Below, one piece after another: positions 1 to 64,000 of a stretch of 64,000 bases of DNA (position 1 is the first letter of the stretch; each line of letters begins with the position of its first letter). Below the pieces are notes generated by a model. That model had not been told where the DNA came from, did no database searches, and worked only from the letters and a program-made list of their open reading frames with translations. Source of the stretch: Seonamhaeicola sp. (GTDB lineage: Bacteria; Bacteroidota; Bacteroidia; Flavobacteriales; Flavobacteriaceae); the NCBI RefSeq assembly GCF_028281565.1, contig NZ_JANQJQ010000003.1:1-64000 (forward strand), given 5' to 3'. The position numbers were made by a program, and so were the translations under genes.

Positions 1-10
1 AGAACGTCAT

Positions 11-1072
11 ATGAATGAGAAAAGGTCACGTACGGTCAATTCAAGTTACATAAACAGGCTCAACAAAATAAGCGTTTTGCGCCTTATCAGGGATGAGGGC
101 CGTATTAGCCGTGCGGAAATCGCGAAACGGACGGGGTTGAGCGCACCGACGGTCACACGGATTTCGGATGACCTGATGGTCAAGGAGAAACTGGTCACTA
201 TGGAAGGGAAAGGGACATCAAGTGGTGGCAGGAGGCCAAAAATGTTAAGGTTCAACTCAAGGGAGAATTTTGTTATAGGAATAGAATTAGGTGATGGGTA
301 CATACGCGGTGCACTGTCAGACCTGGACGGAAAGTTCATTGTAGAGCTTCAGGTCCCTATAGCATCCAAAGGCGGTAGGGGAGTGATGGCACAGATCGGG
401 GACATTGTGGATACCCTGATATCGCGCGGGGTAGATAAGGGAGCAAAGGTGCTCGGGATCGGGCTGGCAGTAGCAGGTTCCGTAAATAGACGAACTGGTA
501 TCATAGAACGGGCCCCGGTTTTTAATTGGAAAAACGTAGATGTCGTAAGCGGGCTGAAGGCATATACACCATTACCGGTTTTTTATGATAATGTGCCCCG
601 TCTGATAGCTTTGGGCGAATTGTGGTACGGGCTAGGGAGCAGGTACCGGGACTTTATATGCGTAGATATAAATAATGGCATGGAAGCAGGAATCATCATA
701 GAAGGAAAGCCTTTTTTCGGAGCCAACGGATATGCAGGAAATCTGGGACGGCCCATTGTGGAAGATGAAAGCAATTCTATCGGAACGATGAAAGCCTGCT
801 TGGGGGATGGTGACATCAGGCGTCTGGCGATAAGCTTGGATACCTTGATCAAGCTGTTCAGCCCGGAATGTATCGTGCTATCGGGAAGGCCCTTGAGTGC
901 AAAAGGATTCCTCAGGGATAGACTGGAAAACGAGGTGAGAAAGTACTCTGTGGCAAACCTTTCGGCTAGGGTCAGGTTTATGGAACCATCCTCCGGGGAA
1001 AATGCCGTGTTGATGGGGGCATTTTCATTGATTCTCGATAGGGTCCTTGACCTAGAGATTGGAGTTGCTTAG
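11..1072 (+). CDS. ROK-family transcriptional regulator lacking the zinc motif
   Basis: Residues 15-65 form a MarR-like winged helix (SRAEIAKRTGLSAPTVTRI), followed by a ROK sugar-kinase-like fold (GIELGDGYIRGALSDLDGK, GIGLAVAGSVN). ROK repressors bind operators of sugar-catabolic genes and release on binding a sugar or sugar phosphate. At 353 residues it is somewhat shorter than typical NagC/XylR proteins (about 380-400), and the usual CxCGxxGC zinc cluster is absent: the region after FGANGYAGNLGRPIV runs into ESNSIGTMKACLGDGD instead. It is therefore probably a non-catalytic sensor. The ATG at 11 is the first available start, but only 10 bases of upstream sequence are present. The gene is GC-richer than what follows. 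The nearest possible target is the mutarotase-like gene at 1294. Confidence 0.85.
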   Translation: MNEKRSRTVNSSYINRLNKISVLRLIRDEGRISRAEIAKRTGLSAPTVTRISDDLMVKEKLVTMEGKGTSSGGRRPKMLRFNSRENFVIGIELGDGYIRGALSDLDGKFIVELQVPIASKGGRGVMAQIGDIVDTLISRGVDKGAKVLGIGLAVAGSVNRRTGIIERAPVFNWKNVDVVSGLKAYTPLPVFYDNVPRLIALGELWYGLGSRYRDFICVDINNGMEAGIIIEGKPFFGANGYAGNLGRPIVEDESNSIGTMKACLGDGDIRRLAISLDTLIKLFSPECIVLSGRPLSAKGFLRDRLENEVRKYSVANLSARVRFMEPSSGENAVLMGAFSLILDRVLDLEIGVA

Positions 1073-1104
1073 AACATCCTAAATCAGGCAAAAGAGTAAG
1101 GTGA

Positions 1105-1251
1105 GATGTAAAAGCATGCGTTGCCAAAGATATAGAAATGTCTAAGTCCGAAATAGAAACCTTGGCTAAGCAATTTGTGGTAGATTATAAAGGAATCCCC
1201 AGAATGGCCATAGACATTGAAATAATAGAGCTGGTATGGGATTCATACTAA
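1105..1251 (+). pseudogene. Short open stretch, possible 3' remnant of an unknown gene
   Basis: An open frame of about 48 codons runs from just after a TGA to a TAA at 1249-1251. The only ATG in it is at 1138 (MSKSEIETLAKQF). It has the charged, helical character of a protein C-terminus but no start region, and I do not recognise the family. It sits between the ROK regulator and the mutarotase-like gene and may be the tail of a sugar-catabolic enzyme lost by deletion. Confidence 0.25.
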
Positions 1252-1293
1252 GTTAATTTAAAAACGAAAAAGAGGATAAAATAAAACAGTCTT

Positions 1294-1692
1294 ATGAGAA
1301 TTAAATTTTTAGGTATCCTGCTTTTAACATTCTTGTTGAATATTAGTTGCAGAGATGAACGTGTTAAACGAGTTGGAATGGTCATTAAAATTAAACCGGA
1401 AATGATAAATGAGTATAAAAAACTTCATGCCGATACCAATCCAGGGGTAAGAGATTTACTTACTAAATATAACATTGAGAATTTTTCCATCTTTCTACAG
1501 CAAATTGATTCTGTGGAGTTTTATGAATTTGGATACTACGAATACACTGGTTCAGATTTTAAAAGAGACATGGAGCAAATGGCCAAAGAAGAAAGAACCA
1601 TTGAATGGTTAAAGATCTGTGATCCCATGCAGATACCTTTGAAGGGATCCAATGGTTGGACAGAAATGGAAAGAATATACTTTAATGAGTAA
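1294..1692 (+). CDS. Exported L-rhamnose/L-fucose mutarotase-like lipoprotein
   Basis: After an N-terminal lipoprotein-type signal (hydrophobic LGILLLTFLLN, then Cys19) the protein has the ferredoxin-like RhaM/YiiL fold: KRVGMVIKIKPEMINEYKKLH near the start, NFSIFLQQIDSVEFYEFGYYEY in the middle and the terminal WTEMERIYF. RhaM-family mutarotases interconvert anomers of L-rhamnose or L-fucose and are normally cytoplasmic, about 105 residues long. This 132-residue version carries an export signal, so it would act in the periplasm or be membrane-anchored. L-fucose is a plausible substrate given the fucosidase cluster at the far end of the window, but that is inference. A ribosome-binding site is not obvious. 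Confidence 0.75.
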   Translation: MRIKFLGILLLTFLLNISCRDERVKRVGMVIKIKPEMINEYKKLHADTNPGVRDLLTKYNIENFSIFLQQIDSVEFYEFGYYEYTGSDFKRDMEQMAKEERTIEWLKICDPMQIPLKGSNGWTEMERIYFNE

Positions 1693-1984
1693 AAGAATGA
1701 CGTTTTCGAGACTTTTTGTAAATAATAAAATCGGTTTTTGAATATGGATATTGACAAAAATTCAAGTTTAGTATTATAGTGATTGTTGTTTTTCATTAAT
1801 AAAAAAATAAGATTAAAAGCATAGTTGTTTAGTTTTAGTTGGATTGGGCTATTTGGCAAGGAATTATTTTTTGAGAGTTAGCGATTTCTAGCCGGTAGCC
1901 CTTTTTTATTTCCAAATAACAAAGAATATACTCAATTGGATTTCATAAGCATAGAGATGGTATTATTAATTTTAATCAAAGAAA

Positions 1985-2395
1985 ATGGTTAAGAAATTTT
2001 TGCCAATATTATTTTGTTGCTTATTTATAAAGATGAATTCACAAGAGGCTTATCAATTTGGTCTATTACCGAATGTGAATTTAAGCAATGAATTGGGCAA
2101 GCACTGGCCATTTAAGTTCTAAAATAGAATCTAGGCAGGTTTTAAAAGGGACAGTTTCGAACGAACCTGATAATTCTGGTTATGATTATATTCTTACCGA
2201 TTTTTCTGCTTTGGTATCCATGAAAAATAATGGAAAGAATTCCTTTGGGTTTGGATACCTCTTGCGCTTAGAAGAAAATAAAGCTATTCATAGGCTTATT
2301 CAACAAATAAAATTTAAGGTTTTAATGGTTATGCAAATAGGTATTCAATATATGTTCAACTTAGGGAGACAATGGATCTAGAAGAGCACAGGTTT
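1985..2395 (+). pseudogene. DUF2490-like outer-membrane protein, frameshifted remnant
   Basis: An ATG at 1985 opens a signal-peptide-like start (MVKKFLPILFCCLFIKMNSQ) followed by YQFGLLPNVNLSNELGKHW. That frame stops at about 2120. Continuing one base out of frame restores the expected sequence (KIESRQVLKG to KAIHRLIQQ), so one T inserted near 2120 explains the first break. A second shift near 2315-2325 is needed to read NGYANRYSIYVQLRETMDLEEHRF. The order (signal peptide, KIESRQ, HRLIQQ) resembles DUF2490 beta-barrel proteins. It joins directly to a decayed aminotransferase fragment, as its partner at about 5923-6000 also does. Confidence 0.55.
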
Positions 2396-2706
2396 AGCCT
2401 TGATTGGATAAGTTACCAAGGTTATGCCTCTTCAAAAGCGGAAACCATAAATTGTATGGAGCAAAGAACAAGTAAACTATTAAGTTTTGAACCTCAAGCA
2501 CATTCAATTCCCGTAGGATATGTTAGGCCTTTTGATAAAAACACCATAGGAAACCAACAATACTTTGATTTCCCTAACGGAAGGAAAAAATTGTTTATGC
2601 CGATTGGGCGGCCAGCGGTAGACTCTACAAAGCCATAGAGGAAAAACAGCTAAACGACATAGCTCCCTTTGTGGTGAATACCTATACCGAAATTTTAAGT
2701 CTTTAG
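2312..2706 (+). repeat. Diverged direct repeat, copy 1 (partner 5923-6414)
   Basis: The stretch from AAGGTTTTAATGGTTATG through the aminotransferase fragment is clearly similar, base by base, to 5923-6000 plus 6113-6414. Copy 2 has about 110 extra bases (6001-6112). The two copies are in the same orientation and bracket the tyrosinase and DUF2182 genes, which fits an old segmental duplication or an insertion by recombination. Confidence 0.75.
2456..2706 (+). pseudogene. Truncated duplicate of the class V aminotransferase at 6176
   Basis: Starting at ATG 2456, MEQRTSKLL and then FDKNTIGNQQYFDFPNGRKK match the first 50 residues of the intact aminotransferase at 6176-7690 (MEQSTRKLL; FRENTIGNQQYFDSPYGRKK). 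A one-base loss in GGAAGGAAAAAATTG, compared with GGAAGGAAAAAGATCG in the intact gene, shifts the frame. The following bases still match YADWTASGRLYRPIEEK in the other frame, and homology ends about 2690-2706 with no downstream coding sequence. This is a 5' fragment about 80 codons long, no longer functional. Confidence 0.8.
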
Positions 2707-3163
2707 ATAAATTTGAACTTTTTGGGTTAATATTATAATCTTTTTTCTCTCTTAAAAATCGACCTATAAAAGTTCACTTTTTACTGATGTCAAACAGTAT
2801 AAAGTTTAGAGAGCTTATCCGATTCCTTTAAAAATACTAAAAAATTAAACATGTAATATTTTTTTTACTATATTTATAACAATTCTCTCATTACAAGACA
2901 GTTTTGATTATAAATCCAATGTCTTCTTAAGTATTTATTTAATAGCAAAAGTGAATGGATAGGTTAATCTATTTGATTTGCATTGATTAACATTTTTCTA
3001 GTTGTTTATATTATTTTATATGGTCAGTACCCGAACTATAAAATGATAAGGAACATGGTGTCAGGTTGACAATCCAAATAGTTAAAGTTAAGACAGGAAA
3101 CAGGGCGAAAATATGATGTCTTCCTAGAATTTTATTATTAAGAAAACACTAAACAATTATATT
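2707..3163. other. AT-rich intergenic region upstream of tyrosinase
   Basis: About 450 bases without a convincing open frame. It is very AT-rich and presumably holds the tyrosinase promoter; I could not place a convincing flavobacterial -33/-7 pair. No inverted repeat or RNA gene was seen. Confidence 0.5.
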
Positions 3164-4774
3164 ATGGCAAGTTTTACGAGAAAAAATGTTTGGAGTAACA
3201 ATAATGGCGGACAATTCCAAGATACATCAGGAAATTATACCGATCTTTTTTGGTATGCTAAAGCTATTCAGGTTATGCAATCACGCCCAATTAGTAATCC
3301 TGTAAGCTGGTGGTTTTATGGTGCAATTCATGGCGAATTTTTAATAAACCGAATTAATAACCCTAATTATCTATATCTGAATTGGCCCAATATTTCTTAT
3401 ATTACCTCGGATGCTAAATTAGGCACATTACCATCTAGAACCCTAACGAATTTGTTTTGGAATCAATGTCAGCATGGAACCTGGTTTTTTCCTCCTTGGC
3501 ATAGAGGGTATTTAGTGGCGATTGAAATTATTCTACGTAACATCATTACAAACCAGTTAGACGGTCCTAAAGATTGGGCGCTGCCTTATTGGAATTATCT
3601 AAATCAATCAAGTCAGTACTCCCAAAATAATATTCCTCCAGCCTTTACAGTAACTAATTTGCCTGATGGTTCAGCCAACCCTTTATTAGTGCCACAAAGA
3701 TACGGAACACAAGTTGAAGTGGGACCAAGTATGGATGGTACAGATGCCAATGATGAGTGCCAATGGGATAAAATTTATGAGTCAAGTTCCAAAGGCGGGT
3801 TATATGACTTTTACTATGGTGGTGGAGAAACAGGTTTTAGTCATGGAGGTTCAGAAACTGGAGATTTAGAAATGAACCCGCATAATTTTGTACATGGTAT
3901 GGTGGGTAGCCAAAATACTGCAGGTCAGATGGGACTAATGGGGGTTCCGGGAACCGCGGCACTAGATCCTATATTTTTCCTGCATCATGCCAATATTGAT
4001 CGTATGTGGGACGCTTGGATTATAACAGGTGGAAATAGTAATCCAATAGATCCTAATTGGCTTAAGGGACCTTCTGCAGGTGGTAACTCACGTTTTGCTA
4101 TGCCTGTAGATGCAAATGCTAAAACATGGTATTTTACGCCAGATGATGTTCAAAGTACCACTAATTTGCAATATTTGGGGAATCCATATACTTACACATA
4201 TGATGATCTTGCCTTGACCTCCTATGATATGACCCCACCAAAGAACCTATTTGCTTTAAGAATGCGTAAATTTGGTGTAGATGATATAGAAATTGAAAAA
4301 ATTGATAAAATGTCTTTTAAGAAGAATGCAGAATTGGTAGGAGCAAGTGAGGGAGCCTTAAGCTTGAAAGGTGGAGGAACAGAAGTAGTGGCTCATCTTG
4401 ATAGAACGTCATGGAAAAATGTTGAAAGAAGCCTTTTTAAAGTTTCTTCATCCAACATTCCTGATGAAATTTATCTACAGTTAGAAGGAGTAAGAGGGGG
4501 AAATGATACGAACTTTATTTCTGTTTATATAAATGAAGTATTAATAAAATCAGTTTCTTTATTTGGTCTGTTGCAAGCATCAACAAAGGACAGCCTACAT
4601 GGCGGTGCAGGACTTTCATTTAAGTTCAATATAACGGACATTATTGATGATCTACATTTTGAAGGTAATGAGGATGTGGACGCTCTTAACATTCTTATTA
4701 AAACAAAATTTCCATTACTTAATGACGATGACTTAACTATTGATCGCGTAGGTATTTATCGCTTAGGACAATAA
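3164..4774 (+). CDS. Tyrosinase / polyphenol oxidase with C-terminal beta domain
   Basis: This is a type-3 copper enzyme that would oxidise phenols to o-quinones. Candidate CuA ligands are His56 (GAIHGEF), His104 (CQHGTWFFPP) and His113 (WHRGYL). CuB ligands are His240 and His244 (HNFVHGMVG) and His274/275 (DPIFFLHHANIDRMW). Residues 1-330 make the central domain. Residues about 370-536 (DDIEIEKIDKM to DRVGIYRLGQ) resemble the KFDV-type shielding domain at the end of plant polyphenol oxidases. There is no signal peptide, so it is cytoplasmic or exported by another route. The DUF2182 gene follows 15 bases downstream, apparently as an operon. The pair is flanked by the duplicated segment, suggesting acquisition as a unit. 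Confidence 0.9.
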   Translation: MASFTRKNVWSNNNGGQFQDTSGNYTDLFWYAKAIQVMQSRPISNPVSWWFYGAIHGEFLINRINNPNYLYLNWPNISYITSDAKLGTLPSRTLTNLFWNQCQHGTWFFPPWHRGYLVAIEIILRNIITNQLDGPKDWALPYWNYLNQSSQYSQNNIPPAFTVTNLPDGSANPLLVPQRYGTQVEVGPSMDGTDANDECQWDKIYESSSKGGLYDFYYGGGETGFSHGGSETGDLEMNPHNFVHGMVGSQNTAGQMGLMGVPGTAALDPIFFLHHANIDRMWDAWIITGGNSNPIDPNWLKGPSAGGNSRFAMPVDANAKTWYFTPDDVQSTTNLQYLGNPYTYTYDDLALTSYDMTPPKNLFALRMRKFGVDDIEIEKIDKMSFKKNAELVGASEGALSLKGGGTEVVAHLDRTSWKNVERSLFKVSSSNIPDEIYLQLEGVRGGNDTNFISVYINEVLIKSVSLFGLLQASTKDSLHGGAGLSFKFNITDIIDDLHFEGNEDVDALNILIKTKFPLLNDDDLTIDRVGIYRLGQ

Positions 4775-4789
4775 TGTTCAATTTGGTGT

Positions 4790-5563
4790 ATGAAGCTTTC
4801 AAGAAATAAACGGTTTTCGATCGATCTTGTAATCATAAGTACTAGCCTTGTTGTTTGGATGTTACTTTTAGTCAACCCTGGAAATATAATGACCATGGAG
4901 CATTGTCATATCTCAACCTCAGGGCTTTCCTCGGTATCCCTGCAAATGCTACTTGAAATGAATCCTCTATCATCGCAGTTAATGGGTTGGGGACTTATGG
5001 TTATCGCAATGATGTTGCCAAAATTAATCTTTCCGATTCAGTTTATTTACCTGCAAAGTTTGAAACGTTACCGTTTCGCTAATGCCCTGTTATTTGTTTT
5101 TGGCTATATTATAATTTGGATGCTGGCAGGGGTGTTGATGATTGCAATAATTATTTGGGTAAATTTATGGATGCCAATGTCTTATCTGCCCGCTATGATA
5201 TTAGGTTTTATGGCCATACTATGGCAGTATTCCCCAATGAAACAACGTTTTTTAAATCTTGGGCATAACCATCAAACCCTATCTGCTTTTGGATGGAACA
5301 CAATGATAGATGCCTTGTTCTTTGGTGTAAATCATGGCCTGGCATGTATTGGCTCAGGTTGGGCGTTAATGTTATTTCCAATGTTGCTTCCACAAGGGCA
5401 TAATGCCGCCATGATAATTGTGACTTATATCATGATTGCTGAACACTTTGAGCACCCACGAGTGCCAAGATGGGAATTCAACCTTCGATTAAGGTTTACA
5501 AGAATGATTATTGCCCAAACAAAAATAAAACTTACTGCTTATATCAATTTTAAAAGAAATTAA
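4790..5563 (+). CDS. DUF2182 integral membrane protein
   Basis: The 257-residue protein has at least five hydrophobic segments. It shows the DUF2182 hallmarks MVIAMMLPKLIFPIQFIY, a GVNHGLACIGSGWALMLFPML segment and a C-terminal AEHFEHPRVPRWEFN tail. DUF2182 proteins are predicted metal-associated membrane proteins of unproven function. The Met- and His-rich segments (MTMEHCHIS, MIAMM) and the position immediately after a copper enzyme suggest copper handling for the tyrosinase; this is inference. ATG 4790 is close behind the tyrosinase stop. Confidence 0.75.
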   Translation: MKLSRNKRFSIDLVIISTSLVVWMLLLVNPGNIMTMEHCHISTSGLSSVSLQMLLEMNPLSSQLMGWGLMVIAMMLPKLIFPIQFIYLQSLKRYRFANALLFVFGYIIIWMLAGVLMIAIIIWVNLWMPMSYLPAMILGFMAILWQYSPMKQRFLNLGHNHQTLSAFGWNTMIDALFFGVNHGLACIGSGWALMLFPMLLPQGHNAAMIIVTYIMIAEHFEHPRVPRWEFNLRLRFTRMIIAQTKIKLTAYINFKRN

Positions 5564-5922
5564 TTAAACCTTTCTTAAACTGAATTTTGGAGTTTCGTTT
5601 TGGAAGATTAATATTTTAATTCGTCAGATCATTGTCACTTTGAATATGTCTTTCAAAGAAATCTTGTAAAATATTATGGTAAAATTATGGGATTTTACAC
5701 TCTGTTATAAGTTTAATAAGTTCATACAGATTTAAAAAAACAATTTCATTGATTATTCATTTAAAAAAACAAGATGTCACGGTTTAGTTTTTTGAATGGG
5801 TTTCTTATATTTTGAATTACGCTATCAGACCATCTTGAAAATCCGGTGTTCCCAAAGACCATATAAAACTATCGAAGCACTTGCATGGGCACCTTGGTCA
5901 TGTTATCTGACACATAATAACT

Positions 5923-6414
5923 AAGGTTTTGATGGTTTATGAAAAAAGGTATATGAATGTACATCCAACTTAGAGGGACCATGGTTTTAGTAGAGCATAG
6001 TCATTAAAACCCCCTAAACAATTTTGAGTATTTTGAATCAGTTTTTTAGCAATAGGTTAACAGATGTTAAAAGCCTCTGCAATACAGATTAAGTTCCTTA
6101 CTTTAGTATAGTTTTAGCCTTGGTTGGATCGATTGTCAAGGTAGCGCCTCTTCAAAAACAGAAACCATAAATAGTATGGAACAAAGTACAAGAAAACTAT
6201 TGCGTTCTAAACCTCAAGAACATTCAAGTCTTGAGGAATATTTCAGGCCTTTTAGGGAAAACACCATAGGAAATCAACAATATTTTGATTCCCCTTACGG
6301 AAGGAAAAAGATCGTTTATGCCGATTGGACGGCCAGCGGAAGACTCTACAGACCCATAGAGGAAAAACTGCTAAAAGACATAGGTCCCTTTGTAGCCAAT
6401 ACACATACCGAAAC
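5923..6414 (+). repeat. Diverged direct repeat, copy 2 (partner 2312-2706)
   Basis: Bases 5923-6000 match the end of the DUF2490 remnant of copy 1 (AAGGTTTTGATGG, then CATCCAACTTAGAGGGACC). Bases 6113-6414 match the aminotransferase 5' end. The 112 bases at 6001-6112 are absent from copy 1. In this copy the DUF2490 part is stop-riddled while the aminotransferase is intact. The rest of the 5564-6175 gap is AT-rich with nothing else recognisable. Confidence 0.7.
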
Positions 6415-7690
6415 GTCCATTACAGGTTCTGCCATGACCTTGGCCTACCACAATGCCAGGAATATCATTAAAAAGCACGTCAATGCCTCTGAAGACGATG
6501 TGCTGATTACCGTTGGCACCGGTATGACCGGGGCCATCAATAAATTTCAGCGTATTCTGGGTATCAAGCTCAATGAAAATCTTAAGGAGCATACCCAAGT
6601 TCCAGAGGAAAAACGTCCCATTATTTTTGTCTCCCATATGGAACACCACTCCAACCAAACCTCTTGGTTGGAAACCATTGCTAGGGTAGAGGTCATCCCT
6701 TCCAATGAAGCTGGCCTGCCTTGTACGGAAAACCTAAAGCGGCTTATTGAGAAATATAAGGACTGCCCAATTAAGATTGCAGCCATTACGGGCTGTTCCA
6801 ACGTCACCGGTATTCGAACTAATTATCATGAAGTGGCAGGCATTATGCACCAGCACAATGGGCTGTGCTTTGTAGATTTTGCCTGTTCGGCGCCTTATGT
6901 AAATATCAATATGCATCCGGTTAATGAAGATGAATACCTGGATGCCATCACCTTTTCACCACACAAATTCCTTGGTGGACCGGGGGCCTCGGGCGTTTTG
7001 ATTTTCAATAAAAAACTGTACAACAATTTGGTGCCGGATAACCCCGGTGGTGGTACCGTATCTTATACCAATCCTTGGGGTGACCATGATTATATAGATG
7101 ATATTGAAACCCGTGAAGATGGTGGTACCCCAGGCTTTTTACAGGCCATTAGGATTGCTCTTGCCATTAAACTAAAAGAGCAAATGGGCGTTCAAAACAT
7201 ACTGGATCGGGAACATGAATTAAACACCATTATTTTTGATAGGCTTTCCCAAATTGAAAACCTGCAAATTCTGGCACCGCGGCATCGAGATAGGTTAGGG
7301 GTGTTTTCGTTTTATATCGATGATGTACATTATAATTTGGTGGTAAAACTGTTAAACGACCGTTTTGGTATACAGACCCGGGGTGGTTGCTCTTGCGCCG
7401 GTACTTATGGTCATTACTTGTTGAATGTTGATGAGCCTACCTCCAAGGTCATTGAACAAAACATTTTAGAGGGCTGCCTGATCGATAGGCCGGGCTGGAT
7501 CCGTATGTCCATTCATCCTACCATGACCAATGATGAGATTCAATTTATTTGTGAAGCCATTGAACAAGTGGCCATGAACTTTAAGGCGTGGGGACTGGAT
7601 TATAGCTATGAAACCGTTAAGAATGAATATAGGCACCTTAGTGGTGTTCAGGCTGAAGGAATAATTACAGGGGATTGGTTTGAAATTTAG
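6176..7690 (+). CDS. Class V aminotransferase (cysteine desulfurase/selenocysteine lyase-like)
   Basis: PLP-dependent fold-type I enzyme of 504 residues. Lys264 in TFSPHKFLGGPGASG is the Schiff-base lysine. YADWTASGRLYRPIEE near residue 45 and TRGGCSCAGTYGHYLL near residue 405 are typical of the NifS/CsdA-like group; the Cys pair there may carry persulfide. At 504 residues it is longer than SufS (about 405) because of extra N-terminal and C-terminal segments. No iron-sulfur assembly genes are adjacent, so the substrate is unknown. An in-frame stop lies shortly upstream and ATG 6176 is the only good start. It is the intact parent of the fragment at 2456. Confidence 0.85.
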   Translation: MEQSTRKLLRSKPQEHSSLEEYFRPFRENTIGNQQYFDSPYGRKKIVYADWTASGRLYRPIEEKLLKDIGPFVANTHTETSITGSAMTLAYHNARNIIKKHVNASEDDVLITVGTGMTGAINKFQRILGIKLNENLKEHTQVPEEKRPIIFVSHMEHHSNQTSWLETIARVEVIPSNEAGLPCTENLKRLIEKYKDCPIKIAAITGCSNVTGIRTNYHEVAGIMHQHNGLCFVDFACSAPYVNINMHPVNEDEYLDAITFSPHKFLGGPGASGVLIFNKKLYNNLVPDNPGGGTVSYTNPWGDHDYIDDIETREDGGTPGFLQAIRIALAIKLKEQMGVQNILDREHELNTIIFDRLSQIENLQILAPRHRDRLGVFSFYIDDVHYNLVVKLLNDRFGIQTRGGCSCAGTYGHYLLNVDEPTSKVIEQNILEGCLIDRPGWIRMSIHPTMTNDEIQFICEAIEQVAMNFKAWGLDYSYETVKNEYRHLSGVQAEGIITGDWFEI

Positions 7691-7779
7691 TTGTTAGTTC
7701 CATGCTAGGCTTCCTAAGTATTAAGAAAGTTGTGGAAAAGTACATTGAATTAGTTATAACCCCGCAATGAACTATAACC

Positions 7780-9348
7780 TTAGTTATTTTTGCTTTCAAT
7801 TAATTTTGCTTCAGGTTCTCCTTTTAAACTTGATTTAACTAATTCTGAAATGAATATTGTAAATGGTTCTATATTATCATTTACACTAGCTTCTTCCAAA
7901 GCCGTCATATAATCTTTCCGCCTTTCTACAGGGATTACAGTCCAAGGATAATTTCCCGAAGCTAACATGGTGTTCATTAGGAACCTTGCCATTCTTCCAT
8001 TTCCATCAGAATAGGGATGAATAAAGACAAAAAAGAAGTGACCCAGTACAACCCTTGTTCCTGGATGATTTTCATTTATGAGCAATTCGAATAATGCTGG
8101 CATGGCATCTCTAACGGCTTCTTTGCTCATTGGTACATGCCTTGAATTAGAGATAAAAATAGGTCTATTTCTATACCCTGCTAAATCCGATGGTTTACAT
8201 AATCCAGCTGCAACACTTGGGGAAAACAATTTTTGGTACCAAGTAGAATGATCTTTATCAACAACTTGACCTGAGTTGGTACCATTTAGTATTGTTTCAA
8301 TAGAGGATTTTACTTCTCTTGAAGCGTCAAAATATCCTTTTGCCGCCATTGCGCTTTCAAGTTCTTTATGGTCGTCATTTTCTAAAACATTCCATGCGCC
8401 ACTGCTTACAAGATCGATTAATTCTTCCGAGACCTTATATCTTTCAATGGATAAAGAATGGTACGCATCAGTTTTATAAATTTCATCAACAGAATTTAAA
8501 TAGTCAATAACGTCTATAGGTTGGTCCGGTCCATCAGGAAAATGTTTAACTACCACTTTCTTATATTCTTCCCATTTTAGTTTGATTCTGTTGACATGTG
8601 GTGATTGCATTAAAGTTGAAAGATTTAATTTTAATTGTTCTTCAAAAGGGTCAACTTCCCTAACATCATGTTCTACAGCTCTCATGGTGCTAATTATCTC
8701 ATCGGCAATTTTATCTTTACCCATATTTCGGAATGCGCCAGCTATTCTTCCGGCGGGTCTAGTATGTCCACCATCTAGCAGTGGGCCAAGTATTTGTGAT
8801 GAGTCTTTAATCATTAGTAATGCTGCTCTCACATCATTTGGATTAGTTTTGAACATTACAGGTTGTATATTTATAAGTGACGACTCTAGGTTGTATACTC
8901 TGATATTATTTTTGATTTCGAGATTTTCTTCTGGGGGGAGTTTTCCCTTTAGTTCAAGTAGCACTGTTTCATAGAGAAGAGGGATTACTTTATTTGGTCC
9001 TTTTGGGGATTTTGTTATTAGTTGTTGTGGAATAGTCGTTTTTCCCACATGTAACAACAATGATTGCTCAGCGGAAACACAATAGTTTCCACTGTATTTA
9101 TCTGCTAAATATCTAGAACAAAAATTCCAGTACGATGTATACCAAGACGTTGATTCACCTGGTTTATCGCTTGGATTTGTGAAAATGTACCATCCTTTGG
9201 AAACTTCCTTTAAAAAGCCATTTTTAGTTAATCTTTCCCGATGGGTCCTGTTGATTTCAGAAGATTTTATAGCAACAACATTTTCATTCTGCTGCAGTTT
9301 TTTTAATTCTTTTAAGGAAGCTGCTAGTTTTTCTCCTGGTGTTGCCAT
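7780..9348 (-). CDS. AbiEi-like winged-helix / Fic domain fusion
   Basis: The C-terminal part is a Fic AMPylase-type domain with the complete catalytic motif H444-P-Y-S-D-G-N-G-R-M-A-R455; Fic enzymes usually transfer AMP or another nucleotide to a target hydroxyl. The first 160 residues (HRERLTKNGFLKEVSKGWYIF, then CVSAEQSLLLHVGKTTIPQQL) look like the winged helix plus body of AbiEi-type antitoxins/regulators. I see no clear (S/T)xxxE(G/N) inhibitory helix, so the N-terminal domain may supply DNA binding and control. It is a single gene on the minus strand, convergent with the aminotransferase. Four iterons lie about 70-165 bases upstream of its start and could be its operator. Confidence 0.85.
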   Translation of the reverse strand: MATPGEKLAASLKELKKLQQNENVVAIKSSEINRTHRERLTKNGFLKEVSKGWYIFTNPSDKPGESTSWYTSYWNFCSRYLADKYSGNYCVSAEQSLLLHVGKTTIPQQLITKSPKGPNKVIPLLYETVLLELKGKLPPEENLEIKNNIRVYNLESSLINIQPVMFKTNPNDVRAALLMIKDSSQILGPLLDGGHTRPAGRIAGAFRNMGKDKIADEIISTMRAVEHDVREVDPFEEQLKLNLSTLMQSPHVNRIKLKWEEYKKVVVKHFPDGPDQPIDVIDYLNSVDEIYKTDAYHSLSIERYKVSEELIDLVSSGAWNVLENDDHKELESAMAAKGYFDASREVKSSIETILNGTNSGQVVDKDHSTWYQKLFSPSVAAGLCKPSDLAGYRNRPIFISNSRHVPMSKEAVRDAMPALFELLINENHPGTRVVLGHFFFVFIHPYSDGNGRMARFLMNTMLASGNYPWTVIPVERRKDYMTALEEASVNDNIEPFTIFISELVKSSLKGEPEAKLIESKNN

Positions 9349-9416
9349 TTTTTTGCGTATTACTTTTTTACATTAACGGTCTTCATATGGTTTATCCCCT
9401 GTCATTTATTATCGAA

Positions 9417-9512
9417 CAATTGTTAGTCTACGGTGATGGACATTTGTTAGCTTATAGAGATGTGCATTTGTTAGCTTGGTATGTTGTACATTTGTTAGCC
9501 TAAGATGTAAAT
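9417..9512 (+). repeat. Four 24-bp iterons upstream of the Fic gene
   Basis: Near-identical units begin at 9417, 9441, 9465 and 9489, an exact 24-base period. Each opens with CAWTTGTTAG; the second to fourth share CATTTGTTAGC and end in variants of ATGTG or ATGTA. They lie in the upstream region of the Fic gene (start 9348, minus strand), so an operator array for that protein's own winged helix is the simplest reading. Confidence 0.75.
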
Positions 9513-9830
9513 ATACTGAAAATAATAGTTTTAAACAAAGATTAATTCACGTTGTTTCAACCTATCTCACCTCAATAATTGTATGTTTTTTCAATTTGTT
9601 TTTCAGATTTTTATGTTTTCGTACGCTACATATATTTTTGCGTTATTTCCAAGGTCAACTACTTTATCGCAATTGGCTCTGAGCTTCTTTGTATAACCAG
9701 CTTGCATAAATTGAGATGTTATCTAATTAAAATAATAAATATTAACTTTGAAGAACTGGGCTATTGCTTTTCATAGGATAAGTGGTTGTGGATAGTTTAT
9801 TAACCTTTTGAACAATCTTTAATTAATTTT
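9513..9830. other. AT-rich gap before the methyltransferase
   Basis: About 320 bases without a credible gene. Short open frames exist on the plus strand, but they are overlapping low-complexity Phe/Leu-rich reads. No inverted repeat or RNA gene was seen. Confidence 0.4.
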
Positions 9831-10766
9831 ATGTTTCGATACAAAAACTGTCCTAAAGGAATTCAAGGCGATATACAATTAGAAACTATTCTAACTCCGT
9901 TATTATTTCCCCGGACAAAACCTGGTAAAGGAGAACTTTGGGTGGGTTCTCCAATTGATACACAACCGAAGTTGAAGATTCTTGATGTTGGTTGCGGTTG
10001 GGGAAGACTATTAGCAGGCTTAATGTCCTTTCCACCTCACTTGACGAAAAATATAGAGTACTTTGGCGTTGAATCTTCTGTTTCTGAAAAGGAATTTTCT
10101 TTGAAAAGAATTGCGGACCTCGAAAGGGTTTTTCCTGGAAACAAAAAATTTTCAGATGTCATATCGAAAATAGATTTTGGTATATGGGATGATTTCAAGG
10201 ACCTAAAGAGTGAGTTTGATTATGTTTATTTAGTTAATGTGCTTCACCATCTACCGCCGACAATGATTCCAACGATATTTAAGAATATTAATAGATTGGT
10301 CAAAGGTGGTGGATACTTGATTATACATGATTTTTATTTTCATAATCCTAGTGATAAATACGATTTGTCAAAGTATTGTCCAAATTCTATTTTTTTTGGA
10401 CCTAATCACCTCTCATCTTTTTTTACAATGGCTTCTTCACAAACAGGGATATATAGGACGATGCGGAGAAAAACCGAAAAAGGAATCTACGACTTGTTTA
10501 CTTTTATTTTGCATTTTGAAAACGAATTGGCAGAGCCATTGTCTGTAAATGATGATTTTTTTAGTCATGAATATATGCCTGTAGGTATAGATGCGAGTTT
10601 GGATGATATAATTAGTCGATGCAGTTCTTTATTAAAAAATGAATGGTTTTTGAATTATGTAGGTTATCTAAAAGAAAGTAAGGTTCAATTGAACAAAAAT
10701 TGGCATTTATTGTATAAAACGGAGCAATCAAGGTCAGTTTCAAAATGGATTAATTCAATTTATTAA
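9831..10766 (+). CDS. Class I SAM-dependent methyltransferase
   Basis: SAM-binding motif I is ILDVGCGWGRLL (Asp52-Val-Gly-Cys-Gly). It is followed by YFGVESSVSEKE as the acidic strand-2 region and FDYVYLVNVLHHLPP as the motif II/III region, a standard Rossmann methyltransferase layout with a C-terminal extension (residues 190-311) of unknown role. The substrate cannot be told from the sequence. The N-terminus FRYKNCPKGIQGDIQ has two potential metal or substrate residues (Cys7, Lys9). It stands alone, 480 bases before the FtsZ-like gene, and is AT-rich like the neighbouring accessory genes. Confidence 0.8.
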   Translation: MFRYKNCPKGIQGDIQLETILTPLLFPRTKPGKGELWVGSPIDTQPKLKILDVGCGWGRLLAGLMSFPPHLTKNIEYFGVESSVSEKEFSLKRIADLERVFPGNKKFSDVISKIDFGIWDDFKDLKSEFDYVYLVNVLHHLPPTMIPTIFKNINRLVKGGGYLIIHDFYFHNPSDKYDLSKYCPNSIFFGPNHLSSFFTMASSQTGIYRTMRRKTEKGIYDLFTFILHFENELAEPLSVNDDFFSHEYMPVGIDASLDDIISRCSSLLKNEWFLNYVGYLKESKVQLNKNWHLLYKTEQSRSVSKWINSIY

Positions 10767-11252
10767 ATGAGGTTCGTTAATCATAAAATTAAGCACAACT
10801 GTTATTTAAACACCTTTGTATTTATACCTACGATATTTAGTATACTAAAAATATAGAACATTCCAAATATGCCAACAGGGTTTTTAAAAGAATTAGGGTG
10901 TCGGAATTAACTTAGGTTTTAGGCTATTATTCAAAAAGACAAAACCTTAAATGTTCAGGTAAAATTGGTTAATCGAATCCATTGTTTACTTTATAATAAA
11001 ACCTATAAATAGGTTTTATGAATATATAATTCTTAGTGTTCAGGGTATAGAATACACTGTTCTCTGCAAATTTACTTGTAACCAGATAGTGTATGGGGAT
11101 TTTGGATATGCTGTTTGAATTACATAGTTTCGAATCTTCACCATTCTGGTGAGAAGTAATTGTTTGAATGAATTTTGTTACATCTTAATTGTTATATTTA
11201 CAAGGTATACGAAAAAACACAATAGAATAATCCTGTATATCTCAAGGCTAAA
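10767..11252. other. Intergenic region before the FtsZ-like gene
   Basis: About 480 AT-rich bases with no convincing open frame. TTTTG at 11173 and TATATTTA at 11193-11200 resemble a flavobacterial promoter for the downstream gene, but the spacing is short and this is weak. Confidence 0.35.
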
Positions 11253-13043
11253 ATGGAGGATGCCGAATCTACTAACATATCGTTCAATACGCCAGAAAGC
11301 ACATTAAGCCCAATTAAAGTTATTGGAGTGGGAGGAGGTGGAGGTAAAGCCGTTGCCCTAATGTATCAATATGGTATTGCAAAGGGGGTTGGTTATTATG
11401 TGGTCAATACAGATGTTGAGGCCTTGCAAAATAGTCCTGTGCCCAATAAACTTCAAATTGGCAAAGATAAAACACAGGGATTGGGAGCCGGAGCCGACCC
11501 AAATGTTGGAGAGCAGGCCGCAAGGGAAAGTAAGCAGGCCCTAAACAATATTTTAGGTACCCAAACAAAGGTGGTCATTATAATTGCTGCTATGGGTGGG
11601 GGAACAGGTACCGGAGCAGCTCCATATGTAGCACACTTGGCTAGGGAAAAGAAAATTTTAACCATTGGTATTATTACTATCCCTTTTCAATTTGAGGGAA
11701 GGAGACGGTTGGAACAATTCGAAAAGGGAAAAATGAAACTTTATCAAATTCTTGATTCTCTTTTGATAATTAATAATAACAGACTTCGAGAGGTTTTTGG
11801 AAACTTAGGGTTTGCAGCCGGTTTTTCAAGGTCAAATGAAATATTGTCCATTGCTTTTCACGATATAATTGGTGCACTTTGCCAATATGATGCAGCAAAT
11901 CTGGAGCTGAGTAGGGCAAAGAAGTTTTTTGGAAACAAAGGAAGGGCCATCATGGGAATGGCATCGGCCTCGGGGGAGAATAGTGGCAAGAAGGCGATAT
12001 CTGATGCGCTCAAATCTCCTTTTTTGGATGAGAATTCCATTTACGGGGCGAAAAATGTATTCTTACATATTATTTATGGCACGCAAGAACCAGGTTTAGA
12101 TGAAATTGTTGAGATAAACAATGCAGTTACTAAAGCCTCCAGTGAGCAAACAGAAATCGTTATGTCCCTTACTCAGGATGAGCAGCTGGAGGATGGTATA
12201 GCGATCACCCTAATAGCTAACGGATTTTTTGATGATGATTTGGAATTGAAAACTGAGACTGCAAAAAAACATTTGGAATCACGTGCGGATATTGGGCAAA
12301 ATCTTGTTAGGGAGCTTGTAAATAATAAAAAACAGAACCAATTCTTCAAAAAGGAGGTGCTGTTAATTACACTTATGATTTTTTTTATTTTGGGTTATTT
12401 GTTTGTCCTGAATGGATATAACAATATCATTGCTTTTAGTAGTTTTATGGTTACCATGGGGCTGCTATCCCTAAAATTGTATTATGTTTTTTTACAAAGA
12501 CAAAAGGAGTATGATAAGCTGATAAAGGAGGTAGGTGCGGGCTTTAAAAAGATTCAGCACGGTTCTGAAAAACGTGAAAATAATGAGAGCCTGGAAAGTG
12601 CGATTCAATTATCATTTGATCTACCACAAACCAGAAAATTTGAAGAAAGTGATTCCAGTGAGTTCGATTACGATATTTTTCGGAACATTGAAGGTATTTC
12701 TGTAAATGATTACACTGAATTGGTCACGTTTACGGAATTTAGTGGGGACATTGATGCAAAATATGTATTTGATTATTCAATTAAGGCTGGAACCGCAAAA
12801 GTGGCTGAGGAAGAAATGGGGCCAGTAAATTTACCAATTTCAGAGCTTCTCAAAGAACGCGCCGAAGAGCGTAGGCTAAAGATGAAGTATTTTAATTATA
12901 TGTTCAGCAAGTCAACGTCGGACGATGTAGAAAAAATATCGCCATTTGAAAGGCAGCCTAGAAAAATTGAAGAGACCCACGATGAACAGGAAGAGGATGA
13001 TATACTGTTAAAGGGCGATAAAAGTAAAAAGGAAAAAAAATAA
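11253..13043 (+). CDS. Membrane-anchored FtsZ-like GTPase paralogue
   Basis: Residues 20-350 are a tubulin/FtsZ-fold GTPase: glycine loop IGVGGGGGKAV, signature AMGGGTGTGAAP (Gly115-Gly121) and LLIINNNRLREVFGNLGFAAGFSRSNEIL, as in flavobacterial FtsZ. The T7 synergy loop that supplies catalytic acids in FtsZ (typically NxDxxD; NIDLRD in flavobacterial FtsZ as I recall it) reads NLELSR here (Asn216 to Arg221), so GTP hydrolysis on polymerisation is probably altered. After the GTPase come two hydrophobic segments (about 368-388 and 393-413), then a charged cytoplasmic tail to residue 596. Normal FtsZ has no membrane segment. The next small membrane gene follows within 40 bases. It is probably not the housekeeping division gene. 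Confidence 0.85.
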   Translation: MEDAESTNISFNTPESTLSPIKVIGVGGGGGKAVALMYQYGIAKGVGYYVVNTDVEALQNSPVPNKLQIGKDKTQGLGAGADPNVGEQAARESKQALNNILGTQTKVVIIIAAMGGGTGTGAAPYVAHLAREKKILTIGIITIPFQFEGRRRLEQFEKGKMKLYQILDSLLIINNNRLREVFGNLGFAAGFSRSNEILSIAFHDIIGALCQYDAANLELSRAKKFFGNKGRAIMGMASASGENSGKKAISDALKSPFLDENSIYGAKNVFLHIIYGTQEPGLDEIVEINNAVTKASSEQTEIVMSLTQDEQLEDGIAITLIANGFFDDDLELKTETAKKHLESRADIGQNLVRELVNNKKQNQFFKKEVLLITLMIFFILGYLFVLNGYNNIIAFSSFMVTMGLLSLKLYYVFLQRQKEYDKLIKEVGAGFKKIQHGSEKRENNESLESAIQLSFDLPQTRKFEESDSSEFDYDIFRNIEGISVNDYTELVTFTEFSGDIDAKYVFDYSIKAGTAKVAEEEMGPVNLPISELLKERAEERRLKMKYFNYMFSKSTSDDVEKISPFERQPRKIEETHDEQEEDDILLKGDKSKKEKK

Positions 13044-13078
13044 TCCCTATATCATAATTAAACCATTAAAAGAAAGAA

Positions 13079-13420
13079 TTGAATATTGTAGGTAGATTTA
13101 TAGCTTGGTTAAAAAGAGTTTCGTTTTATAGAACCAAAGTAGTTTTGTTTACAGCATTAATGACAGGAATAATGCTGGATACCTATATCGAGGTAGATTT
13201 AGAAAGTTGGTCTTTTAAATATGGAAATAATGCCACCTCTGTTATTGTTCTTTTAGCGCTTATATTAACCTGTATCATCTTTGTTAGCTTCGATTTTTGG
13301 CTAGAAAGGGTCAAAGTTAAGGAGCGTAATAAAAAAGAGATGTGGGAAGCCCTTAAAAGTGCAGAAATCCCCAAATCTGCCAAAAAAGAAATTGTAAGAA
13401 CATTGCTTTCTGAAAAATAG
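13079..13420 (+). CDS. Small two-segment membrane protein downstream of FtsZ-like gene
   Basis: This 113-residue protein has two likely membrane helices (VVLFTALMTGIML and SVIVLLALILTCIIFVSFDF) and a basic C-terminal tail (VKVKERNKKEMWEALKSAE). No family recognised. The reading frame uses TTG at 13079 as the only early start, behind a purine run; the first ATG lies at residue 29 and would remove part of helix one. It is 35 bases downstream of the FtsZ-like gene on the same strand, so a partner in the same membrane complex is plausible. Confidence 0.55.
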   Translation: MNIVGRFIAWLKRVSFYRTKVVLFTALMTGIMLDTYIEVDLESWSFKYGNNATSVIVLLALILTCIIFVSFDFWLERVKVKERNKKEMWEALKSAEIPKSAKKEIVRTLLSEK

Positions 13421-13570
13421 TTGTTTTGTCTATTAGGTCTTTCAAAATACTCACTCCAAAATAGGCCGCCGCATAGAAGTTTTTCCATCAGATTCCTTCT
13501 CGGTTTTATGACTATACTTTTCTGGAAAATTTATTAAGGCAAAGTTAGAGGATATTGTGATAAGAATGGA

Positions 13571-15355
13571 CTATAAACCTTCTGGTTGGTTGAGGGCCTT
13601 TTCTTCAAATGTGTATTTCCCAAGCCTTAAGATGCAAAAGAATACTAATGAAATAGATTCGAATTTATAATCAGAAAATTGTAAAAATGAATGGGCAATA
13701 TTATTCCGTAGATTTTTTCCTTTTGATGTAAAAGTGTATTTAAAAAGTTCAATGTCTTTTTGAGTAAAATATTTCTTCGTGGTGGGATTATCCAATAATT
13801 CTTCTAGCAGCTGTTCTTGAATTTCACCCCTTTTCGATGTAGATGTATTCCCTCCAGATAAAAGAATAAAATCCCTTAAGGCTCCCTCAAATTTTATAGT
13901 CAAAGAATCCATTGCTAATATGAAATTATTGATTTTATTCGTGTTCATTAATACTGAAAGCTCAAACTGTGCGAATAGATTATGGATTCCCGGAGCAAGC
14001 ATTGTTAACCAAGTTGAGTTTTGATCAATTTCATTATCAGTCATCCCGCGTTTGAATTTGGTTCCGTACCACGTGTAAGTTTCTAAATATTCAAATATTT
14101 TGTAATAATTCAATTTACCGGTTAAAATTCCATCTACGAGTACTTTTAGGAAAAGGCTTGAACATTTAACTCCATGTGATATTGCATAATTTTGAATTAT
14201 TTCTTTATCAATTTTGTCCGAATCTTTTAGGTTTTTAAAATTACTATTTATATCAAAAACACTAGTGTTAAATAAATGAGCAACAGATTCCTTTATTGAT
14301 TTTTTGGCATTTTCTTTATTTTCAGTTGGGTCAACAAGTATATCTTCATTCACTGAAAAAAAAGCAAGGATTCCCTCAGAGGGCATATTTAATATGACTT
14401 CAGATTTCATATTTAAATATTCGTTTAGCATTTCGGTTTCCTTATCACCTAGTTGCCATCTAAAATGTCCCAACTTTACAGTTTGTTTTAGCCTATTGTA
14501 TTCTTTTAAATTCTCCTCAGCCTCATCTGTTTTTCCTGCAAGTCTTAGGTATTTGGCTTTAGTTCCTATGGTTGTGAATTTAACAAAGTCAGTATCTTCC
14601 GGATGTTCCTCTAAAATTAGATCTTCATTTTTTGCGAGTAATGCGTATAGATTGTTTAATGGAAGTTCCAGAGAATTATAAAGTCTTATTCCGGTTTCTA
14701 GTTTGTTTTTGTTAAAAAAATAAGAGGTTACATTCTTGTTTTCAGTCCAACTTGGTAAGTCCGCTGCAATTTGATTTAGATCATCCTTTGATAATATGTT
14801 ATTGTCTAATATTGCATTGAGTATATTGGACTTAATCCAAATAGGTAAATCATTGATAAGCGTCAGAGCTGTTTCTTTAGCATTGTCTATTCTTTTTTTC
14901 GATTTTTTTGAAATGTATAGAATAGCTGATAGAATAATTGGGAGCTGATCAGCTTCTTCACCTTTAATATTATTTATGTTTATGATATAATTATCAATGG
15001 CTGTTTCCGCATATTTATTGTGTTTGGTTTCTTGCCATAATAAGTGTGCATATCTTGCTTTTAGCCAAATATTTTTGGTTTCCGCCAGACGAATTTTTAA
15101 ATAATCTAAATCTTTATCTTCAAGGTTAATATTTGCAACTTCGCCTTTTGAATCAATCACTTGGGAATTCGTTACCAAAAGTCCCTTGTTTATATTATAG
15201 TTTAACGCCTTTCGTTCCGTTATTAACTTGTCTTCCCAATCACCTTCAATTCTTTGAGATGGTTTAATCTCTCTCATAATTCTCCAAGTACTTAAAGAAC
15301 TAAGATTTTCAATTGAGTCATAAAATGTTTTTAATTCGATTGGGAATTCAGTCAT
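13571..15355 (-). CDS. HEPN-like protein (DUF4209-like C-terminus)
   Basis: A 594-residue helical protein. The C-terminal part has an R-x4-H HEPN motif, Arg550-NNIA-His555, after a helix (KYFTQKDIELFKYTFTSKGKNL). This matches the usual layout of HEPN ribonucleases and of DUF4209 proteins. The N-terminal 400 residues (KAKYLRLAGKTDEAEENLKEYNRLKQ) look like a helical repeat, TPR-like. HEPN proteins in such islands often act as RNA-cleaving toxins, so a defence role is likely but inferred. It is the last gene of the minus-strand defence run. GTG and TTG alternatives are not needed; ATG 15355 gives a good start. Confidence 0.55.
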   Translation of the reverse strand: MTEFPIELKTFYDSIENLSSLSTWRIMREIKPSQRIEGDWEDKLITERKALNYNINKGLLVTNSQVIDSKGEVANINLEDKDLDYLKIRLAETKNIWLKARYAHLLWQETKHNKYAETAIDNYIININNIKGEEADQLPIILSAILYISKKSKKRIDNAKETALTLINDLPIWIKSNILNAILDNNILSKDDLNQIAADLPSWTENKNVTSYFFNKNKLETGIRLYNSLELPLNNLYALLAKNEDLILEEHPEDTDFVKFTTIGTKAKYLRLAGKTDEAEENLKEYNRLKQTVKLGHFRWQLGDKETEMLNEYLNMKSEVILNMPSEGILAFFSVNEDILVDPTENKENAKKSIKESVAHLFNTSVFDINSNFKNLKDSDKIDKEIIQNYAISHGVKCSSLFLKVLVDGILTGKLNYYKIFEYLETYTWYGTKFKRGMTDNEIDQNSTWLTMLAPGIHNLFAQFELSVLMNTNKINNFILAMDSLTIKFEGALRDFILLSGGNTSTSKRGEIQEQLLEELLDNPTTKKYFTQKDIELFKYTFTSKGKNLRNNIAHSFLQFSDYKFESISLVFFCILRLGKYTFEEKALNQPEGL

Positions 15356-15439
15356 AAAAGTTGCTCAAATTTGAAGATGTTTTTTAATTTGGATTGATGT
15401 ACTTTTTATATACTAGTTAAGGATTCAAATTCTACATGA

Positions 15440-15811
15440 TTAATTAGGGTTTATCCAAGAGTTTAAGGAGAACGAAGGTTGGATAAGTTGAGTGTTCTTT
15501 CCTTCTTTGTACGCTATAATAACATCTGAAATACTTGCATTGTCTAACCAAACTAATTGTGGATATGATTCTTTTTTTAATTTGGTTTCAAGTATTAATT
15601 TCATTCCGTAACTTATGACATCAAGACCGATAGTGTAACAACCATTAGCCTCGGGTTGGTGTTTAAAATTAAAACCTTTTTCCATCATTGCCTGATGTAA
15701 ATTCTCCGCTTTTTGTTTGTCCTTTCCGTATAAAATTATTGCTTTCCGACCTTGTTGCTCTATAAATGCAATGTCATTAAATTCTATGTCTTTTATGTTC
15801 TTAGCAGTCAT
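15440..15811 (-). CDS. Hypothetical protein, 123 residues
   Basis: Not recognised. It is soluble, mixed alpha/beta, without signal peptide or membrane segment. It has a central YGKDKQKAENLHQAMMEKGFNF helix and an acidic NASISDVIIAYKEGK segment. It lies between the helicase fusion and the HEPN-like gene in the same orientation (118 bases after the former), so it may be an accessory subunit or a small regulator. The Ile/Leu/Phe-rich alternating pattern could be a small sensor fold, but that is speculation. Confidence 0.5.
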   Translation of the reverse strand: MTAKNIKDIEFNDIAFIEQQGRKAIILYGKDKQKAENLHQAMMEKGFNFKHQPEANGCYTIGLDVISYGMKLILETKLKKESYPQLVWLDNASISDVIIAYKEGKNTQLIQPSFSLNSWINPN

Positions 15812-15929
15812 TATCGCTTAGTTTGAATTAGCTTTATAGTATAAATAAAACAATTGTATTTGTTTCTGTTATATGTAAATATAAAAGTAGATAATATGGA
15901 GGAATTATTTGCAGAACCTGATTAGATGT

Positions 15930-18900
15930 TTAATCCTTTTTCCTAAACCTCAATCTAGGTAAAACAATTTTGTATTCCCTATCCTCATCTTTGTTATACC
16001 AGTAGACAATATATTGTACTTTGGCCTCTTCGATGGCATATCCTTTGTTTAGCATTGGGTTATACTGTTCCTCAACAAATTTCCTAGAAAATAGCAGTAG
16101 ATTACCTTGGTTGTTTTTACACAATCCAGGTGCTTCATTATCCGCAAATTTCATAATATCCTTTTCTAACATATCACCAGTTCTTATAGTCCTTAAAATC
16201 GATTTTGATCCAGGATATTTTAGGGAACTTAAATTAATGTCTTTGTGGCTTAATATCATCTCGTACACCAAAGGTTCTTTTAATTCCCTGTGGAATAAAC
16301 TTCTATGAATATATTCTGTATTAATTTGATCATAAAAATTCACATTGGAATGAATGTGCAAGGTCTTTTTTGCTCTTGAACTTGCCACATATAGCAATCG
16401 CCTTGATTCATCAGAAGAATAGTCATAATCTTCCACCAGCATATACACATGGTCAAATTCCTTGCCTTTAGCCTTGTGCATGGTGGAAACAACAACGACT
16501 TCCGAGTCAGGTTTAATGACATCTTCCATATTGATTTCACGGCAATATTCCCTCCAGTCAACCAAAAGTTTTTTATCCAGGAATACATGATCAAATTTAT
16601 TAATCAACCCAATACATGTTTCGTAATGCTCATTGCCTCGATATGTTTCCCTAAACCAATCAACCGTTAATTCCCAAGTTGTCTCTAATATGATTCCGGT
16701 ATTTCCTGCTTCTTTTTTTAGCCGTTGATCAAAGGTTCTTATTTCATATAAATCAGAAACTCGAAACCCTTCAAACCCCGCCATTAATCTAACCTTGAAC
16801 CCCAAGTCTTTAAGTAAAAAACTAACAAGAAGCGCTTGCATATTTGTTCTTGTCAAAACAGCTTTACTGCCAGACAAACCAATTGTATGCAAATAATCAA
16901 CTATAGGTTGTTCCAGGTGCTTTCCATTATATTTTATTATGGAGACACTTCCTTGACCTCTTGTATTGCTAGCAACCAATCGTTGCCTTTTTAATCTATT
17001 TCTAAGGTAAATTAAGGTGTGATTATTAAAATCTACTATTTCAGAATAGCTTCTATAATTCTTTGGTAGCGTGTACAAGGTGGCAGCATAGTCATTCTTG
17101 AACTTGCTCATAAATGCATTAGAAGAGCCTCTAAAACTGTAAATGTTCTGATCATCATCTCCAACAGCTATGACTCTAGGACTTTCAGCTTTTTTAATAA
17201 TTAATTCTATTAACTCCCATTCTTCTTTATTGATATCCTGAAATTCATCAAACATCAATATACTCTTGTTTTCAATGGAAGTAATATCTATTTCTTCCTC
17301 TGTAATGGCCTTTATACAAGCCCTGATTACGTTCTGCGACTTCTGTAGGTCACCTAATTGTCCAAGTAGCTGAAAACAAAAACCATGAAACGTCGTTATC
17401 TTTATAAGACCCGAATATTCAGGAACCAAGTTCCTTATACGCTGCTTGAATTCTAAGGCGGCAGCTTTAGAAAAGGTAAGCATCATAAATTGTTCAGGTT
17501 TTATATCCTCAATAAGTAGCAAGCTAGCTATTTTGTGAACCAATACCTTTGTTTTTCCACTACCAGGGCCTGCATAAACTAAAATTCTATTAGAATCATT
17601 ATCTTCCATGACCTTCATTTGGTCTTGGTCTAAATTCCCAATGATTTCCTTGAACCGATTAGGTGTAATCGCCCTTTGGATATCTCTTTTTTTACGTGGA
17701 AAGTAACGGGCCAAAAACTCTTGATATTCTAAGGTGAAATAATCGTTCACGTAGGATAAAGCAGATTCATAATTTTGCACACATTTCTTGGCATATTCGC
17801 CTACTATATGAATCTGTTCTGTTCGATGAAGATAAAAATCATTCATCTTGCGATAGTGGTCGGTGGTGAAAACACGTTTGGTTTTGTCGACATCCGAAAT
17901 ATTCAATTTATTATAAGACACCATGAAGCCTCCTTCTAATTTAATGGCTTTTATGTCGTTTAGGTATAACAAACATCGTTCATACTTCTTAGTGTTTTCC
18001 TCCACTAAGTTCCCCATAAACTGGTTGGATGCTTTCAGCTCAAGTAATGAAAATGAAACCGGAACTTCATCCTTTCTCCCTTTATGATCTTTGTTGTTAG
18101 ATGCGAGTTGTTCAAGATATCTAAAAGTTGACAATGTTAAATCATGGCGCCATTTTATATCGTCATTAAGAGTATCACGGTTTATAATTTCAATATCATA
18201 TATATCTCGTTCTTTATCTTTTCTACTTTTCTTTATAAACCTTCTTTTATCCCAATAAGTTAAAAGGAGTCTGATGTGCTCAACACCTGATTCAACTACG
18301 CCATTATCCAGTAATCTCTGATTGAGCTCTCTTAATGGGATGGTGGTTTTTCTTGATTTTAGTAATTCCAACAGTCCTTTTTCAACCTTCAAAAAGGCCT
18401 CCATAATTTTTTTCGACCCATTTTTGGACTGTACTAAACTTAAAAATGCTGTAAGATCCTTTGCATCACCCAAAATGGACAGGTCTCTTAGCATTCTAAT
18501 GACATCTTGAATTCTTTTAGCACTAAGTTGTGTAATGTCCGCTAAGTAATCAACCCTTGTTTCATCATCCGTAATTATTCGCTTCAATACAATGGCACAA
18601 TCCTTTTTGTCCTCATCGCTTATCTTGTTGCTTTTTCGAAGTATTTCCTGTCCGCTGCCAAAATTCTTAACCAATAAACTATCAGCAAAAACCCTTGGCG
18701 TATTCAAAGACCTCACTAAAAAGCCCTGGTCTTCAAGTGCAGAAATAGCTGTTTTGACTTTAGTTTCCAAATCCAACATCTCGGCATCCCATCCTGATTT
18801 TTTGGCAATCTCCAGTGCTGACTGGCTAATCCTATCCCTATATTTGGATTGACTCTTTATCGCCCTCCAAACATCTTTTATTTCCTTATGATTTAGTTTT

Positions 18901-20735
18901 GTCTGCTGGAGTAAGCTGAAATGCTTATTTAAATCTTGTTCGGTAAATAGTATGTAGCACTTGGCATTAATTATTTCATTCCTACCAGCTCTTCCTGCTT
19001 CTTGGATATAATTTTCCAACGAATCTGAAATATTATAATGAATAACGGTCTTTACATTGTCCTTATCAACCCCCATTCCAAAAGCGGATGTTGCAACTAT
19101 GATTTCCTTCTGCTCATTCATAAAGGCATCCATATGGACCTTCTTATTGTCTTTATCCAACTTCCCATGAAAAAATGTCGAATCAAATCCAGCCTCATTA
19201 ATCAAGGTACTTACCTTTTCAACCTCTTTGGTCCTTGAAGCATATATGATAACCGGCTTTTCACAGTTTTGAAGGATTGGGAACAGATGATTCATTTTTC
19301 TTGTTGGATCCTCTACATTAATGACCTCATAAGAAAGGTTGGTTCTTCCTTTGTTGGTTACAAACTCCTCTAGCTCTAAACCCAAATGGTTCCCAAAGTA
19401 TTGCTTTATATCCTTTATTACTTGGAGTTTTGCAGTAGCCGTAAAGCAGGACACAGGTATTGGATTGGTGCCTTTCTCATTTTCTACCTTTTTAATAAAA
19501 TCTGCTATAAACAGATAATCTACCCTAAAGTCTTGTCCCCAACTCGAAAAACAGTGGGCTTCGTCAATAACAACGCGCCCAATGGAACGCGTTAGTATTA
19601 ACCGGAATATGGAAGGGGATCTTAATGATTCGGGTGATACATACAAAATGTCAGCCCTGCCATCACTAACCATTTCAAATGCTTCCTGCCGTTCTAGAGG
19701 AGATAATAATCCATTGATGGCTACGGCTTTCGTTATTCCAAAGCGCTCCCTTAAATTGTCAACTTGATCCTTCATCAAAGAAATCAAGGGAGATATCACA
19801 ATGGTTAGGTGTCTTGTTGATTGCCCTTTCATAAGAGCAGGCAATTGAAAAGTTAGTGACTTTCCACCACCAGTAGGGAAAACCGCAACAAAAGATGTTC
19901 TTTTTAATCCAGCCCTTACGGCTTCTTCTTGCAAGCTAATGGTTCTAAGGTTTTCAAATTTTCTAAAATCTGTATAACCGAAATATTCATGAAGTGCTTT
20001 TTTAGGGTTTAATTTGGTTGAACAATAGTGGCAATTGGTGTTAGCACAGGATTCAAAACGAATTTCATTTAAAATTTTTTCAGCCTCAGGATATTCATGT
20101 CGTACCCAAGGAGGTAATAAGGCATCTTCATCTCCAAGTTTTAATAAAGTAAATACATATGCTAATCCTACTGGATTATGGGTCTTATAATAAGCTAAAT
20201 CAACATCCGAGCAGATAGCGCCATTCAATAATTCTCCAACACCTATGTTAATGGCTTTTGAAGAATCAAATGCTGCCAATTCAAAAAATACATTAAAGCT
20301 TGATTCATGTTTAAGTAATCCATAGTAAACGCTCTTTTCCTCAAGACTTAAGCTGCTGAACCTGTTTAGCTCTTGAACCAGGTAAGCTTCAGTTAATTTA
20401 CAATCTGATAAAGGGTTGTTTACTTCGGAGGCATTTACAATGCGGTATCCTTTAGTAAGCTTATGGTTTGGTCTTTTAACAAAAAGCAACGGAGACCACA
20501 ACAAAGTATCTATGAATTTTTTATCGGCAAAAATGTAATCTCCTAGTTTCTCCCTTAATATGGGTATATCATGATTTAAGATATTGTGCCCACAGATATA
20601 TTCAGCTTCCTTGATCCATTGTTCTAATTTGTGGGTGCTTTTTTCATGCAGTTCCTGCCCCTTGAAAGTTGCGCCGTAATCAACTTTCTTTTTCTTTGGA
20701 TGGGATTCTATATCTAAGAATAGGATGTTTTGCAT
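15930..20735 (-). CDS. DEDD exonuclease-RecQ helicase-UvrD helicase fusion
   Basis: A 1601-residue protein with three nucleic-acid modules. Residues 1-150: DEDD-type 3'-5' exonuclease fold (FLDIES; CGHNILNHDIPIL; NPLSDCKLTEAYL). About 230-240: Cys/His cluster CANTNCHYC. About 265-610: RecQ-type helicase with Walker A PTGGGKS (Lys292), DEAH at 391-394 and TSAFGMGVDKDNVKTVIHYN. From 1040 on: UvrD/PcrA-type helicase with GSGKT (1058-1062), DEFQD near 1162, VGDDDQNIYSFRGS and a late MHKAKGKEFDHVYML. Housekeeping RecQ (about 600-730) and UvrD (about 720) are separate proteins. A fusion with both motors and a nuclease would unwind and degrade DNA, and its place in a defence island suggests an anti-phage or anti-plasmid role (inference). 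Confidence 0.85.
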   Translation of the reverse strand: MQNILFLDIESHPKKKKVDYGATFKGQELHEKSTHKLEQWIKEAEYICGHNILNHDIPILREKLGDYIFADKKFIDTLLWSPLLFVKRPNHKLTKGYRIVNASEVNNPLSDCKLTEAYLVQELNRFSSLSLEEKSVYYGLLKHESSFNVFFELAAFDSSKAINIGVGELLNGAICSDVDLAYYKTHNPVGLAYVFTLLKLGDEDALLPPWVRHEYPEAEKILNEIRFESCANTNCHYCSTKLNPKKALHEYFGYTDFRKFENLRTISLQEEAVRAGLKRTSFVAVFPTGGGKSLTFQLPALMKGQSTRHLTIVISPLISLMKDQVDNLRERFGITKAVAINGLLSPLERQEAFEMVSDGRADILYVSPESLRSPSIFRLILTRSIGRVVIDEAHCFSSWGQDFRVDYLFIADFIKKVENEKGTNPIPVSCFTATAKLQVIKDIKQYFGNHLGLELEEFVTNKGRTNLSYEVINVEDPTRKMNHLFPILQNCEKPVIIYASRTKEVEKVSTLINEAGFDSTFFHGKLDKDNKKVHMDAFMNEQKEIIVATSAFGMGVDKDNVKTVIHYNISDSLENYIQEAGRAGRNEIINAKCYILFTEQDLNKHFSLLQQTKLNHKEIKDVWRAIKSQSKYRDRISQSALEIAKKSGWDAEMLDLETKVKTAISALEDQGFLVRSLNTPRVFADSLLVKNFGSGQEILRKSNKISDEDKKDCAIVLKRIITDDETRVDYLADITQLSAKRIQDVIRMLRDLSILGDAKDLTAFLSLVQSKNGSKKIMEAFLKVEKGLLELLKSRKTTIPLRELNQRLLDNGVVESGVEHIRLLLTYWDKRRFIKKSRKDKERDIYDIEIINRDTLNDDIKWRHDLTLSTFRYLEQLASNNKDHKGRKDEVPVSFSLLELKASNQFMGNLVEENTKKYERCLLYLNDIKAIKLEGGFMVSYNKLNISDVDKTKRVFTTDHYRKMNDFYLHRTEQIHIVGEYAKKCVQNYESALSYVNDYFTLEYQEFLARYFPRKKRDIQRAITPNRFKEIIGNLDQDQMKVMEDNDSNRILVYAGPGSGKTKVLVHKIASLLLIEDIKPEQFMMLTFSKAAALEFKQRIRNLVPEYSGLIKITTFHGFCFQLLGQLGDLQKSQNVIRACIKAITEEEIDITSIENKSILMFDEFQDINKEEWELIELIIKKAESPRVIAVGDDDQNIYSFRGSSNAFMSKFKNDYAATLYTLPKNYRSYSEIVDFNNHTLIYLRNRLKRQRLVASNTRGQGSVSIIKYNGKHLEQPIVDYLHTIGLSGSKAVLTRTNMQALLVSFLLKDLGFKVRLMAGFEGFRVSDLYEIRTFDQRLKKEAGNTGIILETTWELTVDWFRETYRGNEHYETCIGLINKFDHVFLDKKLLVDWREYCREINMEDVIKPDSEVVVVSTMHKAKGKEFDHVYMLVEDYDYSSDESRRLLYVASSRAKKTLHIHSNVNFYDQINTEYIHRSLFHRELKEPLVYEMILSHKDINLSSLKYPGSKSILRTIRTGDMLEKDIMKFADNEAPGLCKNNQGNLLLFSRKFVEEQYNPMLNKGYAIEEAKVQYIVYWYNKDEDREYKIVLPRLRFRKKD

Positions 20736-20796
20736 GTGTACTCTTAATTCAGAGAATTAAAATTTCTTCATTTTTATGCTTTTCTACTTGAAAGAC

Positions 20797-21783
20797 TTAT
20801 CCGAAAACCTTCATAAAACTAATTCTATCAGCGTCAGAATTGAATTCAAACATTTTCATATGACGATGAGTCCTTTCCGTATTTTCAGTAAATATTCTTC
20901 GAGTATTTTCAGATGTGTCAAGCTCTATGGTTAACGCCTTAATATCTAGGTCATAGCATTCAGAATAGGATTTGTGTTTGGCAGAAGGGAAACTGTTTTT
21001 GAATTCTTTATTATATTTTGGCTGAAAGTATTTAATTAGGGCAGCCTCTGTAAAGTTAATCCTTTGCTTCTCGGTTAATGAAATACCATTGTTGTTAAAA
21101 AAATGTTTTTCTTTTTCGATTTCAATTTGAGAGTCTTCTTTTTTAGTTTTGATTAAATCATTCGGAGCTGAAAACAGCATACTTTGTTGACTGAAATTTG
21201 TAAGTAGTATCCAAATATCTGAGTCCGGATATTGAGTTAGTGAATGGGTATATATTTTTTGAACAGTTTCATGAGTGGATAACCTGTCCAATGCAGTTCT
21301 TTTACCATTTATTCCATAAGCCTGTCCAATGTATAATACCTCGTAATCTAAAAAAGGGACATCGATATTATCTTTAAGTTGGATACTGTCAATCAATGTG
21401 CTGGGCCGGGCGCCTAGTAGTACACCATTTTTATCTGAAAGGGTAAATAAATTATAAGGATATTCTGTCCGGAACTCCAATTCGGATTGAGCTTGCTGAA
21501 ATTCAAATCCTACGTTGACCATGCCAACTTCATCCTTGTTATGAATTATAAAATTTAGGTTCGCTTTATTTCCATCAATTTTGATTGGATTAGGGTCGAC
21601 AGTAACTTTGGGCCTTCTTAAAACAAAATAAATGTTACAGGGATTGTCTTCAGTAAACACCTCGTTGGCTTGTGCGTAGCTATCTAAATCAGACCCGAGA
21701 ACAAATTGATATTGATTTAGATACATTAACAAAAACGTCTCAACACCAAAACGGTAGTTATTACCTCCTAAAATATCTTTCAT
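20797..21783 (-). CDS. GIY-YIG-like nuclease candidate
   Basis: In the middle, VLYIGQAYGINGKRTALDRL (Tyr151-Ile-Gly, Arg162/Arg167) resembles the YIG half and the Arg of GIY-YIG endonucleases. TEAALIKYFQPKYN with Glu246 closely matches the catalytic-Glu segment of that fold. The first GIY strand is replaced by DYEVLYIG, and a 135-residue N-terminal domain precedes it. The residues between are longer than in classical GIY-YIG domains. A nuclease in the defence island is likely, but the substrate is unknown. It starts 61 bases before the RecQ-UvrD gene on the same strand and may act with it. Confidence 0.5.
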   Translation of the reverse strand: MKDILGGNNYRFGVETFLLMYLNQYQFVLGSDLDSYAQANEVFTEDNPCNIYFVLRRPKVTVDPNPIKIDGNKANLNFIIHNKDEVGMVNVGFEFQQAQSELEFRTEYPYNLFTLSDKNGVLLGARPSTLIDSIQLKDNIDVPFLDYEVLYIGQAYGINGKRTALDRLSTHETVQKIYTHSLTQYPDSDIWILLTNFSQQSMLFSAPNDLIKTKKEDSQIEIEKEKHFFNNNGISLTEKQRINFTEAALIKYFQPKYNKEFKNSFPSAKHKSYSECYDLDIKALTIELDTSENTRRIFTENTERTHRHMKMFEFNSDADRISFMKVFG

Positions 21784-21829
21784 CTTTAAATATTTTTTTT
21801 AGTATTTCAAATCAATAAAATAATGCTAC

Positions 21830-21940
21830 TTACTTTTCCAAATAGTTTTTGTTTTTCAAATACTCCATCATTTCTTTAAGTATTTCAAAGGCCTTTTGGC
21901 TTAATTCATCAACTTTTGGATATGTTTTTTTGTTTTTCAT
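21830..21940 (-). CDS. Possible 36-residue small protein
   Basis: ATG at 21940, stop at 21830-21832. Sequence starts MKNKKTYPKVDELSQKAF and continues with an amphipathic lysine-rich helix. It is co-directional and lies in the 180-base space between the DUF3732-like ATPase and the GIY-YIG-like gene. Its start follows the ATPase stop by 25 bases, so translation is plausible, but nothing beyond position and composition supports it. Confidence 0.35.
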   Translation of the reverse strand: MKNKKTYPKVDELSQKAFEILKEMMEYLKNKNYLEK

Positions 21941-21965
21941 ATTTTAGGGAATTAAACTACTTTAA

Positions 21966-23900
21966 TTATATAAGTCCTTGCCCTTTTCTTTTATCCCAGT
22001 CTCTAAGAATGAACTCACTAAAATCGTCGTCATTAGCATGCTCCAAAACAATAATCTGCGGTCTAAATCCAGAATTTTTTTCAATCAAGTCGATTTCTTC
22101 ATTCATTACTCTAAATAAGTTCTTAACTTGTTCGATGTTTTCATCATATTCTTCTGCCTCTTCATCTTCCAGTTCTTGCTTATTCGCTGTCTTCGGGAAA
22201 TATACTTGACTAGGTTGATCGAGGATTAGAAAAGTTGGAATTACCGATTTTTCGTTTGCACAATTTAAATGTAAAAATGAAAGAAAAATGGATAAATGGC
22301 AGGCCAACCAATTGGCACCACTGCCCATTTCGTCTAATCTAATTTTTCCCTTATTTTCATGATAAAAGGAAAAATCAGATAAATTAAAATTAAAATCTAT
22401 TGGTTTTAATTCTTTTTCAAAATCTAGTTTATTTGCAATACGATCCATATTACCTTTTAAATGTACCTCGGAGTTTCGATAAAAAGTTTCAATGTCATAT
22501 TTAGCCAGTGATTCCTTGTTGATTTTTAATTCGGATAACAATTCATTTAAGTCTGAATTTTCAACTTTTAGACTATTGTTTTTAAGGAAATTTTCGATTG
22601 TATTTTGAATTACTCCTCTATGGAAAATAAGTTTCTCCCTGTTATTTAAGCCTTCTTTAATCGCTTTGTTTTGAGCAGTTAATCGACTTATATATTTTGA
22701 TAATTTATTTATTTCTTTATTTATTTCTTTCTTTTTTTTCCTAAACCTCGATACGATTTCAGTGTTGTCTTTGGAATAGGTTCCTAATTTTTTTAGTTCC
22801 TCTAAAAGCTTTTGTCTTGAGGAATGGAGGGTGCTTATATTATTGTTTATTTCAGCAACATTATTATTACACAAAGGACAATTAATGTCTTTATGATTTT
22901 CAATTTCATCATTTTGTTTGGAATGAATTTTTACTAACTCTTTAACGTAATCTAGACTTTCACCATCATTATCATATATGCTGTTAATTGCTTTTTCTAT
23001 TTCTGCTCTTTCAGAATACTTTTCATTTAATTGCTTTTGAAATTCATTCAGATCTTTAAAAAGTTTCGATTGATTATCAATTATAATAGGTGGGAGAGGA
23101 AGGTTAATTGATATTTTTTTTAATTCTGGTAGGCTTAAATCGTCTTCTAATGTTTTGCCTAACATTGAATAATATAGTTGAATTAGATCTCTTAAATTCT
23201 TTATTTCATCCTCTTTTCTGCCTCTTAAAGTTTGAATGATTTTTTTTTCCGCTTTTATTTTGGTTTCAAGTTCTTTGACTTTTCTTGTCAACTCATAATA
23301 ATTTTCATCCACAGAGCCGAATAAGACTGGAAAAGCTTCTATGATTCTTTTTCGCTTATTAAAGTCGTCGAATCGGTAAAATAGAGCATGTTTGTTTGCA
23401 ATTAAATTTTGATGCTGAAACAAAAAGGAAACAGCATCTCTTATGGATAGTTTACCTAATTTCTTCTCATTCTCCGTATCTAATTTTTCTATAGATAATC
23501 CAATATGTCTCTCAAAGTCAGTCTGTACATCCCCTTTAATTGGTTTTGCGCTAATTTCATTAAAATATTCATATTGAAGATCTTTCAAATTATCATCATA
23601 TTCAAACTCTAAACTAAAATAGGCTTCATTTATATTGCCTCCTTCCGGTGATGGTCTACCTACAATGAGATAATGATCTTCTAATTGATATATTACTACA
23701 AATAGGGAGGCGTAATTGGTAATCTTTCCTTTGGGAATACTAGATCTTGAAGAAAATAAGCAATAATCGACTATTTCAATCAATGCACTTTTACCAGTTT
23801 TCGAATCACCGGTAATGATATTTAAACCATCATTAAATTCAATATGTCTTTTTTCACCGGACTCTTTGAAAATAGCAATTTGCTTAATTATAAGTTTCAT
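21966..23900 (-). CDS. ABC-three-component ATPase (DUF3732-like, zinc-hook coiled coil)
   Basis: Residues 31-38 (GDSKTGKS) are a Walker A loop in a Rad50/SMC-like N-terminal lobe (RHIEFNDGLNIITG). A long coiled coil follows, with a CPLC hook at Cys341/Cys344, and a C-terminal lobe with LDQPSQVYFP as the ABC D/Walker B region. This matches the ATPase of ABC three-component (ABC-3C) conflict systems. It overlaps the next gene upstream by 4 bases. The ATPase would couple ATP-driven sensing of invading nucleic acid to the effector. It is 644 residues, similar to the family. Confidence 0.75.
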   Translation of the reverse strand: MKLIIKQIAIFKESGEKRHIEFNDGLNIITGDSKTGKSALIEIVDYCLFSSRSSIPKGKITNYASLFVVIYQLEDHYLIVGRPSPEGGNINEAYFSLEFEYDDNLKDLQYEYFNEISAKPIKGDVQTDFERHIGLSIEKLDTENEKKLGKLSIRDAVSFLFQHQNLIANKHALFYRFDDFNKRKRIIEAFPVLFGSVDENYYELTRKVKELETKIKAEKKIIQTLRGRKEDEIKNLRDLIQLYYSMLGKTLEDDLSLPELKKISINLPLPPIIIDNQSKLFKDLNEFQKQLNEKYSERAEIEKAINSIYDNDGESLDYVKELVKIHSKQNDEIENHKDINCPLCNNNVAEINNNISTLHSSRQKLLEELKKLGTYSKDNTEIVSRFRKKKKEINKEINKLSKYISRLTAQNKAIKEGLNNREKLIFHRGVIQNTIENFLKNNSLKVENSDLNELLSELKINKESLAKYDIETFYRNSEVHLKGNMDRIANKLDFEKELKPIDFNFNLSDFSFYHENKGKIRLDEMGSGANWLACHLSIFLSFLHLNCANEKSVIPTFLILDQPSQVYFPKTANKQELEDEEAEEYDENIEQVKNLFRVMNEEIDLIEKNSGFRPQIIVLEHANDDDFSEFILRDWDKRKGQGLI

Positions 23901-24373
23901 AATTCAGTTATTCTTAATTTTAAAAAAACATCTAAATATCTTTCTTTGGAGATTACCATTCCAAGGTTGTATGATGCCTTACTGATTTCCATTAAATCAG
24001 GATTCTCTTGTTTTGTATAATGAATTGGAGACGATACGGATATAAAGTTATTTATAGATATATTCTGTTTGTTTCCAAGATATATCAAAGCCTTATTTGT
24101 AATTCCTTTGTAATCGCTTAGCTTTTCGTTTAATAGGCTTAGAAATAATTGGTAGTCATTAATTTTTATTAATGAGTTTAATTTTGATTTTTTGTTTAAT
24201 CTTGACAGCTTTCCACATAACATCTCATTATATATAAACGGAAGAGCAATATAAATTAGTTCGGTTTTAATTCCTTTTGGGTTTATTGATTGCGCACCAG
24301 AAATAAAGAATAATAATATTCTACTGGTATATAAAGGATTGAAAATTAAGTTTTCTAGTTCTTTAGCTTTCAT
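23897..24373 (-). CDS. ABC-3C middle component
   Basis: A 158-residue protein between the effector-like gene and the ATPase. It overlaps the ATPase by 4 bases and the upstream gene by 11 bases, a tight translational coupling that defines a three-gene operon. The N-terminus is NLIFNPLYTSRILLFFISGAQ and the protein is Leu/Ile-rich and helical. Middle components of ABC-3C systems are short and variable, and link ATPase and effector. The assignment rests on position and size more than on sequence motifs. Confidence 0.6.
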   Translation of the reverse strand: MKAKELENLIFNPLYTSRILLFFISGAQSINPKGIKTELIYIALPFIYNEMLCGKLSRLNKKSKLNSLIKINDYQLFLSLLNEKLSDYKGITNKALIYLGNKQNISINNFISVSSPIHYTKQENPDLMEISKASYNLGMVISKERYLDVFLKLRITEL

Positions 24374-25484
24374 CGTTTTCTTTTAGCATCCATTTAAAAT
24401 TGTGATCTTCCTCGGCATTAAAATGCAATCTTCCTTTAGGGTAATATTCTCGCACACCCTTAACCCCTTCTATGTCTGTTTTAGCGGATACGTGTAATAA
24501 ACATTCATCATAATACTTTTTAGACATTTCTTTGATTATTTCTTTATTTGGATTTTCTAACTTGTCAATGTGTTTAGCCTTAAACCAGAGCATGCTTTCT
24601 GAAATTTCCTCATCATAAAGATCTAATTCACCAGACAAATTGGATCTACCGATAATCATTTTTATCCTACTTTTTTGTGCTCTTAAGTAATCGTTGACAG
24701 CAAAACTTACCATATTCATGTAATCAATTTCTTTTAACTTTTCAGTAAAGCTAAACTCGTTCTCGTCACCTATAACCTCTGTTTTAGATATGATTGGAAA
24801 AATAAAATCTTCTATTTGATATTTTTTTAACTCGCTTTGTAATGTGCTTCTAAAATCATCAACATTAATTTTCCATATATAATTATTGCTGCCGGATTTT
24901 ATTAGCGTGGTATCAATGTATCCCATTAACCTTTGAACCAATGGTTCTCTATTTTTTTCTTCAAGTGAATTAATAATAACTACATGGTTCAATAGTTTTT
25001 CGTTGTATAAATCATGTATACTAAGTTGTTTGTCTTCTATTACAAATCTTTCAAGAAGCCTGCTTAATTCGGAGGAATTACACTTTTTGACTTTGTCAAA
25101 ATGCTTTTTAATAGTATTGTTTGGAGCTATTTTTAGGATACTGTCAGCCTTTTGTTTGGAACTTAAATTTTCCCAATTACTAAAAATGGAGCCTTCTTTG
25201 ATTTTTGCAGTTGTATGCAGTATTAGTTTTGAATAGGAGCTAAAGGCTTCGTAGTCTTCCGCGATATTGCCTAAAGTTTTCCAAAAATCAATATGTGTCT
25301 CATGCAATGTTTTGTTTGGATCTATGGAGTGTTTAATTTCCGACGAAGTTGTTTCGTCTGATACATCTCCATTACACTCTAAATATATAATTGTATGGTC
25401 TTTTGCCTCAAGGCATTTTAGTAGAGCAATCAAATTCTGATACTCAAAACCCATAATATTAGGTGTAGCTCCTATATTAGACAT
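24363..25484 (-). CDS. ABC-3C effector with restriction-endonuclease-like N-terminus
   Basis: The first 60 residues have a restriction-endonuclease-like core: GFEYQNLIALLKCL (Glu14), then IIYLECNGDVSDE (Asp40) and SEIKHS (Glu49-x-Lys51), as in DUF4297-like and related nucleases. The remaining 300 residues hold a helical region and a C-terminal domain (LHVSAKTDIEGVKGVREYYPKGR) that would bind the middle component. In ABC-3C systems this protein carries the toxic activity. Here it would cleave DNA. It starts the three-gene operon. Confidence 0.7.
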   Translation of the reverse strand: MSNIGATPNIMGFEYQNLIALLKCLEAKDHTIIYLECNGDVSDETTSSEIKHSIDPNKTLHETHIDFWKTLGNIAEDYEAFSSYSKLILHTTAKIKEGSIFSNWENLSSKQKADSILKIAPNNTIKKHFDKVKKCNSSELSRLLERFVIEDKQLSIHDLYNEKLLNHVVIINSLEEKNREPLVQRLMGYIDTTLIKSGSNNYIWKINVDDFRSTLQSELKKYQIEDFIFPIISKTEVIGDENEFSFTEKLKEIDYMNMVSFAVNDYLRAQKSRIKMIIGRSNLSGELDLYDEEISESMLWFKAKHIDKLENPNKEIIKEMSKKYYDECLLHVSAKTDIEGVKGVREYYPKGRLHFNAEEDHNFKWMLKENDES

Positions 25485-25883
25485 TTATGCAATTTAAAAA
25501 CCAAACACTATTTCAATTTCTTAGTTATGTAGTTTTAATTAATCATACAGATTAGCTATAGTCTACAGTTAATAGTGAGATAAATTCTAAAAGTAATAAA
25601 TTTTGATAAGAAAATATGCACGAAAATCATTTGGATTAAATAATTCATAGTAATTCCAAATAATTATGGAGCTAATGTCAGAAAGGTAATAGAAGGCTTG
25701 ATACAAGGTTTAAACATTATTGTTTATAAACTGAATATTAAAGCAACTTAAGTAATTGTCTGACAGGCTATGTTTTATATATAACATTCTAGTTTAGGAT
25801 GTTCTTGGTCAGATTTGAATATTAATGTCTAAATAATTAAAAAACACAGCAAAATACAACCTTATAGGAAAGAGAAGAGGTGA
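25485..25883. other. AT-rich intergenic region between XRE gene and ABC-3C operon
   Basis: About 400 bases with no credible open frame. It should contain the promoter of the ABC-3C operon (reading leftwards from 25484). No further copy of the 16-bp palindrome found near 26190 was seen here, so direct control by the XRE protein is unproven. Confidence 0.4.
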
Positions 25884-26150
25884 TTACATATCTTCAATCT
25901 CAAAATCAAATAGCTCTTTTAGAGAAACGCCTAATACATTCGCAAGAGCTATAAGAGTTTCAAACTTAGGATTAGTTTCGCCTCTTTCTATTGCACCCAG
26001 GGTCTTTTTTGTAATACAATCGCTTTTGTCGCTTAATTCTTGCTGAGATATTCCTCTTTCTGGATAATCTGCACTTCTAACCCTTTCTCTTAATTTGACT
26101 ATATGTTTGCCAAACTTCTTTTTTGCTTCGTCATTATCTATTTTATCCAT
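25884..26150 (-). CDS. XRE-family helix-turn-helix regulator
   Basis: An 88-residue lambda-repressor-like protein: KKFGKHIVKLRERVRSADYPERGISQQELSDKSDCITKKTLGAIERGETNPKFETL spans residues 10-65, with the recognition helix around TKKTLGAIERGE. The acidic tail (LFDFEIEDM) may be dimer contacts. It is the most upstream gene of the minus-strand defence island and probably controls its own promoter through the palindrome at 26186, and perhaps the downstream genes. Size matches standalone control (C) proteins of restriction systems. Confidence 0.8.
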   Translation of the reverse strand: MDKIDNDEAKKKFGKHIVKLRERVRSADYPERGISQQELSDKSDCITKKTLGAIERGETNPKFETLIALANVLGVSLKELFDFEIEDM

Positions 26151-26185
26151 GACAATAAATGTCTCGGTTTACAAATAATATTTTG

Positions 26186-26201
26186 GTAACCTGTAGGTTA
26201 C
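26186..26201. promoter_or_regulatory. 16-bp palindrome upstream of the XRE gene
   Basis: GTAACCT-GT-AGGTTAC is a perfect inverted repeat with a two-base centre, 36-51 bases upstream of the XRE start at 26150. This is the position expected for an autoregulatory operator. Confidence 0.6.
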
Positions 26202-26289
26202 TATTTTAATTATTTTTATATCTTTGTTTCAGTTTACATACTTTTGCGATTCTTCATAATAAAATATTGAAGCTTTCGCTTTGAATCTC

Positions 26290-26394
26290 GCCATTGAAAA
26301 CTGGTAATTTTTGCAACGAGATGATAAGTAGATAGGCTCACGACCTAGGCGTGGGCTCACTTATTGTTGCAAGGTATACCAGTACCCCAATGGC
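26290..26394. ncRNA. Candidate structured RNA: five nested stems
   Basis: Five successive pairings nest around one centre. GCCATTG 26290-26296 pairs with 26388-26394. ACTGGTA 26300-26306 pairs with 26377-26383. TTGCAAC 26311-26317 pairs with 26366-26372. ATAAGT 26324-26329 pairs with 26359-26364. GGCTCACG 26335-26342 pairs with 26350-26357 (two G-U pairs), closing a seven-base loop ACCTAGG. Such stacking with internal loops is typical of a functional RNA (or a miniature mobile hairpin). No family identified, and strand is not certain; the hairpin at 26906-26948 could end a plus-strand transcript. Confidence 0.55.
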
Positions 26395-26905
26395 AGTAAG
26401 CTGAGTTTCACGCTTTTTTGTATACTGCATTTTAGGGGTGAACTTGACTATTTCTTAGCGGTACTTTTTAGAAGTCTTGCAAGTATTGATAAGGCCATTT
26501 ACAAACCAAAGGTTCTATTAATTGGAGACTAAACGTCCATACTTAAAAGTAACACCTACCAATTACCCTAATCATGGGGTTGGTATCAGCTACCAATCTG
26601 GTAAAACCAATTACGAGCTCCTATTTGTAAAAAAGCCCAAATGCCCCATATAGGCAATTTGTTATGGGATAGACGATACACTTTTTTTTCTCGGATCACG
26701 ACAACCCTTGTATCCCATAACCTCACGATTCACTTTTTTAATGGTATCCGAGCCAAAGTATAATTAATAGCTCAAGTAGCGGTGCTTTTTACAGCCTGAG
26801 GTATGCCTTGTTATGAAGGAAACTGTCATACAAGAAGGTATATAAGGTAAAAGCGCCCATGTTTAACCTTTAAACCAAACCGCCTATGGATAGACACTAA
26901 AAAAT
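26395..26905. other. Non-coding stretch with further paired elements and a possible pseudoknot
   Basis: No credible protein gene. TTGGTA 26580-26585 pairs with TACCAA 26591-26596. GTTATGGGATA 26661-26671 pairs perfectly (11 bases) with 26711-26721. CTCGGAT 26690-26696, inside that loop, pairs with ATCCGAG 26746-26752 outside it, giving an H-type pseudoknot. Together with 26290-26394 this could be a roughly 650-base structured RNA lying before the SusC gene. Confidence 0.4.
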
Positions 26906-26948
26906 AAAGCCTCCTAGTAAACTTTTGCAGGGTTCTTAGGAGGTCTTT
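26906..26948 (+). terminator. Terminator-like hairpin just before SusC
   Basis: CCTCCTA (26910-26916) pairs with TAGGAGG (26937-26943), extended by AAAG/CTTT with a one-base bulge, and followed by TTAT. It could end the putative upstream RNA, or act as a leader element for SusC, whose start is 40 bases on. Confidence 0.5.
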
Positions 26949-26988
26949 ATGGATTAAACAATAAATGTTCAACTTCTAATTCAAAATT

Positions 26989-29900
26989 ATGAAAAATAAT
27001 TATACAACTAAGGGTAGGAGCCTGTTATTCTGTATGGTTTTTTCCTGCCTGTTGCCCCTGTTTACTAATGCTATTCAACAGCTTCAAATCCATGGGGTTA
27101 TAACCGATACCTCGGGCAACCCCTTAGCCGGGGTGCACGTGATGGTAGAAACTACCAACAAGGGCGTGGTCTCCAACTTTGATGGTTCCTATAGTATTAA
27201 GGCCTCCACGGGTGATACTTTGGTGTTTTCGGCCCTGGGCTTTGTAAGGCAGACCGTAACCATCAAAAATGGTACAGCGGTCAATGTCCAGCTTGAAGAG
27301 GATATCACCCAACTGGATACCGTAACCCTTAATGCCGGGTATTATACCGTTAAGGACAAGGAACGCACGGGCAGTATTGCCAAGATAGCGGCCAAGACCA
27401 TTGAACAACAGCCGGTAAATAACCCCATGGCGGCAATGCAGGGGCATTTGACGGGTGTCAACATTGTACAGACCACTGGGGTGCCCGGTGGTGGCTATCA
27501 AATAGACATCAGGGGCAAGAACTTTATAAACGGTGGTACCGATCCCCTGTTTATTGTAGATGGCGTGCCTTATGGGGGCCAGTCCCTAGAGTCCACTTTG
27601 GTGTCCTCTGGTATCAATAGGGGGAACGTAAGCCCATTAAATGCCATTGATCCCTTAGATATAGCACGTATCGAGGTACTCAAGGACGCCGATGCCACCG
27701 CCATCTATGGTTCCCGTGGGGCCAATGGGGTGGTACTAATTACTACCAAAAAAGGTAGGGCAGGTAAAACAAAAGTGTCGGCTAGCCTAAGTACTACACT
27801 GGGACAGGTGCCTCGATTTATGGAACTCATGAATACTGAACAATATCTGGAAGTAGCCCGTGAAGGTGTGGTTAATGATGGCTTTGGCCCCTTTCTGGAC
27901 AATCCGGCATTCGATTTTATTTGGCCCAGTTTAAAGACATGGGACCAAAACCGTTATACCGATTGGCAAAAGGAACTCATTGGAGGTACGGCCTACCGGA
28001 ATAAAGTACAGGTATCCATTTCCGGAGGGACTGCCCAAACTCAGTTTTTGGTAAGCGGTAATTACCAAAAAGAAACTACGGTTTTTCCCGGGGACGGGAA
28101 TTACCAAAGGGTTTCTGGGAGAAGCCATCTCACGCATCATTCTAAGGACGAACGTTTTTCGATTAGTTTGTCCACAAACTACAGTATAGAGGATAATAAA
28201 CTGCCCCGTCAGGATTTTACCGTTTTGGCATACCGATTGCAGCCCAATGCCCCAGCATTATATGATGACAATGGCGACCTGAATTGGGAGGACAGTACTT
28301 GGGACAATCCTTTGGCATCCTTGCAACAAAAATACAGGGCACAAAGTAATACCCTAATAGCTCAAATGAACCTCTCCTATAGGTTGGCTAATAATTTGGA
28401 ATTACGGTCCAATTTCGGCTATACAAATAACCAAATGGAATCCTATAGGGTGTTTCCCAGTATGGCAAGACGGCCCAATCTTAACTTGGATGCCAGTAGT
28501 TCCTCCTTTGATATCAATAGGAGCAGTAGGGATTCCTGGATTATAGAGCCTCAATTGAATTGGAATCAGCAGTACGGCCAATTGACCATTAATGTGCTGT
28601 TGGGCAGCACTTTTCAAAAGCAAAGAGAACAAAACCTGGTACAAACCGCTAGGGGCTTTTCTAGTAATAGTCTGTTGTTAAACCTTTCAGCTGCCAATAC
28701 TATAGAAGTTTTTAGAGACAATAATAGCGATTATAATTATCAAGCCGTATTTGGACGCATTAATCTAAACCTCAGGGATAAGTATATCCTGAATCTTACT
28801 GGAAGACGAGATGGCTCCTCCCGTTTCGGTCCCGGAAAGCAATTTGGGAACTTTGGCGCTGTTGGATTGGCTTGGTTATTTTCTGAGGAAGGGTTGTTCC
28901 AAAACAGTACCTTTTTGAGTTTTGGGAAGTTAAGGGGCAGCTACGGGATCACCGGCAGCGATAACATTGGTGATTACCGATTTTTGAGTACCTATAGTAT
29001 CACGGGCTTTGATTATAATGGTATTTCGGCATTGGAGCCCACAGGGGTTTTTAATCCCAATTTTGGATGGGAATCTAATAAAAAACTGGAGGTAGCTTTG
29101 GAGCTTGGATTCTTTAATGATGCCATAAGGCTAAATACGGCTTGGTATCAAAACCGATCTTCCAATCAGCTTATTGGTATGCCTTTGGCGGGAACAACAG
29201 GTTTTAACAGTCTGGTGGCCAATTTTGATGCCACTGTAGAGAACACGGGTCTGGAAATCGATTTCCGCACCACCAATATACAGAGCAAACATTTTAATTG
29301 GAGCAGCACCTTTAATCTTACGGTACCCAAAAATAGGTTGGTACGTTTTCCCGATCTGGAAAATTCGGCCTTTGCCAATAGGTATCGGATAGGGGAGGCC
29401 CTTACCAGTATACCGCTTTACCAAGCTTTGGGAGTAGATCCTGATAATGGGCTTTACCAATTTGAGGATTATAATAATGATGGCAACATCAGCGCCCTGG
29501 ACGATAAGCAATGGTTCGAAGACTTGGCCCCTGAGTTTTATGGTGGTTTGGGTAATACCCTAAGTTATAAAAATCTGTCCTTGGATTTCTTCTTTCAGTT
29601 TAAAAAGCAAAAGGCCTTTAATTATTTAAACTCGGGGGCTATGGTCGGTTTTAGACAAAATGCGCCCATACAGCTTTTGGACCGCTGGCAAAATCCAGGG
29701 GATGGAAATCCAATCCAACGGGCTAGTGGTTTGGCACGCTATCCCGGTGTATCGGAAGCCGAAGGGTTTCAGCGTGAGAGCAATGCGGCGGTTTCGGATG
29801 CTTCCTTTATCCGCTTACGGAATGTTTCCTTGACCTATAAAGTGCCCCAAAGCCTGAGCAAAGGGTTTGATATGAGCTTATATCTGCAAGGTCAGAACCT

Positions 29901-30003
29901 GTTTGTTATAACGGATTATGAAGGCCCAGATCCAGAGCAGGCCTCATTTGAGATTCTTCCTCCATTAAGGCAGGTAACCTTGGGGCTTCAATTGAATTTT
30001 TAA
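26989..30003 (+). CDS. SusC/RagA-family TonB-dependent outer-membrane transporter
   Basis: At 1004 residues this is a full-length SusC. The order is signal peptide, carboxypeptidase-regulatory-like domain (GVITDTSGNPLAGVHVMVETTNKG), plug domain (PLFIVDGVPYGG; IARIEVLKDADATAIYGSRGANGVVLIT), then a 22-strand barrel ending LGLQLNF. It imports a polymer or oligomer across the outer membrane using TonB energy. The SusD partner follows 10 bases downstream, and the next gene is a TlpA-like lipoprotein. No glycoside hydrolase is adjacent, and SusCD-TlpA sets are often linked to peptides or other non-glycan substrates, so the substrate is unknown. Confidence 0.9.
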   Translation: MKNNYTTKGRSLLFCMVFSCLLPLFTNAIQQLQIHGVITDTSGNPLAGVHVMVETTNKGVVSNFDGSYSIKASTGDTLVFSALGFVRQTVTIKNGTAVNVQLEEDITQLDTVTLNAGYYTVKDKERTGSIAKIAAKTIEQQPVNNPMAAMQGHLTGVNIVQTTGVPGGGYQIDIRGKNFINGGTDPLFIVDGVPYGGQSLESTLVSSGINRGNVSPLNAIDPLDIARIEVLKDADATAIYGSRGANGVVLITTKKGRAGKTKVSASLSTTLGQVPRFMELMNTEQYLEVAREGVVNDGFGPFLDNPAFDFIWPSLKTWDQNRYTDWQKELIGGTAYRNKVQVSISGGTAQTQFLVSGNYQKETTVFPGDGNYQRVSGRSHLTHHSKDERFSISLSTNYSIEDNKLPRQDFTVLAYRLQPNAPALYDDNGDLNWEDSTWDNPLASLQQKYRAQSNTLIAQMNLSYRLANNLELRSNFGYTNNQMESYRVFPSMARRPNLNLDASSSSFDINRSSRDSWIIEPQLNWNQQYGQLTINVLLGSTFQKQREQNLVQTARGFSSNSLLLNLSAANTIEVFRDNNSDYNYQAVFGRINLNLRDKYILNLTGRRDGSSRFGPGKQFGNFGAVGLAWLFSEEGLFQNSTFLSFGKLRGSYGITGSDNIGDYRFLSTYSITGFDYNGISALEPTGVFNPNFGWESNKKLEVALELGFFNDAIRLNTAWYQNRSSNQLIGMPLAGTTGFNSLVANFDATVENTGLEIDFRTTNIQSKHFNWSSTFNLTVPKNRLVRFPDLENSAFANRYRIGEALTSIPLYQALGVDPDNGLYQFEDYNNDGNISALDDKQWFEDLAPEFYGGLGNTLSYKNLSLDFFFQFKKQKAFNYLNSGAMVGFRQNAPIQLLDRWQNPGDGNPIQRASGLARYPGVSEAEGFQRESNAAVSDASFIRLRNVSLTYKVPQSLSKGFDMSLYLQGQNLFVITDYEGPDPEQASFEILPPLRQVTLGLQLNF

Positions 30004-30013
30004 CATAAAAAAG

Positions 30014-31408
30014 ATGATTATGAAATTACATATAAATAAAACTAGTGTATGGATGTATACCATATGCGCCATGTTGATCTTAACAACCGTAAGTTGTGAT
30101 TCCTTTGTGGAAGTGGATTCGCCAAAAAACAGTTTGGTTACTAAAACGGTCTTTGAAGATGCAGCCACGGTTGAAGCTGCCATGGCGAATATCTTTGTTA
30201 AGATGCGCCAACAGGGGCTGGTATCAGGAAATTTTTCGATAAGCGCCTCTTTGGGAATCTATGCAGATGAACTGGACTATTTTGGAAATTCCCCGGATAT
30301 ATTAAAGTTATATAGCCATAATGTATTGGCATCGGACGGTCAGGTGTCCCTTTGGTGGAACCATGCCTTTAATTTGATATACGCTGCCAACGATATTATT
30401 GAAGGTGTGGCCGCTTCGCAGACATTGAGCGAAGAAGATAAGAACAGATTTACAGGGCAGGCGCTGTTTATTCGTACATATTTGAATAGCCTGTTGCTAA
30501 CCCTTTTTGGAGAAGTACCTTATATCATAACCACGGATTATGTTGCGAACAATAGGGCCTTTAGGACTCCTGAAGCGGAGGTGTATGAAAAGCTGATTGG
30601 AGATCTTAATGAAGCTGCAAATCTGTTGGAAAATAGTAATCAGGGAAATGAAAATATCTTACCAAACTTACAGGTGGTCCATGCTTTATTGGCGAGGATT
30701 TATCTATATTCTGGAGATTGGGCCATGGCTGAGACCATGGCCTCCAATCTGATTGGTGATTATGCACTGGAGGATATCGATAAGGTGTTTTTAAAAGGTT
30801 CAAGAGAAACCATTTGGCAGTTGATGTTGGGTGACAACCCGGTGAATACTTACGATGCCCTACAACTCATAATTACGGGCATACCCACACAAGGGATGGC
30901 GTTAACAGATGATTTACTGGCTGCGTTTGAGGCTGGCGATATGCGGTATGTCCATTGGATAGCCAATATAACCAGTGGCGACGGACAGACAACCTTATAC
31001 TATGCCCATAAATACAAAGCGACCCATAATACCACTAACCAATCCGAAGAATACCCTATTCTTTTTAGATTGGCCGAACAATACTTGATACGCGCTGAGG
31101 CCCGTGTGCAATTGGGTGATATTTCGGGAGCGCAAGCAGATATCAACGCCATTAGAAACCGGGCTGGACTAAGCAATACTGCAGCTAATGATAAAGCTTC
31201 AATATTGGATACCATACTTGATGAACGCCGTTTGGAATTGTTTACCGAACAGGGACACCGTTGGTTTGATTTAAAACGGATGGGAAAAGCAGATGCTGTA
31301 TTGTCCCCGATTAAAGCTGGGTGGCGCAGTACGGATATTATATTACCAATCCCTGAATCGGAATTGGAGCTGAACCCCAATTTAAAACCCCAAAATGACG
31401 GCTACTGA
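30014..31408 (+). CDS. RagB/SusD-family nutrient-binding lipoprotein
   Basis: A signal with lipobox LTTVSC gives Cys28 as the lipid anchor. This is followed by the SusD helical (TPR-like) fold: the C-terminal motif AEQYLIRAEARVQLGDISGAQADINAIRNRAGL and LDERRLELFTEQGHRWFDLKRMGKAD are characteristic. It caps the SusC barrel and binds the substrate. At 464 residues it is typical. Two in-frame ATGs (30014 and 30020) are possible; the second begins MKLHINKTS and gives a better signal peptide. It is translationally close to SusC and the TlpA-like gene. Confidence 0.9.
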   Translation: MIMKLHINKTSVWMYTICAMLILTTVSCDSFVEVDSPKNSLVTKTVFEDAATVEAAMANIFVKMRQQGLVSGNFSISASLGIYADELDYFGNSPDILKLYSHNVLASDGQVSLWWNHAFNLIYAANDIIEGVAASQTLSEEDKNRFTGQALFIRTYLNSLLLTLFGEVPYIITTDYVANNRAFRTPEAEVYEKLIGDLNEAANLLENSNQGNENILPNLQVVHALLARIYLYSGDWAMAETMASNLIGDYALEDIDKVFLKGSRETIWQLMLGDNPVNTYDALQLIITGIPTQGMALTDDLLAAFEAGDMRYVHWIANITSGDGQTTLYYAHKYKATHNTTNQSEEYPILFRLAEQYLIRAEARVQLGDISGAQADINAIRNRAGLSNTAANDKASILDTILDERRLELFTEQGHRWFDLKRMGKADAVLSPIKAGWRSTDIILPIPESELELNPNLKPQNDGY

Positions 31409-31425
31409 TTTTAAAATTATAGATT

Positions 31426-32718
31426 ATGAGACGTATTATTATTTTGATTATTAGTTTAAATGTTTTGGGCTGTTCACAATCCCAAAACATAAACCCCCAA
31501 GAACAAAAGGATTGGGCCTATTTTCAGGCCAATAAGTCCAGACTATGCGAAACCACCGAACAGTGCAATGCCCTAGATAACTCAAACCTTTTGGAATATT
31601 CCAAACTTATTGATGCCGTATATACCAAGCGTTCCAAAATGGCCGAGGATTTTATGGATAAATATCCCAAGAGTGAGCATTATAATGAAATGCTCAACCA
31701 TTTTTTGAGTGTTTATTTTGAGCCGAAGTTCCTTACGAAGGATATGGATGATAAACAGATAGAGTTTTTGTCCCAATTCATTGGTCCGGTCCGCTATGGT
31801 CCTAAAGTATCCAGTTTTTATAGGGCATTGCAAATTGACGGCGAAGCGGTGCAACAATGGGTTAAGAAGGGCAACCGATTGGTGAATCAAGTATTGGAAT
31901 CTAATGCTACTATGGAGCGTAAGGCTGAGGTGGAGGTTCGCTTACTAAACCGGGATTTCCATATTGCCAAAAGGTGGTATGATGCCCTGCCCAAAATAGA
32001 TAGAGAGAATGACTACTGGTCTCATTTTGATAGGCAGTATTGGAACTTTATCAAGCAACGGCTAGTAGGTCTATTGGAGAAGTACCCAGACTATGAGCCA
32101 TTGGGAGGATATATCTTTTCCTTAGTTGATGATACCTTGAGAATTAGGTCAGCAAAATTGTCAGAAGAGTATATAAGATTTTTTCTTGAATACTCTGGTG
32201 AGCAAAATCCATTATCCAATCGAAAAGGCGTAAGAGCCGTATACGACAGGCTAAATGATTATTTGGAAGCTGTTAAGGATTTGGAGCAGGAGGATGCATC
32301 GGAGCATTTTGATGCAGAACTTATTGGCCTTGATGGAACAAAGCTTAACCTTTCACAATTAAGGGGTAAAGTGGTGTTGGTGGACTTTTGGTCCACCTGG
32401 TGTGCGCCCTGTATTAAGGAAATGCCCCATGTGGCCGCCCTGTATAAAAAATATAGGGAGCATGGCTTTGAGGTGGTAGGCATCGTGTCAGGGGGGAACA
32501 AGGTTAAGGAGTCTGTTAGGAAAATTACCCAAAGGCAAGGCGCTACCTGGCTCCAACATATGGATATGGGAAATAATTCAAAGGTAAGTTATCATGCCCT
32601 ATATAAAGTACATTCCTTGCCAACAGTTTGGCTTTTGGATAAGGATGGAAAGGTTGTAGATAAAAAGGCCAGGGGAGAACGTTTGGAACCTTTAATTAAG
32701 AAATATTTGGGATTGTAA
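31426..32718 (+). CDS. TlpA-like thioredoxin-fold lipoprotein
   Basis: Lipoprotein signal (ISLNVLGC, Cys16), then about 270 residues of helical, uncharacterised domain, then a thioredoxin domain from residue 300 with WCAPC (Cys326/Cys329) in [15 protein letters not shown] and [15 protein letters not shown] carrying the cis-Pro. TlpA-type proteins reduce periplasmic disulfides or act on cytochrome maturation. Here the gene is the third of a SusC-SusD operon (17 bases after SusD), a common arrangement in Bacteroidota, and would act in the periplasm or at the outer membrane on the imported substrate. A strong terminator follows at 32747. Confidence 0.85.
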
Positions 32719-32746
32719 TATCCCAAGTAGTTTGAGTTGGTCAAAG

Positions 32747-32773
32747 AAAAGGTGCCCGTTTAGGGCACCTTTT
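32747..32773. terminator. Bidirectional rho-independent terminator
   Basis: AAAAGGTGCCC pairs perfectly with GGGCACCTTTT across a five-base loop and is followed by a T-run. It lies between the convergent SusCD-TlpA operon and the DUF6520 gene and can serve both. Confidence 0.85.
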
Positions 32774-32782
32774 TTAATGAAT

Positions 32783-33031
32783 TTAAGGCTGTCTTAACTC
32801 GTCGCCAGCATTTAAGGCAGGCGTGTCGTAAAGTTGGTAAACACCTTCTTTACAGAGATTGCCCGATCCATTTTTGATACAATTTGTACTGACTTCTTCA
32901 ATGCCAGGCTCAAAAGGATCGTCATAATAACCAATTTGGCTAGAATTAATGGATTCGGTGGCAAAAGATATACCTATGGCCAATAAAATAGCGAATGCAG
33001 GTATAACCATTTTTAAAAATTTAGATTTCAT
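32783..33031 (-). CDS. DUF6520-like small exported protein
   Basis: 82 residues with an N-terminal signal (MKSKFLKMVIPAFAILLAIGISFA) and a short mature part holding two cysteines (ISTNCIKNGSGNLC-like spacing, seen as NCIKNGSGNLC). This matches the small DUF6520 family of Bacteroidota, which is regularly followed or preceded by a MauE-like membrane gene, as here. Function is unknown; the cysteine pair suggests a redox substrate. It ends close to the terminator. Confidence 0.65.
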   Translation of the reverse strand: MKSKFLKMVIPAFAILLAIGISFATESINSSQIGYYDDPFEPGIEEVSTNCIKNGSGNLCKEGVYQLYDTPALNAGDELRQP

Positions 33032-33092
33032 AATATTCTGTTTTAAATTATGGCCTACTCTTTTTTACAGGTTTTCGGCCTTACCCCTGACA

Positions 33093-33527
33093 CTACGTAG
33101 TATGTTTTGTTTTTCTCATTGATAAAATCCCGATTAGGGCAAGCACTATAAATGCCCCATTGAATATGATATGCTCTTTCCATCCCAGTGTAGCTAGGAT
33201 ACCTCCACATGAACAGGGTATAGAATCGCTAAAGTTTAAAACCACAATTAAGTAGGTGGTGAATATGGTCATTAGCGATAGATCTGAATACAAGGCCAGT
33301 AGCCTGTATTTTGGAAAAAGAAATAATCCGGTAATTAGCAGTTCAACGGAAGGGACGGCCCAAACTATCCAATTGGCATAAGGGGAGATATAAGGAGAAC
33401 GGCCCAGTTGAGATTTAAAATGGTTAAAATCCATGAGCTTACTTGTGGCAGCATAAACAAACAGTATTATGAATAATAAACATATACTATTTGCTGTAAT
33501 TTGATATCCCTTGTTAGAACGTTTCAT
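33093..33527 (-). CDS. MauE/DoxX-like redox-associated membrane protein
   Basis: 144 residues, four hydrophobic segments, with SIPCSCGGILATLGWKEH near residue 105 carrying the CxC motif of MauE-like proteins. The family supports disulfide or methylamine-dehydrogenase maturation in the membrane. It is 60 bases upstream of the DUF6520 gene on the same strand and presumably co-transcribed with it. A weak TlpA-like functional link to the neighbouring operon is possible. Confidence 0.7.
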   Translation of the reverse strand: MKRSNKGYQITANSICLLFIILFVYAATSKLMDFNHFKSQLGRSPYISPYANWIVWAVPSVELLITGLFLFPKYRLLALYSDLSLMTIFTTYLIVVLNFSDSIPCSCGGILATLGWKEHIIFNGAFIVLALIGILSMRKTKHTT

Positions 33528-33628
33528 ACCTTTTGATTTGATATGATAAAGTTCCCCAGTATTATTTGTTTGTCAGGGATATGTTTTTGACCCTTAAGGA
33601 TTTATGGTGTAATCGCTTAAAATTTCAG

Positions 33629-34603
33629 TTAGATTTCCTCATTGAGGGCCTTTTTCCGAAGTTCGCTTGGCGTATATTCAAAGTGCTTTTTAAAGGCTCT
33701 TGAAAAATGAGGGAAACTTTTAAAGCCTACCATATGGGCAATGGATTTTAGTTGAAGATCGGTGTACTGGATCATCATCTTTGATTTTTTTAGACGTTCC
33801 AATAACAGGAAGCGATACACGGTGGTGCCGTATAGTTCCTTGAAGCCATATTTCAATTTGAATTCATTGGTTCCCAATTGCAGGGCAAAATCCCTTAGTG
33901 AGGGCAATTCCTTATCTAGGTTATTTACAATGATATCGTGCCCTTTGCGTATTTTTCTAATATCATCATGGCTCAACCTGATTTTTGGAGTTTTAGATGT
34001 GTTTTTTTTTGTTTCTAACGAAGGTTCTTTTCTAGTGGATTTAGTGATCCTGTTTTTTAGCTTTTTTTCAATTTCGGCCTGATTTGTCGATTGATGGATT
34101 ATCGTCACTATGACCTGGCCTTGTTCCTCCTTTTTATTTTTGCAAGTGGTTATATGGCATACTTTGGGAATAATCAAGCTACTTTTGGTTTTGAAAATCA
34201 GTTCCAATGAAGTGTCATGTAAGTTTTTTAGAACCAGGGATTCCCAACATTGCTTCCATTTTGTTTGGGATTTCTTGATGAGTAAGGTCTCAAAAGGTTT
34301 GTTAATGATGTCTGTACAGAGCATAGACAGTATGTTACAGGCCTCTTTATTGGTCATTATAACATGGCCATGCTCATCCAGAAGGAAGGTCATTTGGACT
34401 ATCTGACTGAAAGTTTCATTAGTATTAGCGTAGCCTTGGTGTATTAGGATCTCTTGTATTTCCTCAGCTAACATATTCAGCATTATAATCAGCGCTTCAA
34501 CATTATTATTTTGTGAAGACCGTTCTAGACGATAAAAAAAGTTACCAGATGCCATTTCCAAAAGCATTTGGTTTATTTGACGCATTCTCTTGTTTTTAGC
34601 CAT
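33629..34603 (-). CDS. AraC-family regulator with PAS-like sensor
   Basis: The C-terminal 100 residues are an AraC double helix-turn-helix (LRDFALQLGTNEFKLKYGFKELYG; LKSIAHMVGFKSFPHFSRAFKKHFEYTPSELRKK). Residues 65-155 resemble a PAS domain (TFLLDEHGHVIMTNKEACNILSML). A short N-terminal helix precedes it. It probably senses a small molecule or redox state and controls the neighbouring SusCD-TlpA or DUF6520-MauE genes. The start at 34603 gives 324 residues. It is separated by about 60 bases from the downstream STAS-like gene. Confidence 0.8.
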   Translation of the reverse strand: MAKNKRMRQINQMLLEMASGNFFYRLERSSQNNNVEALIIMLNMLAEEIQEILIHQGYANTNETFSQIVQMTFLLDEHGHVIMTNKEACNILSMLCTDIINKPFETLLIKKSQTKWKQCWESLVLKNLHDTSLELIFKTKSSLIIPKVCHITTCKNKKEEQGQVIVTIIHQSTNQAEIEKKLKNRITKSTRKEPSLETKKNTSKTPKIRLSHDDIRKIRKGHDIIVNNLDKELPSLRDFALQLGTNEFKLKYGFKELYGTTVYRFLLLERLKKSKMMIQYTDLQLKSIAHMVGFKSFPHFSRAFKKHFEYTPSELRKKALNEEI

Positions 34604-34663
34604 GGTGTCTTATTAAGCTTAGAATTGGGTTCGGGGTATTAATGACCTCCAATAGTTAAGGGG

Positions 34664-35038
34664 TCATTTAAAGGAGTTTAAAAATGCCAAAGCTTCTTCC
34701 ATATCAATAAAGGCCTTAGTTGGAACTGGGGGGTTACTGGTCTGGATATAGAACTCCGAAAGCATTTCTGAAACGGGTGGTTCCACAATAAAAGCTACTG
34801 CCTTTATCAAGGTGGAGCCTTCAATAGCCAGATATGCCCTAGCGGATTTGTTAACTTCTTTTACGTCGCGTATATCACATAGCACAGGTAAAAATTGGCT
34901 CTCGTGCAATGAAAGTCTGTCTTTTACAATTTGGATAGCGGCATTTAGGTCTATACTAACATCCTTAAGATATGTTATATACAGGATGCCTTCGTCCAGA
35001 CTATATTCAGCATAATCATTTCTGAAGTAGGTCAACAT
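34664..35038 (-). CDS. STAS/SpoIIAA-like (DUF7793-like) small protein
   Basis: 124 residues with alternating strands and helices (ILYITYLKDVSIDLNAAIQIVKDRL, FLPVLCDIRDVKEVNKSARAYLA) as in STAS/SpoIIAA-like proteins of Bacteroidota. No catalytic motif was recognised. It lies upstream of the AraC/PAS regulator in the same direction and could modulate it. Confidence 0.5.
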   Translation of the reverse strand: MLTYFRNDYAEYSLDEGILYITYLKDVSIDLNAAIQIVKDRLSLHESQFLPVLCDIRDVKEVNKSARAYLAIEGSTLIKAVAFIVEPPVSEMLSEFYIQTSNPPVPTKAFIDMEEALAFLNSFK

Positions 35039-35238
35039 AAAATTAGAAAACTGGTTTTCAATATAAACTTACAAAAATATCTATAGATTTGGTGTAACTA
35101 TCTATTTATCAGTTGGTAAAATTGATTTTTTCTTGTCTTCAAAGGAGTAACAATTACCTGTAAGGGATTAAACGGAAGGTTGGTTTCTTTATTTCCTACA
35201 AATGATATTAAATTTTATGTCATCAAACCTACAATAAG

Positions 35239-37635
35239 ATGGCAAAGATCAAACACAACAATTTTTTGGACACCGTTAATGAGGTGTTTACAGATGCAAA
35301 ACAAGAAGGCGTTTTACATTTATACGCCGAAGGCAACCAGTTCTCGGGAAGAAAGATAGGGATTAAGGACAGGACACTGTTTCATTTTGGAACAACGGGT
35401 TATCTGGGACTGGAACAGGATTACAGATTGAAAGCTGCGGCCATTGAGGCCATTCAAAATTATGGTACCCAATTTCCATTGTCCAAATCTTATATATCGA
35501 ATCCGCTTTATAGTCAATTAGAAGAGAAAGTGACCCTAATGTTCGAAACTCCAATTATAATAACCAAGAACAGTACCTTGGGACACCTTGGGGTTATACC
35601 CAGTGCGGTTAAGGATCAAGATGCTATTATTCTAGATCATCAGGTGCATTGGAGTGTACAAAGTGCAGCTAAGGTTTTAAAGAATAGGAGTGTGCCTATA
35701 GATATGATCCGACATAACAATCTCAATATGTTGGAAGATAAAATCAAATCACATTCCGATAAACGCAAAAAGATTTGGTATATGGCCGACGGAATCTATT
35801 CCATGTATGGTGATTATGCGCCTATTCAAGATTTAAAATCACTTTGCTTAAAATACCCCCAATTACATCTTTACATTGATGATGTCCACGGTATGAGCTG
35901 GATAGGCAAAAATGGTACCGGGTATGCATTGAGCGAACTAGGGGAACTTCCTGAAAATGTTTTAGTGTTCGGAACCCTAAGCAAGACCTTTGGGGCCAGT
36001 GGGGCCGTGTTGGCCTGTTCCAATAAAAAGATGTACCATGAAATAAAGACATTTGGAGGCCCCTTGACATTTTCGGCCCAATTGGAACCGGCATCCGTTG
36101 CAGCTGCGACAGCATCAGCTGAGATCCACTTATCTCCTGAGATTTATGAATTGCAAAATGATCTTAAAGAAAGAACCAAATACTTCAATGGACTGTTGGA
36201 GCAAACGGATCTTCCCTTGATCGATAAGAACAATTCTCCCGTGTTCTACATAGGAACGGGAATGCCCAAAACAGGATATAATTTTGTGAACCGTTTGATG
36301 AAAGAAGGCTATTATGTAAACTTGGGTATCTTTCCGGCCGTACCTGTAAAGAACACGGGTGTACGTATTACCATATCACGACATAATGAAAAACAGGAAA
36401 TCAAAGGGTTGGTAGAGGCCATGACCTATCATCTGCCAAAGGCATTGGAGGAAACACATACAAATTTGGGACGTGTTTATCAAGCTTTTAAATTGAATAC
36501 AAAATCAGTGGAAAAGGATAAAACTGAAGACAATTTAAAACTGCAATTAGAAGATTCTATTTTGAAAATCAATAAAACGCTATGGAACCAATATGTTGGA
36601 AAACATGGGGCCTTTGATTGGGAGGGGCTTAAATTTCTGGAGGAAACATTTAGTGACAATCCTTCGGAAGAACATAATTGGAAGTTTTATTACGTGGTCA
36701 TTTATGATCAGGCTAACCGTCCTATTTTGGCAACTTACCTGACACTAGGTTTATGGAAGGATGATATGCTGGCCAGCGTGAATGCCTCAAAATCTATTGA
36801 AGAGGAAAGACAAAAGCATTCCTATTATTTAACGTCAAAAGTGTTAAGTATAGGGTCTCTTTTTACCGAAGGAGAGCACCTTTATATTGATGAGACCCAT
36901 TCGTTAAAAAAACAAGCATTGAACACGTTAATGAAAACCTTGGAGAACATGGAAGATAGCTTAAAGGCAAAAATGGTAGTTCTTCGTGATTTTCCTGAAA
37001 AGGAACCTTTGCATCCCTATTTTCAGGGACAAGGATTTATTAGGGTAAAAATGCCCGCATCATGTACTATCGACCTTAAGGAGACAACATCTATTGAAGA
37101 CCATGTTTCAAAGCTGTCATCTCGAAATAGGAGACACTTAAGAAAAGAGATTTTGGACAAGGAACCGTTTTTGAAGATTCAAGTTTTAAATAGTTGTGAC
37201 TATCAGGAAATAAAGCAGGTACAAGAGTTGTACAACCAAGTTCACAAAAACAACCTGGGGTTAAATACATTTACCTTTCCCGAAAGGTTATTTAAAAATA
37301 TGTCCAAACATCCCAATTGGGAGTTTATTGTGGTCAGTATAAAGGATAACCCCGAAAAGATGATAGGAGTGATGCTGTGTTACAATAATTGTAATTATAG
37401 TTATGTACCAGCTTTTATAGGAATGGATTATATGTACCTAAAAGAATTCCATACTTATAGACAACTTTTGTATCAAACTATAAAACGGGCCATTAACATG
37501 AAATACAAACATGTTGATTTAGGTATGACCGCTTCTTTTGAGAAAAGGAAATTAGGGGCAGTTGTAGAGGAAAAATGTGCCTACATTCAGACTTCAGATA
37601 ATTATACCTTGGAATTAATTGGAGTGATGGAATAG
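35239..37635 (+). CDS. Alpha-oxoamine synthase / GNAT acyltransferase fusion
   Basis: Residues 1-400 are a PLP-dependent alpha-oxoamine synthase related to 8-amino-7-oxononanoate synthase and serine palmitoyltransferase. Lys249 in GTLSKTFGASG binds PLP, and HGMSWIGKNGTG, LYIDDVHG and PSAVKDQD are typical. Residues about 420-798 hold an acyltransferase of the GNAT/BioF2 kind (LSSRNRRHLRKEI; VDLGMTASFEKRKLG). These synthases condense an acyl-CoA or acyl-ACP with an amino acid. The fusion suggests a two-step acylation making a sphingolipid- or sulfonolipid-like product, consistent with Bacteroidota, but the substrate cannot be read from sequence. Confidence 0.75.
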   Translation: MAKIKHNNFLDTVNEVFTDAKQEGVLHLYAEGNQFSGRKIGIKDRTLFHFGTTGYLGLEQDYRLKAAAIEAIQNYGTQFPLSKSYISNPLYSQLEEKVTLMFETPIIITKNSTLGHLGVIPSAVKDQDAIILDHQVHWSVQSAAKVLKNRSVPIDMIRHNNLNMLEDKIKSHSDKRKKIWYMADGIYSMYGDYAPIQDLKSLCLKYPQLHLYIDDVHGMSWIGKNGTGYALSELGELPENVLVFGTLSKTFGASGAVLACSNKKMYHEIKTFGGPLTFSAQLEPASVAAATASAEIHLSPEIYELQNDLKERTKYFNGLLEQTDLPLIDKNNSPVFYIGTGMPKTGYNFVNRLMKEGYYVNLGIFPAVPVKNTGVRITISRHNEKQEIKGLVEAMTYHLPKALEETHTNLGRVYQAFKLNTKSVEKDKTEDNLKLQLEDSILKINKTLWNQYVGKHGAFDWEGLKFLEETFSDNPSEEHNWKFYYVVIYDQANRPILATYLTLGLWKDDMLASVNASKSIEEERQKHSYYLTSKVLSIGSLFTEGEHLYIDETHSLKKQALNTLMKTLENMEDSLKAKMVVLRDFPEKEPLHPYFQGQGFIRVKMPASCTIDLKETTSIEDHVSKLSSRNRRHLRKEILDKEPFLKIQVLNSCDYQEIKQVQELYNQVHKNNLGLNTFTFPERLFKNMSKHPNWEFIVVSIKDNPEKMIGVMLCYNNCNYSYVPAFIGMDYMYLKEFHTYRQLLYQTIKRAINMKYKHVDLGMTASFEKRKLGAVVEEKCAYIQTSDNYTLELIGVME

Positions 37636-37670
37636 GGAAGTGAAACATTTAATGGGGAAATAACGGGTGT

Positions 37671-38516
37671 GTGGAGACGGTATACCAAGAATTAGTATCT
37701 GAATTTGAGACCAAGTTGGAGACTTTGGAATCCTCTAACAATGATATACTGTATAAGGCGGAAACAGGAATTGCCCACACCGAGAGGTGCATGAAACAAC
37801 TGCGAAAAAATGTTGTAAAAAAAGGATTTAAAACCATACAGGATGAGGTATGGTTTTTCAAGCATATAAAGCCACAAATCTTTAGTAAGTTAATCTATTA
37901 TGTTAAGTTGTATAATATTGAAAGTAAAAGACCTCGGAGCAGCTCGAAGTTCCAGGTAAAATACTTAAATAACCAAATCAATAAGCTTCAACTTTATTTT
38001 AATGACAATTTAGAGTTTTATCACTACTATCGCAGGGGAGCGACCACTTTGGATGAACAATATTTTGTTAGAGGTCAATCGGATTTACGTTCACCGACCG
38101 AGTCTTTTCATTTCTTTATTGATGAAGAGTTTTCAACTTGCCAGGATTGTGCGGTGGCCGTTATAATGGCTTACGATATGCTCATAGTTTACCTGCAACA
38201 GGAAATTGAGAAATTAGAAAGCAATACAGAGAATTTTAAATCAAATCCGATGAAGCAATCATCAAAGCTTTTCTGGACCGGAAGCAAAACAGAATTAATA
38301 GAACTGATATATGCCCTGCATAGCAGTGGGGCCATAAATAGTGGTACAGCTGATATTAAGGAAATGGCAACCTTGTTCGAACAGGTCTTTAACATTGAAC
38401 TGGGGAATTATTATCACACCTTTATCGAAATAAGGGCAAGAAAATGCAGCAAAACAAAATTTTTGGATAAGCTGACCGAAGTGCTAAACAGACGGTTTGA
38501 AGAATTGGATGAATAA
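37671..38516 (+). CDS. rteC: RteC-like transfer/excision regulator
   Basis: 281 residues, helical, matching the RteC family of CTnDOT-type elements: the C-terminal half (SSKLFWTGSKTELIELIYALHSSGAINSGTADIKEMATLFEQVFNI) and terminal ARKCSKTKFLDKLTEVLNRRFEEL are characteristic. RteC activates excision and transfer of CTnDOT by acting on the xis2c-xis2d-exc region. GTG at 37671 is the only early start in frame, so it is probably used; an ATG appears only after residue 45. It is 35 bases after the alpha-oxoamine synthase fusion gene and starts the conjugative region. Confidence 0.8.
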   Translation: METVYQELVSEFETKLETLESSNNDILYKAETGIAHTERCMKQLRKNVVKKGFKTIQDEVWFFKHIKPQIFSKLIYYVKLYNIESKRPRSSSKFQVKYLNNQINKLQLYFNDNLEFYHYYRRGATTLDEQYFVRGQSDLRSPTESFHFFIDEEFSTCQDCAVAVIMAYDMLIVYLQQEIEKLESNTENFKSNPMKQSSKLFWTGSKTELIELIYALHSSGAINSGTADIKEMATLFEQVFNIELGNYYHTFIEIRARKCSKTKFLDKLTEVLNRRFEELDE

Positions 38517-38726
38517 TCCATAGGTGCCCCCAAGTTGGGGAAACTATTCAAAAGATTAAATGTTACATTTCTATTTGAATTGTGTACTACTATTAAAAAA
38601 AGCTTCCTTCAGAAATTAGTAAAGAATATCAAAAAATATGATGGTAAAAATCTCCCACCTTGGGAGTAGATATTGATGATAATTGAAAATACGCTCGCAG
38701 ATTTGTAATGCGAAAGTCAAATCAGG

Positions 38727-38770
38727 GTAAAGTCGTCCAAAAACTATTATTGGTTTGCCGACGGCTTTAC
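38727..38770 (+). promoter_or_regulatory. Inverted repeat upstream of the excisionase-like gene
   Basis: GTAAAGTCGTC (38727-38737) pairs with GACGGCTTTAC (38760-38770) with one G-U pair, followed by a T-rich tract. A shorter hairpin CTCCCACCTTGGGAG lies at about 38652. Either may be an RteC or HTH-protein operator or a terminator-attenuator. Confidence 0.45.
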
Positions 38771-38788
38771 TTTTTAAAACCAAAATGA

Positions 38789-39067
38789 ATGGGAGCAACA
38801 ATTATTACCACAGAGGATCTTTATGATTTTAAAATTGAACTACTAGAAGAAATCAAGCAGTTATTAAACAATCAGCACGGTCAACCTGCAAAGAAATGGC
38901 TGAAGTCGCCGGAGGTCAGGGAACTTTTAGGGGTTTCACTAGGGACCCTACAGAACCTACGGATAAACGGGACATTGCCATATACAAAAATAGGCGGTAT
39001 ACTGTATTATGACTATCAGGAGATCATGGAGGTTTTAGAGAAGAACAGGATCCATAATAAATTCTAA
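38789..39067 (+). CDS. MerR/excisionase-like helix-turn-helix protein
   Basis: 92 residues with a winged helix-turn-helix of the HTH_17/excisionase kind (WLKSPEVRELLGVSLGTLQNLRINGTLPYTKIGGILYYDYQEIMEVLEKN). Such proteins at this position in Bacteroides elements support excision. It begins a small operon with two downstream genes. The inverted repeat at 38727 lies just upstream. Confidence 0.75.
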   Translation: MGATIITTEDLYDFKIELLEEIKQLLNNQHGQPAKKWLKSPEVRELLGVSLGTLQNLRINGTLPYTKIGGILYYDYQEIMEVLEKNRIHNKF

Positions 39068-39075
39068 GTATTGTT

Positions 39076-39615
39076 TTGCAGGAAATCAATTATATCAAGC
39101 ACTTAAATGCCGTGTTTGAACAGTTCTCCAAGGATTCAAGACTGAACCCTACCCATATTAGTCTTTACGTGGCCCTGTTTCAACTATGGAATTATAATTT
39201 TTTTAGGGAGGAATTCTATATCAGCCGGGAAGATGTCATGGAGTTTTCGAAAATAGGCTCTAAATCAACCTATCACCGATGTATCAAAGAACTTGGCCAT
39301 TGGAGTTATCTTCTTTACATGCCCTCTCATAACCCATTTAAAGGAAGTCGGATCAAGATGTTCGATTTTGGGACAAGTACTGGACAAGCTCTGTACCTGG
39401 GCCGTACCAAAACCGAAACAAGTGATGGACAAGCAGTGGTACCTATATTAAAACATATACAAACTATAGAAAACAATAAAAACAATAACAAACAGCAAAA
39501 TTTTAAAATTTTAAATATTTCCAATTCTGAAAACGGAAGCAAACAGGAAACAACCGTCCCAATAGGGGACAACCTTAAGACAACTTCGGATAAAAATTAT
39601 AATGAGCCCTTATGA
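39076..39615 (+). CDS. Element-associated protein of unknown function
   Basis: 179 residues. The N-terminal half (IKHLNAVFEQFSKDSRLNPTHISLYVALFQLWNYNFF) looks like a replication or mobilisation-associated helical domain with helix-turn-helix character (FSKIGSKSTYHRCIKELG); the C-terminal third is polar and Asn-rich (ENNKNNNKQQNF). It uses TTG at 39076 because no earlier in-frame ATG exists, and it overlaps the ATPase gene by 4 bases. Homologues are expected in other Bacteroidota integrative elements, but I cannot name a function. Confidence 0.6.
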   Translation: MQEINYIKHLNAVFEQFSKDSRLNPTHISLYVALFQLWNYNFFREEFYISREDVMEFSKIGSKSTYHRCIKELGHWSYLLYMPSHNPFKGSRIKMFDFGTSTGQALYLGRTKTETSDGQAVVPILKHIQTIENNKNNNKQQNFKILNISNSENGSKQETTVPIGDNLKTTSDKNYNEPL

Positions 39616-40274
39616 AATTGATAACCCCGCATATAATTACCGAAGGAGGCAAAAAATATAAGTTGGGAACATTAAAGGGGAATGAAATCTTATACGACTT
39701 TGACCAAATACTGATTTACTTGGAAGCCAAAGGGAAGTTGTTGTTTGGAGATTATTTTAAGATTCATAAATCTGATAGAGCCATAATATATAAACTTTGC
39801 AATTATCAAATACGGGATTGGGCTACCTGTAAAAAACTGGGTATTGATCTAAGAAAGGGCATTTTATTGTCCGGGCCGGTTGGTTGTGGAAAGACCAGCT
39901 TGATGAAACTTCTCCGCTATATAACGCCCCATTATGCCCATTACGATGTCATCCCTACGCGTAACATAACTTTTGCCTTCAACCACATTGGCTATAGAAT
40001 TATAAAGCAGTACGGTGATCACTGTTTTTACTGCTTTGACGATTTGGGAATTGAACCCATTGGTCGCCATTTTGGTAAGGACTGTAATGTCATGGGAGAG
40101 GTTTTACTCTCACGTCATGAACTTTTTTTGAAATATAGGTTTAAAAGCCATGGGACAACCAATCTGAATGCACATGAATTGGAGGAGCGTTATGGAAGTC
40201 GAGTTCGAAGCAGGATGAGAGAGCTATTTAATTTGGTTGCCTTTGATAATGGGAGCAGGGATAAAAGAAAGTAA
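39612..40274 (+). CDS. P-loop ATPase of the conjugative element
   Basis: 220 residues with Walker A GPVGCGKTSL (around residue 93) and an acidic Walker B FDDLGIEP. The layout is like DnaC/IstB-type AAA+ helper ATPases. It could load a helicase or drive replication of the excised element. It starts at the ATG overlapping the preceding stop (ATGA), is on the same strand as the HTH operon, and ends before the AbiE pair. Confidence 0.7.
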   Translation: MKLITPHIITEGGKKYKLGTLKGNEILYDFDQILIYLEAKGKLLFGDYFKIHKSDRAIIYKLCNYQIRDWATCKKLGIDLRKGILLSGPVGCGKTSLMKLLRYITPHYAHYDVIPTRNITFAFNHIGYRIIKQYGDHCFYCFDDLGIEPIGRHFGKDCNVMGEVLLSRHELFLKYRFKSHGTTNLNAHELEERYGSRVRSRMRELFNLVAFDNGSRDKRK

Positions 40275-40293
40275 ATTTTTGAATACTTCTAAT

Positions 40294-40319
40294 AAATAGT
40301 ATCATATATGATACTATTT
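40294..40319. promoter_or_regulatory. Perfect palindromic operator upstream of AbiEii
   Basis: A 26-bp perfect palindrome containing AGTATCATATATGATACT. The 22-bp core (ATAGTATC to GATACTAT) occurs identically at 42134-42155 beyond the start of the opposing AbiEi gene. It lies about 100 bases before the AbiEii start codon. Confidence 0.8.
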
Positions 40320-40416
40320 TCAAAGGTAATGGTTTTTTTTTGAATTGTCAAGTTTTTAGAAAGTATTATTCCTTATATATTTGTTGTTACCTATTTTAAA
40401 TCTTTCCCGCAGAATT

Positions 40417-41259
40417 ATGATTGAAAAAATTAAAATGTTAACCTTACGAGCTTTGGTTAGTGACGAGAAACTCATGTATGGTTTAGTTTTGAAGGGAGGC
40501 AATGCACTTCAGTTGGCTTATAACATAACGGATAGGGCTTCTTTGGATATTGATTTTTCTATTGATGGAGATTTTAGTGAAGAGGAATTTCAACGTCTCA
40601 AAGGTATTTTCCATAGCTTACTTAACACCGAATTCAATAAGCATGATTTGGTAGTCTTCGATGTAGAGTTCCTTGAAAAACCAAAACAAAATAAGATTAA
40701 ACAATGGAAAGGATATGTTTTAAAATTTAAAACTATTGATTTTAATAAATATGATCCGGACGATGAAGATGTTAATAGGCGTTTGGCCCATGTTATTTAT
40801 AATAATAATTCCACTAAATTTCAAGTAGAAATAAGTAGTTATGAATACACAGATCCCAAAAAAATAGTTGAAGTAGAAGGAGCGGTGTTCTTTGTTTATA
40901 CGCCAGAAATGATTGTTTTTGAAAAGATACGCGCACTATGTCAGTCAATGCCTGAGTATAAAACAGTTATACCAACGGCAAGACAGAAGGGACGTGCACG
41001 CGATTTTTATGATATATGGAACCTCAGTAGTTCTTTTCAAATAGATTTTACACTTCAATCCAACAAAATAATGTTTCAAGAGATTTTTGAAGCAAAGCTC
41101 GTGCCTATTTCCTTTGTAGAACTTTTGCCAAAATATAGGGATTTTCAAAAAGAAGATTGGAATAGTGTTGTTGATACCCTCTCAGGAGTTGAGGTTGAAG
41201 AATTTGATTTTTATTTTGATTACTTGATGGAGCGCATAGCACTGATTAAAAGCCAATAG
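40417..41259 (+). CDS. AbiEii/AbiGii-type nucleotidyltransferase toxin
   Basis: Nucleotidyltransferase-fold toxin of type IV toxin-antitoxin systems: LVLKGGNALQLAY near residue 26 is followed by SLDIDFS with the catalytic Asp44-x-Asp46, and ARDFYDIWNLS later marks the family. AbiEii toxins (for example MenT) add nucleotides to tRNA acceptor ends. The preferred start is ATG 40417; an upstream TTG at 40381 is possible but unlikely. The gene is convergent with, and overlaps by 14 bases at the 3' end, the AbiEi antitoxin at 41246-42121, unlike the usual co-directional operon. Confidence 0.85.
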   Translation: MIEKIKMLTLRALVSDEKLMYGLVLKGGNALQLAYNITDRASLDIDFSIDGDFSEEEFQRLKGIFHSLLNTEFNKHDLVVFDVEFLEKPKQNKIKQWKGYVLKFKTIDFNKYDPDDEDVNRRLAHVIYNNNSTKFQVEISSYEYTDPKKIVEVEGAVFFVYTPEMIVFEKIRALCQSMPEYKTVIPTARQKGRARDFYDIWNLSSSFQIDFTLQSNKIMFQEIFEAKLVPISFVELLPKYRDFQKEDWNSVVDTLSGVEVEEFDFYFDYLMERIALIKSQ

Positions 41260-42121
41260 GGTAATATACTTTCCAGCTTTTATCAAGTTTTTTTGTTGTC
41301 AGCCCGTAGGTTAAATAAAAGTTGATATTGCTTACCTGGTCAAGAAAAAATTTTAGTTCACTTTTTTGGTAGCCGGATTTTTCTAGATAGAAACCTACTA
41401 ACTGGTGGTATGGGTATATGTAGTCCAGCTTATTTAGATAATCATTAAGTCTCGGTAAGCTTATTTTTCCCGCAGCCCTTTGGTAAGCCTCGAGAACCTG
41501 GAAAACACCTCCTGAATAAGCCGGCCTTACAGTTATATCAATTAAGGTCCTTTCTAAATCGGTTAATGGGAAACGCCCCCTATTTATGATTCCTACTTTA
41601 ATCGAATTATGCTTTTTATGGAGGAATGTATATCTTATTTTATCTTTTCTCGAAACAAAGACATCTGTGGACATGCGCTGTTTATTAGAAAAGGCACTAT
41701 CTACAGCTTCTTGTTCCAAAATAATGTCGCCTTTTGTTTGAAAAACCTCATATTTGTCGATACTGACATATATCGTTTTGGGTATTTGAAGGGTCAGGTT
41801 ATGAATCTGCATTGCCGTATAATTACTCAGGTACCCTCCCTTTCTTATTGTTAATGCTATGTCATAATTAACGGCGTCCTCTTTAGTCCATATTTTTTTT
41901 TCGGAATTATCATAGCCGTCAAGACCATTCACATATAAAATCCTGCTTTCTTGTAAAAAATTAATAAAATCATAAGAATTGCGGTAAGCTGCTATTTTCC
42001 AGTCCTCACGATTTTCATCAAAAATCTCTCTTAAGTCATTTAAGGTATAAGCATACTCATTTTTTAAGTGAAAGAATCTTTCAATATAATCTATGGCTCG
42101 TTTAAATGATTCAATTTTCAT
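41246..42121 (-). CDS. AbiEi-family antitoxin
   Basis: 291 residues. The N-terminal region (YAYTLNDLREIFDENREDWKIAAYRNSYDFINFL) forms a winged helix, and the conserved body includes GYLSNYTAMQIHNLTLQIPKTIYVS and GIINRGRFPLTDLERTLIDITVRPAYSGG, the AbiEi signature. AbiEi proteins neutralise the toxin without direct binding and repress their own promoter through the N-terminal helix. Here the same palindrome precedes both this gene and the toxin, so it likely represses both. Convergent orientation is unusual. Confidence 0.85.
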   Translation of the reverse strand: MKIESFKRAIDYIERFFHLKNEYAYTLNDLREIFDENREDWKIAAYRNSYDFINFLQESRILYVNGLDGYDNSEKKIWTKEDAVNYDIALTIRKGGYLSNYTAMQIHNLTLQIPKTIYVSIDKYEVFQTKGDIILEQEAVDSAFSNKQRMSTDVFVSRKDKIRYTFLHKKHNSIKVGIINRGRFPLTDLERTLIDITVRPAYSGGVFQVLEAYQRAAGKISLPRLNDYLNKLDYIYPYHQLVGFYLEKSGYQKSELKFFLDQVSNINFYLTYGLTTKKLDKSWKVYYPIGF

Positions 42122-42131
42122 AATGTTTTTT

Positions 42132-42157
42132 ATATAGTATCATATATGATACTATAT
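42132..42157. promoter_or_regulatory. Perfect palindromic operator upstream of AbiEi
   Basis: A 26-bp perfect palindrome with the same core as 40296-40317, 11 bases upstream of the AbiEi start (42121, minus strand). The remaining 290 bases up to TraE at 42448 are AT-rich and presumably hold the tra promoter; nothing else was recognised. Confidence 0.8.
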
Positions 42158-42447
42158 TGTAAAGATAGTGATTTTTTTTCAATTTGTCAAGGGGTAAGCT
42201 TATTTGGATTTTTCAATAGTTAAATTCTAAACTTGATGTTTTCTGGCACCCGTCAACCAAATAAATTTTAGGTTATCCACAAACACCTGCAAATCCAAAA
42301 TATAATTTGGTCACAATTTACATCAATGATTAGCAAGTGTCATTAGTTTTTATTTTATTAACAATTACCTGTGAATCAGTTAGATGAAGGATAATTGGGC
42401 GTATTTTTCATATATCAAAATCAAGTAATTTTTAAATCGATTTCAAT

Positions 42448-42735
42448 ATGAAAAAATCACTATTTACAACCGTATTTTCACTTCTTATTTCTAATACCAT
42501 TTTTGCACAGATTGGAGGTATTGAAGATTCCGTTAACGATGTTTCAGATACTATTAGAGCCATCTTCCCAATTATATTGGGAGTCATCTTCTTAATAGGC
42601 TTCCTCTTCAATGCCGGACACTTCTTTGGTGAAAATGCGGACCTCAAAAAAGGGATAACCCGTGTATTGGTCTTTGTACTTATTGCAGGAGCAGTAGTGG
42701 GCATCTTTACATATCTCATTGGCATCGTGGTGTAA
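42448..42735 (+). CDS. traE: TraE, DUF4134 VirB2-like pilin
   Basis: 95 residues: signal peptide (MKKSLFTTVFSLLISNTIFAQ) followed by two hydrophobic segments (IFPIILGVIFLIGFLFNAGHFF; VLVFVLIAGAVVGIFTYLIGIV). This is the two-helix pilin layout of TraE/DUF4134 proteins in CTnDOT-type systems. It would form the conjugative pilus or channel. It is the first gene of the tra operon and ends one base before TraF begins. Confidence 0.85.
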   Translation: MKKSLFTTVFSLLISNTIFAQIGGIEDSVNDVSDTIRAIFPIILGVIFLIGFLFNAGHFFGENADLKKGITRVLVFVLIAGAVVGIFTYLIGIVV

Positions 42736-42736
42736 C

Positions 42737-43021
42737 ATGAAACGCTATAAGGTCTATAAAGATATCCGAAAACGAGCGGTGATTATGGGGTTGCCCATTT
42801 CACTGTTCGCTTTGATGATGACTTCGGTCATAGGGTCGTTGCTTTTCATCATCTTTTCCTTTAACCTTTTGGTAATCATTTTGGTTTTCATCTTTAATGG
42901 AGGTCTTTATACAGCACTGACACAACTGTCCAAGCACTCCGCCTTATTGCATTTCAAAAAAGTATTCCCAACCACTATCTGTAACAAACGAGAAAGTCAA
43001 CTCCAATATGAAGAAAATTAA
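42737..43021 (+). CDS. traF: TraF, DUF4133 VirB3-like protein
   Basis: 94 residues from ATG 42737 (MKRYKVYKDIRKRAVIMGLPISLF), with two adjacent membrane helices and a basic N-terminus as in VirB3/DUF4133. An upstream ATG at 42719 would overlap traE and is less likely. It anchors the VirB4-like ATPase, whose gene begins 14 bases before this stop. Confidence 0.85.
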   Translation: MKRYKVYKDIRKRAVIMGLPISLFALMMTSVIGSLLFIIFSFNLLVIILVFIFNGGLYTALTQLSKHSALLHFKKVFPTTICNKRESQLQYEEN

Positions 43022-45413
43022 TCTATCGGCATACCACCCTATTTTAAACATAGAAAAGCATATCATTTTCGCCAGTAACGGCAATGTGGTACTATGTTAT
43101 AAAGCCGATTTACCTGAAATATATTCCCTGTCGGAAAAGGATTTTGAAGATATTCACGGCACTTGGTTTCAGGCCTTCAAATCCCTACCAACAAGCACCG
43201 TAATCCATAAACAGGACATCTACAAAAAGAACCTCTATGAGGCGGATAATCTTCCGAATGAAAGCTTTTTGGAAAAGGCAACCTATCGTCATTTTAAGGG
43301 ACGGGAATGCATAACCCATCAATCTTACTTGTATTTCACGCTGCCATTGGGTAAGGCTTTGAACACTTCAAAATTCACCAATCCATTTCGCAAGACAGAA
43401 AAGGGTATTCATAAACAATTGGACCATAATGTCCAGGAGTTTATTACTTCGGTAAATGATGCGGTTTCATTTATCAATAACAGCCGCAGGGTGTCCCTGA
43501 GACAATTAAATGAGAACGAAATTTTAGAGCTTACGAGTGTCTACTTCAATGGTTTTAATGAAGGTTTAGATACGGATATTCAATTGAAAAAGTCAACGAT
43601 TGAAATTGGGGAAAACCATTTTGACGTGCTGGCAGTAAATAGCGAACTCTGTTTTGGTGATATGGTCCAAAGCAGTAAGACCAATGACAAATTCACATCC
43701 GATGATTTTGAATTCCATCAGGGCTTTATTGATGGATTGGGATTGAACCTAAATGAAAATCATATTATCAACCAAATCATTTACCTCGATGACAAACACA
43801 AATGGCGAAAATTACTGGACAAAAAAATTGAAGAACTTAACAAAAGTTCAAACTTCGGAACGCAGAACAAGGTCATTCAAAAGAAGATTGAGGCCATTGT
43901 TGCTAAGATTAATGAAGACGATAGTTCAAGAATTATACGTGGGCATCTCAACATTGTTTTCTGGTGTCCGGAAATCCGACAGCTAAAAAATATTGCCTCG
44001 AAGATTAAGGCCGAATATAAGGAGCTGGACATCGTGCCATATTACCCAAAAGGAGAAGAACGTAAGCACTATTTTCTAAATTCTTATTGTTGTTTTAGCT
44101 CCAATTTCTCCAATGAAGATTTGTACGTCACCGATTTAAAACATGCTTTGTGCTTATACATCAACAATACAAATTACTTGTCAGACGCCACTGGCGTCAT
44201 TTTCAATGACAGGCAATACAATATTCCAGTTTTAAAGGATGTTTGGGACGAGCAAAAGAAACGTATCAAGGCCAGGAACTTTGCCATTTTTGCCCCTACT
44301 GGTGAAGGCAAATCCTTTTTAGCGAACAACATATTTCGTCAGTATTTTGAGCAACAAGTACGACTGGTCATTATCGATTTGGGAGGCTCGTATTCCAAGT
44401 TTGCCAAGCTCTATCCCGACAACCATATTATTTTACGATATGAGCAGGGAAAGAATTTGGGCATCAATCCCTTCTACATTTCCAATGAAGCCGATTTGAC
44501 ACCCGAACGACTGGAAGACCTGGCCTTATTCTTGTTGGAACTATTGGCGGAAGGAAACCAGGTATCAAAAGCAAAAGAGGTAGCCATAAAGAAGGTGCTG
44601 CTTCATTACTACAAGCACATCCGTTTAAATCATTCACTGAATTCTTTATTTCAGTTTATAGACAATAAAAAAGATAGCCTCATAGAGGCTCTTAATATAA
44701 GGGAAGAGCATTTTAGCGTTTACAACTTCCTGCATATTCTTTCGGAATATGTGGATGATGGGTTGTACAGCTTCCTATTCAATGTGAGTGAAGACCAGAC
44801 TTATAAAATTGAGGATAAGCGAATGATTGTCTTTGAACTGGATGAAGTCAAGGACAACAAGGAGATTCTGTCTGTAATGCTGAAGCTCATCAAATCAGCT
44901 ATTCAACGAACCATTTGGCGAAATCGTTCCGAAAGGGGCATCATATTATTTGATGAGTTTGCCAAGCAACTCAAATTCGGGAATGTCCTTGAAAGTGTAG
45001 AGTTCTATTATCAGGCCATCCGTAAACAGAATGGCGCCATCGGCATCATCCTGCAATCCATTAATCAACTGCCAAACAACTCCACATCAGCAAGTATCCT
45101 TGAAAACACACAGGTCATTTATAGCCTTAGGAATGAAAAAGGTTATAAGGAGCTAAAGGAAAGACTAAACTTGTCGAGCCACGATCTTAATCAATTAAAG
45201 TCGATTCGCAACAATCTTACCGGTGATAGGAAGTACACAGAAATGTTTATCAAGATTGGGAAGGAGAGCAACATATTTCGTCTGGAGGTTCCCAAAGAAG
45301 TATATGCCGCTTATTTGACTGACGGCAAGGAAAGTGAGGCCATAATGGCCATTTATGAAAAAACAAATGATATGGAAGTTGCCATTAATACATTCGTAAA
45401 ACAACAGCCATAG
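43008..45413 (+). CDS. traG: TraG, VirB4-family conjugation ATPase
   Basis: 801 residues. The C-terminal motor has Walker A FAPTGEGKSFLANNIF (Lys435) and Walker B IILFDEFAKQLK (Asp649-Glu650), with SINQLPNNSTSASILENTQVIYSLRNEKGYKEL as the conserved late region. The N-terminal half is the VirB4 membrane-associated domain. It powers pilus assembly and DNA transfer at the inner membrane. In CTnDOT nomenclature TraG is VirB4 and not the coupling protein; no coupling protein was seen in this window. Confidence 0.9.
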   Translation: MKKINLSAYHPILNIEKHIIFASNGNVVLCYKADLPEIYSLSEKDFEDIHGTWFQAFKSLPTSTVIHKQDIYKKNLYEADNLPNESFLEKATYRHFKGRECITHQSYLYFTLPLGKALNTSKFTNPFRKTEKGIHKQLDHNVQEFITSVNDAVSFINNSRRVSLRQLNENEILELTSVYFNGFNEGLDTDIQLKKSTIEIGENHFDVLAVNSELCFGDMVQSSKTNDKFTSDDFEFHQGFIDGLGLNLNENHIINQIIYLDDKHKWRKLLDKKIEELNKSSNFGTQNKVIQKKIEAIVAKINEDDSSRIIRGHLNIVFWCPEIRQLKNIASKIKAEYKELDIVPYYPKGEERKHYFLNSYCCFSSNFSNEDLYVTDLKHALCLYINNTNYLSDATGVIFNDRQYNIPVLKDVWDEQKKRIKARNFAIFAPTGEGKSFLANNIFRQYFEQQVRLVIIDLGGSYSKFAKLYPDNHIILRYEQGKNLGINPFYISNEADLTPERLEDLALFLLELLAEGNQVSKAKEVAIKKVLLHYYKHIRLNHSLNSLFQFIDNKKDSLIEALNIREEHFSVYNFLHILSEYVDDGLYSFLFNVSEDQTYKIEDKRMIVFELDEVKDNKEILSVMLKLIKSAIQRTIWRNRSERGIILFDEFAKQLKFGNVLESVEFYYQAIRKQNGAIGIILQSINQLPNNSTSASILENTQVIYSLRNEKGYKELKERLNLSSHDLNQLKSIRNNLTGDRKYTEMFIKIGKESNIFRLEVPKEVYAAYLTDGKESEAIMAIYEKTNDMEVAINTFVKQQP

Positions 45414-45447
45414 GCTGATTTAATATTAACTTTTAAAACAATAACAA

Positions 45448-46029
45448 ATGAATCACAAAATCAAAACACTAGTATTCTTATTAGCCTTAGCACTTTCATC
45501 ATCCGGCCACATTGTGGCCCAGGGGATGCCTGTGTATGACAACACCAACTTTATCAGTTTTACAAAGTCGCTGATAGAATCCGCAAAACAGACGTCTCAA
45601 TTATTAAAGACAGTTGAATTTTTAAAAACCCAAAAAGAAAATATTGAACAGGTCAATAATGTCATAAGGCAACTTAAAGCGGTTCGTGACATTGGCCGTA
45701 ACAACCAACGGCTGTTTAACGTAGTACAGGAAGACCTGCGGGAGATACTTAATTCACCTTATATCAAGGCCGACGAAGTCAACCGTATTTCACAATCTTT
45801 CAATGACATTATCGAAAATTCATTGGACGGGCTCGATTATATAGAAGAGATCCTTTCAAGCAATAATCTAAAAATGACCGACGCCGAACGAGCCGAAGTT
45901 CTCAAAGATATGGAGATAAAATCCAAAGAAATGGTCGCTGAAATAGAATCAAAAACAAAACGGTATCGGGAGATCATTGCCTTTCGTGAAATGCAGTACA
46001 AAATCAACAACCGAGAAACTAATTATTAA
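45448..46029 (+). CDS. traI: TraI-like (DUF4141) periplasmic conjugation protein
   Basis: 193 residues: signal peptide (LVFLLALALSSSGHIVAQ) and a long coiled coil (QTSQLLKTVEFLKTQKENIEQVNNVIRQLKAVRDIG) with the VirB5-like layout of TraI/DUF4141. It is probably a minor pilin or adhesin-like tip component. Its stop overlaps the next gene's start (TAATG). Confidence 0.75.
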   Translation: MNHKIKTLVFLLALALSSSGHIVAQGMPVYDNTNFISFTKSLIESAKQTSQLLKTVEFLKTQKENIEQVNNVIRQLKAVRDIGRNNQRLFNVVQEDLREILNSPYIKADEVNRISQSFNDIIENSLDGLDYIEEILSSNNLKMTDAERAEVLKDMEIKSKEMVAEIESKTKRYREIIAFREMQYKINNRETNY

Positions 46030-46868
46030 TGGCCGGTATGTTTTTAGGAATTGGTTTAGAGTATGTGGATTCAGTTTTTCAAACCGTAAAGGATAGTGAT
46101 TTCTCACAATATACCATTACGGGAATGAAAACCCTGGCCATCTTATTCTTTCTGATCAATATCTTAAAAAAATACAATGAGGGGGTTGCCAAAAGCGATG
46201 GTTATACCTGGGGGCTGACACCAACCGAATTAGCGAAAAATTTTGCAGTTGTCATCCTGGTCATTTTTTCAACAGAGGTATTGGATGTCTTTGACACGAT
46301 TCTGGTCGCCATTGAAACCCAATATAGGGACACGGCTCCGGCACTCCTTCCGTTACAAATGCAGGACATCGATTTGGAACAGGAAGTGGGGGCCTTGGAA
46401 GCCGCCAAAAAAGCCATGGCCATGCTTTACGAAGCCCTCGTAACTCCTTTGTACGGGTTAAAGATGGTGGCCTTTATCATTGGGATATTTCTTTGGTTGT
46501 TGGATCTGTTTATTTACCCGCTATTTCTGGCAGAGCGTTACTTTTTGTTAGGTATTATGCAGGCCTTTTTTCCGCTGGTCATTAGCCTGGCCGTATTTGA
46601 AAAATTTCGTTCGTTGGCCTATAACTTCTTTAAGTTGTATGCCGGGGTATATATGCTGGTGCCGGCCTTTTTTCTGGTCAATGTGTTTGTCAATAATCTT
46701 TATGTAGAAGTAAATACCAATTTCTGGAGCAATCTATTCGGGACCGATTGGGGCAGTTCCTTTTTTGCCCCGTTGTTACAGCTTGGTTCCATAGGGTTGA
46801 TTGTTATTCTAAAATTCAAGCTCTATCGGCGTGCCACCTCATTTGTCTTTAAACTCTTTACCTCTTAG
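46029..46868 (+). CDS. traJ: TraJ, VirB6-like polytopic membrane protein
   Basis: 279 residues with about six membrane helices (TGMKTLAILFFLINILKKY; AKNFAVVILVIFSTEVLDVF; MVAFIIGIFLWLLDLFIYPLFLAERYFLLGIMQAFFPLVISLAVF; AGVYMLVPAFFLVNVFVNNL). The VirB6/TraJ layout is clear, and it forms the inner-membrane channel of the system. It is a little shorter than CTnDOT TraJ. The ATG overlaps the stop of the previous gene. Confidence 0.8.
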   Translation: MAGMFLGIGLEYVDSVFQTVKDSDFSQYTITGMKTLAILFFLINILKKYNEGVAKSDGYTWGLTPTELAKNFAVVILVIFSTEVLDVFDTILVAIETQYRDTAPALLPLQMQDIDLEQEVGALEAAKKAMAMLYEALVTPLYGLKMVAFIIGIFLWLLDLFIYPLFLAERYFLLGIMQAFFPLVISLAVFEKFRSLAYNFFKLYAGVYMLVPAFFLVNVFVNNLYVEVNTNFWSNLFGTDWGSSFFAPLLQLGSIGLIVILKFKLYRRATSFVFKLFTS

Positions 46869-46890
46869 GTCAGCAAGAACAATTATTAAT

Positions 46891-46910
46891 CCTGTCTGCG
46901 GCAAGGCAGG
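46891..46910. repeat. Short palindromic repeat between traJ and ssb
   Basis: CCTGTCTGCGGCAAGGCAGG forms a short hairpin (CCTGTC/GGCAGG) resembling the CCTGCC-type palindromes scattered through flavobacterial genomes. Its presence between two tra genes suggests an insertion site or processing signal. Confidence 0.4.
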
Positions 46911-46927
46911 CATCTAAAATTTTAATT

Positions 46928-47296
46928 ATGAACAAAATCAAAAATAAAGTCCAGCTCATCGGTAATGTAGGTGAAGATCCTATGATTACGGTTCTGGATA
47001 AGGAAAGAAAAAAAGCCCGTTTGTCATTAGCTACCAATGAGTACTTTAAAAATGCCGAAGGGGGAAAGGTAAAACGCACCTATTGGCATACTTTGGTGAC
47101 CTGGGGTAAGGTAGCAGACATCGTCGAGAAGCATGTGGTCAAGGGCAAGGAAATTGCCATTGAAGGGAAATTAGTGTCCCGCTCTTACGAAGATAAGGAT
47201 GGTAACAAAAGATATGTCACTGAAGTGATAGTGTCCGAAATTTTGCTTCTGGGAAGTATTGAAAAAAAACAGGACACAGATGATGACGCCCTATAA
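46928..47296 (+). CDS. ssb: Single-stranded DNA-binding protein
   Basis: 122 residues with a bacterial SSB OB-fold (MNKIKNKVQLIGNVGEDP; FKNAEGGKVKRTYWHTLVTWGKVADIVEKHVVKGKEIAIEGKLVSR). The C-terminal tail KKQDTDDDAL keeps an acidic tip but lacks the canonical DDDIPF. It is inserted between traJ and traK, not with the housekeeping SSB, and would protect transferred single-stranded DNA. Its 3' end overlaps traK. Confidence 0.9.
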   Translation: MNKIKNKVQLIGNVGEDPMITVLDKERKKARLSLATNEYFKNAEGGKVKRTYWHTLVTWGKVADIVEKHVVKGKEIAIEGKLVSRSYEDKDGNKRYVTEVIVSEILLLGSIEKKQDTDDDAL

Positions 47297-47906
47297 GAAT
47301 ATCTACAGCACCCTAAAGTTAAACCGTTTTATTGTACTTACTGTTGTTATAGGGGCTGTTATTACATGTGTTGTGTCTGTCTTGATGGTCATGAAATTAC
47401 ACAAGGAAACTGTCAATAATGCCTTTGTGGTCAATACTGATGGTCAGGTAATTCCATTAAAATTGGTGTCACAACAAGAAAATCTGGGTGTGGAAGTATT
47501 GGCGCATTTGAACCTTTTTCACACCTATTTCTATGACATTGATGCCAGTGACTATGAGAAGAATTTGGAAAAGGCCTTATGGTTGGGCAACAGTTCTGTA
47601 GATGCGCTTTACAGGCAAAAGAAAGCAGATGGTTTCTATAATCGCCTGATCCAATATTCATTGGTCCAAAAAGTCCTGAGTATAGAATCCAAAATAGAGA
47701 TTCAAAAAAAACCGTATCGTTTTGAGACCACCACCATTTTTGAAATCAACCGAGGGTCCATAGTTGATACTTATGAATTGACCACCTCGGGAAATATTAT
47801 CCATGTGGATAGAAACTTCCCCAGGAACACCCATGGGTTACTGATCACTAATTTTTTTGAAAACAAACTAAAAAAACTTGAAAACTATGAAGATAGAGAA
47901 GAATAA
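47280..47906 (+). CDS. traK: TraK, VirB8-like protein
   Basis: 208 residues from ATG 47280, which overlaps the ssb stop by 17 bases. One N-terminal membrane helix (FIVLTVVIGAVITCVVSVLMVMKL) is followed by a periplasmic VirB8/NTF2-like domain (NNAFVVNTDGQVIPLKLV; RFETTTIFEINRGSIVDTYELTTSGNII). It is a scaffold of the inner-membrane complex. Two adjacent ATGs (47280, 47283) are equivalent. Confidence 0.8.
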   Translation: MMTPYKNIYSTLKLNRFIVLTVVIGAVITCVVSVLMVMKLHKETVNNAFVVNTDGQVIPLKLVSQQENLGVEVLAHLNLFHTYFYDIDASDYEKNLEKALWLGNSSVDALYRQKKADGFYNRLIQYSLVQKVLSIESKIEIQKKPYRFETTTIFEINRGSIVDTYELTTSGNIIHVDRNFPRNTHGLLITNFFENKLKKLENYEDREE

Positions 47907-48816
47907 AGTCGTATTTGCCATGTTGTTGGTTTGTATAGTCCTGTTTATAGGGGGATACTCTATGTTGGTCATTGGAGAGGATGAAGAACCGCTTATTGAA
48001 AACAATCAGATCCCTATCCCCAAATTAGAAGAAGGACAAGAGGAATACAACTCTAAATTGGAAGCTTTAGACGACCTAAAAGAAGAACGGGAAACAACCG
48101 TGCCATCAGTTTATCCCGACCATATGATAGACGATAAGGGTTACTTCAATCCCCACTATATGGAATACGAAAAGCAGCGTATCATTGACAGTATATATAA
48201 CGAAGGGCGTATCAGTTATTCTGATAAAAGTTTTAGAAAACCTGAAGTTAAAATGGAGCCTAAGCAAATTCAAATAGATTCTGTGCCTAAAAGTGAAAAG
48301 AAAGAAGTAAGTGTAGATTCTAAAGAATTAGGGCTGGAGCACCAACTCTTTTTTGCATCGAATCCGTTGGAAAATGAAAATCTCACAACCCAGAAAACTG
48401 ACGCTTTCATTTATGTGCGGGTGGATGGTACTCAAACCGTGAGTAACAACCATCGCTTGGAAATGCGCCTTGTCAAAGATGCCATTATCAATGGTCATTC
48501 TTTGCTGAGAAATACACCTATTTATGGTTTTGTGAGTTTTAAGCCTAATCGAACCATTATAGAAATTGAAAACATCAATCACAGACCTGTTAAGTTAAAT
48601 GCTTTTGATCTTCAGGACGGAAGTGAAGGTATTTACATTGAAAACAGTTTTAGAGGTGAGGCCAGACAAGAAGTATTAGGTGATGTTGTAGATGATATCA
48701 ATATTGTAGGTGTTCCGCAAGTAAGTGGCATCAAAAGGATATTCCAACGAAACAACCAAACTATAAAAGTTACCATAACAGATAATTACCAACTCATCTT
48801 AAAACCTATACTATGA
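47887..48816 (+). CDS. traM: TraM, VirB10-like protein
   Basis: 309 residues from ATG 47887 (MKIEKNKVVFAMLLVCIVLFIGGYSMLVI), overlapping TraK by 20 bases. One membrane helix is followed by a Glu/Pro-rich linker and a C-terminal VirB10-like domain (FIYVRVDGTQTVSNNHRLEMRLVKDAIINGHSLLRNTPIYGFV). It spans the envelope and links the inner-membrane ATPase complex to the outer-membrane channel. The TTG start 9 bases earlier is less likely. Confidence 0.8.
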   Translation: MKIEKNKVVFAMLLVCIVLFIGGYSMLVIGEDEEPLIENNQIPIPKLEEGQEEYNSKLEALDDLKEERETTVPSVYPDHMIDDKGYFNPHYMEYEKQRIIDSIYNEGRISYSDKSFRKPEVKMEPKQIQIDSVPKSEKKEVSVDSKELGLEHQLFFASNPLENENLTTQKTDAFIYVRVDGTQTVSNNHRLEMRLVKDAIINGHSLLRNTPIYGFVSFKPNRTIIEIENINHRPVKLNAFDLQDGSEGIYIENSFRGEARQEVLGDVVDDINIVGVPQVSGIKRIFQRNNQTIKVTITDNYQLILKPIL

Positions 48817-49592
48817 AAACAATAATCTTTATTACAATCACTCTATTTACAAACTTTGTAGCTGCCCAAAAAACCTTAGATACTATCTATGCTAATGAAA
48901 AAAAGAACGTGGCTTTGTTTTTTCCTGAGCCCATTCGCCAGGGAATAACCGGAACTCCCAATTTTGTTTTTACCTACAATAGAGAAAAAGAACAATATTT
49001 TGGACTGTTACAAGCTACTCCCGGAGCAGAGAGTAATCTACTGACAGTGACCAAAACAGGAAAGGTCTATTCTTATATTTTGAAGTATAAAGAACAGCTG
49101 CCAAAGCTGAACTATTTCTTAACGGCTAAAGAAAGTATCGGAAATGAGCGACCTCCGGTTTTCAAACAGAAGCCAATAGTTAAACTATCTGAGAGAATAG
49201 ACTATTTCAAAAAATTCAGTCAACATTTGTTAAAATCAAAGTACATTTCCCTTGCTACTAAAAGAAAAAGAGGTGTCAAATTACAGTTACAAAAAATGGT
49301 TTACAACGCTTCTGAAGTTTATTTGGTATTAGAAATCAAGAACAGGTCTGAAATCGATTTTGAAGTAGATTGCCTCAATATCTATCGAGTAAACGGTAAC
49401 AAAAAACGTAAAGCTTCCTATCAAAAACTCTTTATTCAACCAAGATATAAGTATAACATGCCTAACCGGGTAGGGGTAGGAAAGTCACAAAGGCTTGTTT
49501 ATATATTGCCCAAGTTTGTATTAGGAGATAATGAAAAGTTGATGATTGAGATAGAGGAATCGAATGGAAATAGAAGGTTGGTTTTAAGGTAA
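48813..49592 (+). CDS. traN: TraN, DUF4138 VirB9-like protein
   Basis: 259 residues: signal peptide (MKTIIFITITLFTNFVAAQ), then the beta-rich DUF4138 domain (KTLDTIYANEKKNVALFFPEPIRQGITGTPNFVFTYNREKEQYFGLLQATPGAESNLLTVT) and a second beta domain (YLVLEIKNRSEIDFEVDCLNIYRV). It is the outer-membrane collar component. It overlaps TraM by 4 bases and is the last tra gene present; TraO, TraP and TraQ are missing. Confidence 0.85.
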   Translation: MKTIIFITITLFTNFVAAQKTLDTIYANEKKNVALFFPEPIRQGITGTPNFVFTYNREKEQYFGLLQATPGAESNLLTVTKTGKVYSYILKYKEQLPKLNYFLTAKESIGNERPPVFKQKPIVKLSERIDYFKKFSQHLLKSKYISLATKRKRGVKLQLQKMVYNASEVYLVLEIKNRSEIDFEVDCLNIYRVNGNKKRKASYQKLFIQPRYKYNMPNRVGVGKSQRLVYILPKFVLGDNEKLMIEIEESNGNRRLVLR

Positions 49593-49619
49593 GACTGACG
49601 GAAAATTGATTAAGCTTAG

Positions 49620-49646
49620 AGCGTCCTTATAAGGGCGCTTTTTTAT
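49620..49646 (+). terminator. Terminator after the tra operon
   Basis: AGCGTCC pairs with GGGCGCT (one G-U pair) and is followed by TTTTTTATTA. It marks the end of the tra transcript, 27 bases after traN. Confidence 0.75.
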
Positions 49647-50016
49647 TAGTCCGTTCTCCGTTCCAAGAAACATCAGAAGTCATTAATAAATCCCTGAGAA
49701 ATTATGTTATTGTTATAAAGAGGTCAGTGAATGGCATCCCTGTTTGATTTTATAGAATCATGAAATAAACTTTTGTATTTACTTCCAATACAATGTGGGT
49801 ATGTCGGTTATGGCATTGGATTTTGGTAATTAAAAAATTTGGTAGTTCACTTATATGCCCATTATTCATTCATTTTTAGTTTAGAATTTCTTGGATGATT
49901 GCATTTAATGCCAGGAAAATTAAAAATAAAAGTCAAAAAGTGTCAGTGAAGCAACTGGTTGCACTGTTATTTAAACAAAGTGTATTAATTAATTCTAAAA
50001 ACCTGCTAAACAAAAA
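49647..50016. other. Intergenic region between tra operon and SEDS-PBP operon
   Basis: About 370 AT-rich bases without a gene. It should contain the promoter of the 50017-55832 operon, but no clear -33/-7 pair could be fixed. No inverted repeat was noted. Confidence 0.4.
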
Positions 50017-50316
50017 ATGAAAAATAAATCCGATAAAAAAAATGCATCATTAGTTTTTGGGTTTGATGATATCATAAATGGTCAACCAATTATTGAAGAT
50101 GTAGATGAAAAACAAATAACAAATGATTCGATATTTAAAAACAAGGCTGTAAAGTATGGCGATGATGAAAATGAATCAAAAATTGGAGACAAAGTTAACA
50201 GTCAAAATAATAGTATTTCAGACCTTCTTTCTGACAGTATAATAATTAAGGAAGACTACAGTAAAAAATGGAATTTAGTTTTGAAAAAGGGCGTAAAAGG
50301 CATAATTAAAAAATAG
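50017..50316 (+). CDS. Small acidic protein, first gene of the SEDS-PBP operon
   Basis: 99 residues, not recognised. It is polar and acidic (FGFDDIINGQPIIEDVDEKQ), with no signal or membrane segment, and ends in a basic patch (WNLVLKKGVKGIIKK). It starts the operon and lies 4 bases before the DUF4407-transglutaminase gene. A regulatory or chaperone-like partner is possible but unsupported. Confidence 0.55.
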   Translation: MKNKSDKKNASLVFGFDDIINGQPIIEDVDEKQITNDSIFKNKAVKYGDDENESKIGDKVNSQNNSISDLLSDSIIIKEDYSKKWNLVLKKGVKGIIKK

Positions 50317-50320
50317 ACAT

Positions 50321-51919
50321 ATGAAAATTTATGAAATTCTAGGGCTAGATGAAAGGGCTTGGCACATGTCAAGTGTTAGCATAAAAAAAAGTTATAAAAA
50401 TATTGGCTATGCACTAATTTTCGTTTCAGTAATTAGCATAGCCACTGGTATAGAGATTACTTCACAATTTACTCACGCAGTTTCAATTTTGCTTTTTGGT
50501 GGTATTACATATGGTGGTATGGTTTTCTGTGTTGACTATTTTTTGGTTAGTGGAGAATCTACAAAATTTGGTTTTATTGTTAGGGCTATTTTCGGTTCTT
50601 CAAATGTAGTGTTAGGTGTCATAAGCTTCCTATTACTTATCAATACAAACGATATTAATAATTATAACCAATCAATTAATACTGACGAATTCAATTCATT
50701 AACCGATTCTTATCTTGAGGAAAAAGCAAAACGTTATAGTATAGCCAATGAGAAAGAAGCAATAATTGCTTCATATCATAAAGCAAACTGTGTTAAAGAA
50801 GCAAATATTGTATATGCTGGACCAAAGTATGATAAAATACATAACGCCTTTTGCGTCAAAGAAGAAGTTAAGCTAGCTGCCTTAAAAGAAGAATTGGACA
50901 AAGAAGAACTGGTTTTTAAAAAAATCTTTGAAGAAGAAAAAGCAATTTTAAATAATGTATCGCGTTTAGGGCTCTTTGAAAAAGTGGATATCCTATTAAA
51001 AAAAATAATCTTACCCAACCCTTATAAAATAGGATTTGCATTTATACTTTTTGTGTTTTTACTTGGAATGGAATTTACGGCTATGTTTTCAAAGCTTAAT
51101 ATTAAGAAAGACAATAGTTATAGTGCAATATGTGAAAAAATTGTTGAGGACGACATAAAAAAGGCGCATAAAAAATTAAGTGATGAGAATGAGATTAGTG
51201 AGATAGAATCAAATAATCACCAGAAACTAATCAAAACTGAAATGGAGATAGATTATAAGGTGATGGAGTTTTTAACTGTTGAACGCATGAAAACGGAATT
51301 CTTAAAAGCTAAAGCCGTTAGCCCTGAGCTCTGGACAGAAGATCTTACGGATAAATGTCATCAATATTTTGAAGAAAAAAGTTATAATCTAAGTGAGCAC
51401 TTAAAGCAGGTGTTTAATATTGAGGTGGACCATAATACTATGGATGAGAAGTATAAATCCCCTATTCAAAATAAAGCTAACATATTCAATGTTTTTTATT
51501 TAACGGTCCCCATGAAGCTATTAGCAGAAAACTTGTTATTTGATGCAAAAAAGGACTTGCCAACATTTATCGTGTTGTTATTTGATTGGTCCATTAAAAA
51601 CCTGTCTTACGACAAGGCTCACGACATATCGCACTATAAAAATGCTCGGGATGTTTTTAACACTAGGAGGGGTGTATGTGGTGAACTAACCATATTTTTC
51701 AATGCCATGTGTAAGTACGCCGCGATTAAGGCAGATTATGTTCATATTGATATTGATTTAAATGGCCAAAAAGTAAATCACGCATGTTCTGGAATTAACC
51801 TTAATGGTGATTACCAATTAATTGATGTTTCATACAGATTATTGAAAGGAGCTCACAGGCAATGGAATCCAATTTCTAATGAGCAGCTCATGCAAAATTT
51901 AGGACAATGGAACAGTTAA
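50321..51919 (+). CDS. DUF4407 membrane domain fused to a transglutaminase-like domain
   Basis: 532 residues. The N-terminal part resembles DUF4407: paired membrane helices (YALIFVSVISIATGIEI; VSILLFGGITYGGMVFCVDYFLV), another pair near residues 85-110 and a helix at about 238-258, with a long coiled segment between. The C-terminal part is a transglutaminase/papain-like domain with a complete triad: Cys453 (RRGVCGELT), His487 (VNHACSG) and Asp502 (QLIDVSYR). Such enzymes crosslink or cleave amide bonds. It lies directly upstream of the SEDS-PBP protein; the gene between them overlaps both, so translational coupling is likely. A role in envelope crosslinking is inferred. Confidence 0.75.
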   Translation: MKIYEILGLDERAWHMSSVSIKKSYKNIGYALIFVSVISIATGIEITSQFTHAVSILLFGGITYGGMVFCVDYFLVSGESTKFGFIVRAIFGSSNVVLGVISFLLLINTNDINNYNQSINTDEFNSLTDSYLEEKAKRYSIANEKEAIIASYHKANCVKEANIVYAGPKYDKIHNAFCVKEEVKLAALKEELDKEELVFKKIFEEEKAILNNVSRLGLFEKVDILLKKIILPNPYKIGFAFILFVFLLGMEFTAMFSKLNIKKDNSYSAICEKIVEDDIKKAHKKLSDENEISEIESNNHQKLIKTEMEIDYKVMEFLTVERMKTEFLKAKAVSPELWTEDLTDKCHQYFEEKSYNLSEHLKQVFNIEVDHNTMDEKYKSPIQNKANIFNVFYLTVPMKLLAENLLFDAKKDLPTFIVLLFDWSIKNLSYDKAHDISHYKNARDVFNTRRGVCGELTIFFNAMCKYAAIKADYVHIDIDLNGQKVNHACSGINLNGDYQLIDVSYRLLKGAHRQWNPISNEQLMQNLGQWNS

Positions 51920-52260
51920 CTAAATACAAAGAATTACTAAATAAATTCGATAATGAAATTGTTGATTGCTTAAATAATTTTGGCAATACGGTGGATATAA
52001 TCAACAAGTTTATACCTCCGATGATTGAGGCTGAGAAAAATTTGAAGCAATCAATAATAGAAAGTAAAAGGAGTATTCGGAGCAAGTCTGATATAAATGA
52101 ACTATCCAAATTCCATAGGCTAATTCAAAACTTATTGAATGATCTACTCCGAACGTCACCTTATAAGGAAAATTATAAAATTGTTGAAAAGTTGTGCTTT
52201 AATAACAATTTGAAATTAATGTTAAAGGTTAGCACATGTATAACAGGTATATTTTTATAG
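51907..52260 (+). CDS. Small helical protein between the transglutaminase and SEDS-PBP genes
   Basis: 117 residues, no recognised family. It is predicted helical (TKYKELLNKFDNEIVDCLNNFGNTVDIINKFIPPMIEAEKNLKQSI) with a basic middle (ESKRSIRSKSD). It overlaps the previous gene by 13 bases and the next by 25 bases, so it is tightly coupled to both. It has no membrane segment or signal. It may be an adaptor of the complex. Confidence 0.6.
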   Translation: MEQLTKYKELLNKFDNEIVDCLNNFGNTVDIINKFIPPMIEAEKNLKQSIIESKRSIRSKSDINELSKFHRLIQNLLNDLLRTSPYKENYKIVEKLCFNNNLKLMLKVSTCITGIFL

Positions 52261-55200
52261 TTGTAGCACTATTATCAATTATTTATGGTGGTTATGGCTT
52301 ATATGTTATTGGTCTAGATCATCCTTCCCCAACAATAATTCAAGCAGAGGGGCTTTTGCTGGATTCAAGTAAAACATACCACTTCAGTAATTATAAATCA
52401 TTAGACGCCATTACTGATTCTAATCCTGATGATATAATTTTAAATTATACGGATTCCAACTTATATCCAAATACTTTGGGTAAACTGTACTATCTAAATG
52501 GTCGCTGGTCGTTTGCAGCCCATAAATCAGTAAGAAACCCTTTAGTCAATGACTCCAACCCCTTTTTACCATTTATTAGGCAAATAAATAAGACAGATGG
52601 AGAATTTACATTCTATCGAGGTGAATCCGATGTTTCGGAAGAAAATTTATTTCAGGGGATTGTGGTTAATTTTCCAGCAGGCAAGAAAGCACATAGAAAG
52701 ACAATAAAGCTTAAGCGATCTAATGGGAAAATTGTCGTATTATGGAAAGATGATGGATTGGGAGTAAAATATATGTTGTCAAGAGGGAGAGATACCTTAG
52801 GTGTTAACTTTAATATGTCTCCAAATCAATATGGTAAGTATAATTATAACTATGACTTTGATAACACAACATCCCATAATGGTAAATACAAATTAATAAT
52901 AGAGTCGTCACAATGGAGAAATAGTTATAAAGTATATAATGACAATAATGTTAAGGTGCTGCAAGGAAGCCGTGTTTTTGAGCTGGGAAATATACTATTT
53001 ACAATAGATCAACGATTTTCTAATTGGAAAAAGATACTATTTATTTCCCACTACATACTATTAATTCTTAGTATACTTTTTTATTTTTTTGCACTTTTTA
53101 GAAACCAAAGGGAAGTTACTATTTCAAAAGAAATTTTTGGAGTTAATATTGAAATTCTTAGAGAGATTGTGAACCCAATTCATGAATCTTTAATTTGGTT
53201 ACGCTTTCTTATAACCTTATTGGCACTTTTAGGGATTCCTATTTTGATCACAGCATTTAACTACAATACTAATGGGGGTTTTTATTCTATCATAGTTGTA
53301 GTAGTGATTCACATCCTGCCACTTACTTTGGTTTTAATGCCTATTTCTAAAAGTGTCATAAAAACTATTTTAGCTAAAAAACGAATTAAGGCTACTGACT
53401 TAAAAATTAAGCCTCTTGTTAAATTGTTAAAGAACTCAAAAATTATAGTTGTTTTCCTTTTTGCTGCCCTAGTAGTATTTAAATATGGAAGCTATAATGA
53501 AAGAGTGTTAGGTATGCCTTCTTTGCATCTTCAAAAAATTGCCATAGTGATTTCGTTTTTTCTTTTTAATTCATCAGCCTTTGATATGCTATATAGCCGT
53601 ATAGATAAGGTTTTATTTAAATTAAGGAGGAAGGTGTACATACCTATGACTCAAAATTTATTTGTCATTTTTTACTCTTTGTTATTAACCATAGCCTCTT
53701 CGGATTTTGGAAGTTGCTTGTTCGTATTCATTTCAATATTACTGATTGAATTAATACTTAATGAATCTAAAATAAAAAAGGCATTCACTACATTATTTGT
53801 GGGGTTGGTAAGTATTTTTTTACTCATAAATGTCTTTGGGTTAAGTCAGCGCAAATTTTATCGGATTTATTATACTTATTTTCCTCCTGATAATAAATTT
53901 TATAATGGTTTCCATCAAGGAGATAAGGAATCCATAGCATATATATATACTAATTTAAAGAACTTAATAGAAAACCTTACAGGGTTTTGGAACGATTTAA
54001 AAATACCAAGACTTGCGCAATCTGTGGCCGATACAGATTATGCCTTTCATTGGAGTTTAATGTTGGGTGGTTTGTTTTTTATTGGCTTATTTTTACTAAT
54101 ACTGTTCTTTATATTATCTCATTTGTTTTTTGTTTTAAAAGTGACGACCACCAAGGTCAGGATTACGGAGACTGAAACTTATGATATTGCTAATACCAGT
54201 CAATATGGACGTGTTGTTTCTTTTTTAACTGCGATTACCTTAGTGCAATTTGTTTATCAAATTTTCACGAACCTCATGCTTCCTGGCGCCATCTTAACTG
54301 GGCAACCTCTAACATTTATAAGTGTTGGTGTTTATGATGCCATTTTCTTGGCTATTCTGTTTTTGCTACTGGACTCTATTTTTTATAACAAAAGTATTGG
54401 TCAAGAGTTTAGGGTGAAAGAAGCAAAGCGTAGTACACCCACATTAAGGCAGTTTAAATATAAATCAATTGCACTATCACAGGTCTTTTTCCTTTTCATA
54501 ATGCTCATGATTGTTATTAAGTCCATTATGATTGTTAGGTTTCAAAAAGATGTAATTATTATGGAAAGACGATTCCAAAAAACTAATGATTTTGATAATA
54601 ATGCAATCCCTTCTCAAAGTGATTATGGATCTCGACTGCGATACAATCAAGCAATAATTGAAAAGGCAAGTGAAATTTGTGTTAATGGTCTTTTGGATAT
54701 TGAGAATCAACAGAAATCTATTGTCCGTAATCTGCAATCTTTGTATTATGCTAAAAGGCGAATCAAAGAATATTATCCCAAAGTTTTTAAATTGGAAGCT
54801 GAAAACTTAAAAAAACGTTTGAGTTATTCTAGGTTTTTTGAATTTGGATCAACTTTAATTAGTGATCAAAATGGTCCTTTTGGAGAAGTCTTACTTAAAA
54901 AAATCTTTTCAAATGGAGCCGCTCAACTATATGCTGATAATATTTATTATAGCAATATTGATTGGGCCTCCAGTGCTGTAAATGTCGATCTTAATGCTGA
55001 GCTTAATAGGGTTTTGGAGGGGCACATTGAACAGAGGCTTAGTCGTTATAATATCGAAGGTAGCATTATAATTTTAGACAATTTGAATAAACGTGAAATA
55101 GTTAATGCGAACTATCCGTTTTTCGAGGAAACACCAATGGCTTTTAAATCTTATTTTGTGGGAAGCGTTAAAAAACCGTTATTGTTATATGCGCTTTTAG

Positions 55201-55832
55201 AATGCAATCAAGGAAATGGGGCCTTTACTTGTCTAAATTCGAGAGGCGAGGTGTCTGGCATCAATTATTGGATGCGATGGAGTGATAACAACATGTCCGC
55301 TGGGGTTTTGAAATATTTAACCGAAAATGAGCAATATGAGTTTTCACAGGTACTGCTCAATGATTTTAATTTGCCGTTTTATTCACCGAGCACATCCAAA
55401 TATAGCGATATGAGTTTTGATGAGTTAATGCGGATAAATAATTTGTCGACGTACCGGTCAATTGCAATTGGAGGAGTAGAGCCATATCAGCCTATACAGG
55501 TAGCGAAGTGGTTTAGCCATATAGCTGTGGATGCTTTTTCAAGTAATGAACCCTTAAAAGAGGCATTAAATTCTCCTTTAACAGGCACTGCTACTTCGAC
55601 TAAAAGAGCTTTAGAGAATCAAGGCCTGAACCCGATAGACTTCATTGCTAAAACAGGGACATTTGAAAAGGATGGTGTGAATATTTCTTCTAGTTTTCTT
55701 ATTTCTAATAATAGGTATACAACTTTAATTGTGCTTAATGGTGAACAACCTTCAAATTTAAGCCACAGGACTGCTAAGTATCTATTTAATGATAGTGTGC
55801 TACCATTGTTAATAGAGTACGGTGTTTTGTAA
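52236..55832 (+). CDS. SEDS glycosyltransferase-PBP transpeptidase fusion
   Basis: 1198 residues. An N-terminal membrane helix precedes an extracytoplasmic beta-rich domain (about 30-270). About 270-730 is polytopic with a SEDS (FtsW/RodA/SpoVE) signature: RLAQSVADTDYAFHWSLMLGG, where Asp601 aligns with the catalytic Asp of the HTDF motif, and TGQPLTFISVGVYDAIFLA as the later loop. About 850-1198 is a penicillin-binding transpeptidase domain with SxxK (Ser977-VK-Lys980), SxN (Ser1016-Asp-Asn1018) and KTG (Lys1139-Thr-Gly1141), all present. SEDS and class B PBPs are normally separate partners in peptidoglycan synthesis; here they are one polypeptide. It is the last gene of the operon, followed by a terminator. 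Confidence 0.85.
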   Translation: MYNRYIFIVVALLSIIYGGYGLYVIGLDHPSPTIIQAEGLLLDSSKTYHFSNYKSLDAITDSNPDDIILNYTDSNLYPNTLGKLYYLNGRWSFAAHKSVRNPLVNDSNPFLPFIRQINKTDGEFTFYRGESDVSEENLFQGIVVNFPAGKKAHRKTIKLKRSNGKIVVLWKDDGLGVKYMLSRGRDTLGVNFNMSPNQYGKYNYNYDFDNTTSHNGKYKLIIESSQWRNSYKVYNDNNVKVLQGSRVFELGNILFTIDQRFSNWKKILFISHYILLILSILFYFFALFRNQREVTISKEIFGVNIEILREIVNPIHESLIWLRFLITLLALLGIPILITAFNYNTNGGFYSIIVVVVIHILPLTLVLMPISKSVIKTILAKKRIKATDLKIKPLVKLLKNSKIIVVFLFAALVVFKYGSYNERVLGMPSLHLQKIAIVISFFLFNSSAFDMLYSRIDKVLFKLRRKVYIPMTQNLFVIFYSLLLTIASSDFGSCLFVFISILLIELILNESKIKKAFTTLFVGLVSIFLLINVFGLSQRKFYRIYYTYFPPDNKFYNGFHQGDKESIAYIYTNLKNLIENLTGFWNDLKIPRLAQSVADTDYAFHWSLMLGGLFFIGLFLLILFFILSHLFFVLKVTTTKVRITETETYDIANTSQYGRVVSFLTAITLVQFVYQIFTNLMLPGAILTGQPLTFISVGVYDAIFLAILFLLLDSIFYNKSIGQEFRVKEAKRSTPTLRQFKYKSIALSQVFFLFIMLMIVIKSIMIVRFQKDVIIMERRFQKTNDFDNNAIPSQSDYGSRLRYNQAIIEKASEICVNGLLDIENQQKSIVRNLQSLYYAKRRIKEYYPKVFKLEAENLKKRLSYSRFFEFGSTLISDQNGPFGEVLLKKIFSNGAAQLYADNIYYSNIDWASSAVNVDLNAELNRVLEGHIEQRLSRYNIEGSIIILDNLNKREIVNANYPFFEETPMAFKSYFVGSVKKPLLLYALLECNQGNGAFTCLNSRGEVSGINYWMRWSDNNMSAGVLKYLTENEQYEFSQVLLNDFNLPFYSPSTSKYSDMSFDELMRINNLSTYRSIAIGGVEPYQPIQVAKWFSHIAVDAFSSNEPLKEALNSPLTGTATSTKRALENQGLNPIDFIAKTGTFEKDGVNISSSFLISNNRYTTLIVLNGEQPSNLSHRTAKYLFNDSVLPLLIEYGVL

Positions 55833-56008
55833 TTATATAGAATTTTACTATCTTTAAAATGTTCAATATCATGAATAGAATTAATTGTTTTTTATACAAC
55901 ATTGAGTATTATTCTCATAAATATGAGGATGGATTGTTGTCAACATTAAAAAGCACATCTTATTTTTCTTTCAGAAAAAAACTTGCACCCTTAACAGAGA
56001 CTATAACT

Positions 56009-56041
56009 ACGCCCTTATTTGAAATAGGGTGTTTTTTTTTT
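56009..56041 (+). terminator. Terminator ending the SEDS-PBP operon
   Basis: ACGCCCTTATTT pairs with GAAATAGGGTGT (one bulge, one G-U) and runs into a ten-base T tract. It lies 177 bases after the SEDS-PBP stop and overlaps a weak open frame at 55859-56095 that is therefore not called as a gene. Confidence 0.75.
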
Positions 56042-56102
56042 CATCGCTATACTGCTCTGAATAAAATAGCACTATGGTTTTACAAAAAAACGTAACGAAA
56101 TA

Positions 56103-56624
56103 ATGGATAAAAAAATAAAACGAAATAAACTAATTGAAACAACGATTGTGGCTACAGTAGTTGCAGCAGGTCTAGAAAATAGACAAGGGCATAAATTAAC
56201 TAGAGATAATGACGATAATGAGGTTTTTGATTGGATAGAAAAAGAAAAAGAAAAGGATAAAATTAAAATTGAAAATAGAACGGATAAGGAACTTAAAGAT
56301 TCAATACTAAAAGGGGAGCATTTGTTAATGCGTTTATTAAAAAATTTACACGAACTATATCTTCAATATATTAACGGAAAAGTTAATATAAATAAGACGC
56401 TTAAAAATGAAATTATAAAGTATTGTATGCTTAATAATAAATTTGAGCAATCGATACGTAAAAGTTTCCGTAAAAAACTAAATATGGAATTACCTTCGAA
56501 TTATACTTTGGACGACCTGTTTCCCTTACGGAATTTAACTACTACGGAAAGTCGTGGATTTCATAATTCATTAAAATTTAAAATTCAGGCGGATATTGCA
56601 GAGCTGGCCGAGTTTAAATTTTAA
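56103..56624 (+). CDS. Hypothetical 173-residue protein
   Basis: Not recognised. It is highly charged and helical (EKDKIKIENRTDKELKDSILKGEHLLMRLLKNLHELYLQYINGK) with a hydrophobic stretch IVATVVAAGLE near the N-terminus. Its stop abuts the stop of the convergent sigma-like gene (56625). It might be a partner or target of that gene. ATG 56103 is well placed behind the terminator. Confidence 0.55.
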   Translation: MDKKIKRNKLIETTIVATVVAAGLENRQGHKLTRDNDDNEVFDWIEKEKEKDKIKIENRTDKELKDSILKGEHLLMRLLKNLHELYLQYINGKVNINKTLKNEIIKYCMLNNKFEQSIRKSFRKKLNMELPSNYTLDDLFPLRNLTTTESRGFHNSLKFKIQADIAELAEFKF

Positions 56625-57287
56625 CTATTTTAGAAACCTTCTTTGTCCAAGGAGCCATAATATTATTTGTTCGGTTTTGTGGTTTTCTTTATCGATTAAT
56701 CCTACGTGACATTTTCTGAATGCCTGGGCACAATGTTTTCTCCGATAACTAACCATGTTCTGGATTTTCTTGATACGTTCCTTGTCTTCGTTATCACAAA
56801 TAGTTTCAATCTCACAGCCACTGAAGCATCGAATAAGAATAAGTTTATCTGCTAAATCGAGATTTGCACTCAATATATAGTTTTTTGCAAATTCATCAAC
56901 GTGAGGTTTTAGAAGCTTGGAATAAGTAATGTGTCTATTGTCTTCAGGTTGGGTGTCTTGTATTTTTTGGCGGAGACTAAACTCGCCAATTAGTTTTTGT
57001 TGCCTTTTGTTATGTTTTATCAAGTCATAATAAGCATTTTTAACCATCTTGTATACATACCCCTGAAAATCCCCTTCTGACTTAATTTTTTTAATATCTC
57101 TGCTTATAAAAGTCTTCGCTTGTTTATTGTGAAGTTTTTCTAATATATCCTGCTTAATATCATTTTTTTCGTCATAACTCAATTTATACTTCTTAAGGTA
57201 ATAAGCAACTTCATGATCTAGTTTAGTCCAAATCAACTCGTTTTTCTTATCAAAGAACTCGTCCCATGTAGTCTTGTTAGATGCCAT
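56625..57287 (-). CDS. Sigma-70-like (ECF-type) factor
   Basis: 220 residues. The N-terminal half fits sigma region 2: DEKNDIKQDILEKLHNKQAK and SEGDFQGYVYKMVKNAYYDLIKHNKRQQKL. The C-terminal half should be region 4 (ANLDLADKLILIRCFSGCEIETI; IKKIQNMVSYRRKHCAQAFRKCHVGL) but is divergent. No anti-sigma factor is adjacent. It may direct transcription of the SEDS-PBP operon. The promoter side faces the HTH protein gene divergently (105 bases apart). Confidence 0.6.
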   Translation of the reverse strand: MASNKTTWDEFFDKKNELIWTKLDHEVAYYLKKYKLSYDEKNDIKQDILEKLHNKQAKTFISRDIKKIKSEGDFQGYVYKMVKNAYYDLIKHNKRQQKLIGEFSLRQKIQDTQPEDNRHITYSKLLKPHVDEFAKNYILSANLDLADKLILIRCFSGCEIETICDNEDKERIKKIQNMVSYRRKHCAQAFRKCHVGLIDKENHKTEQIILWLLGQRRFLK

Positions 57288-57391
57288 TTCCCCAAATTAC
57301 ATAGTAAAGATAGAATATTTTTTCTGCTTTTTAACTTTTGTTTAAGGTAAAATGTCTTAATTTTAACTATTTTGTAGTTAAAAAATTAAAA

Positions 57392-58528
57392 ATGAAAAAT
57401 AATCTTGTTCAGGTTTTTAAAAAAAACAACATAAAATATCAAGATTTTACTCAAGCTACGGGCATTTCTAGGTCTAGATTGCACACTTATTTTAATAAGA
57501 GTTTAAAAGATTTTAAAAGGCATGAGGTGGCAATGCTATGTAGTCTTCTGCCCATAACACCAGATTTTTTTGGATTAGACGATTCAATATATACTTTTAA
57601 GTATAAGGATAAAAGTGACTCGGCAATTTCATATAGTCATTTGAAAAAGAACGATTTAATAAAGAACTATCAGGACTTCTTGGAATTGTATTTTGATAGA
57701 ATTATTGATGAGGTAAAAAAGGCTAAAGAAGAAATAATTGTACTGGATTATACAGGTGATAACTTGTTTGTTACTGAAAAATTAACTAGAAGCGGAAGTG
57801 ATTTTAAAAGTTTTCATGATAATTATGAGAGATATCTAGAAGCCATTTCTGAATTTATTTATTCAAAGAAGAAAGAAAATCTAGCTAAGCCTGTTTACAC
57901 AAGAATACTGCAGTGTCCGATTAATAAACTAGACCGCGGAATAAACTTCAATAATCATCTGGATGTTGTTTTAGACCTTTCTTACAATGATATGTTTGCT
58001 CAATTTGAACAGCTATATAGGGATGATTGTAAGGACTATTTTAATTTATACTCGATAGAAAAGGCGTTTCGTCCGTACAGTGTTATGATTATTGATAGAA
58101 AAATAATTATAACTGAATATGTACGATATAACAAAAGTTTGGAGGCAGTACCCGATATCCTTTTTATTGATTACAAAAGGTCGGATTCCGCAAATGATGT
58201 GGCCAAAGTTTTAATTGATACTCATATGACTTCCATAGAAAAGGTCTTGGCTGATGATTCCAAACTAGTTTATCGTGAAAGAGCCAAAAGGAGGCTGAAG
58301 ATTATTGAGAATGAATATCTGAAAGCAAAAGAAAACATTGAGCCTGAAATTAAGGATAAAACAAAGAGACTTGGAAAATTAAGTATTGATAGGGAAAGTG
58401 AGCCTTTAGAGAAAGAAATTGGAGAATTAAAAAAGAATAGAAGGTTCCTTAAATCTAGGAGGAAACTTACCAGAAGAAAATTGAATAACATTTTGTATAC
58501 AGATCATAAATTGAAAAAACAGGTCTAG
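57392..58528 (+). CDS. HTH protein with PLD-like sensor domain and coiled coil
   Basis: 378 residues from ATG 57392 (a TTG at 57338 is less likely). An N-terminal helix-turn-helix (QVFKKNNIKYQDFTQATGISRSRLHTYFNKSLKDFKRHEVAMLC) is followed by a middle domain with strands resembling the transcriptional PLD-like/sensor fold (EEIIVLDYTGDNLFVTEKL; PVYTRILQCPINKL; SVMIIDRKIIITEYVRY). A basic coiled coil ends it (KRLGKLSIDRESEPLEKEIGELKKNRRFLKSRRKL). It is divergent from the sigma-like gene and probably regulates that pair. Confidence 0.6.
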   Translation: MKNNLVQVFKKNNIKYQDFTQATGISRSRLHTYFNKSLKDFKRHEVAMLCSLLPITPDFFGLDDSIYTFKYKDKSDSAISYSHLKKNDLIKNYQDFLELYFDRIIDEVKKAKEEIIVLDYTGDNLFVTEKLTRSGSDFKSFHDNYERYLEAISEFIYSKKKENLAKPVYTRILQCPINKLDRGINFNNHLDVVLDLSYNDMFAQFEQLYRDDCKDYFNLYSIEKAFRPYSVMIIDRKIIITEYVRYNKSLEAVPDILFIDYKRSDSANDVAKVLIDTHMTSIEKVLADDSKLVYRERAKRRLKIIENEYLKAKENIEPEIKDKTKRLGKLSIDRESEPLEKEIGELKKNRRFLKSRRKLTRRKLNNILYTDHKLKKQV

Positions 58529-58601
58529 ATTTTTCTGTAGATCAATTGTTTTTCAGAATTCTATTTATTAATATCGATAAGGTGTCAAGTTCTTCTTCTG
58601 A

Positions 58602-58627
58602 TACTGTATACTATTACTGTATACTAT
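58602..58627. repeat. Perfect 13-bp tandem duplication
   Basis: TACTGTATACTAT occurs twice in a row (58602-58614 and 58615-58627). It is in the non-coding end of the element; a recombinase or regulator site is possible. Confidence 0.6.
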
Positions 58628-58791
58628 TAAAAACAAGGTGCTCCCTTTGTTCTATATATCTTGGGGCAATTAATTGAGTCTAATATTCATTATGAAATTC
58701 ACGGAGCAAAAAGCATTAAGTATGTTGATTGTTTCAAGTTTACTTAGTTTCCTGATTATCTCATGAAATAAGAAACTACTAAAAAAATCTT

Positions 58792-58848
58792 GACGATAGA
58801 AATAACAAAGGATTTGAGAAAATGAACCCCTTTGTTATTTCTATCGTC
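58792..58848. repeat. Perfect 20-bp inverted repeat
   Basis: GACGATAGAAATAACAAAGG (58792-58811) is the exact reverse complement of 58829-58848 with a 17-base loop. No T-run follows, so it is not a standard terminator. It could be a protein-binding site, a small RNA hairpin or the terminal structure of a mobile element. Confidence 0.75.
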
Positions 58849-58891
58849 TTGATATAAGATGATAGTAGGGGTTGGTGAGGTAGCCATCTGT

Positions 58892-58920
58892 AAAAGTGCT
58901 GTTTAAGAGCACTTTTTTAT
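58892..58920 (+). terminator. Rho-independent terminator
   Basis: AAAAGTGCT (58892-58900) pairs perfectly with AGCACTTTT (58908-58916) across a seven-base loop, running into a T-rich tail. It probably ends a plus-strand transcript from the HTH gene or from the hairpin region before it. Confidence 0.7.
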
Positions 58921-59045
58921 TTGATATGTTTTGATTAGTTTTATGGTATAGAAAGCGTAAAACGCTCTCGTTGATGTCTTAATTAGTGTCCTGTTTGGGA
59001 AATTAAGATTTAATATACTGGTAAACAATGGGTTGTGCAAGATGT

Positions 59046-59068
59046 TTTGAATCCTGTCATCCCGACTA
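59046..59068 (+). other. Truncated tRNA-Pro 3' end (candidate attachment site)
   Basis: TTGAATCCTGTCATCCCGA followed by CTA is the T-loop, T-stem 3' strand and acceptor 3' strand of a bacterial tRNA-Pro (acceptor partner CGGGATG). Upstream bases do not form the 5' T-stem (ACAGG) or any D- or anticodon arm, so only about 23 bases of the gene are present. This is what an integrase leaves at the distal end when an element inserts into a tRNA 3' end. The full tRNA is not in the window. Confidence 0.7.
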
Positions 59069-59089
59069 AGAAGCATATCAATGCAAACT

Positions 59090-59123
59090 AAAACCTTGTT
59101 AATCTTATGATTATCAAGGTTTT
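59090..59123 (+). terminator. tRNA-associated terminator hairpin
   Basis: AAAACCTTG (59090-59098) pairs with CAAGGTTTT (59115-59123), followed by a T-rich stretch. It lies 22 bases after the tRNA-Pro fragment, where the native tRNA terminator would be, supporting the attachment-site reading. The rest of 58529-59272 is AT-rich with no gene. Confidence 0.65.
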
Positions 59124-59272
59124 GTGGTTTTTAGACTATCATAAGAATTGATTCAATATGACTTAATTCGGCTAACAAATCGGTCAACACTTTTTTAACT
59201 GTGTTTAAAGATTGACTTGTTTGTAAAATATTGATTTTGAAATAGTTGATTTATCTTTCGCCGTATTAGCCT

Positions 59273-60421
59273 TTATTTAATTAAATGTTCAGGGAAATTG
59301 CTTGTTTTTTGACAACAAATTTGTTCCATTACTTGTTGAACTTCCTTTTTTAACATTGTAATTGTATGATTGCCCCCTTTTTTACCCAAGGCACCAACAC
59401 CGTACATAAAGCTGCGTCCCATAAAGGTGAACTTTGCACCACTAGCCATGGCTCTTGCTATATCCGGACCGCCTCTTAAGCCAGAATCAACCATTATACT
59501 AATTTGGTCACCATACTTCTGTGCCAAATTTGTCATTGGTACAATTGAGGATTCTCCACAATCTAACTGTCTTCCTCCATGATTAGAAACAATAATACCA
59601 TCTATTCCCAGCTTAATGGCCCGTTCCGCATCTAACTCATTAACTATTCCTTTGATAACGAGTTTTCCTTTCCACTGGTCTCTTATTCTACTAATTCTTT
59701 CTTCACTTAATCTGCCGGAAAACGTTTCATCCATGAATTTAGCCAACTGTTGCAAGCTCATTCCTTTTTTCATATATGGTTTTAAACTTTCGAAATTCGG
59801 AATGCCGTGTTTTATGGTTTCAATGGCCCAATGAGGGTGTTTGAAAACTTCTATGATGTTTTTTAAGGTCATTCTAGGGGGCATCCCAAGCCCGTTCTTT
59901 GTGTCTCTGGGTCTTACGCCAAATGTGGGAACATCTGCCAGAATTACTAAAACACCTGTCCCCGAGGCTTGTGCTCTGTTTAAAATATCAACTTTTACGC
60001 TTTCTTCAGCTGGATGATAGAGTTGAAACCAAGATTTACCTTCGGTTATTTCTGAAATACGCTCAATACTTGAAGTTGTCACCGTACTTAAAATAAAAGG
60101 AATATTATGTTCAAAAGCTGCTTTTGCTAAAATTTCGGGAGAATTTGGCCACATTAAACCTTGAAGGCCTATAGGGGCAATCCCAAAAGGGGCATCATAG
60201 GTATGCCCGAATAACTCGGTTTTCATTTCTGATTTCTCAAAATCGGATAAATATTGAGGCATCAACTGAATTTTTTGTATGTCGGTACGGTTGATATGCA
60301 AGTTTATATCTTCATTGCAGCCTCCATCTAAATAATCAAAAGCGAATTTTGGCATTTTCTTCCTTGCACGGTTTCTTAAGTCATTTACCGAAGGATATTT
60401 TGTATTGATAAATGGTTTCAT
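59273..60421 (-). CDS. lldD: FMN-dependent L-lactate/alpha-hydroxy-acid dehydrogenase
   Basis: 382 residues with the full FMN-dependent alpha-hydroxy-acid dehydrogenase fold: FDYLDGGCNEDINLHINR, PFGIAPIGLQGLMWPN, and the catalytic base His281 in IVSNHGGRQLD followed by VDSGLRGGPDIARAMASGAKFTFMGR. It oxidises L-lactate (or a related hydroxy acid) to pyruvate, feeding electrons to the membrane. It is 15 bases downstream of the FAH-family hydrolase, whose expected product in the L-fucose pathway is L-lactate plus pyruvate, so L-lactate is the likely substrate. Confidence 0.85.
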   Translation of the reverse strand: MKPFINTKYPSVNDLRNRARKKMPKFAFDYLDGGCNEDINLHINRTDIQKIQLMPQYLSDFEKSEMKTELFGHTYDAPFGIAPIGLQGLMWPNSPEILAKAAFEHNIPFILSTVTTSSIERISEITEGKSWFQLYHPAEESVKVDILNRAQASGTGVLVILADVPTFGVRPRDTKNGLGMPPRMTLKNIIEVFKHPHWAIETIKHGIPNFESLKPYMKKGMSLQQLAKFMDETFSGRLSEERISRIRDQWKGKLVIKGIVNELDAERAIKLGIDGIIVSNHGGRQLDCGESSIVPMTNLAQKYGDQISIMVDSGLRGGPDIARAMASGAKFTFMGRSFMYGVGALGKKGGNHTITMLKKEVQQVMEQICCQKTSNFPEHLIK

Positions 60422-60436
60422 GTAATGTTTATTATA

Positions 60437-61291
60437 TTACTTATAATCTTTACAAACTTGCCTGGAAACCCCTAAACCTTCTATGCCCAACTCCATGACA
60501 TCGCCTTCTTTTAGGTAGCGTTTCGGGTCAAATCCAAAGCCAACCCCAGAAGGTGTCCCGGTGGAAATGATATCACCAGGCAATAAGGTCATGAACTGAC
60601 TGATATAGCTCACCACCTGCTGTATGTTAAAAATAAAGTCCGATGTAGAACTATTTTGTAAAACTTCGCCGTTTAGTTTCAACCAAAGGTTTACGTTGTT
60701 CGGATCCTGAATTTCATCGGCTGAAGCAATAAAAGGGCCTATAGGTGCAAATGTGTCACAACTTTTTCCTTTAACCCATTGTCCCGATCGTTCCAACTGA
60801 AAAGCTCTTTCGCTTATGTCGTTGTGCAAGACATACCCGGCTACGTGGTCCAAAGCATCATTTTCGGAAACATAAGATGCCTTTTTACCAATAACTACGG
60901 CCAATTCTACTTCCCAATCTGTTTTGTTGCCTCCCTTAGGAATAATAACATCATCATTTGGACCTACAATAGAGGATGTAGCCTTAAAAAATATAACAGG
61001 TTCTTTTGGTATGTCCATACCACTTTCGGCGGCATGCATGGCATAGTTTAAACCTATACAAACGATTTTTGAGGGCCTCACCAGCGGAGGGCCCAAGCGC
61101 GCATCATCATCTATTTTCGGGCAAGCATCCTGATTGGTTTCTAACCATTTGACCAACTTTTCAATGCCTTCATTACCAAAAAAAGCCTCATCATAATCAG
61201 AGCCAAAACCGGACACGTCTATTTTTGTGCCGTTTGCTAATTGAACTCCCGGTTTTTCTTCTCCGGCAGTTCCAAATCTTATTAATTTCAT
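60437..61291 (-). CDS. FAH-family hydrolase, probable 2,4-diketo-3-deoxy-L-fuconate hydrolase
   Basis: 284 residues. The fumarylacetoacetase fold is clear from KIVCIGLNYAMHAAESGMDIPKEPVIFFKATSSIVGPND, WEVELAVVIGKKA and DIISTGTPSGVG. The metal-binding acids are expected around Glu and Asp of WEVELAVVIG. Family members cleave beta-diketo acids. Next to a fucosidase, an SDR dehydrogenase and L-lactate dehydrogenase, cleavage of 2,4-diketo-3-deoxy-L-fuconate to pyruvate and L-lactate is the best fit. The upstream gene ends about 107 bases earlier. Confidence 0.8.
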   Translation of the reverse strand: MKLIRFGTAGEEKPGVQLANGTKIDVSGFGSDYDEAFFGNEGIEKLVKWLETNQDACPKIDDDARLGPPLVRPSKIVCIGLNYAMHAAESGMDIPKEPVIFFKATSSIVGPNDDVIIPKGGNKTDWEVELAVVIGKKASYVSENDALDHVAGYVLHNDISERAFQLERSGQWVKGKSCDTFAPIGPFIASADEIQDPNNVNLWLKLNGEVLQNSSTSDFIFNIQQVVSYISQFMTLLPGDIISTGTPSGVGFGFDPKRYLKEGDVMELGIEGLGVSRQVCKDYK

Positions 61292-61397
61292 CTGTTTATT
61301 TTTATTGTTTTTTATTTGTCAGATGTAATTCGCCATTAAACATTTCGGTGGGTATTCCCTTTTAGTTATTATGGCTCATTTCATAATGTATTATTGA

Positions 61398-62168
61398 TTA
61401 TTTCCCATTTAATGTTACAAATCCGCCGTCAATTGGATAGTTGGAGCCTGTGATAAAACCGGCTTCATCAGAGCATAAGAATAGGGCTAAGTCTGCTATT
61501 TCCTGTGTTGTGCCCATTCTTCCTATTGGCTGTGTTTTTGAAAGTCTTTCAAAATTTTCTTTTTCCTTTCCCGGAAAATTTTTGCTAATAAACCCGTCAA
61601 CAAACGGTGTATGTACTCTTCCCGGAGCAATACAATTACACCTGATTCCATGATTTATATAGTCTTTAGCTACAGAGTAGGTCATGGTGAGTACAGCACC
61701 TTTACTCATGGAATAGGCAAAACGATTGTCTAACCCAACAGATGACCCAATAGAAGCTAAGTTTAAAATAACGCCACCTCCATTTTTTAAGGACGGGATG
61801 GATGCTTTTATGCAATTATAGACGCCTTTAATGTTTACTTCATAGAGGCGGTCCAAATCTTTCTCTTCAACAAATTCCACATTGCCAACATGAGCAATAC
61901 CAGCATTATTTATTAAAATATCTATCTTCTCTTTTTCTGTGATTTTTTTGATAACGTTCTGTACATTTTGCTGGTTCGAAACATCACATTTATGGGCTTC
62001 TGCACTATTCCCAATTTCGGAAACAGTATCTTCAGCTGCTTCTAAATTGAAGTCTAAGATATGTACTTTGGCACCTTGATGTGCAAAGGTCAAAGAGATG
62101 GCTTTTCCTATACCGCTTCCACCACCTGTAACGATCGCTACTTTATTTTTTAAACTAAATTTTGTCAT
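61398..62168 (-). CDS. SDR dehydrogenase, probable L-fucose or 2-keto-3-deoxy-L-fuconate dehydrogenase
   Basis: 256 residues, classical short-chain dehydrogenase: cofactor motif VTGGGSGIGKA near residue 13, NNAG at about residue 88, Ser-Tyr-x3-Lys (FAYSMSKGAV), and the terminal GSNYPIDGGFVTLNGK. In the non-phosphorylative L-fucose pathway, SDR enzymes oxidise either L-fucose or 2-keto-3-deoxy-L-fuconate; which one this is cannot be decided. It overlaps the fucosidase stop by one base, so the two are translationally coupled. Confidence 0.8.
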   Translation of the reverse strand: MTKFSLKNKVAIVTGGGSGIGKAISLTFAHQGAKVHILDFNLEAAEDTVSEIGNSAEAHKCDVSNQQNVQNVIKKITEKEKIDILINNAGIAHVGNVEFVEEKDLDRLYEVNIKGVYNCIKASIPSLKNGGGVILNLASIGSSVGLDNRFAYSMSKGAVLTMTYSVAKDYINHGIRCNCIAPGRVHTPFVDGFISKNFPGKEKENFERLSKTQPIGRMGTTQEIADLALFLCSDEAGFITGSNYPIDGGFVTLNGK

Positions 62169-63502
62169 TATTTCTTAAGTCTAATTTCAATAATTCTGTC
62201 TAACCGGTTTGATTCCTCAGGAGGTATATCAAAGGTTAAAATCCCCTTTTTCATTTGATATTTTATGTTCTTTTGAGATTTATAAACTGCCATGTTCTTT
62301 ATACGCGCTTTAAAATCATGAATTTTTATGGATTTTAGTTCTGAATTCAAAACATGAACATATAGTTTATCCTCGGTTGTGGTGGTAACAAAATCACCTT
62401 CCATTAAATAGCCACCAGCCGAAGTATGATAGATGGTTTCGCCGTGTTCTTTCAACCAGTCACCAACCTTCTTTAAGCGTTCTACATGATTTTCCTGAAT
62501 TTTACCATTCGGCATGGGGCCTACATTTAACAAAAAATTACCTCCTCTGCCAGCGGCATTTACAATATAATGTATTAACTGTTCTACCGATTTATGTTTG
62601 TCATCCTGCAGGTTGAATCCCCAGGAATGATTAATGGTTTCACAGGTTTCCAACGGCAAATCGGAAATGCTCGCACTACCAAAATTTGTGGTGCTTTTTC
62701 CAGGTAGATCTTTTTCGAACATTTGAAAATCTTCACCGGGAAAAGGAGCAATATGATGATTATTTCCAATTAATAGTGCCGGTTTTATTTTGTGAACCAT
62801 GTTGTAGGTACCAACAATATCCCACAAGTCTTCTCCCTGCTTTCGGGTTTCAGGCGTCCTTCCCTTCATTTCCAAACGGTCCCAAAAACCATCAAACCAA
62901 AAACCGGCTATATCATAATTCTTAGCTATTTCCCTAATCTGGGCATTTTGATATTTTAAATAAGTATTCCAATCGCCGTCCTTAACCCTTCCAACACCTG
63001 TACCGGTTTTTCCTAAGGGAAAATAATCCGGATGATGCCAATCCAATTGGGAGTAATAAGCAAATAATTTGATTCCATGTTTTTTGCAGGCCTGTTCTAA
63101 ATCTCTAAAAATATCTTTCCCGTAAGGACTGGATTTTACTATAGAATAGTCGGATACTTTAGAGTCGTACATGGCAAACCCATCATGATGCTTTGTAGTA
63201 AAGGTAATGTATTTCATACCGGCCATTTTCGCCAGTTTTACAATATCTTCTGCATTGAATTCCTGAGGATTGAAAAAAGTAGGTAGTAATTCATATCTGT
63301 CAATTTGAATATTTTGATGATGCATTACCCATTCGCCATCTCCCAAAATACTGTAAACACCCCAATGGATAAACATTCCGAATTTTGCGTTTTCAAACCA
63401 TTGCCTGGCTTCTAAATTGGAGTCTGTTGGAGTATAGTCTGCCTGAGAAAAACCTGTTGCACTAACCAAAGTGATACATAGTATGAGGAAAATTTTTTTC
63501 AT
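62168..63502 (-). CDS. Alpha-L-fucosidase, GH29
   Basis: 444 residues with a signal peptide (MKKIFLILCITLVSATGFSQ) and the GH29 barrel: AKFGMFIHWGVYSILGDGEWVMHH, YITFTTKHHDGFAMYDSKVSDY and the nucleophile Asp204 in IAGFWFDGFWDRL. A C-terminal beta domain follows. It removes terminal L-fucose from glycans such as fucoidan or fucosylated algal polysaccharides. No SusCD pair is adjacent here. It leads the operon with SDR, FAH-family hydrolase and L-lactate dehydrogenase. Confidence 0.9.
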   Translation of the reverse strand: MKKIFLILCITLVSATGFSQADYTPTDSNLEARQWFENAKFGMFIHWGVYSILGDGEWVMHHQNIQIDRYELLPTFFNPQEFNAEDIVKLAKMAGMKYITFTTKHHDGFAMYDSKVSDYSIVKSSPYGKDIFRDLEQACKKHGIKLFAYYSQLDWHHPDYFPLGKTGTGVGRVKDGDWNTYLKYQNAQIREIAKNYDIAGFWFDGFWDRLEMKGRTPETRKQGEDLWDIVGTYNMVHKIKPALLIGNNHHIAPFPGEDFQMFEKDLPGKSTTNFGSASISDLPLETCETINHSWGFNLQDDKHKSVEQLIHYIVNAAGRGGNFLLNVGPMPNGKIQENHVERLKKVGDWLKEHGETIYHTSAGGYLMEGDFVTTTTEDKLYVHVLNSELKSIKIHDFKARIKNMAVYKSQKNIKYQMKKGILTFDIPPEESNRLDRIIEIRLKK

Positions 63503-63512
63503 GAGATATGTT

Positions 63513-64000
63513 TTATTGTTTTGATAATTGTAATTGAGAACTATAAGAGGGCGTTGTCTTAATTTTATACTTTTTTAAGTATTCCGAGGGTGTGCAGTTC
63601 ATGATCGTTTTAAATTGGCGGTTAAAATTTGAAATATTCTTAAACCCGGATTCATAACAAATACCTGATATATTTAATTTATGCTCTATTATTAATTTAC
63701 AGGCGTATCCTACACGTATCTCAGTGACATACCTGGAAAATGTTTTACGATTAATACGCTTAAAAAAACGACTAAAGGCTGAGGTATTCATACAAGCAAT
63801 TTTTGCAGCCTCTTCCAATCTGATGTCTTTGTTGAAATTATTGAAAATGTAGGCTTGAACCTTATCTTGAGTGTCACTTTTAGCAGTTTTGAATGCATTT
63901 ATGAAACCTGTACTGGCTAAGCGCTTGACGTCTTTATGTTTAGCTAGTTTGTTAAGAATGATCAGAAAAGCGGTGGTTTTTTCAAAGCCTTCTAATTCCA
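63513..64000 (-). CDS. AraC-family regulator, 3' part (runs off the window)
   Basis: The open frame continues without a stop to the right edge, so the true start lies beyond 64000. The visible 161 residues hold the AraC double helix-turn-helix (IRLEEAAKIACMNTSAFSRFFKRINRKTFSRYVTEIRVGYACKLI; ISGICYESGFKNISNFNRQFKTIMNCTPSEYLKKYK). The preceding stretch ELEGFEKTTAFLIILNKLAKHKDVKRLAS belongs to the linker or sensor part. It is 10 bases upstream of the fucosidase in the same direction and probably activates the fucose operon. Confidence 0.85.
   Translation of the reverse strand, partial: ELEGFEKTTAFLIILNKLAKHKDVKRLASTGFINAFKTAKSDTQDKVQAYIFNNFNKDIRLEEAAKIACMNTSAFSRFFKRINRKTFSRYVTEIRVGYACKLIIEHKLNISGICYESGFKNISNFNRQFKTIMNCTPSEYLKKYKIKTTPSYSSQLQLSKQ

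Follow-up and report, generated by a model that had tools for sequence, protein, structure and literature searches.

Why would a bacterium that has FtsW, FtsI, RodA and PBP2 elsewhere in its genome carry, on DNA that is probably mobile, a further protein in which a SEDS polymerase and a class B penicillin-binding protein (PBP) appear to be joined in one chain? The window, a stretch of 64,000 nucleotides at the start of contig NZ_JANQJQ010000003.1 of Seonamhaeicola sp., holds such a gene, which we call gene C. SEDS-PBP pairs are governed by separate activators, and the coordination of their two active sites is an unsettled question in the field; a naturally occurring one-chain protein that carries its own extracytoplasmic domain and always comes with the same partner offers a compact system for testing it. 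Our reading, to which we assign a probability of about 0.68 from sequence comparison, is that gene C encodes an accessory one-chain peptidoglycan synthase with a dedicated regulator, and that its likeliest benefit is emergency wall synthesis or repair. We call it accessory because the host carries those four proteins elsewhere.

An earlier note on this DNA described a 1198-residue open reading frame with the SEDS aspartate and three transpeptidase motifs, and direct reading found the frame and each motif where it had placed them (ADTDYAF with Asp601, S977-V-K-K980, S1016-D-N1018 and K1139-T-G). The features of the protein are as follows.

52236..55832, + strand: gene C, the SEDS-PBP fusion, 1198 aa, ATG start, single uninterrupted frame
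52251..52307, + strand: first TM helix, aa 6-24, predicted N-in (hydropathy)
52314..53021, + strand: predicted extracytoplasmic beta domain, aa 27-262, in all six fusions, with no Pfam match
53034..53090, + strand: second TM helix, aa 267-285 (hydropathy)
53187..54389, + strand: SEDS domain, aa 318-718, ten inferred TM helices (hhalign and genome-search matches)
53862..53864, + strand: Arg543, equivalent of E. coli RodA Arg210 (alignment)
54006..54038, + strand: Pro591 to Asp601, equivalents of RodA Pro257 and the catalytic Asp262 (alignment)
54480..54536, + strand: TM anchor of the PBP part, aa 749-767 (hydropathy)
54969..55829, + strand: transpeptidase domain, aa 912-1198 (hhalign on aa 740-1198)
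55164..55175, + strand: SxxK, aa 977-980, S and K invariant in six of six
55281..55289, + strand: SxN, aa 1016-1018, Ser invariant, third residue N in three of six and D in three
55650..55661, + strand: KTGT, aa 1139-1142, invariant in six of six

The helices of the SEDS part lie between aa 320 and 718 by hydropathy, with which the secondary structure of a very low-confidence model agrees. Hydropathy finds nine of the ten in the window copy, and the tenth (aa 469-488) is seen in the low-confidence model only. By hydropathy, both SEDS loop 4 and the PBP part face outward. Structure models of the fusion were unusable (pLDDT 35.9 at full length, 39.3 for an AF2 model of the beta domain alone). 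For the beta domain, an FHA fold was entertained and abandoned, and the one lead, a Tubby/scramblase-like protein of 198 aa (E 1.1e-6), was rejected, the profile comparison giving 5.0% against 4.2% for the best of 40 shuffles.

The catalytic parts proved too divergent for curated models. The earlier note had proposed a search with the Pfam models FTSW_RODA_SPOVE and Transpeptidase; using the single sequence, we found no SEDS (PF01098) or transpeptidase (PF00905) match in the fusion at E up to 10, nor any PF01098 match on the window's contig, and NCBIfam gave neither at E up to 1. The sub-cut-off matches that did appear were DUF3836 (E 1.5) and TIGR02896 spore_III_AF (19 bits against a cut-off of 61.3). 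Searching the PDB with phmmer returned just two S-layer chains (E 0.06-0.07), and a profile of four fusions gave seven matches up to E 10, none significant: three PBPs in the PBP part (E 0.11, 0.87 and 1.4), four unrelated chains and no SEDS protein. Because curated HMMs and single-sequence searches gave no SEDS or transpeptidase match, the case for homology was made with profiles.

As references we used canonical proteins that had not been picked through the fusion itself, namely 11 SEDS proteins and four class B PBPs. Against the former, the SEDS part reached an hhalign probability of 85.9% (E 5.2e-6; best of 40 shuffles 2.8%); against the FtsI and PBP2 of the host and of E. coli, the PBP part (aa 740-1198) reached 96.3% (E 1.7e-9; best of 40 shuffles 0.5%). 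The PBP part is also closer to class B than to class A, with 90.9% against the host's FtsI and PBP2 and 35.7% against its class A proteins (two sequences each); with the E. coli pair of PBPs as sole reference it scored 4.8% (best shuffle 1.1%). A set of 14 SEDS proteins gave 96.0%, but 12 of the 14 had been recruited through the fusion profile, and the same circularity affected three of five members of another earlier set. Smaller unselected SEDS sets gave no clear signal: 4.9% for the host's FtsW plus RodA (best shuffle 2.5%), 2.9% for its FtsW alone (best shuffle 0.9%), 0.3% for its RodA alone (one shuffle at 13.2%) and 0.9% for E. coli FtsW plus RodA (best shuffle 2.0%). The SEDS assignment therefore rests on the 11-protein comparison together with the genome searches. 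Those searches yielded 21 weak matches, of which 16 were SEDS proteins falling in the SEDS part, two were PBPs falling in the PBP part and three were unrelated (L013 and L015 were rejected as unrelated); each of the 18 canonical matches overlaps the ORF named, and all but one of the 16 matched SEDS genes lie in the murD-murG interval. Since the PBP test grew stronger while the SEDS test grew weaker, we kept the overall odds as they were. Together these comparisons support reading gene C as a genuine, though divergent, SEDS glycosyltransferase covalently linked to a class B PBP, as the earlier note had it, with the invariant catalytic residues described below, although the Pfam matches it expected are absent. 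With such divergence, part of the SEDS superfamily evidently escapes curated HMMs.

Genome searches found the same architecture in six full-length proteins including the window copy, so the single chain recurs at five other loci in Bacteroidota, which together with the one frame argues against a sequencing error. The six fusions are 22-60% identical and share only 85 invariant positions, among them D490, R543, P591, D601, S977, K980, S1016 and K1139-T-G-T; SxN reads SDD in three of the six. Asp601, Pro591 and Arg543 align with Asp262, Pro257 and Arg210 of E. coli RodA, and Asp601 thus occupies the SEDS catalytic position in all six, as the note had proposed. According to PMC10449877, RodA loses its activity with Asp262Ala or Pro257Ala, and simulations show Arg210 in contact with lipid II. 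Other SEDS hallmarks are absent from the four fusions aligned, namely the loop-2 QPSE..K segment, the loop-2 arginines and the SYGG motif, and the fusions have 4-5 extra residues between Pro591 and Asp601 relative to RodA. Because of these missing hallmarks and extra residues, substrate handling may differ from the canonical enzymes, or the SEDS part could be weakened. Taken further, the loss of the loop-2 residues and SYGG, with a DUF4407 partner (below) whose topology resembles a transducer, would fit a SEDS part that is a dead scaffold and a PBP part that senses beta-lactams or muropeptides for that partner. We consider this quite improbable, as invariance of Asp601, Pro591, Arg543 and Asp490 across 22-60% identity is unexpected for a dead enzyme.

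How does a one-chain synthase compare with known systems? It shares with RodA-PBP2 and FtsW-FtsI the equivalents of Asp262, Pro257 and Arg210, the PBP anchor helix, the transpeptidase motifs and the inferred topology. It differs from them in being one chain with an extra TM-beta-TM N-terminus, in its divergence beyond the reach of Pfam, in lacking the loop-2 arginines, QPSE..K and SYGG, and in being accessory and island-borne. Class A PBPs also combine polymerase and transpeptidase in one chain; their polymerase is GT51, whereas that of gene C is SEDS. The earlier note contrasted a single chain with the two-protein complexes, and the fusion is real but not unprecedented: PMC10449877 states that natural single-ORF SEDS-PBP fusions exist, citing the Rhodococcus sp. 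RHA1 genome paper, and we know that fusion by its description rather than its sequence. The same paper reports that an engineered E. coli RodA-PBP2 fusion has glycosyltransferase activity and binds Bocillin (PMC10449877), so a single chain with the SEDS-then-PBP order of gene C can work. That construct and the B. subtilis SpoVE-SpoVD fusion have an artificial linker and come without the N-terminal domain or partner genes.

Those partner genes, which the earlier note did not mention, are an addition made here. Gene C comes third in a compact module that is conserved between the loci:

50017..50316, + strand: 99-aa ORF just upstream, uncertain member of the module, without a BLASTP relative near the module at the other five loci
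50321..51919, + strand: gene A, DUF4407-type membrane protein, 532 aa (Pfam, TM prediction, BLASTP relatives)
51548..51835, + strand: transglutaminase-like domain of gene A, presumed triad Cys453-His487-Asp502, motifs in all four copies with the domain
51907..52260, + strand: gene B, small protein of 117 aa, sharing 13 nt with gene A and 25 nt with the fusion

The order DUF4407 protein, small ORF, fusion is kept in all six loci, with gaps of -71 to +33 nt for the starts used. Gene A has four predicted TM helices, Cys157 and Cys178 between TM3 and TM4, and a C-terminal transglutaminase-like domain that is present in four of the six copies and missing in two. The window copy matches Pfam Transglut_core at E 3.9e-8 and DUF4407 at just E 0.056; all five relatives score above the DUF4407 (PF14362) cut-off. 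Compared with other DUF4407 proteins, gene A adds the transglutaminase domain (in four of six) and a fixed linkage to a peptidoglycan synthase. A small ORF occupies the gene B position in six of six loci, and BLASTP similarity among these was seen only between L018 and L032. We know of no role for DUF4407, a family sparsely covered in the open-licence literature, where our searches turned up neither a mobile SEDS-PBP module nor a pairing of DUF4407 with a peptidoglycan synthase. SEDS-PBP fusions in nature and SEDS genes on plasmids have been known before; what is new is the module of DUF4407 protein, small protein and fusion on Bacteroidota islands.

Upstream of the module in the window are genes of the kind found on conjugative transposons:

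37671..49592, + strand: conjugative-transposon-like flanking genes (RteC 37671, HTH_17 38789, TraG 43008, SSB 46928)
within 37671..49592: AbiEii 40381 and AbiEi 41246 (- strand)
within 37671..49592: TraK 47259, TraM 47878 and TraN 48813, below NCBIfam cut-offs
49618..49641, + strand: intrinsic-terminator-like hairpin after traN, between the tra genes and the module, 10 pairs and a T tail, suggestive only

TraG and RteC score above cut-off. These genes, with the HTH_17 gene and TraK, TraM and TraN, partly bear out the mobile DNA suspected in the earlier note; against it, a search confined to tyrosine integrases found none on the contig, and we recognised no relaxase among the ORFs examined, for which no relaxase-specific HMM was used. 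Mobile-element-type genes were recognised in five of the six module loci, all Bacteroidota islands, and the module DNA is probably mobile. The position directly after traN might suggest local peptidoglycan synthesis around a conjugation apparatus. This is highly improbable, as the module is parted from tra by the terminator-like site (the region has six such sites against a shuffle mean of 3.5) and by a drop in GC from 0.36-0.41 at 43-49 kb to 0.28-0.35 at 49-59 kb, and no tra genes were recognised, by eye and partly by Pfam, among the ORFs of the other five loci.

Defence-type genes lie within about 10 kb of the module in six of six loci: AbiE in the window, a SmaI-type restriction enzyme and DNA methylase at L008, Cas9 at L018, an nSTAND3-type ATPase at L032 (24.2 bits against a cut-off of 27.2), DUF2971/PADLOC candidate PDC-S31 with a sub-cut-off HEPN at L007, and HsdM at L046. 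Defence-type neighbours are common on mobile elements, and these counts stand without a control. The neighbours would suit an abortive-infection effector, in which a phage signal causes the DUF4407/transglutaminase partner to unleash wall synthesis, draining lipid II or blocking growth. That reading is unlikely: the neighbourhood evidence is weak without a control, no PADLOC family matches any of the three module proteins (PADLOC-DB 2.0.0, E up to 0.1), no antitoxin-like gene was recognised, and to our knowledge no peptidoglycan synthase serves as an effector. More tentative than our main reading, and well short of even odds, is a mobile immune or repair system, new to the literature, in which a DUF4407 sensor, often bearing a cytoplasmic transglutaminase-like protease, switches on the one-chain synthase to seal or thicken the envelope upon attack by phage or competitors.

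The module could instead be a transferable replacement for host SEDS/class B PBP pairs blocked by inhibitors such as beta-lactams, with the DUF4407 protein as inducer, a logic comparable to that of acquired low-affinity PBPs. The PBP active site is complete and divergent, the host pairs elsewhere would make a spare useful, and a terminator-like site precedes the module. Low-affinity PBPs, however, usually depend on the host polymerase; beta-lactam sensor and beta-lactamase models of Pfam and NCBIfam match none of the three module proteins; and in a general inspection of the neighbourhoods we recognised restriction, CRISPR or toxin-type genes and no drug-resistance gene. On balance we think inhibitor bypass improbable.

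Under the preferred reading of an accessory synthase, Asp601 would serve as the catalytic base for lipid II polymerisation by the SEDS part, and Ser977 as the nucleophile with which the PBP part cross-links the strand. The fusion would fix the 1:1 pairing that FtsW-FtsI and RodA-PBP2 reach by complex formation. The usual activators of SEDS-PBP pairs are MreC and FtsQLB, for which the TM-anchored beta domain and the co-encoded DUF4407 protein may stand in. The latter could sense a membrane or periplasm signal and relay it through its cytoplasmic transglutaminase-like, perhaps protease, domain (in the four copies having it) and protein B to turn wall synthesis on. The likeliest benefit would come when phage, antagonists or lysis attack the envelope, as emergency wall synthesis or repair that does not depend on the host. 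We infer the enzyme activity, the regulation by DUF4407 and the protective benefit from these features, and a role of the fusion in septum formation, antagonism or defence, as the earlier note raised, may be entertained on the same footing. If the module does protect cells, it would show that a machine for building cell wall can travel on mobile DNA and serve in defence or repair.

Searches with the single fusion sequence found no match among plasmid records, no relative among phages and, from 72 candidate stretches in genome contigs, no relatives; fusion profiles run on viral contigs gave 81 and 46 candidate stretches, none of them relatives. SEDS genes on plasmids sit on replicons able to move. 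A check for fused PBPs among them covered seven loci, and the Rhodococcus plasmid FtsW examined has 491 aa and no fusion. With the host FtsW as tblastn query we observed matches in 219 plasmid records, of which 67 are predicted mobilizable and 12 conjugative, some of the records being chromosome-sized.

We read 52236-55832 directly as one 1198-aa frame, with the catalytic motifs at the positions claimed in the earlier note. It is the third gene of a module found in the same order in the window and in five further loci (L007, L008, L018, L032 and L046), a DUF4407-type membrane protein being followed by a small ORF and then by the fusion in 6/6. In the window the genes are:

50321..51919 (+), gene A, DUF4407-type membrane protein
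51907..52260 (+), gene B, small protein of 117 aa
52236-55832 (+), gene C, SEDS-PBP fusion

The Pfam SEDS and transpeptidase matches that had been expected were absent with Pfam searched up to E 10, and neither domain was found in the fusion by Pfam (E<=10), NCBIfam (E<=1) or PDB phmmer. PF01098 matches two other host contigs (FtsW on contig 30, RodA on contig 20) and has no match on the window's own contig. Since the curated models fail on the fusion, relatives were needed to support the SEDS-PBP claim.

Genome searches for relatives covered the window's phylum, and in many genomes scoring was limited to the two best candidates from a loose first pass. Queried alone, the fusion sequence had a full-length relative in one further genome out of 296 of the phylum (31% identity) and in one further out of 395 of the order (33% identity). 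A profile search of 395 genomes of the class added one full-length relative (L018), a C-terminal piece located where a contig ends (L019), and 5 weak matches; one of 395 genomes of the phylum returned the window, two relatives already known and 4 weak matches. Among 101 genomes the profile found genome G967 plus one further relative, L032, and among 295 it found G967, one further relative, L046, and 12 weak matches. Searches of 86 and 10 genomes returned only an already-known relative and only the L019 fragment, respectively. The genome draws overlap, so these counts are not additive. The records of L007 (a Flavobacteriaceae MAG) and L008 (a MAG labelled uncultured Chlorobiaceae) were found by a two-peptide-pattern scan over all genome contigs of the collection. 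No relatives were found in 6 other genomes of the window's genus or in the phage, plasmid and viral-contig collections. The family is rare and patchy within the phylum searched. The six full-length fusions are 22-60% identical and keep the same order of parts in 6/6, which rules out an assembly error, and likewise the sequencing error that the earlier note had raised as a possible source of the fusion.

Kinship to known enzymes was assessed by hhalign profile comparison, with shuffles as the null. First SEDS comparisons gave 95.2% (five SEDS references) and 96.0% (14 SEDS references), with 3/5 and 12/14 of these references having entered through the fusion profile itself. We therefore give the result for 11 unselected SEDS proteins: FtsW and RodA of the host and of E. 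coli, plus seven from plasmid records that were retrieved using host proteins, not the fusion, as queries. Against these the SEDS part reached 85.9% (E 5.2e-6) and the whole fusion 81.3% (E 1.2e-5), where the best of 40 shuffles gave 2.8% and 1.9%, respectively. For the PBP part, FtsI and PBP2 of the host and of E. coli served as references and gave 96.3% (E 1.7e-9), with 0.5% for the best shuffle. With smaller sets the SEDS part gave 4.9% against host FtsW and RodA (shuffles up to 2.5%), 2.9% against host FtsW alone (best shuffle 0.9%), 0.3% against host RodA alone (a shuffle reached 13.2%) and 0.9% against E. coli FtsW and RodA (best shuffle 2.0%); the PBP part gave 4.8% against E. coli FtsI and PBP2 only (best shuffle 1.1%). 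Small reference sets fail and the diverse set succeeds, so the kinship is visible only with enough reference diversity. The PBP part resembles class B (90.9%) more than class A (35.7%), with two sequences of its own genome per class.

The 21 weak matches (5, 4 and 12 in three profile searches, at E 1e-3 to 1e-6 per genome) comprise 16 SEDS proteins, 2 PBPs (L026, L040) and 3 unrelated proteins (L013, L015, L034). Because E-values apply per genome and each search spans hundreds of genomes, a few unrelated chance matches are expected. All 18 SEDS and PBP matches overlap the corresponding ORF, fully in 13 cases and partially in L027, L028, L035, L037 and L041. Within the profile, every SEDS match maps to the SEDS region and the two PBP matches map to the PBP region. 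In 15/16 cases the SEDS gene sits between murD and murG, all on one strand, and is hence FtsW; the short locus of the remaining one (L039) has neither murD nor murG. Together with the unselected references, these matches back the claim of SEDS and class B PBP parts in one chain, a kinship that, as judged from sequence, is real but remote.

PMC10449877 reports that Asp262Ala and Pro257Ala each abolish the activity of E. coli RodA, and that Arg210 touches lipid II in simulations. Via host RodA these three residues map onto Asp601, Pro591 and Arg543 in the fusion, and Asp490 corresponds to the Asp of the RodA PDxGT-like segment. All four are invariant in 6/6 fusions, in which invariant positions total only 85, in support of Asp601 at the SEDS catalytic position as had been proposed. 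SxxK and KTGT are also invariant; in SxN the Ser is invariant and the third residue is Asn in 3/6 and Asp in 3/6. Unlike canonical SEDS proteins, the four fusions aligned for this comparison lack the arginines of loop 2, the QPSE..K segment and SYGG, and 4-5 additional residues stand between Pro591 and Asp601. The SEDS part is a divergent member and probably still functional; a less likely rival reading is that the protein is a dead sensor, for which the missing motifs speak and against which the invariant residues do.

Hydropathy and the helix pattern of a low-confidence structure model give the following predicted topology; TM5 (469-488) of the window copy falls short of the hydropathy threshold:

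aa 6-24, first helix
aa 27-262, beta domain
aa 267-285, second helix
aa 318 to 534, SEDS TM1-7
aa 540-604, long loop (loop 4) with Arg543, Pro591 and Asp601
up to aa 718, SEDS TM8-10
aa 749-767, PBP anchor, then the PBP

If the N-terminus lies inside, as predicted, this topology places the beta domain, loop 4 and the PBP in the periplasm, where catalysis would need them. A Tubby/scramblase-like identity of the beta domain was rejected: the protein at L047 8589-9185 matched the N-terminal portion of the fusion profile (E 1.1e-6) and profile comparison failed to confirm it.

Within the module the intergenic gaps are -71 to +33 nt, the -71 nt gap in L018 resting on a TTG start choice. Genes A and C are the constant neighbours by BLASTP; gene B is kept in position, and only its L018 and L032 copies resemble each other in sequence. 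In the same two loci gene A connects to the remaining copies only through one weak match (L018-L046, E 4e-4) and through the DUF4407 model that they share; these two copies have no transglutaminase-like domain, which the other 4/6 (window, L007, L008, L046) carry with Cys, His and Asp motifs. By hydropathy, computed for four copies, gene A has 4 TM helices in three of them (window, L007, L018) and three over threshold in L008. The pair Cys157/Cys178, which falls between TM3 and TM4, is kept in all three aligned rows, so that this segment probably lies outside the cytoplasm and the transglutaminase-like domain inside it. A Prok-JAB (JAMM-type) gene precedes the transglutaminase-free gene A of L032 (6041-6433), possibly as an alternative protease part. 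None of the PADLOC models covers the module.

The earlier note had placed the fusion on apparent mobile DNA. RteC (also in L018), TraG and tra-type genes (TraK, TraM and TraN, under NCBIfam cut-offs) in the window speak for this; no tyrosine integrase was found on the contig, so the element may no longer move. GC is 0.28-0.35 at 49-59 kb vs 0.36-0.41 at 43-49 kb. A small HTH gene occurs in 5/6 loci by BLASTP (window, L007, L018, L032, L046), is HTH_17 in all three scanned (window, L007, L046) and is the sole mobile-element sign at L007. L032 has two tyrosine recombinases and a DUF3408 gene, L046 has a VapE/primase-like gene, and no mobile-element-type genes were recognised at L008. The tra-type genes of the window speak for a less likely rival reading, a synthase linked to transfer. 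Defence-type genes near the module are:

window, AbiE, ~8-10 kb upstream
L008, SmaI-type restriction-modification, directly downstream
L018, Cas9, ~5 kb downstream
L032, nSTAND3-type ATPase (below cut-off), ~1 kb upstream
L007, DUF2971/PDC-S31 and sub-cut-off HEPN, downstream
L046, HsdM, ~6 kb downstream

Mobile elements often carry defence-type genes, so these neighbours are only a hint to the module's role, which a further rival takes to be that of an abortive effector. The AbiEii/AbiEi-type pair of the window (40381-42121) is convergent and flanked by repeats (40293-40346, 42131-42184) with a common palindromic core, TAGTATCATATATGATACTA, possibly operator sites.

In the host, contig 30 carries FtsW and FtsI and contig 20 carries RodA with PBP2; two more PBPs are class A in appearance (FtsI, PBP2 and the class A PBPs were assigned by inspection and from neighbouring genes). 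The fusion is accessory to these. In the simplest reading it would be an additional, regulated peptidoglycan synthase in one chain, encoded on probably mobile DNA, that works when the envelope is attacked; a less likely rival, drawing on the same host inventory, is that it bypasses host enzymes when these are inhibited. Natural SEDS-PBP fusions are already known (PMC10449877, which cites the Rhodococcus RHA1 genome paper), and a host FtsW query found SEDS genes in 219 plasmid records (55 Enterococcus, 13 Rhodococcus; for example Rhodococcus L053 3758-5233). The kind is therefore not new; what is new in the fusion is its N-terminal domain, its partner genes and its divergence. Searches of open-licence literature listings found no description of this module.

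Large receiver-domain-type proteins lie upstream of the module in L008 (2571-4358, 4355-6412) and L046 (34-1854, 3020-4957), the first pair being 30% identical over 417 aa and the second matching at E 0.004, which suggests a larger signalling cassette in one branch. A ~198-aa protein with no Pfam match adjoins the module in L007 (7645-8244) and L046 (11461-12054; 29.6% identity, E 1.5e-5), upstream in one locus and downstream in the other. After the module, window 56103-58528 contains a gene for a 173-aa protein without a match, one on the minus strand that is sigma-70-like below the cut-off, and one for an HTH_26 protein whose long C-terminus has no assigned domain. Outside the module region, a DUF3732/AAA_23 ATPase gene at window 21966-23900 (-) may be part of another locus of interest.
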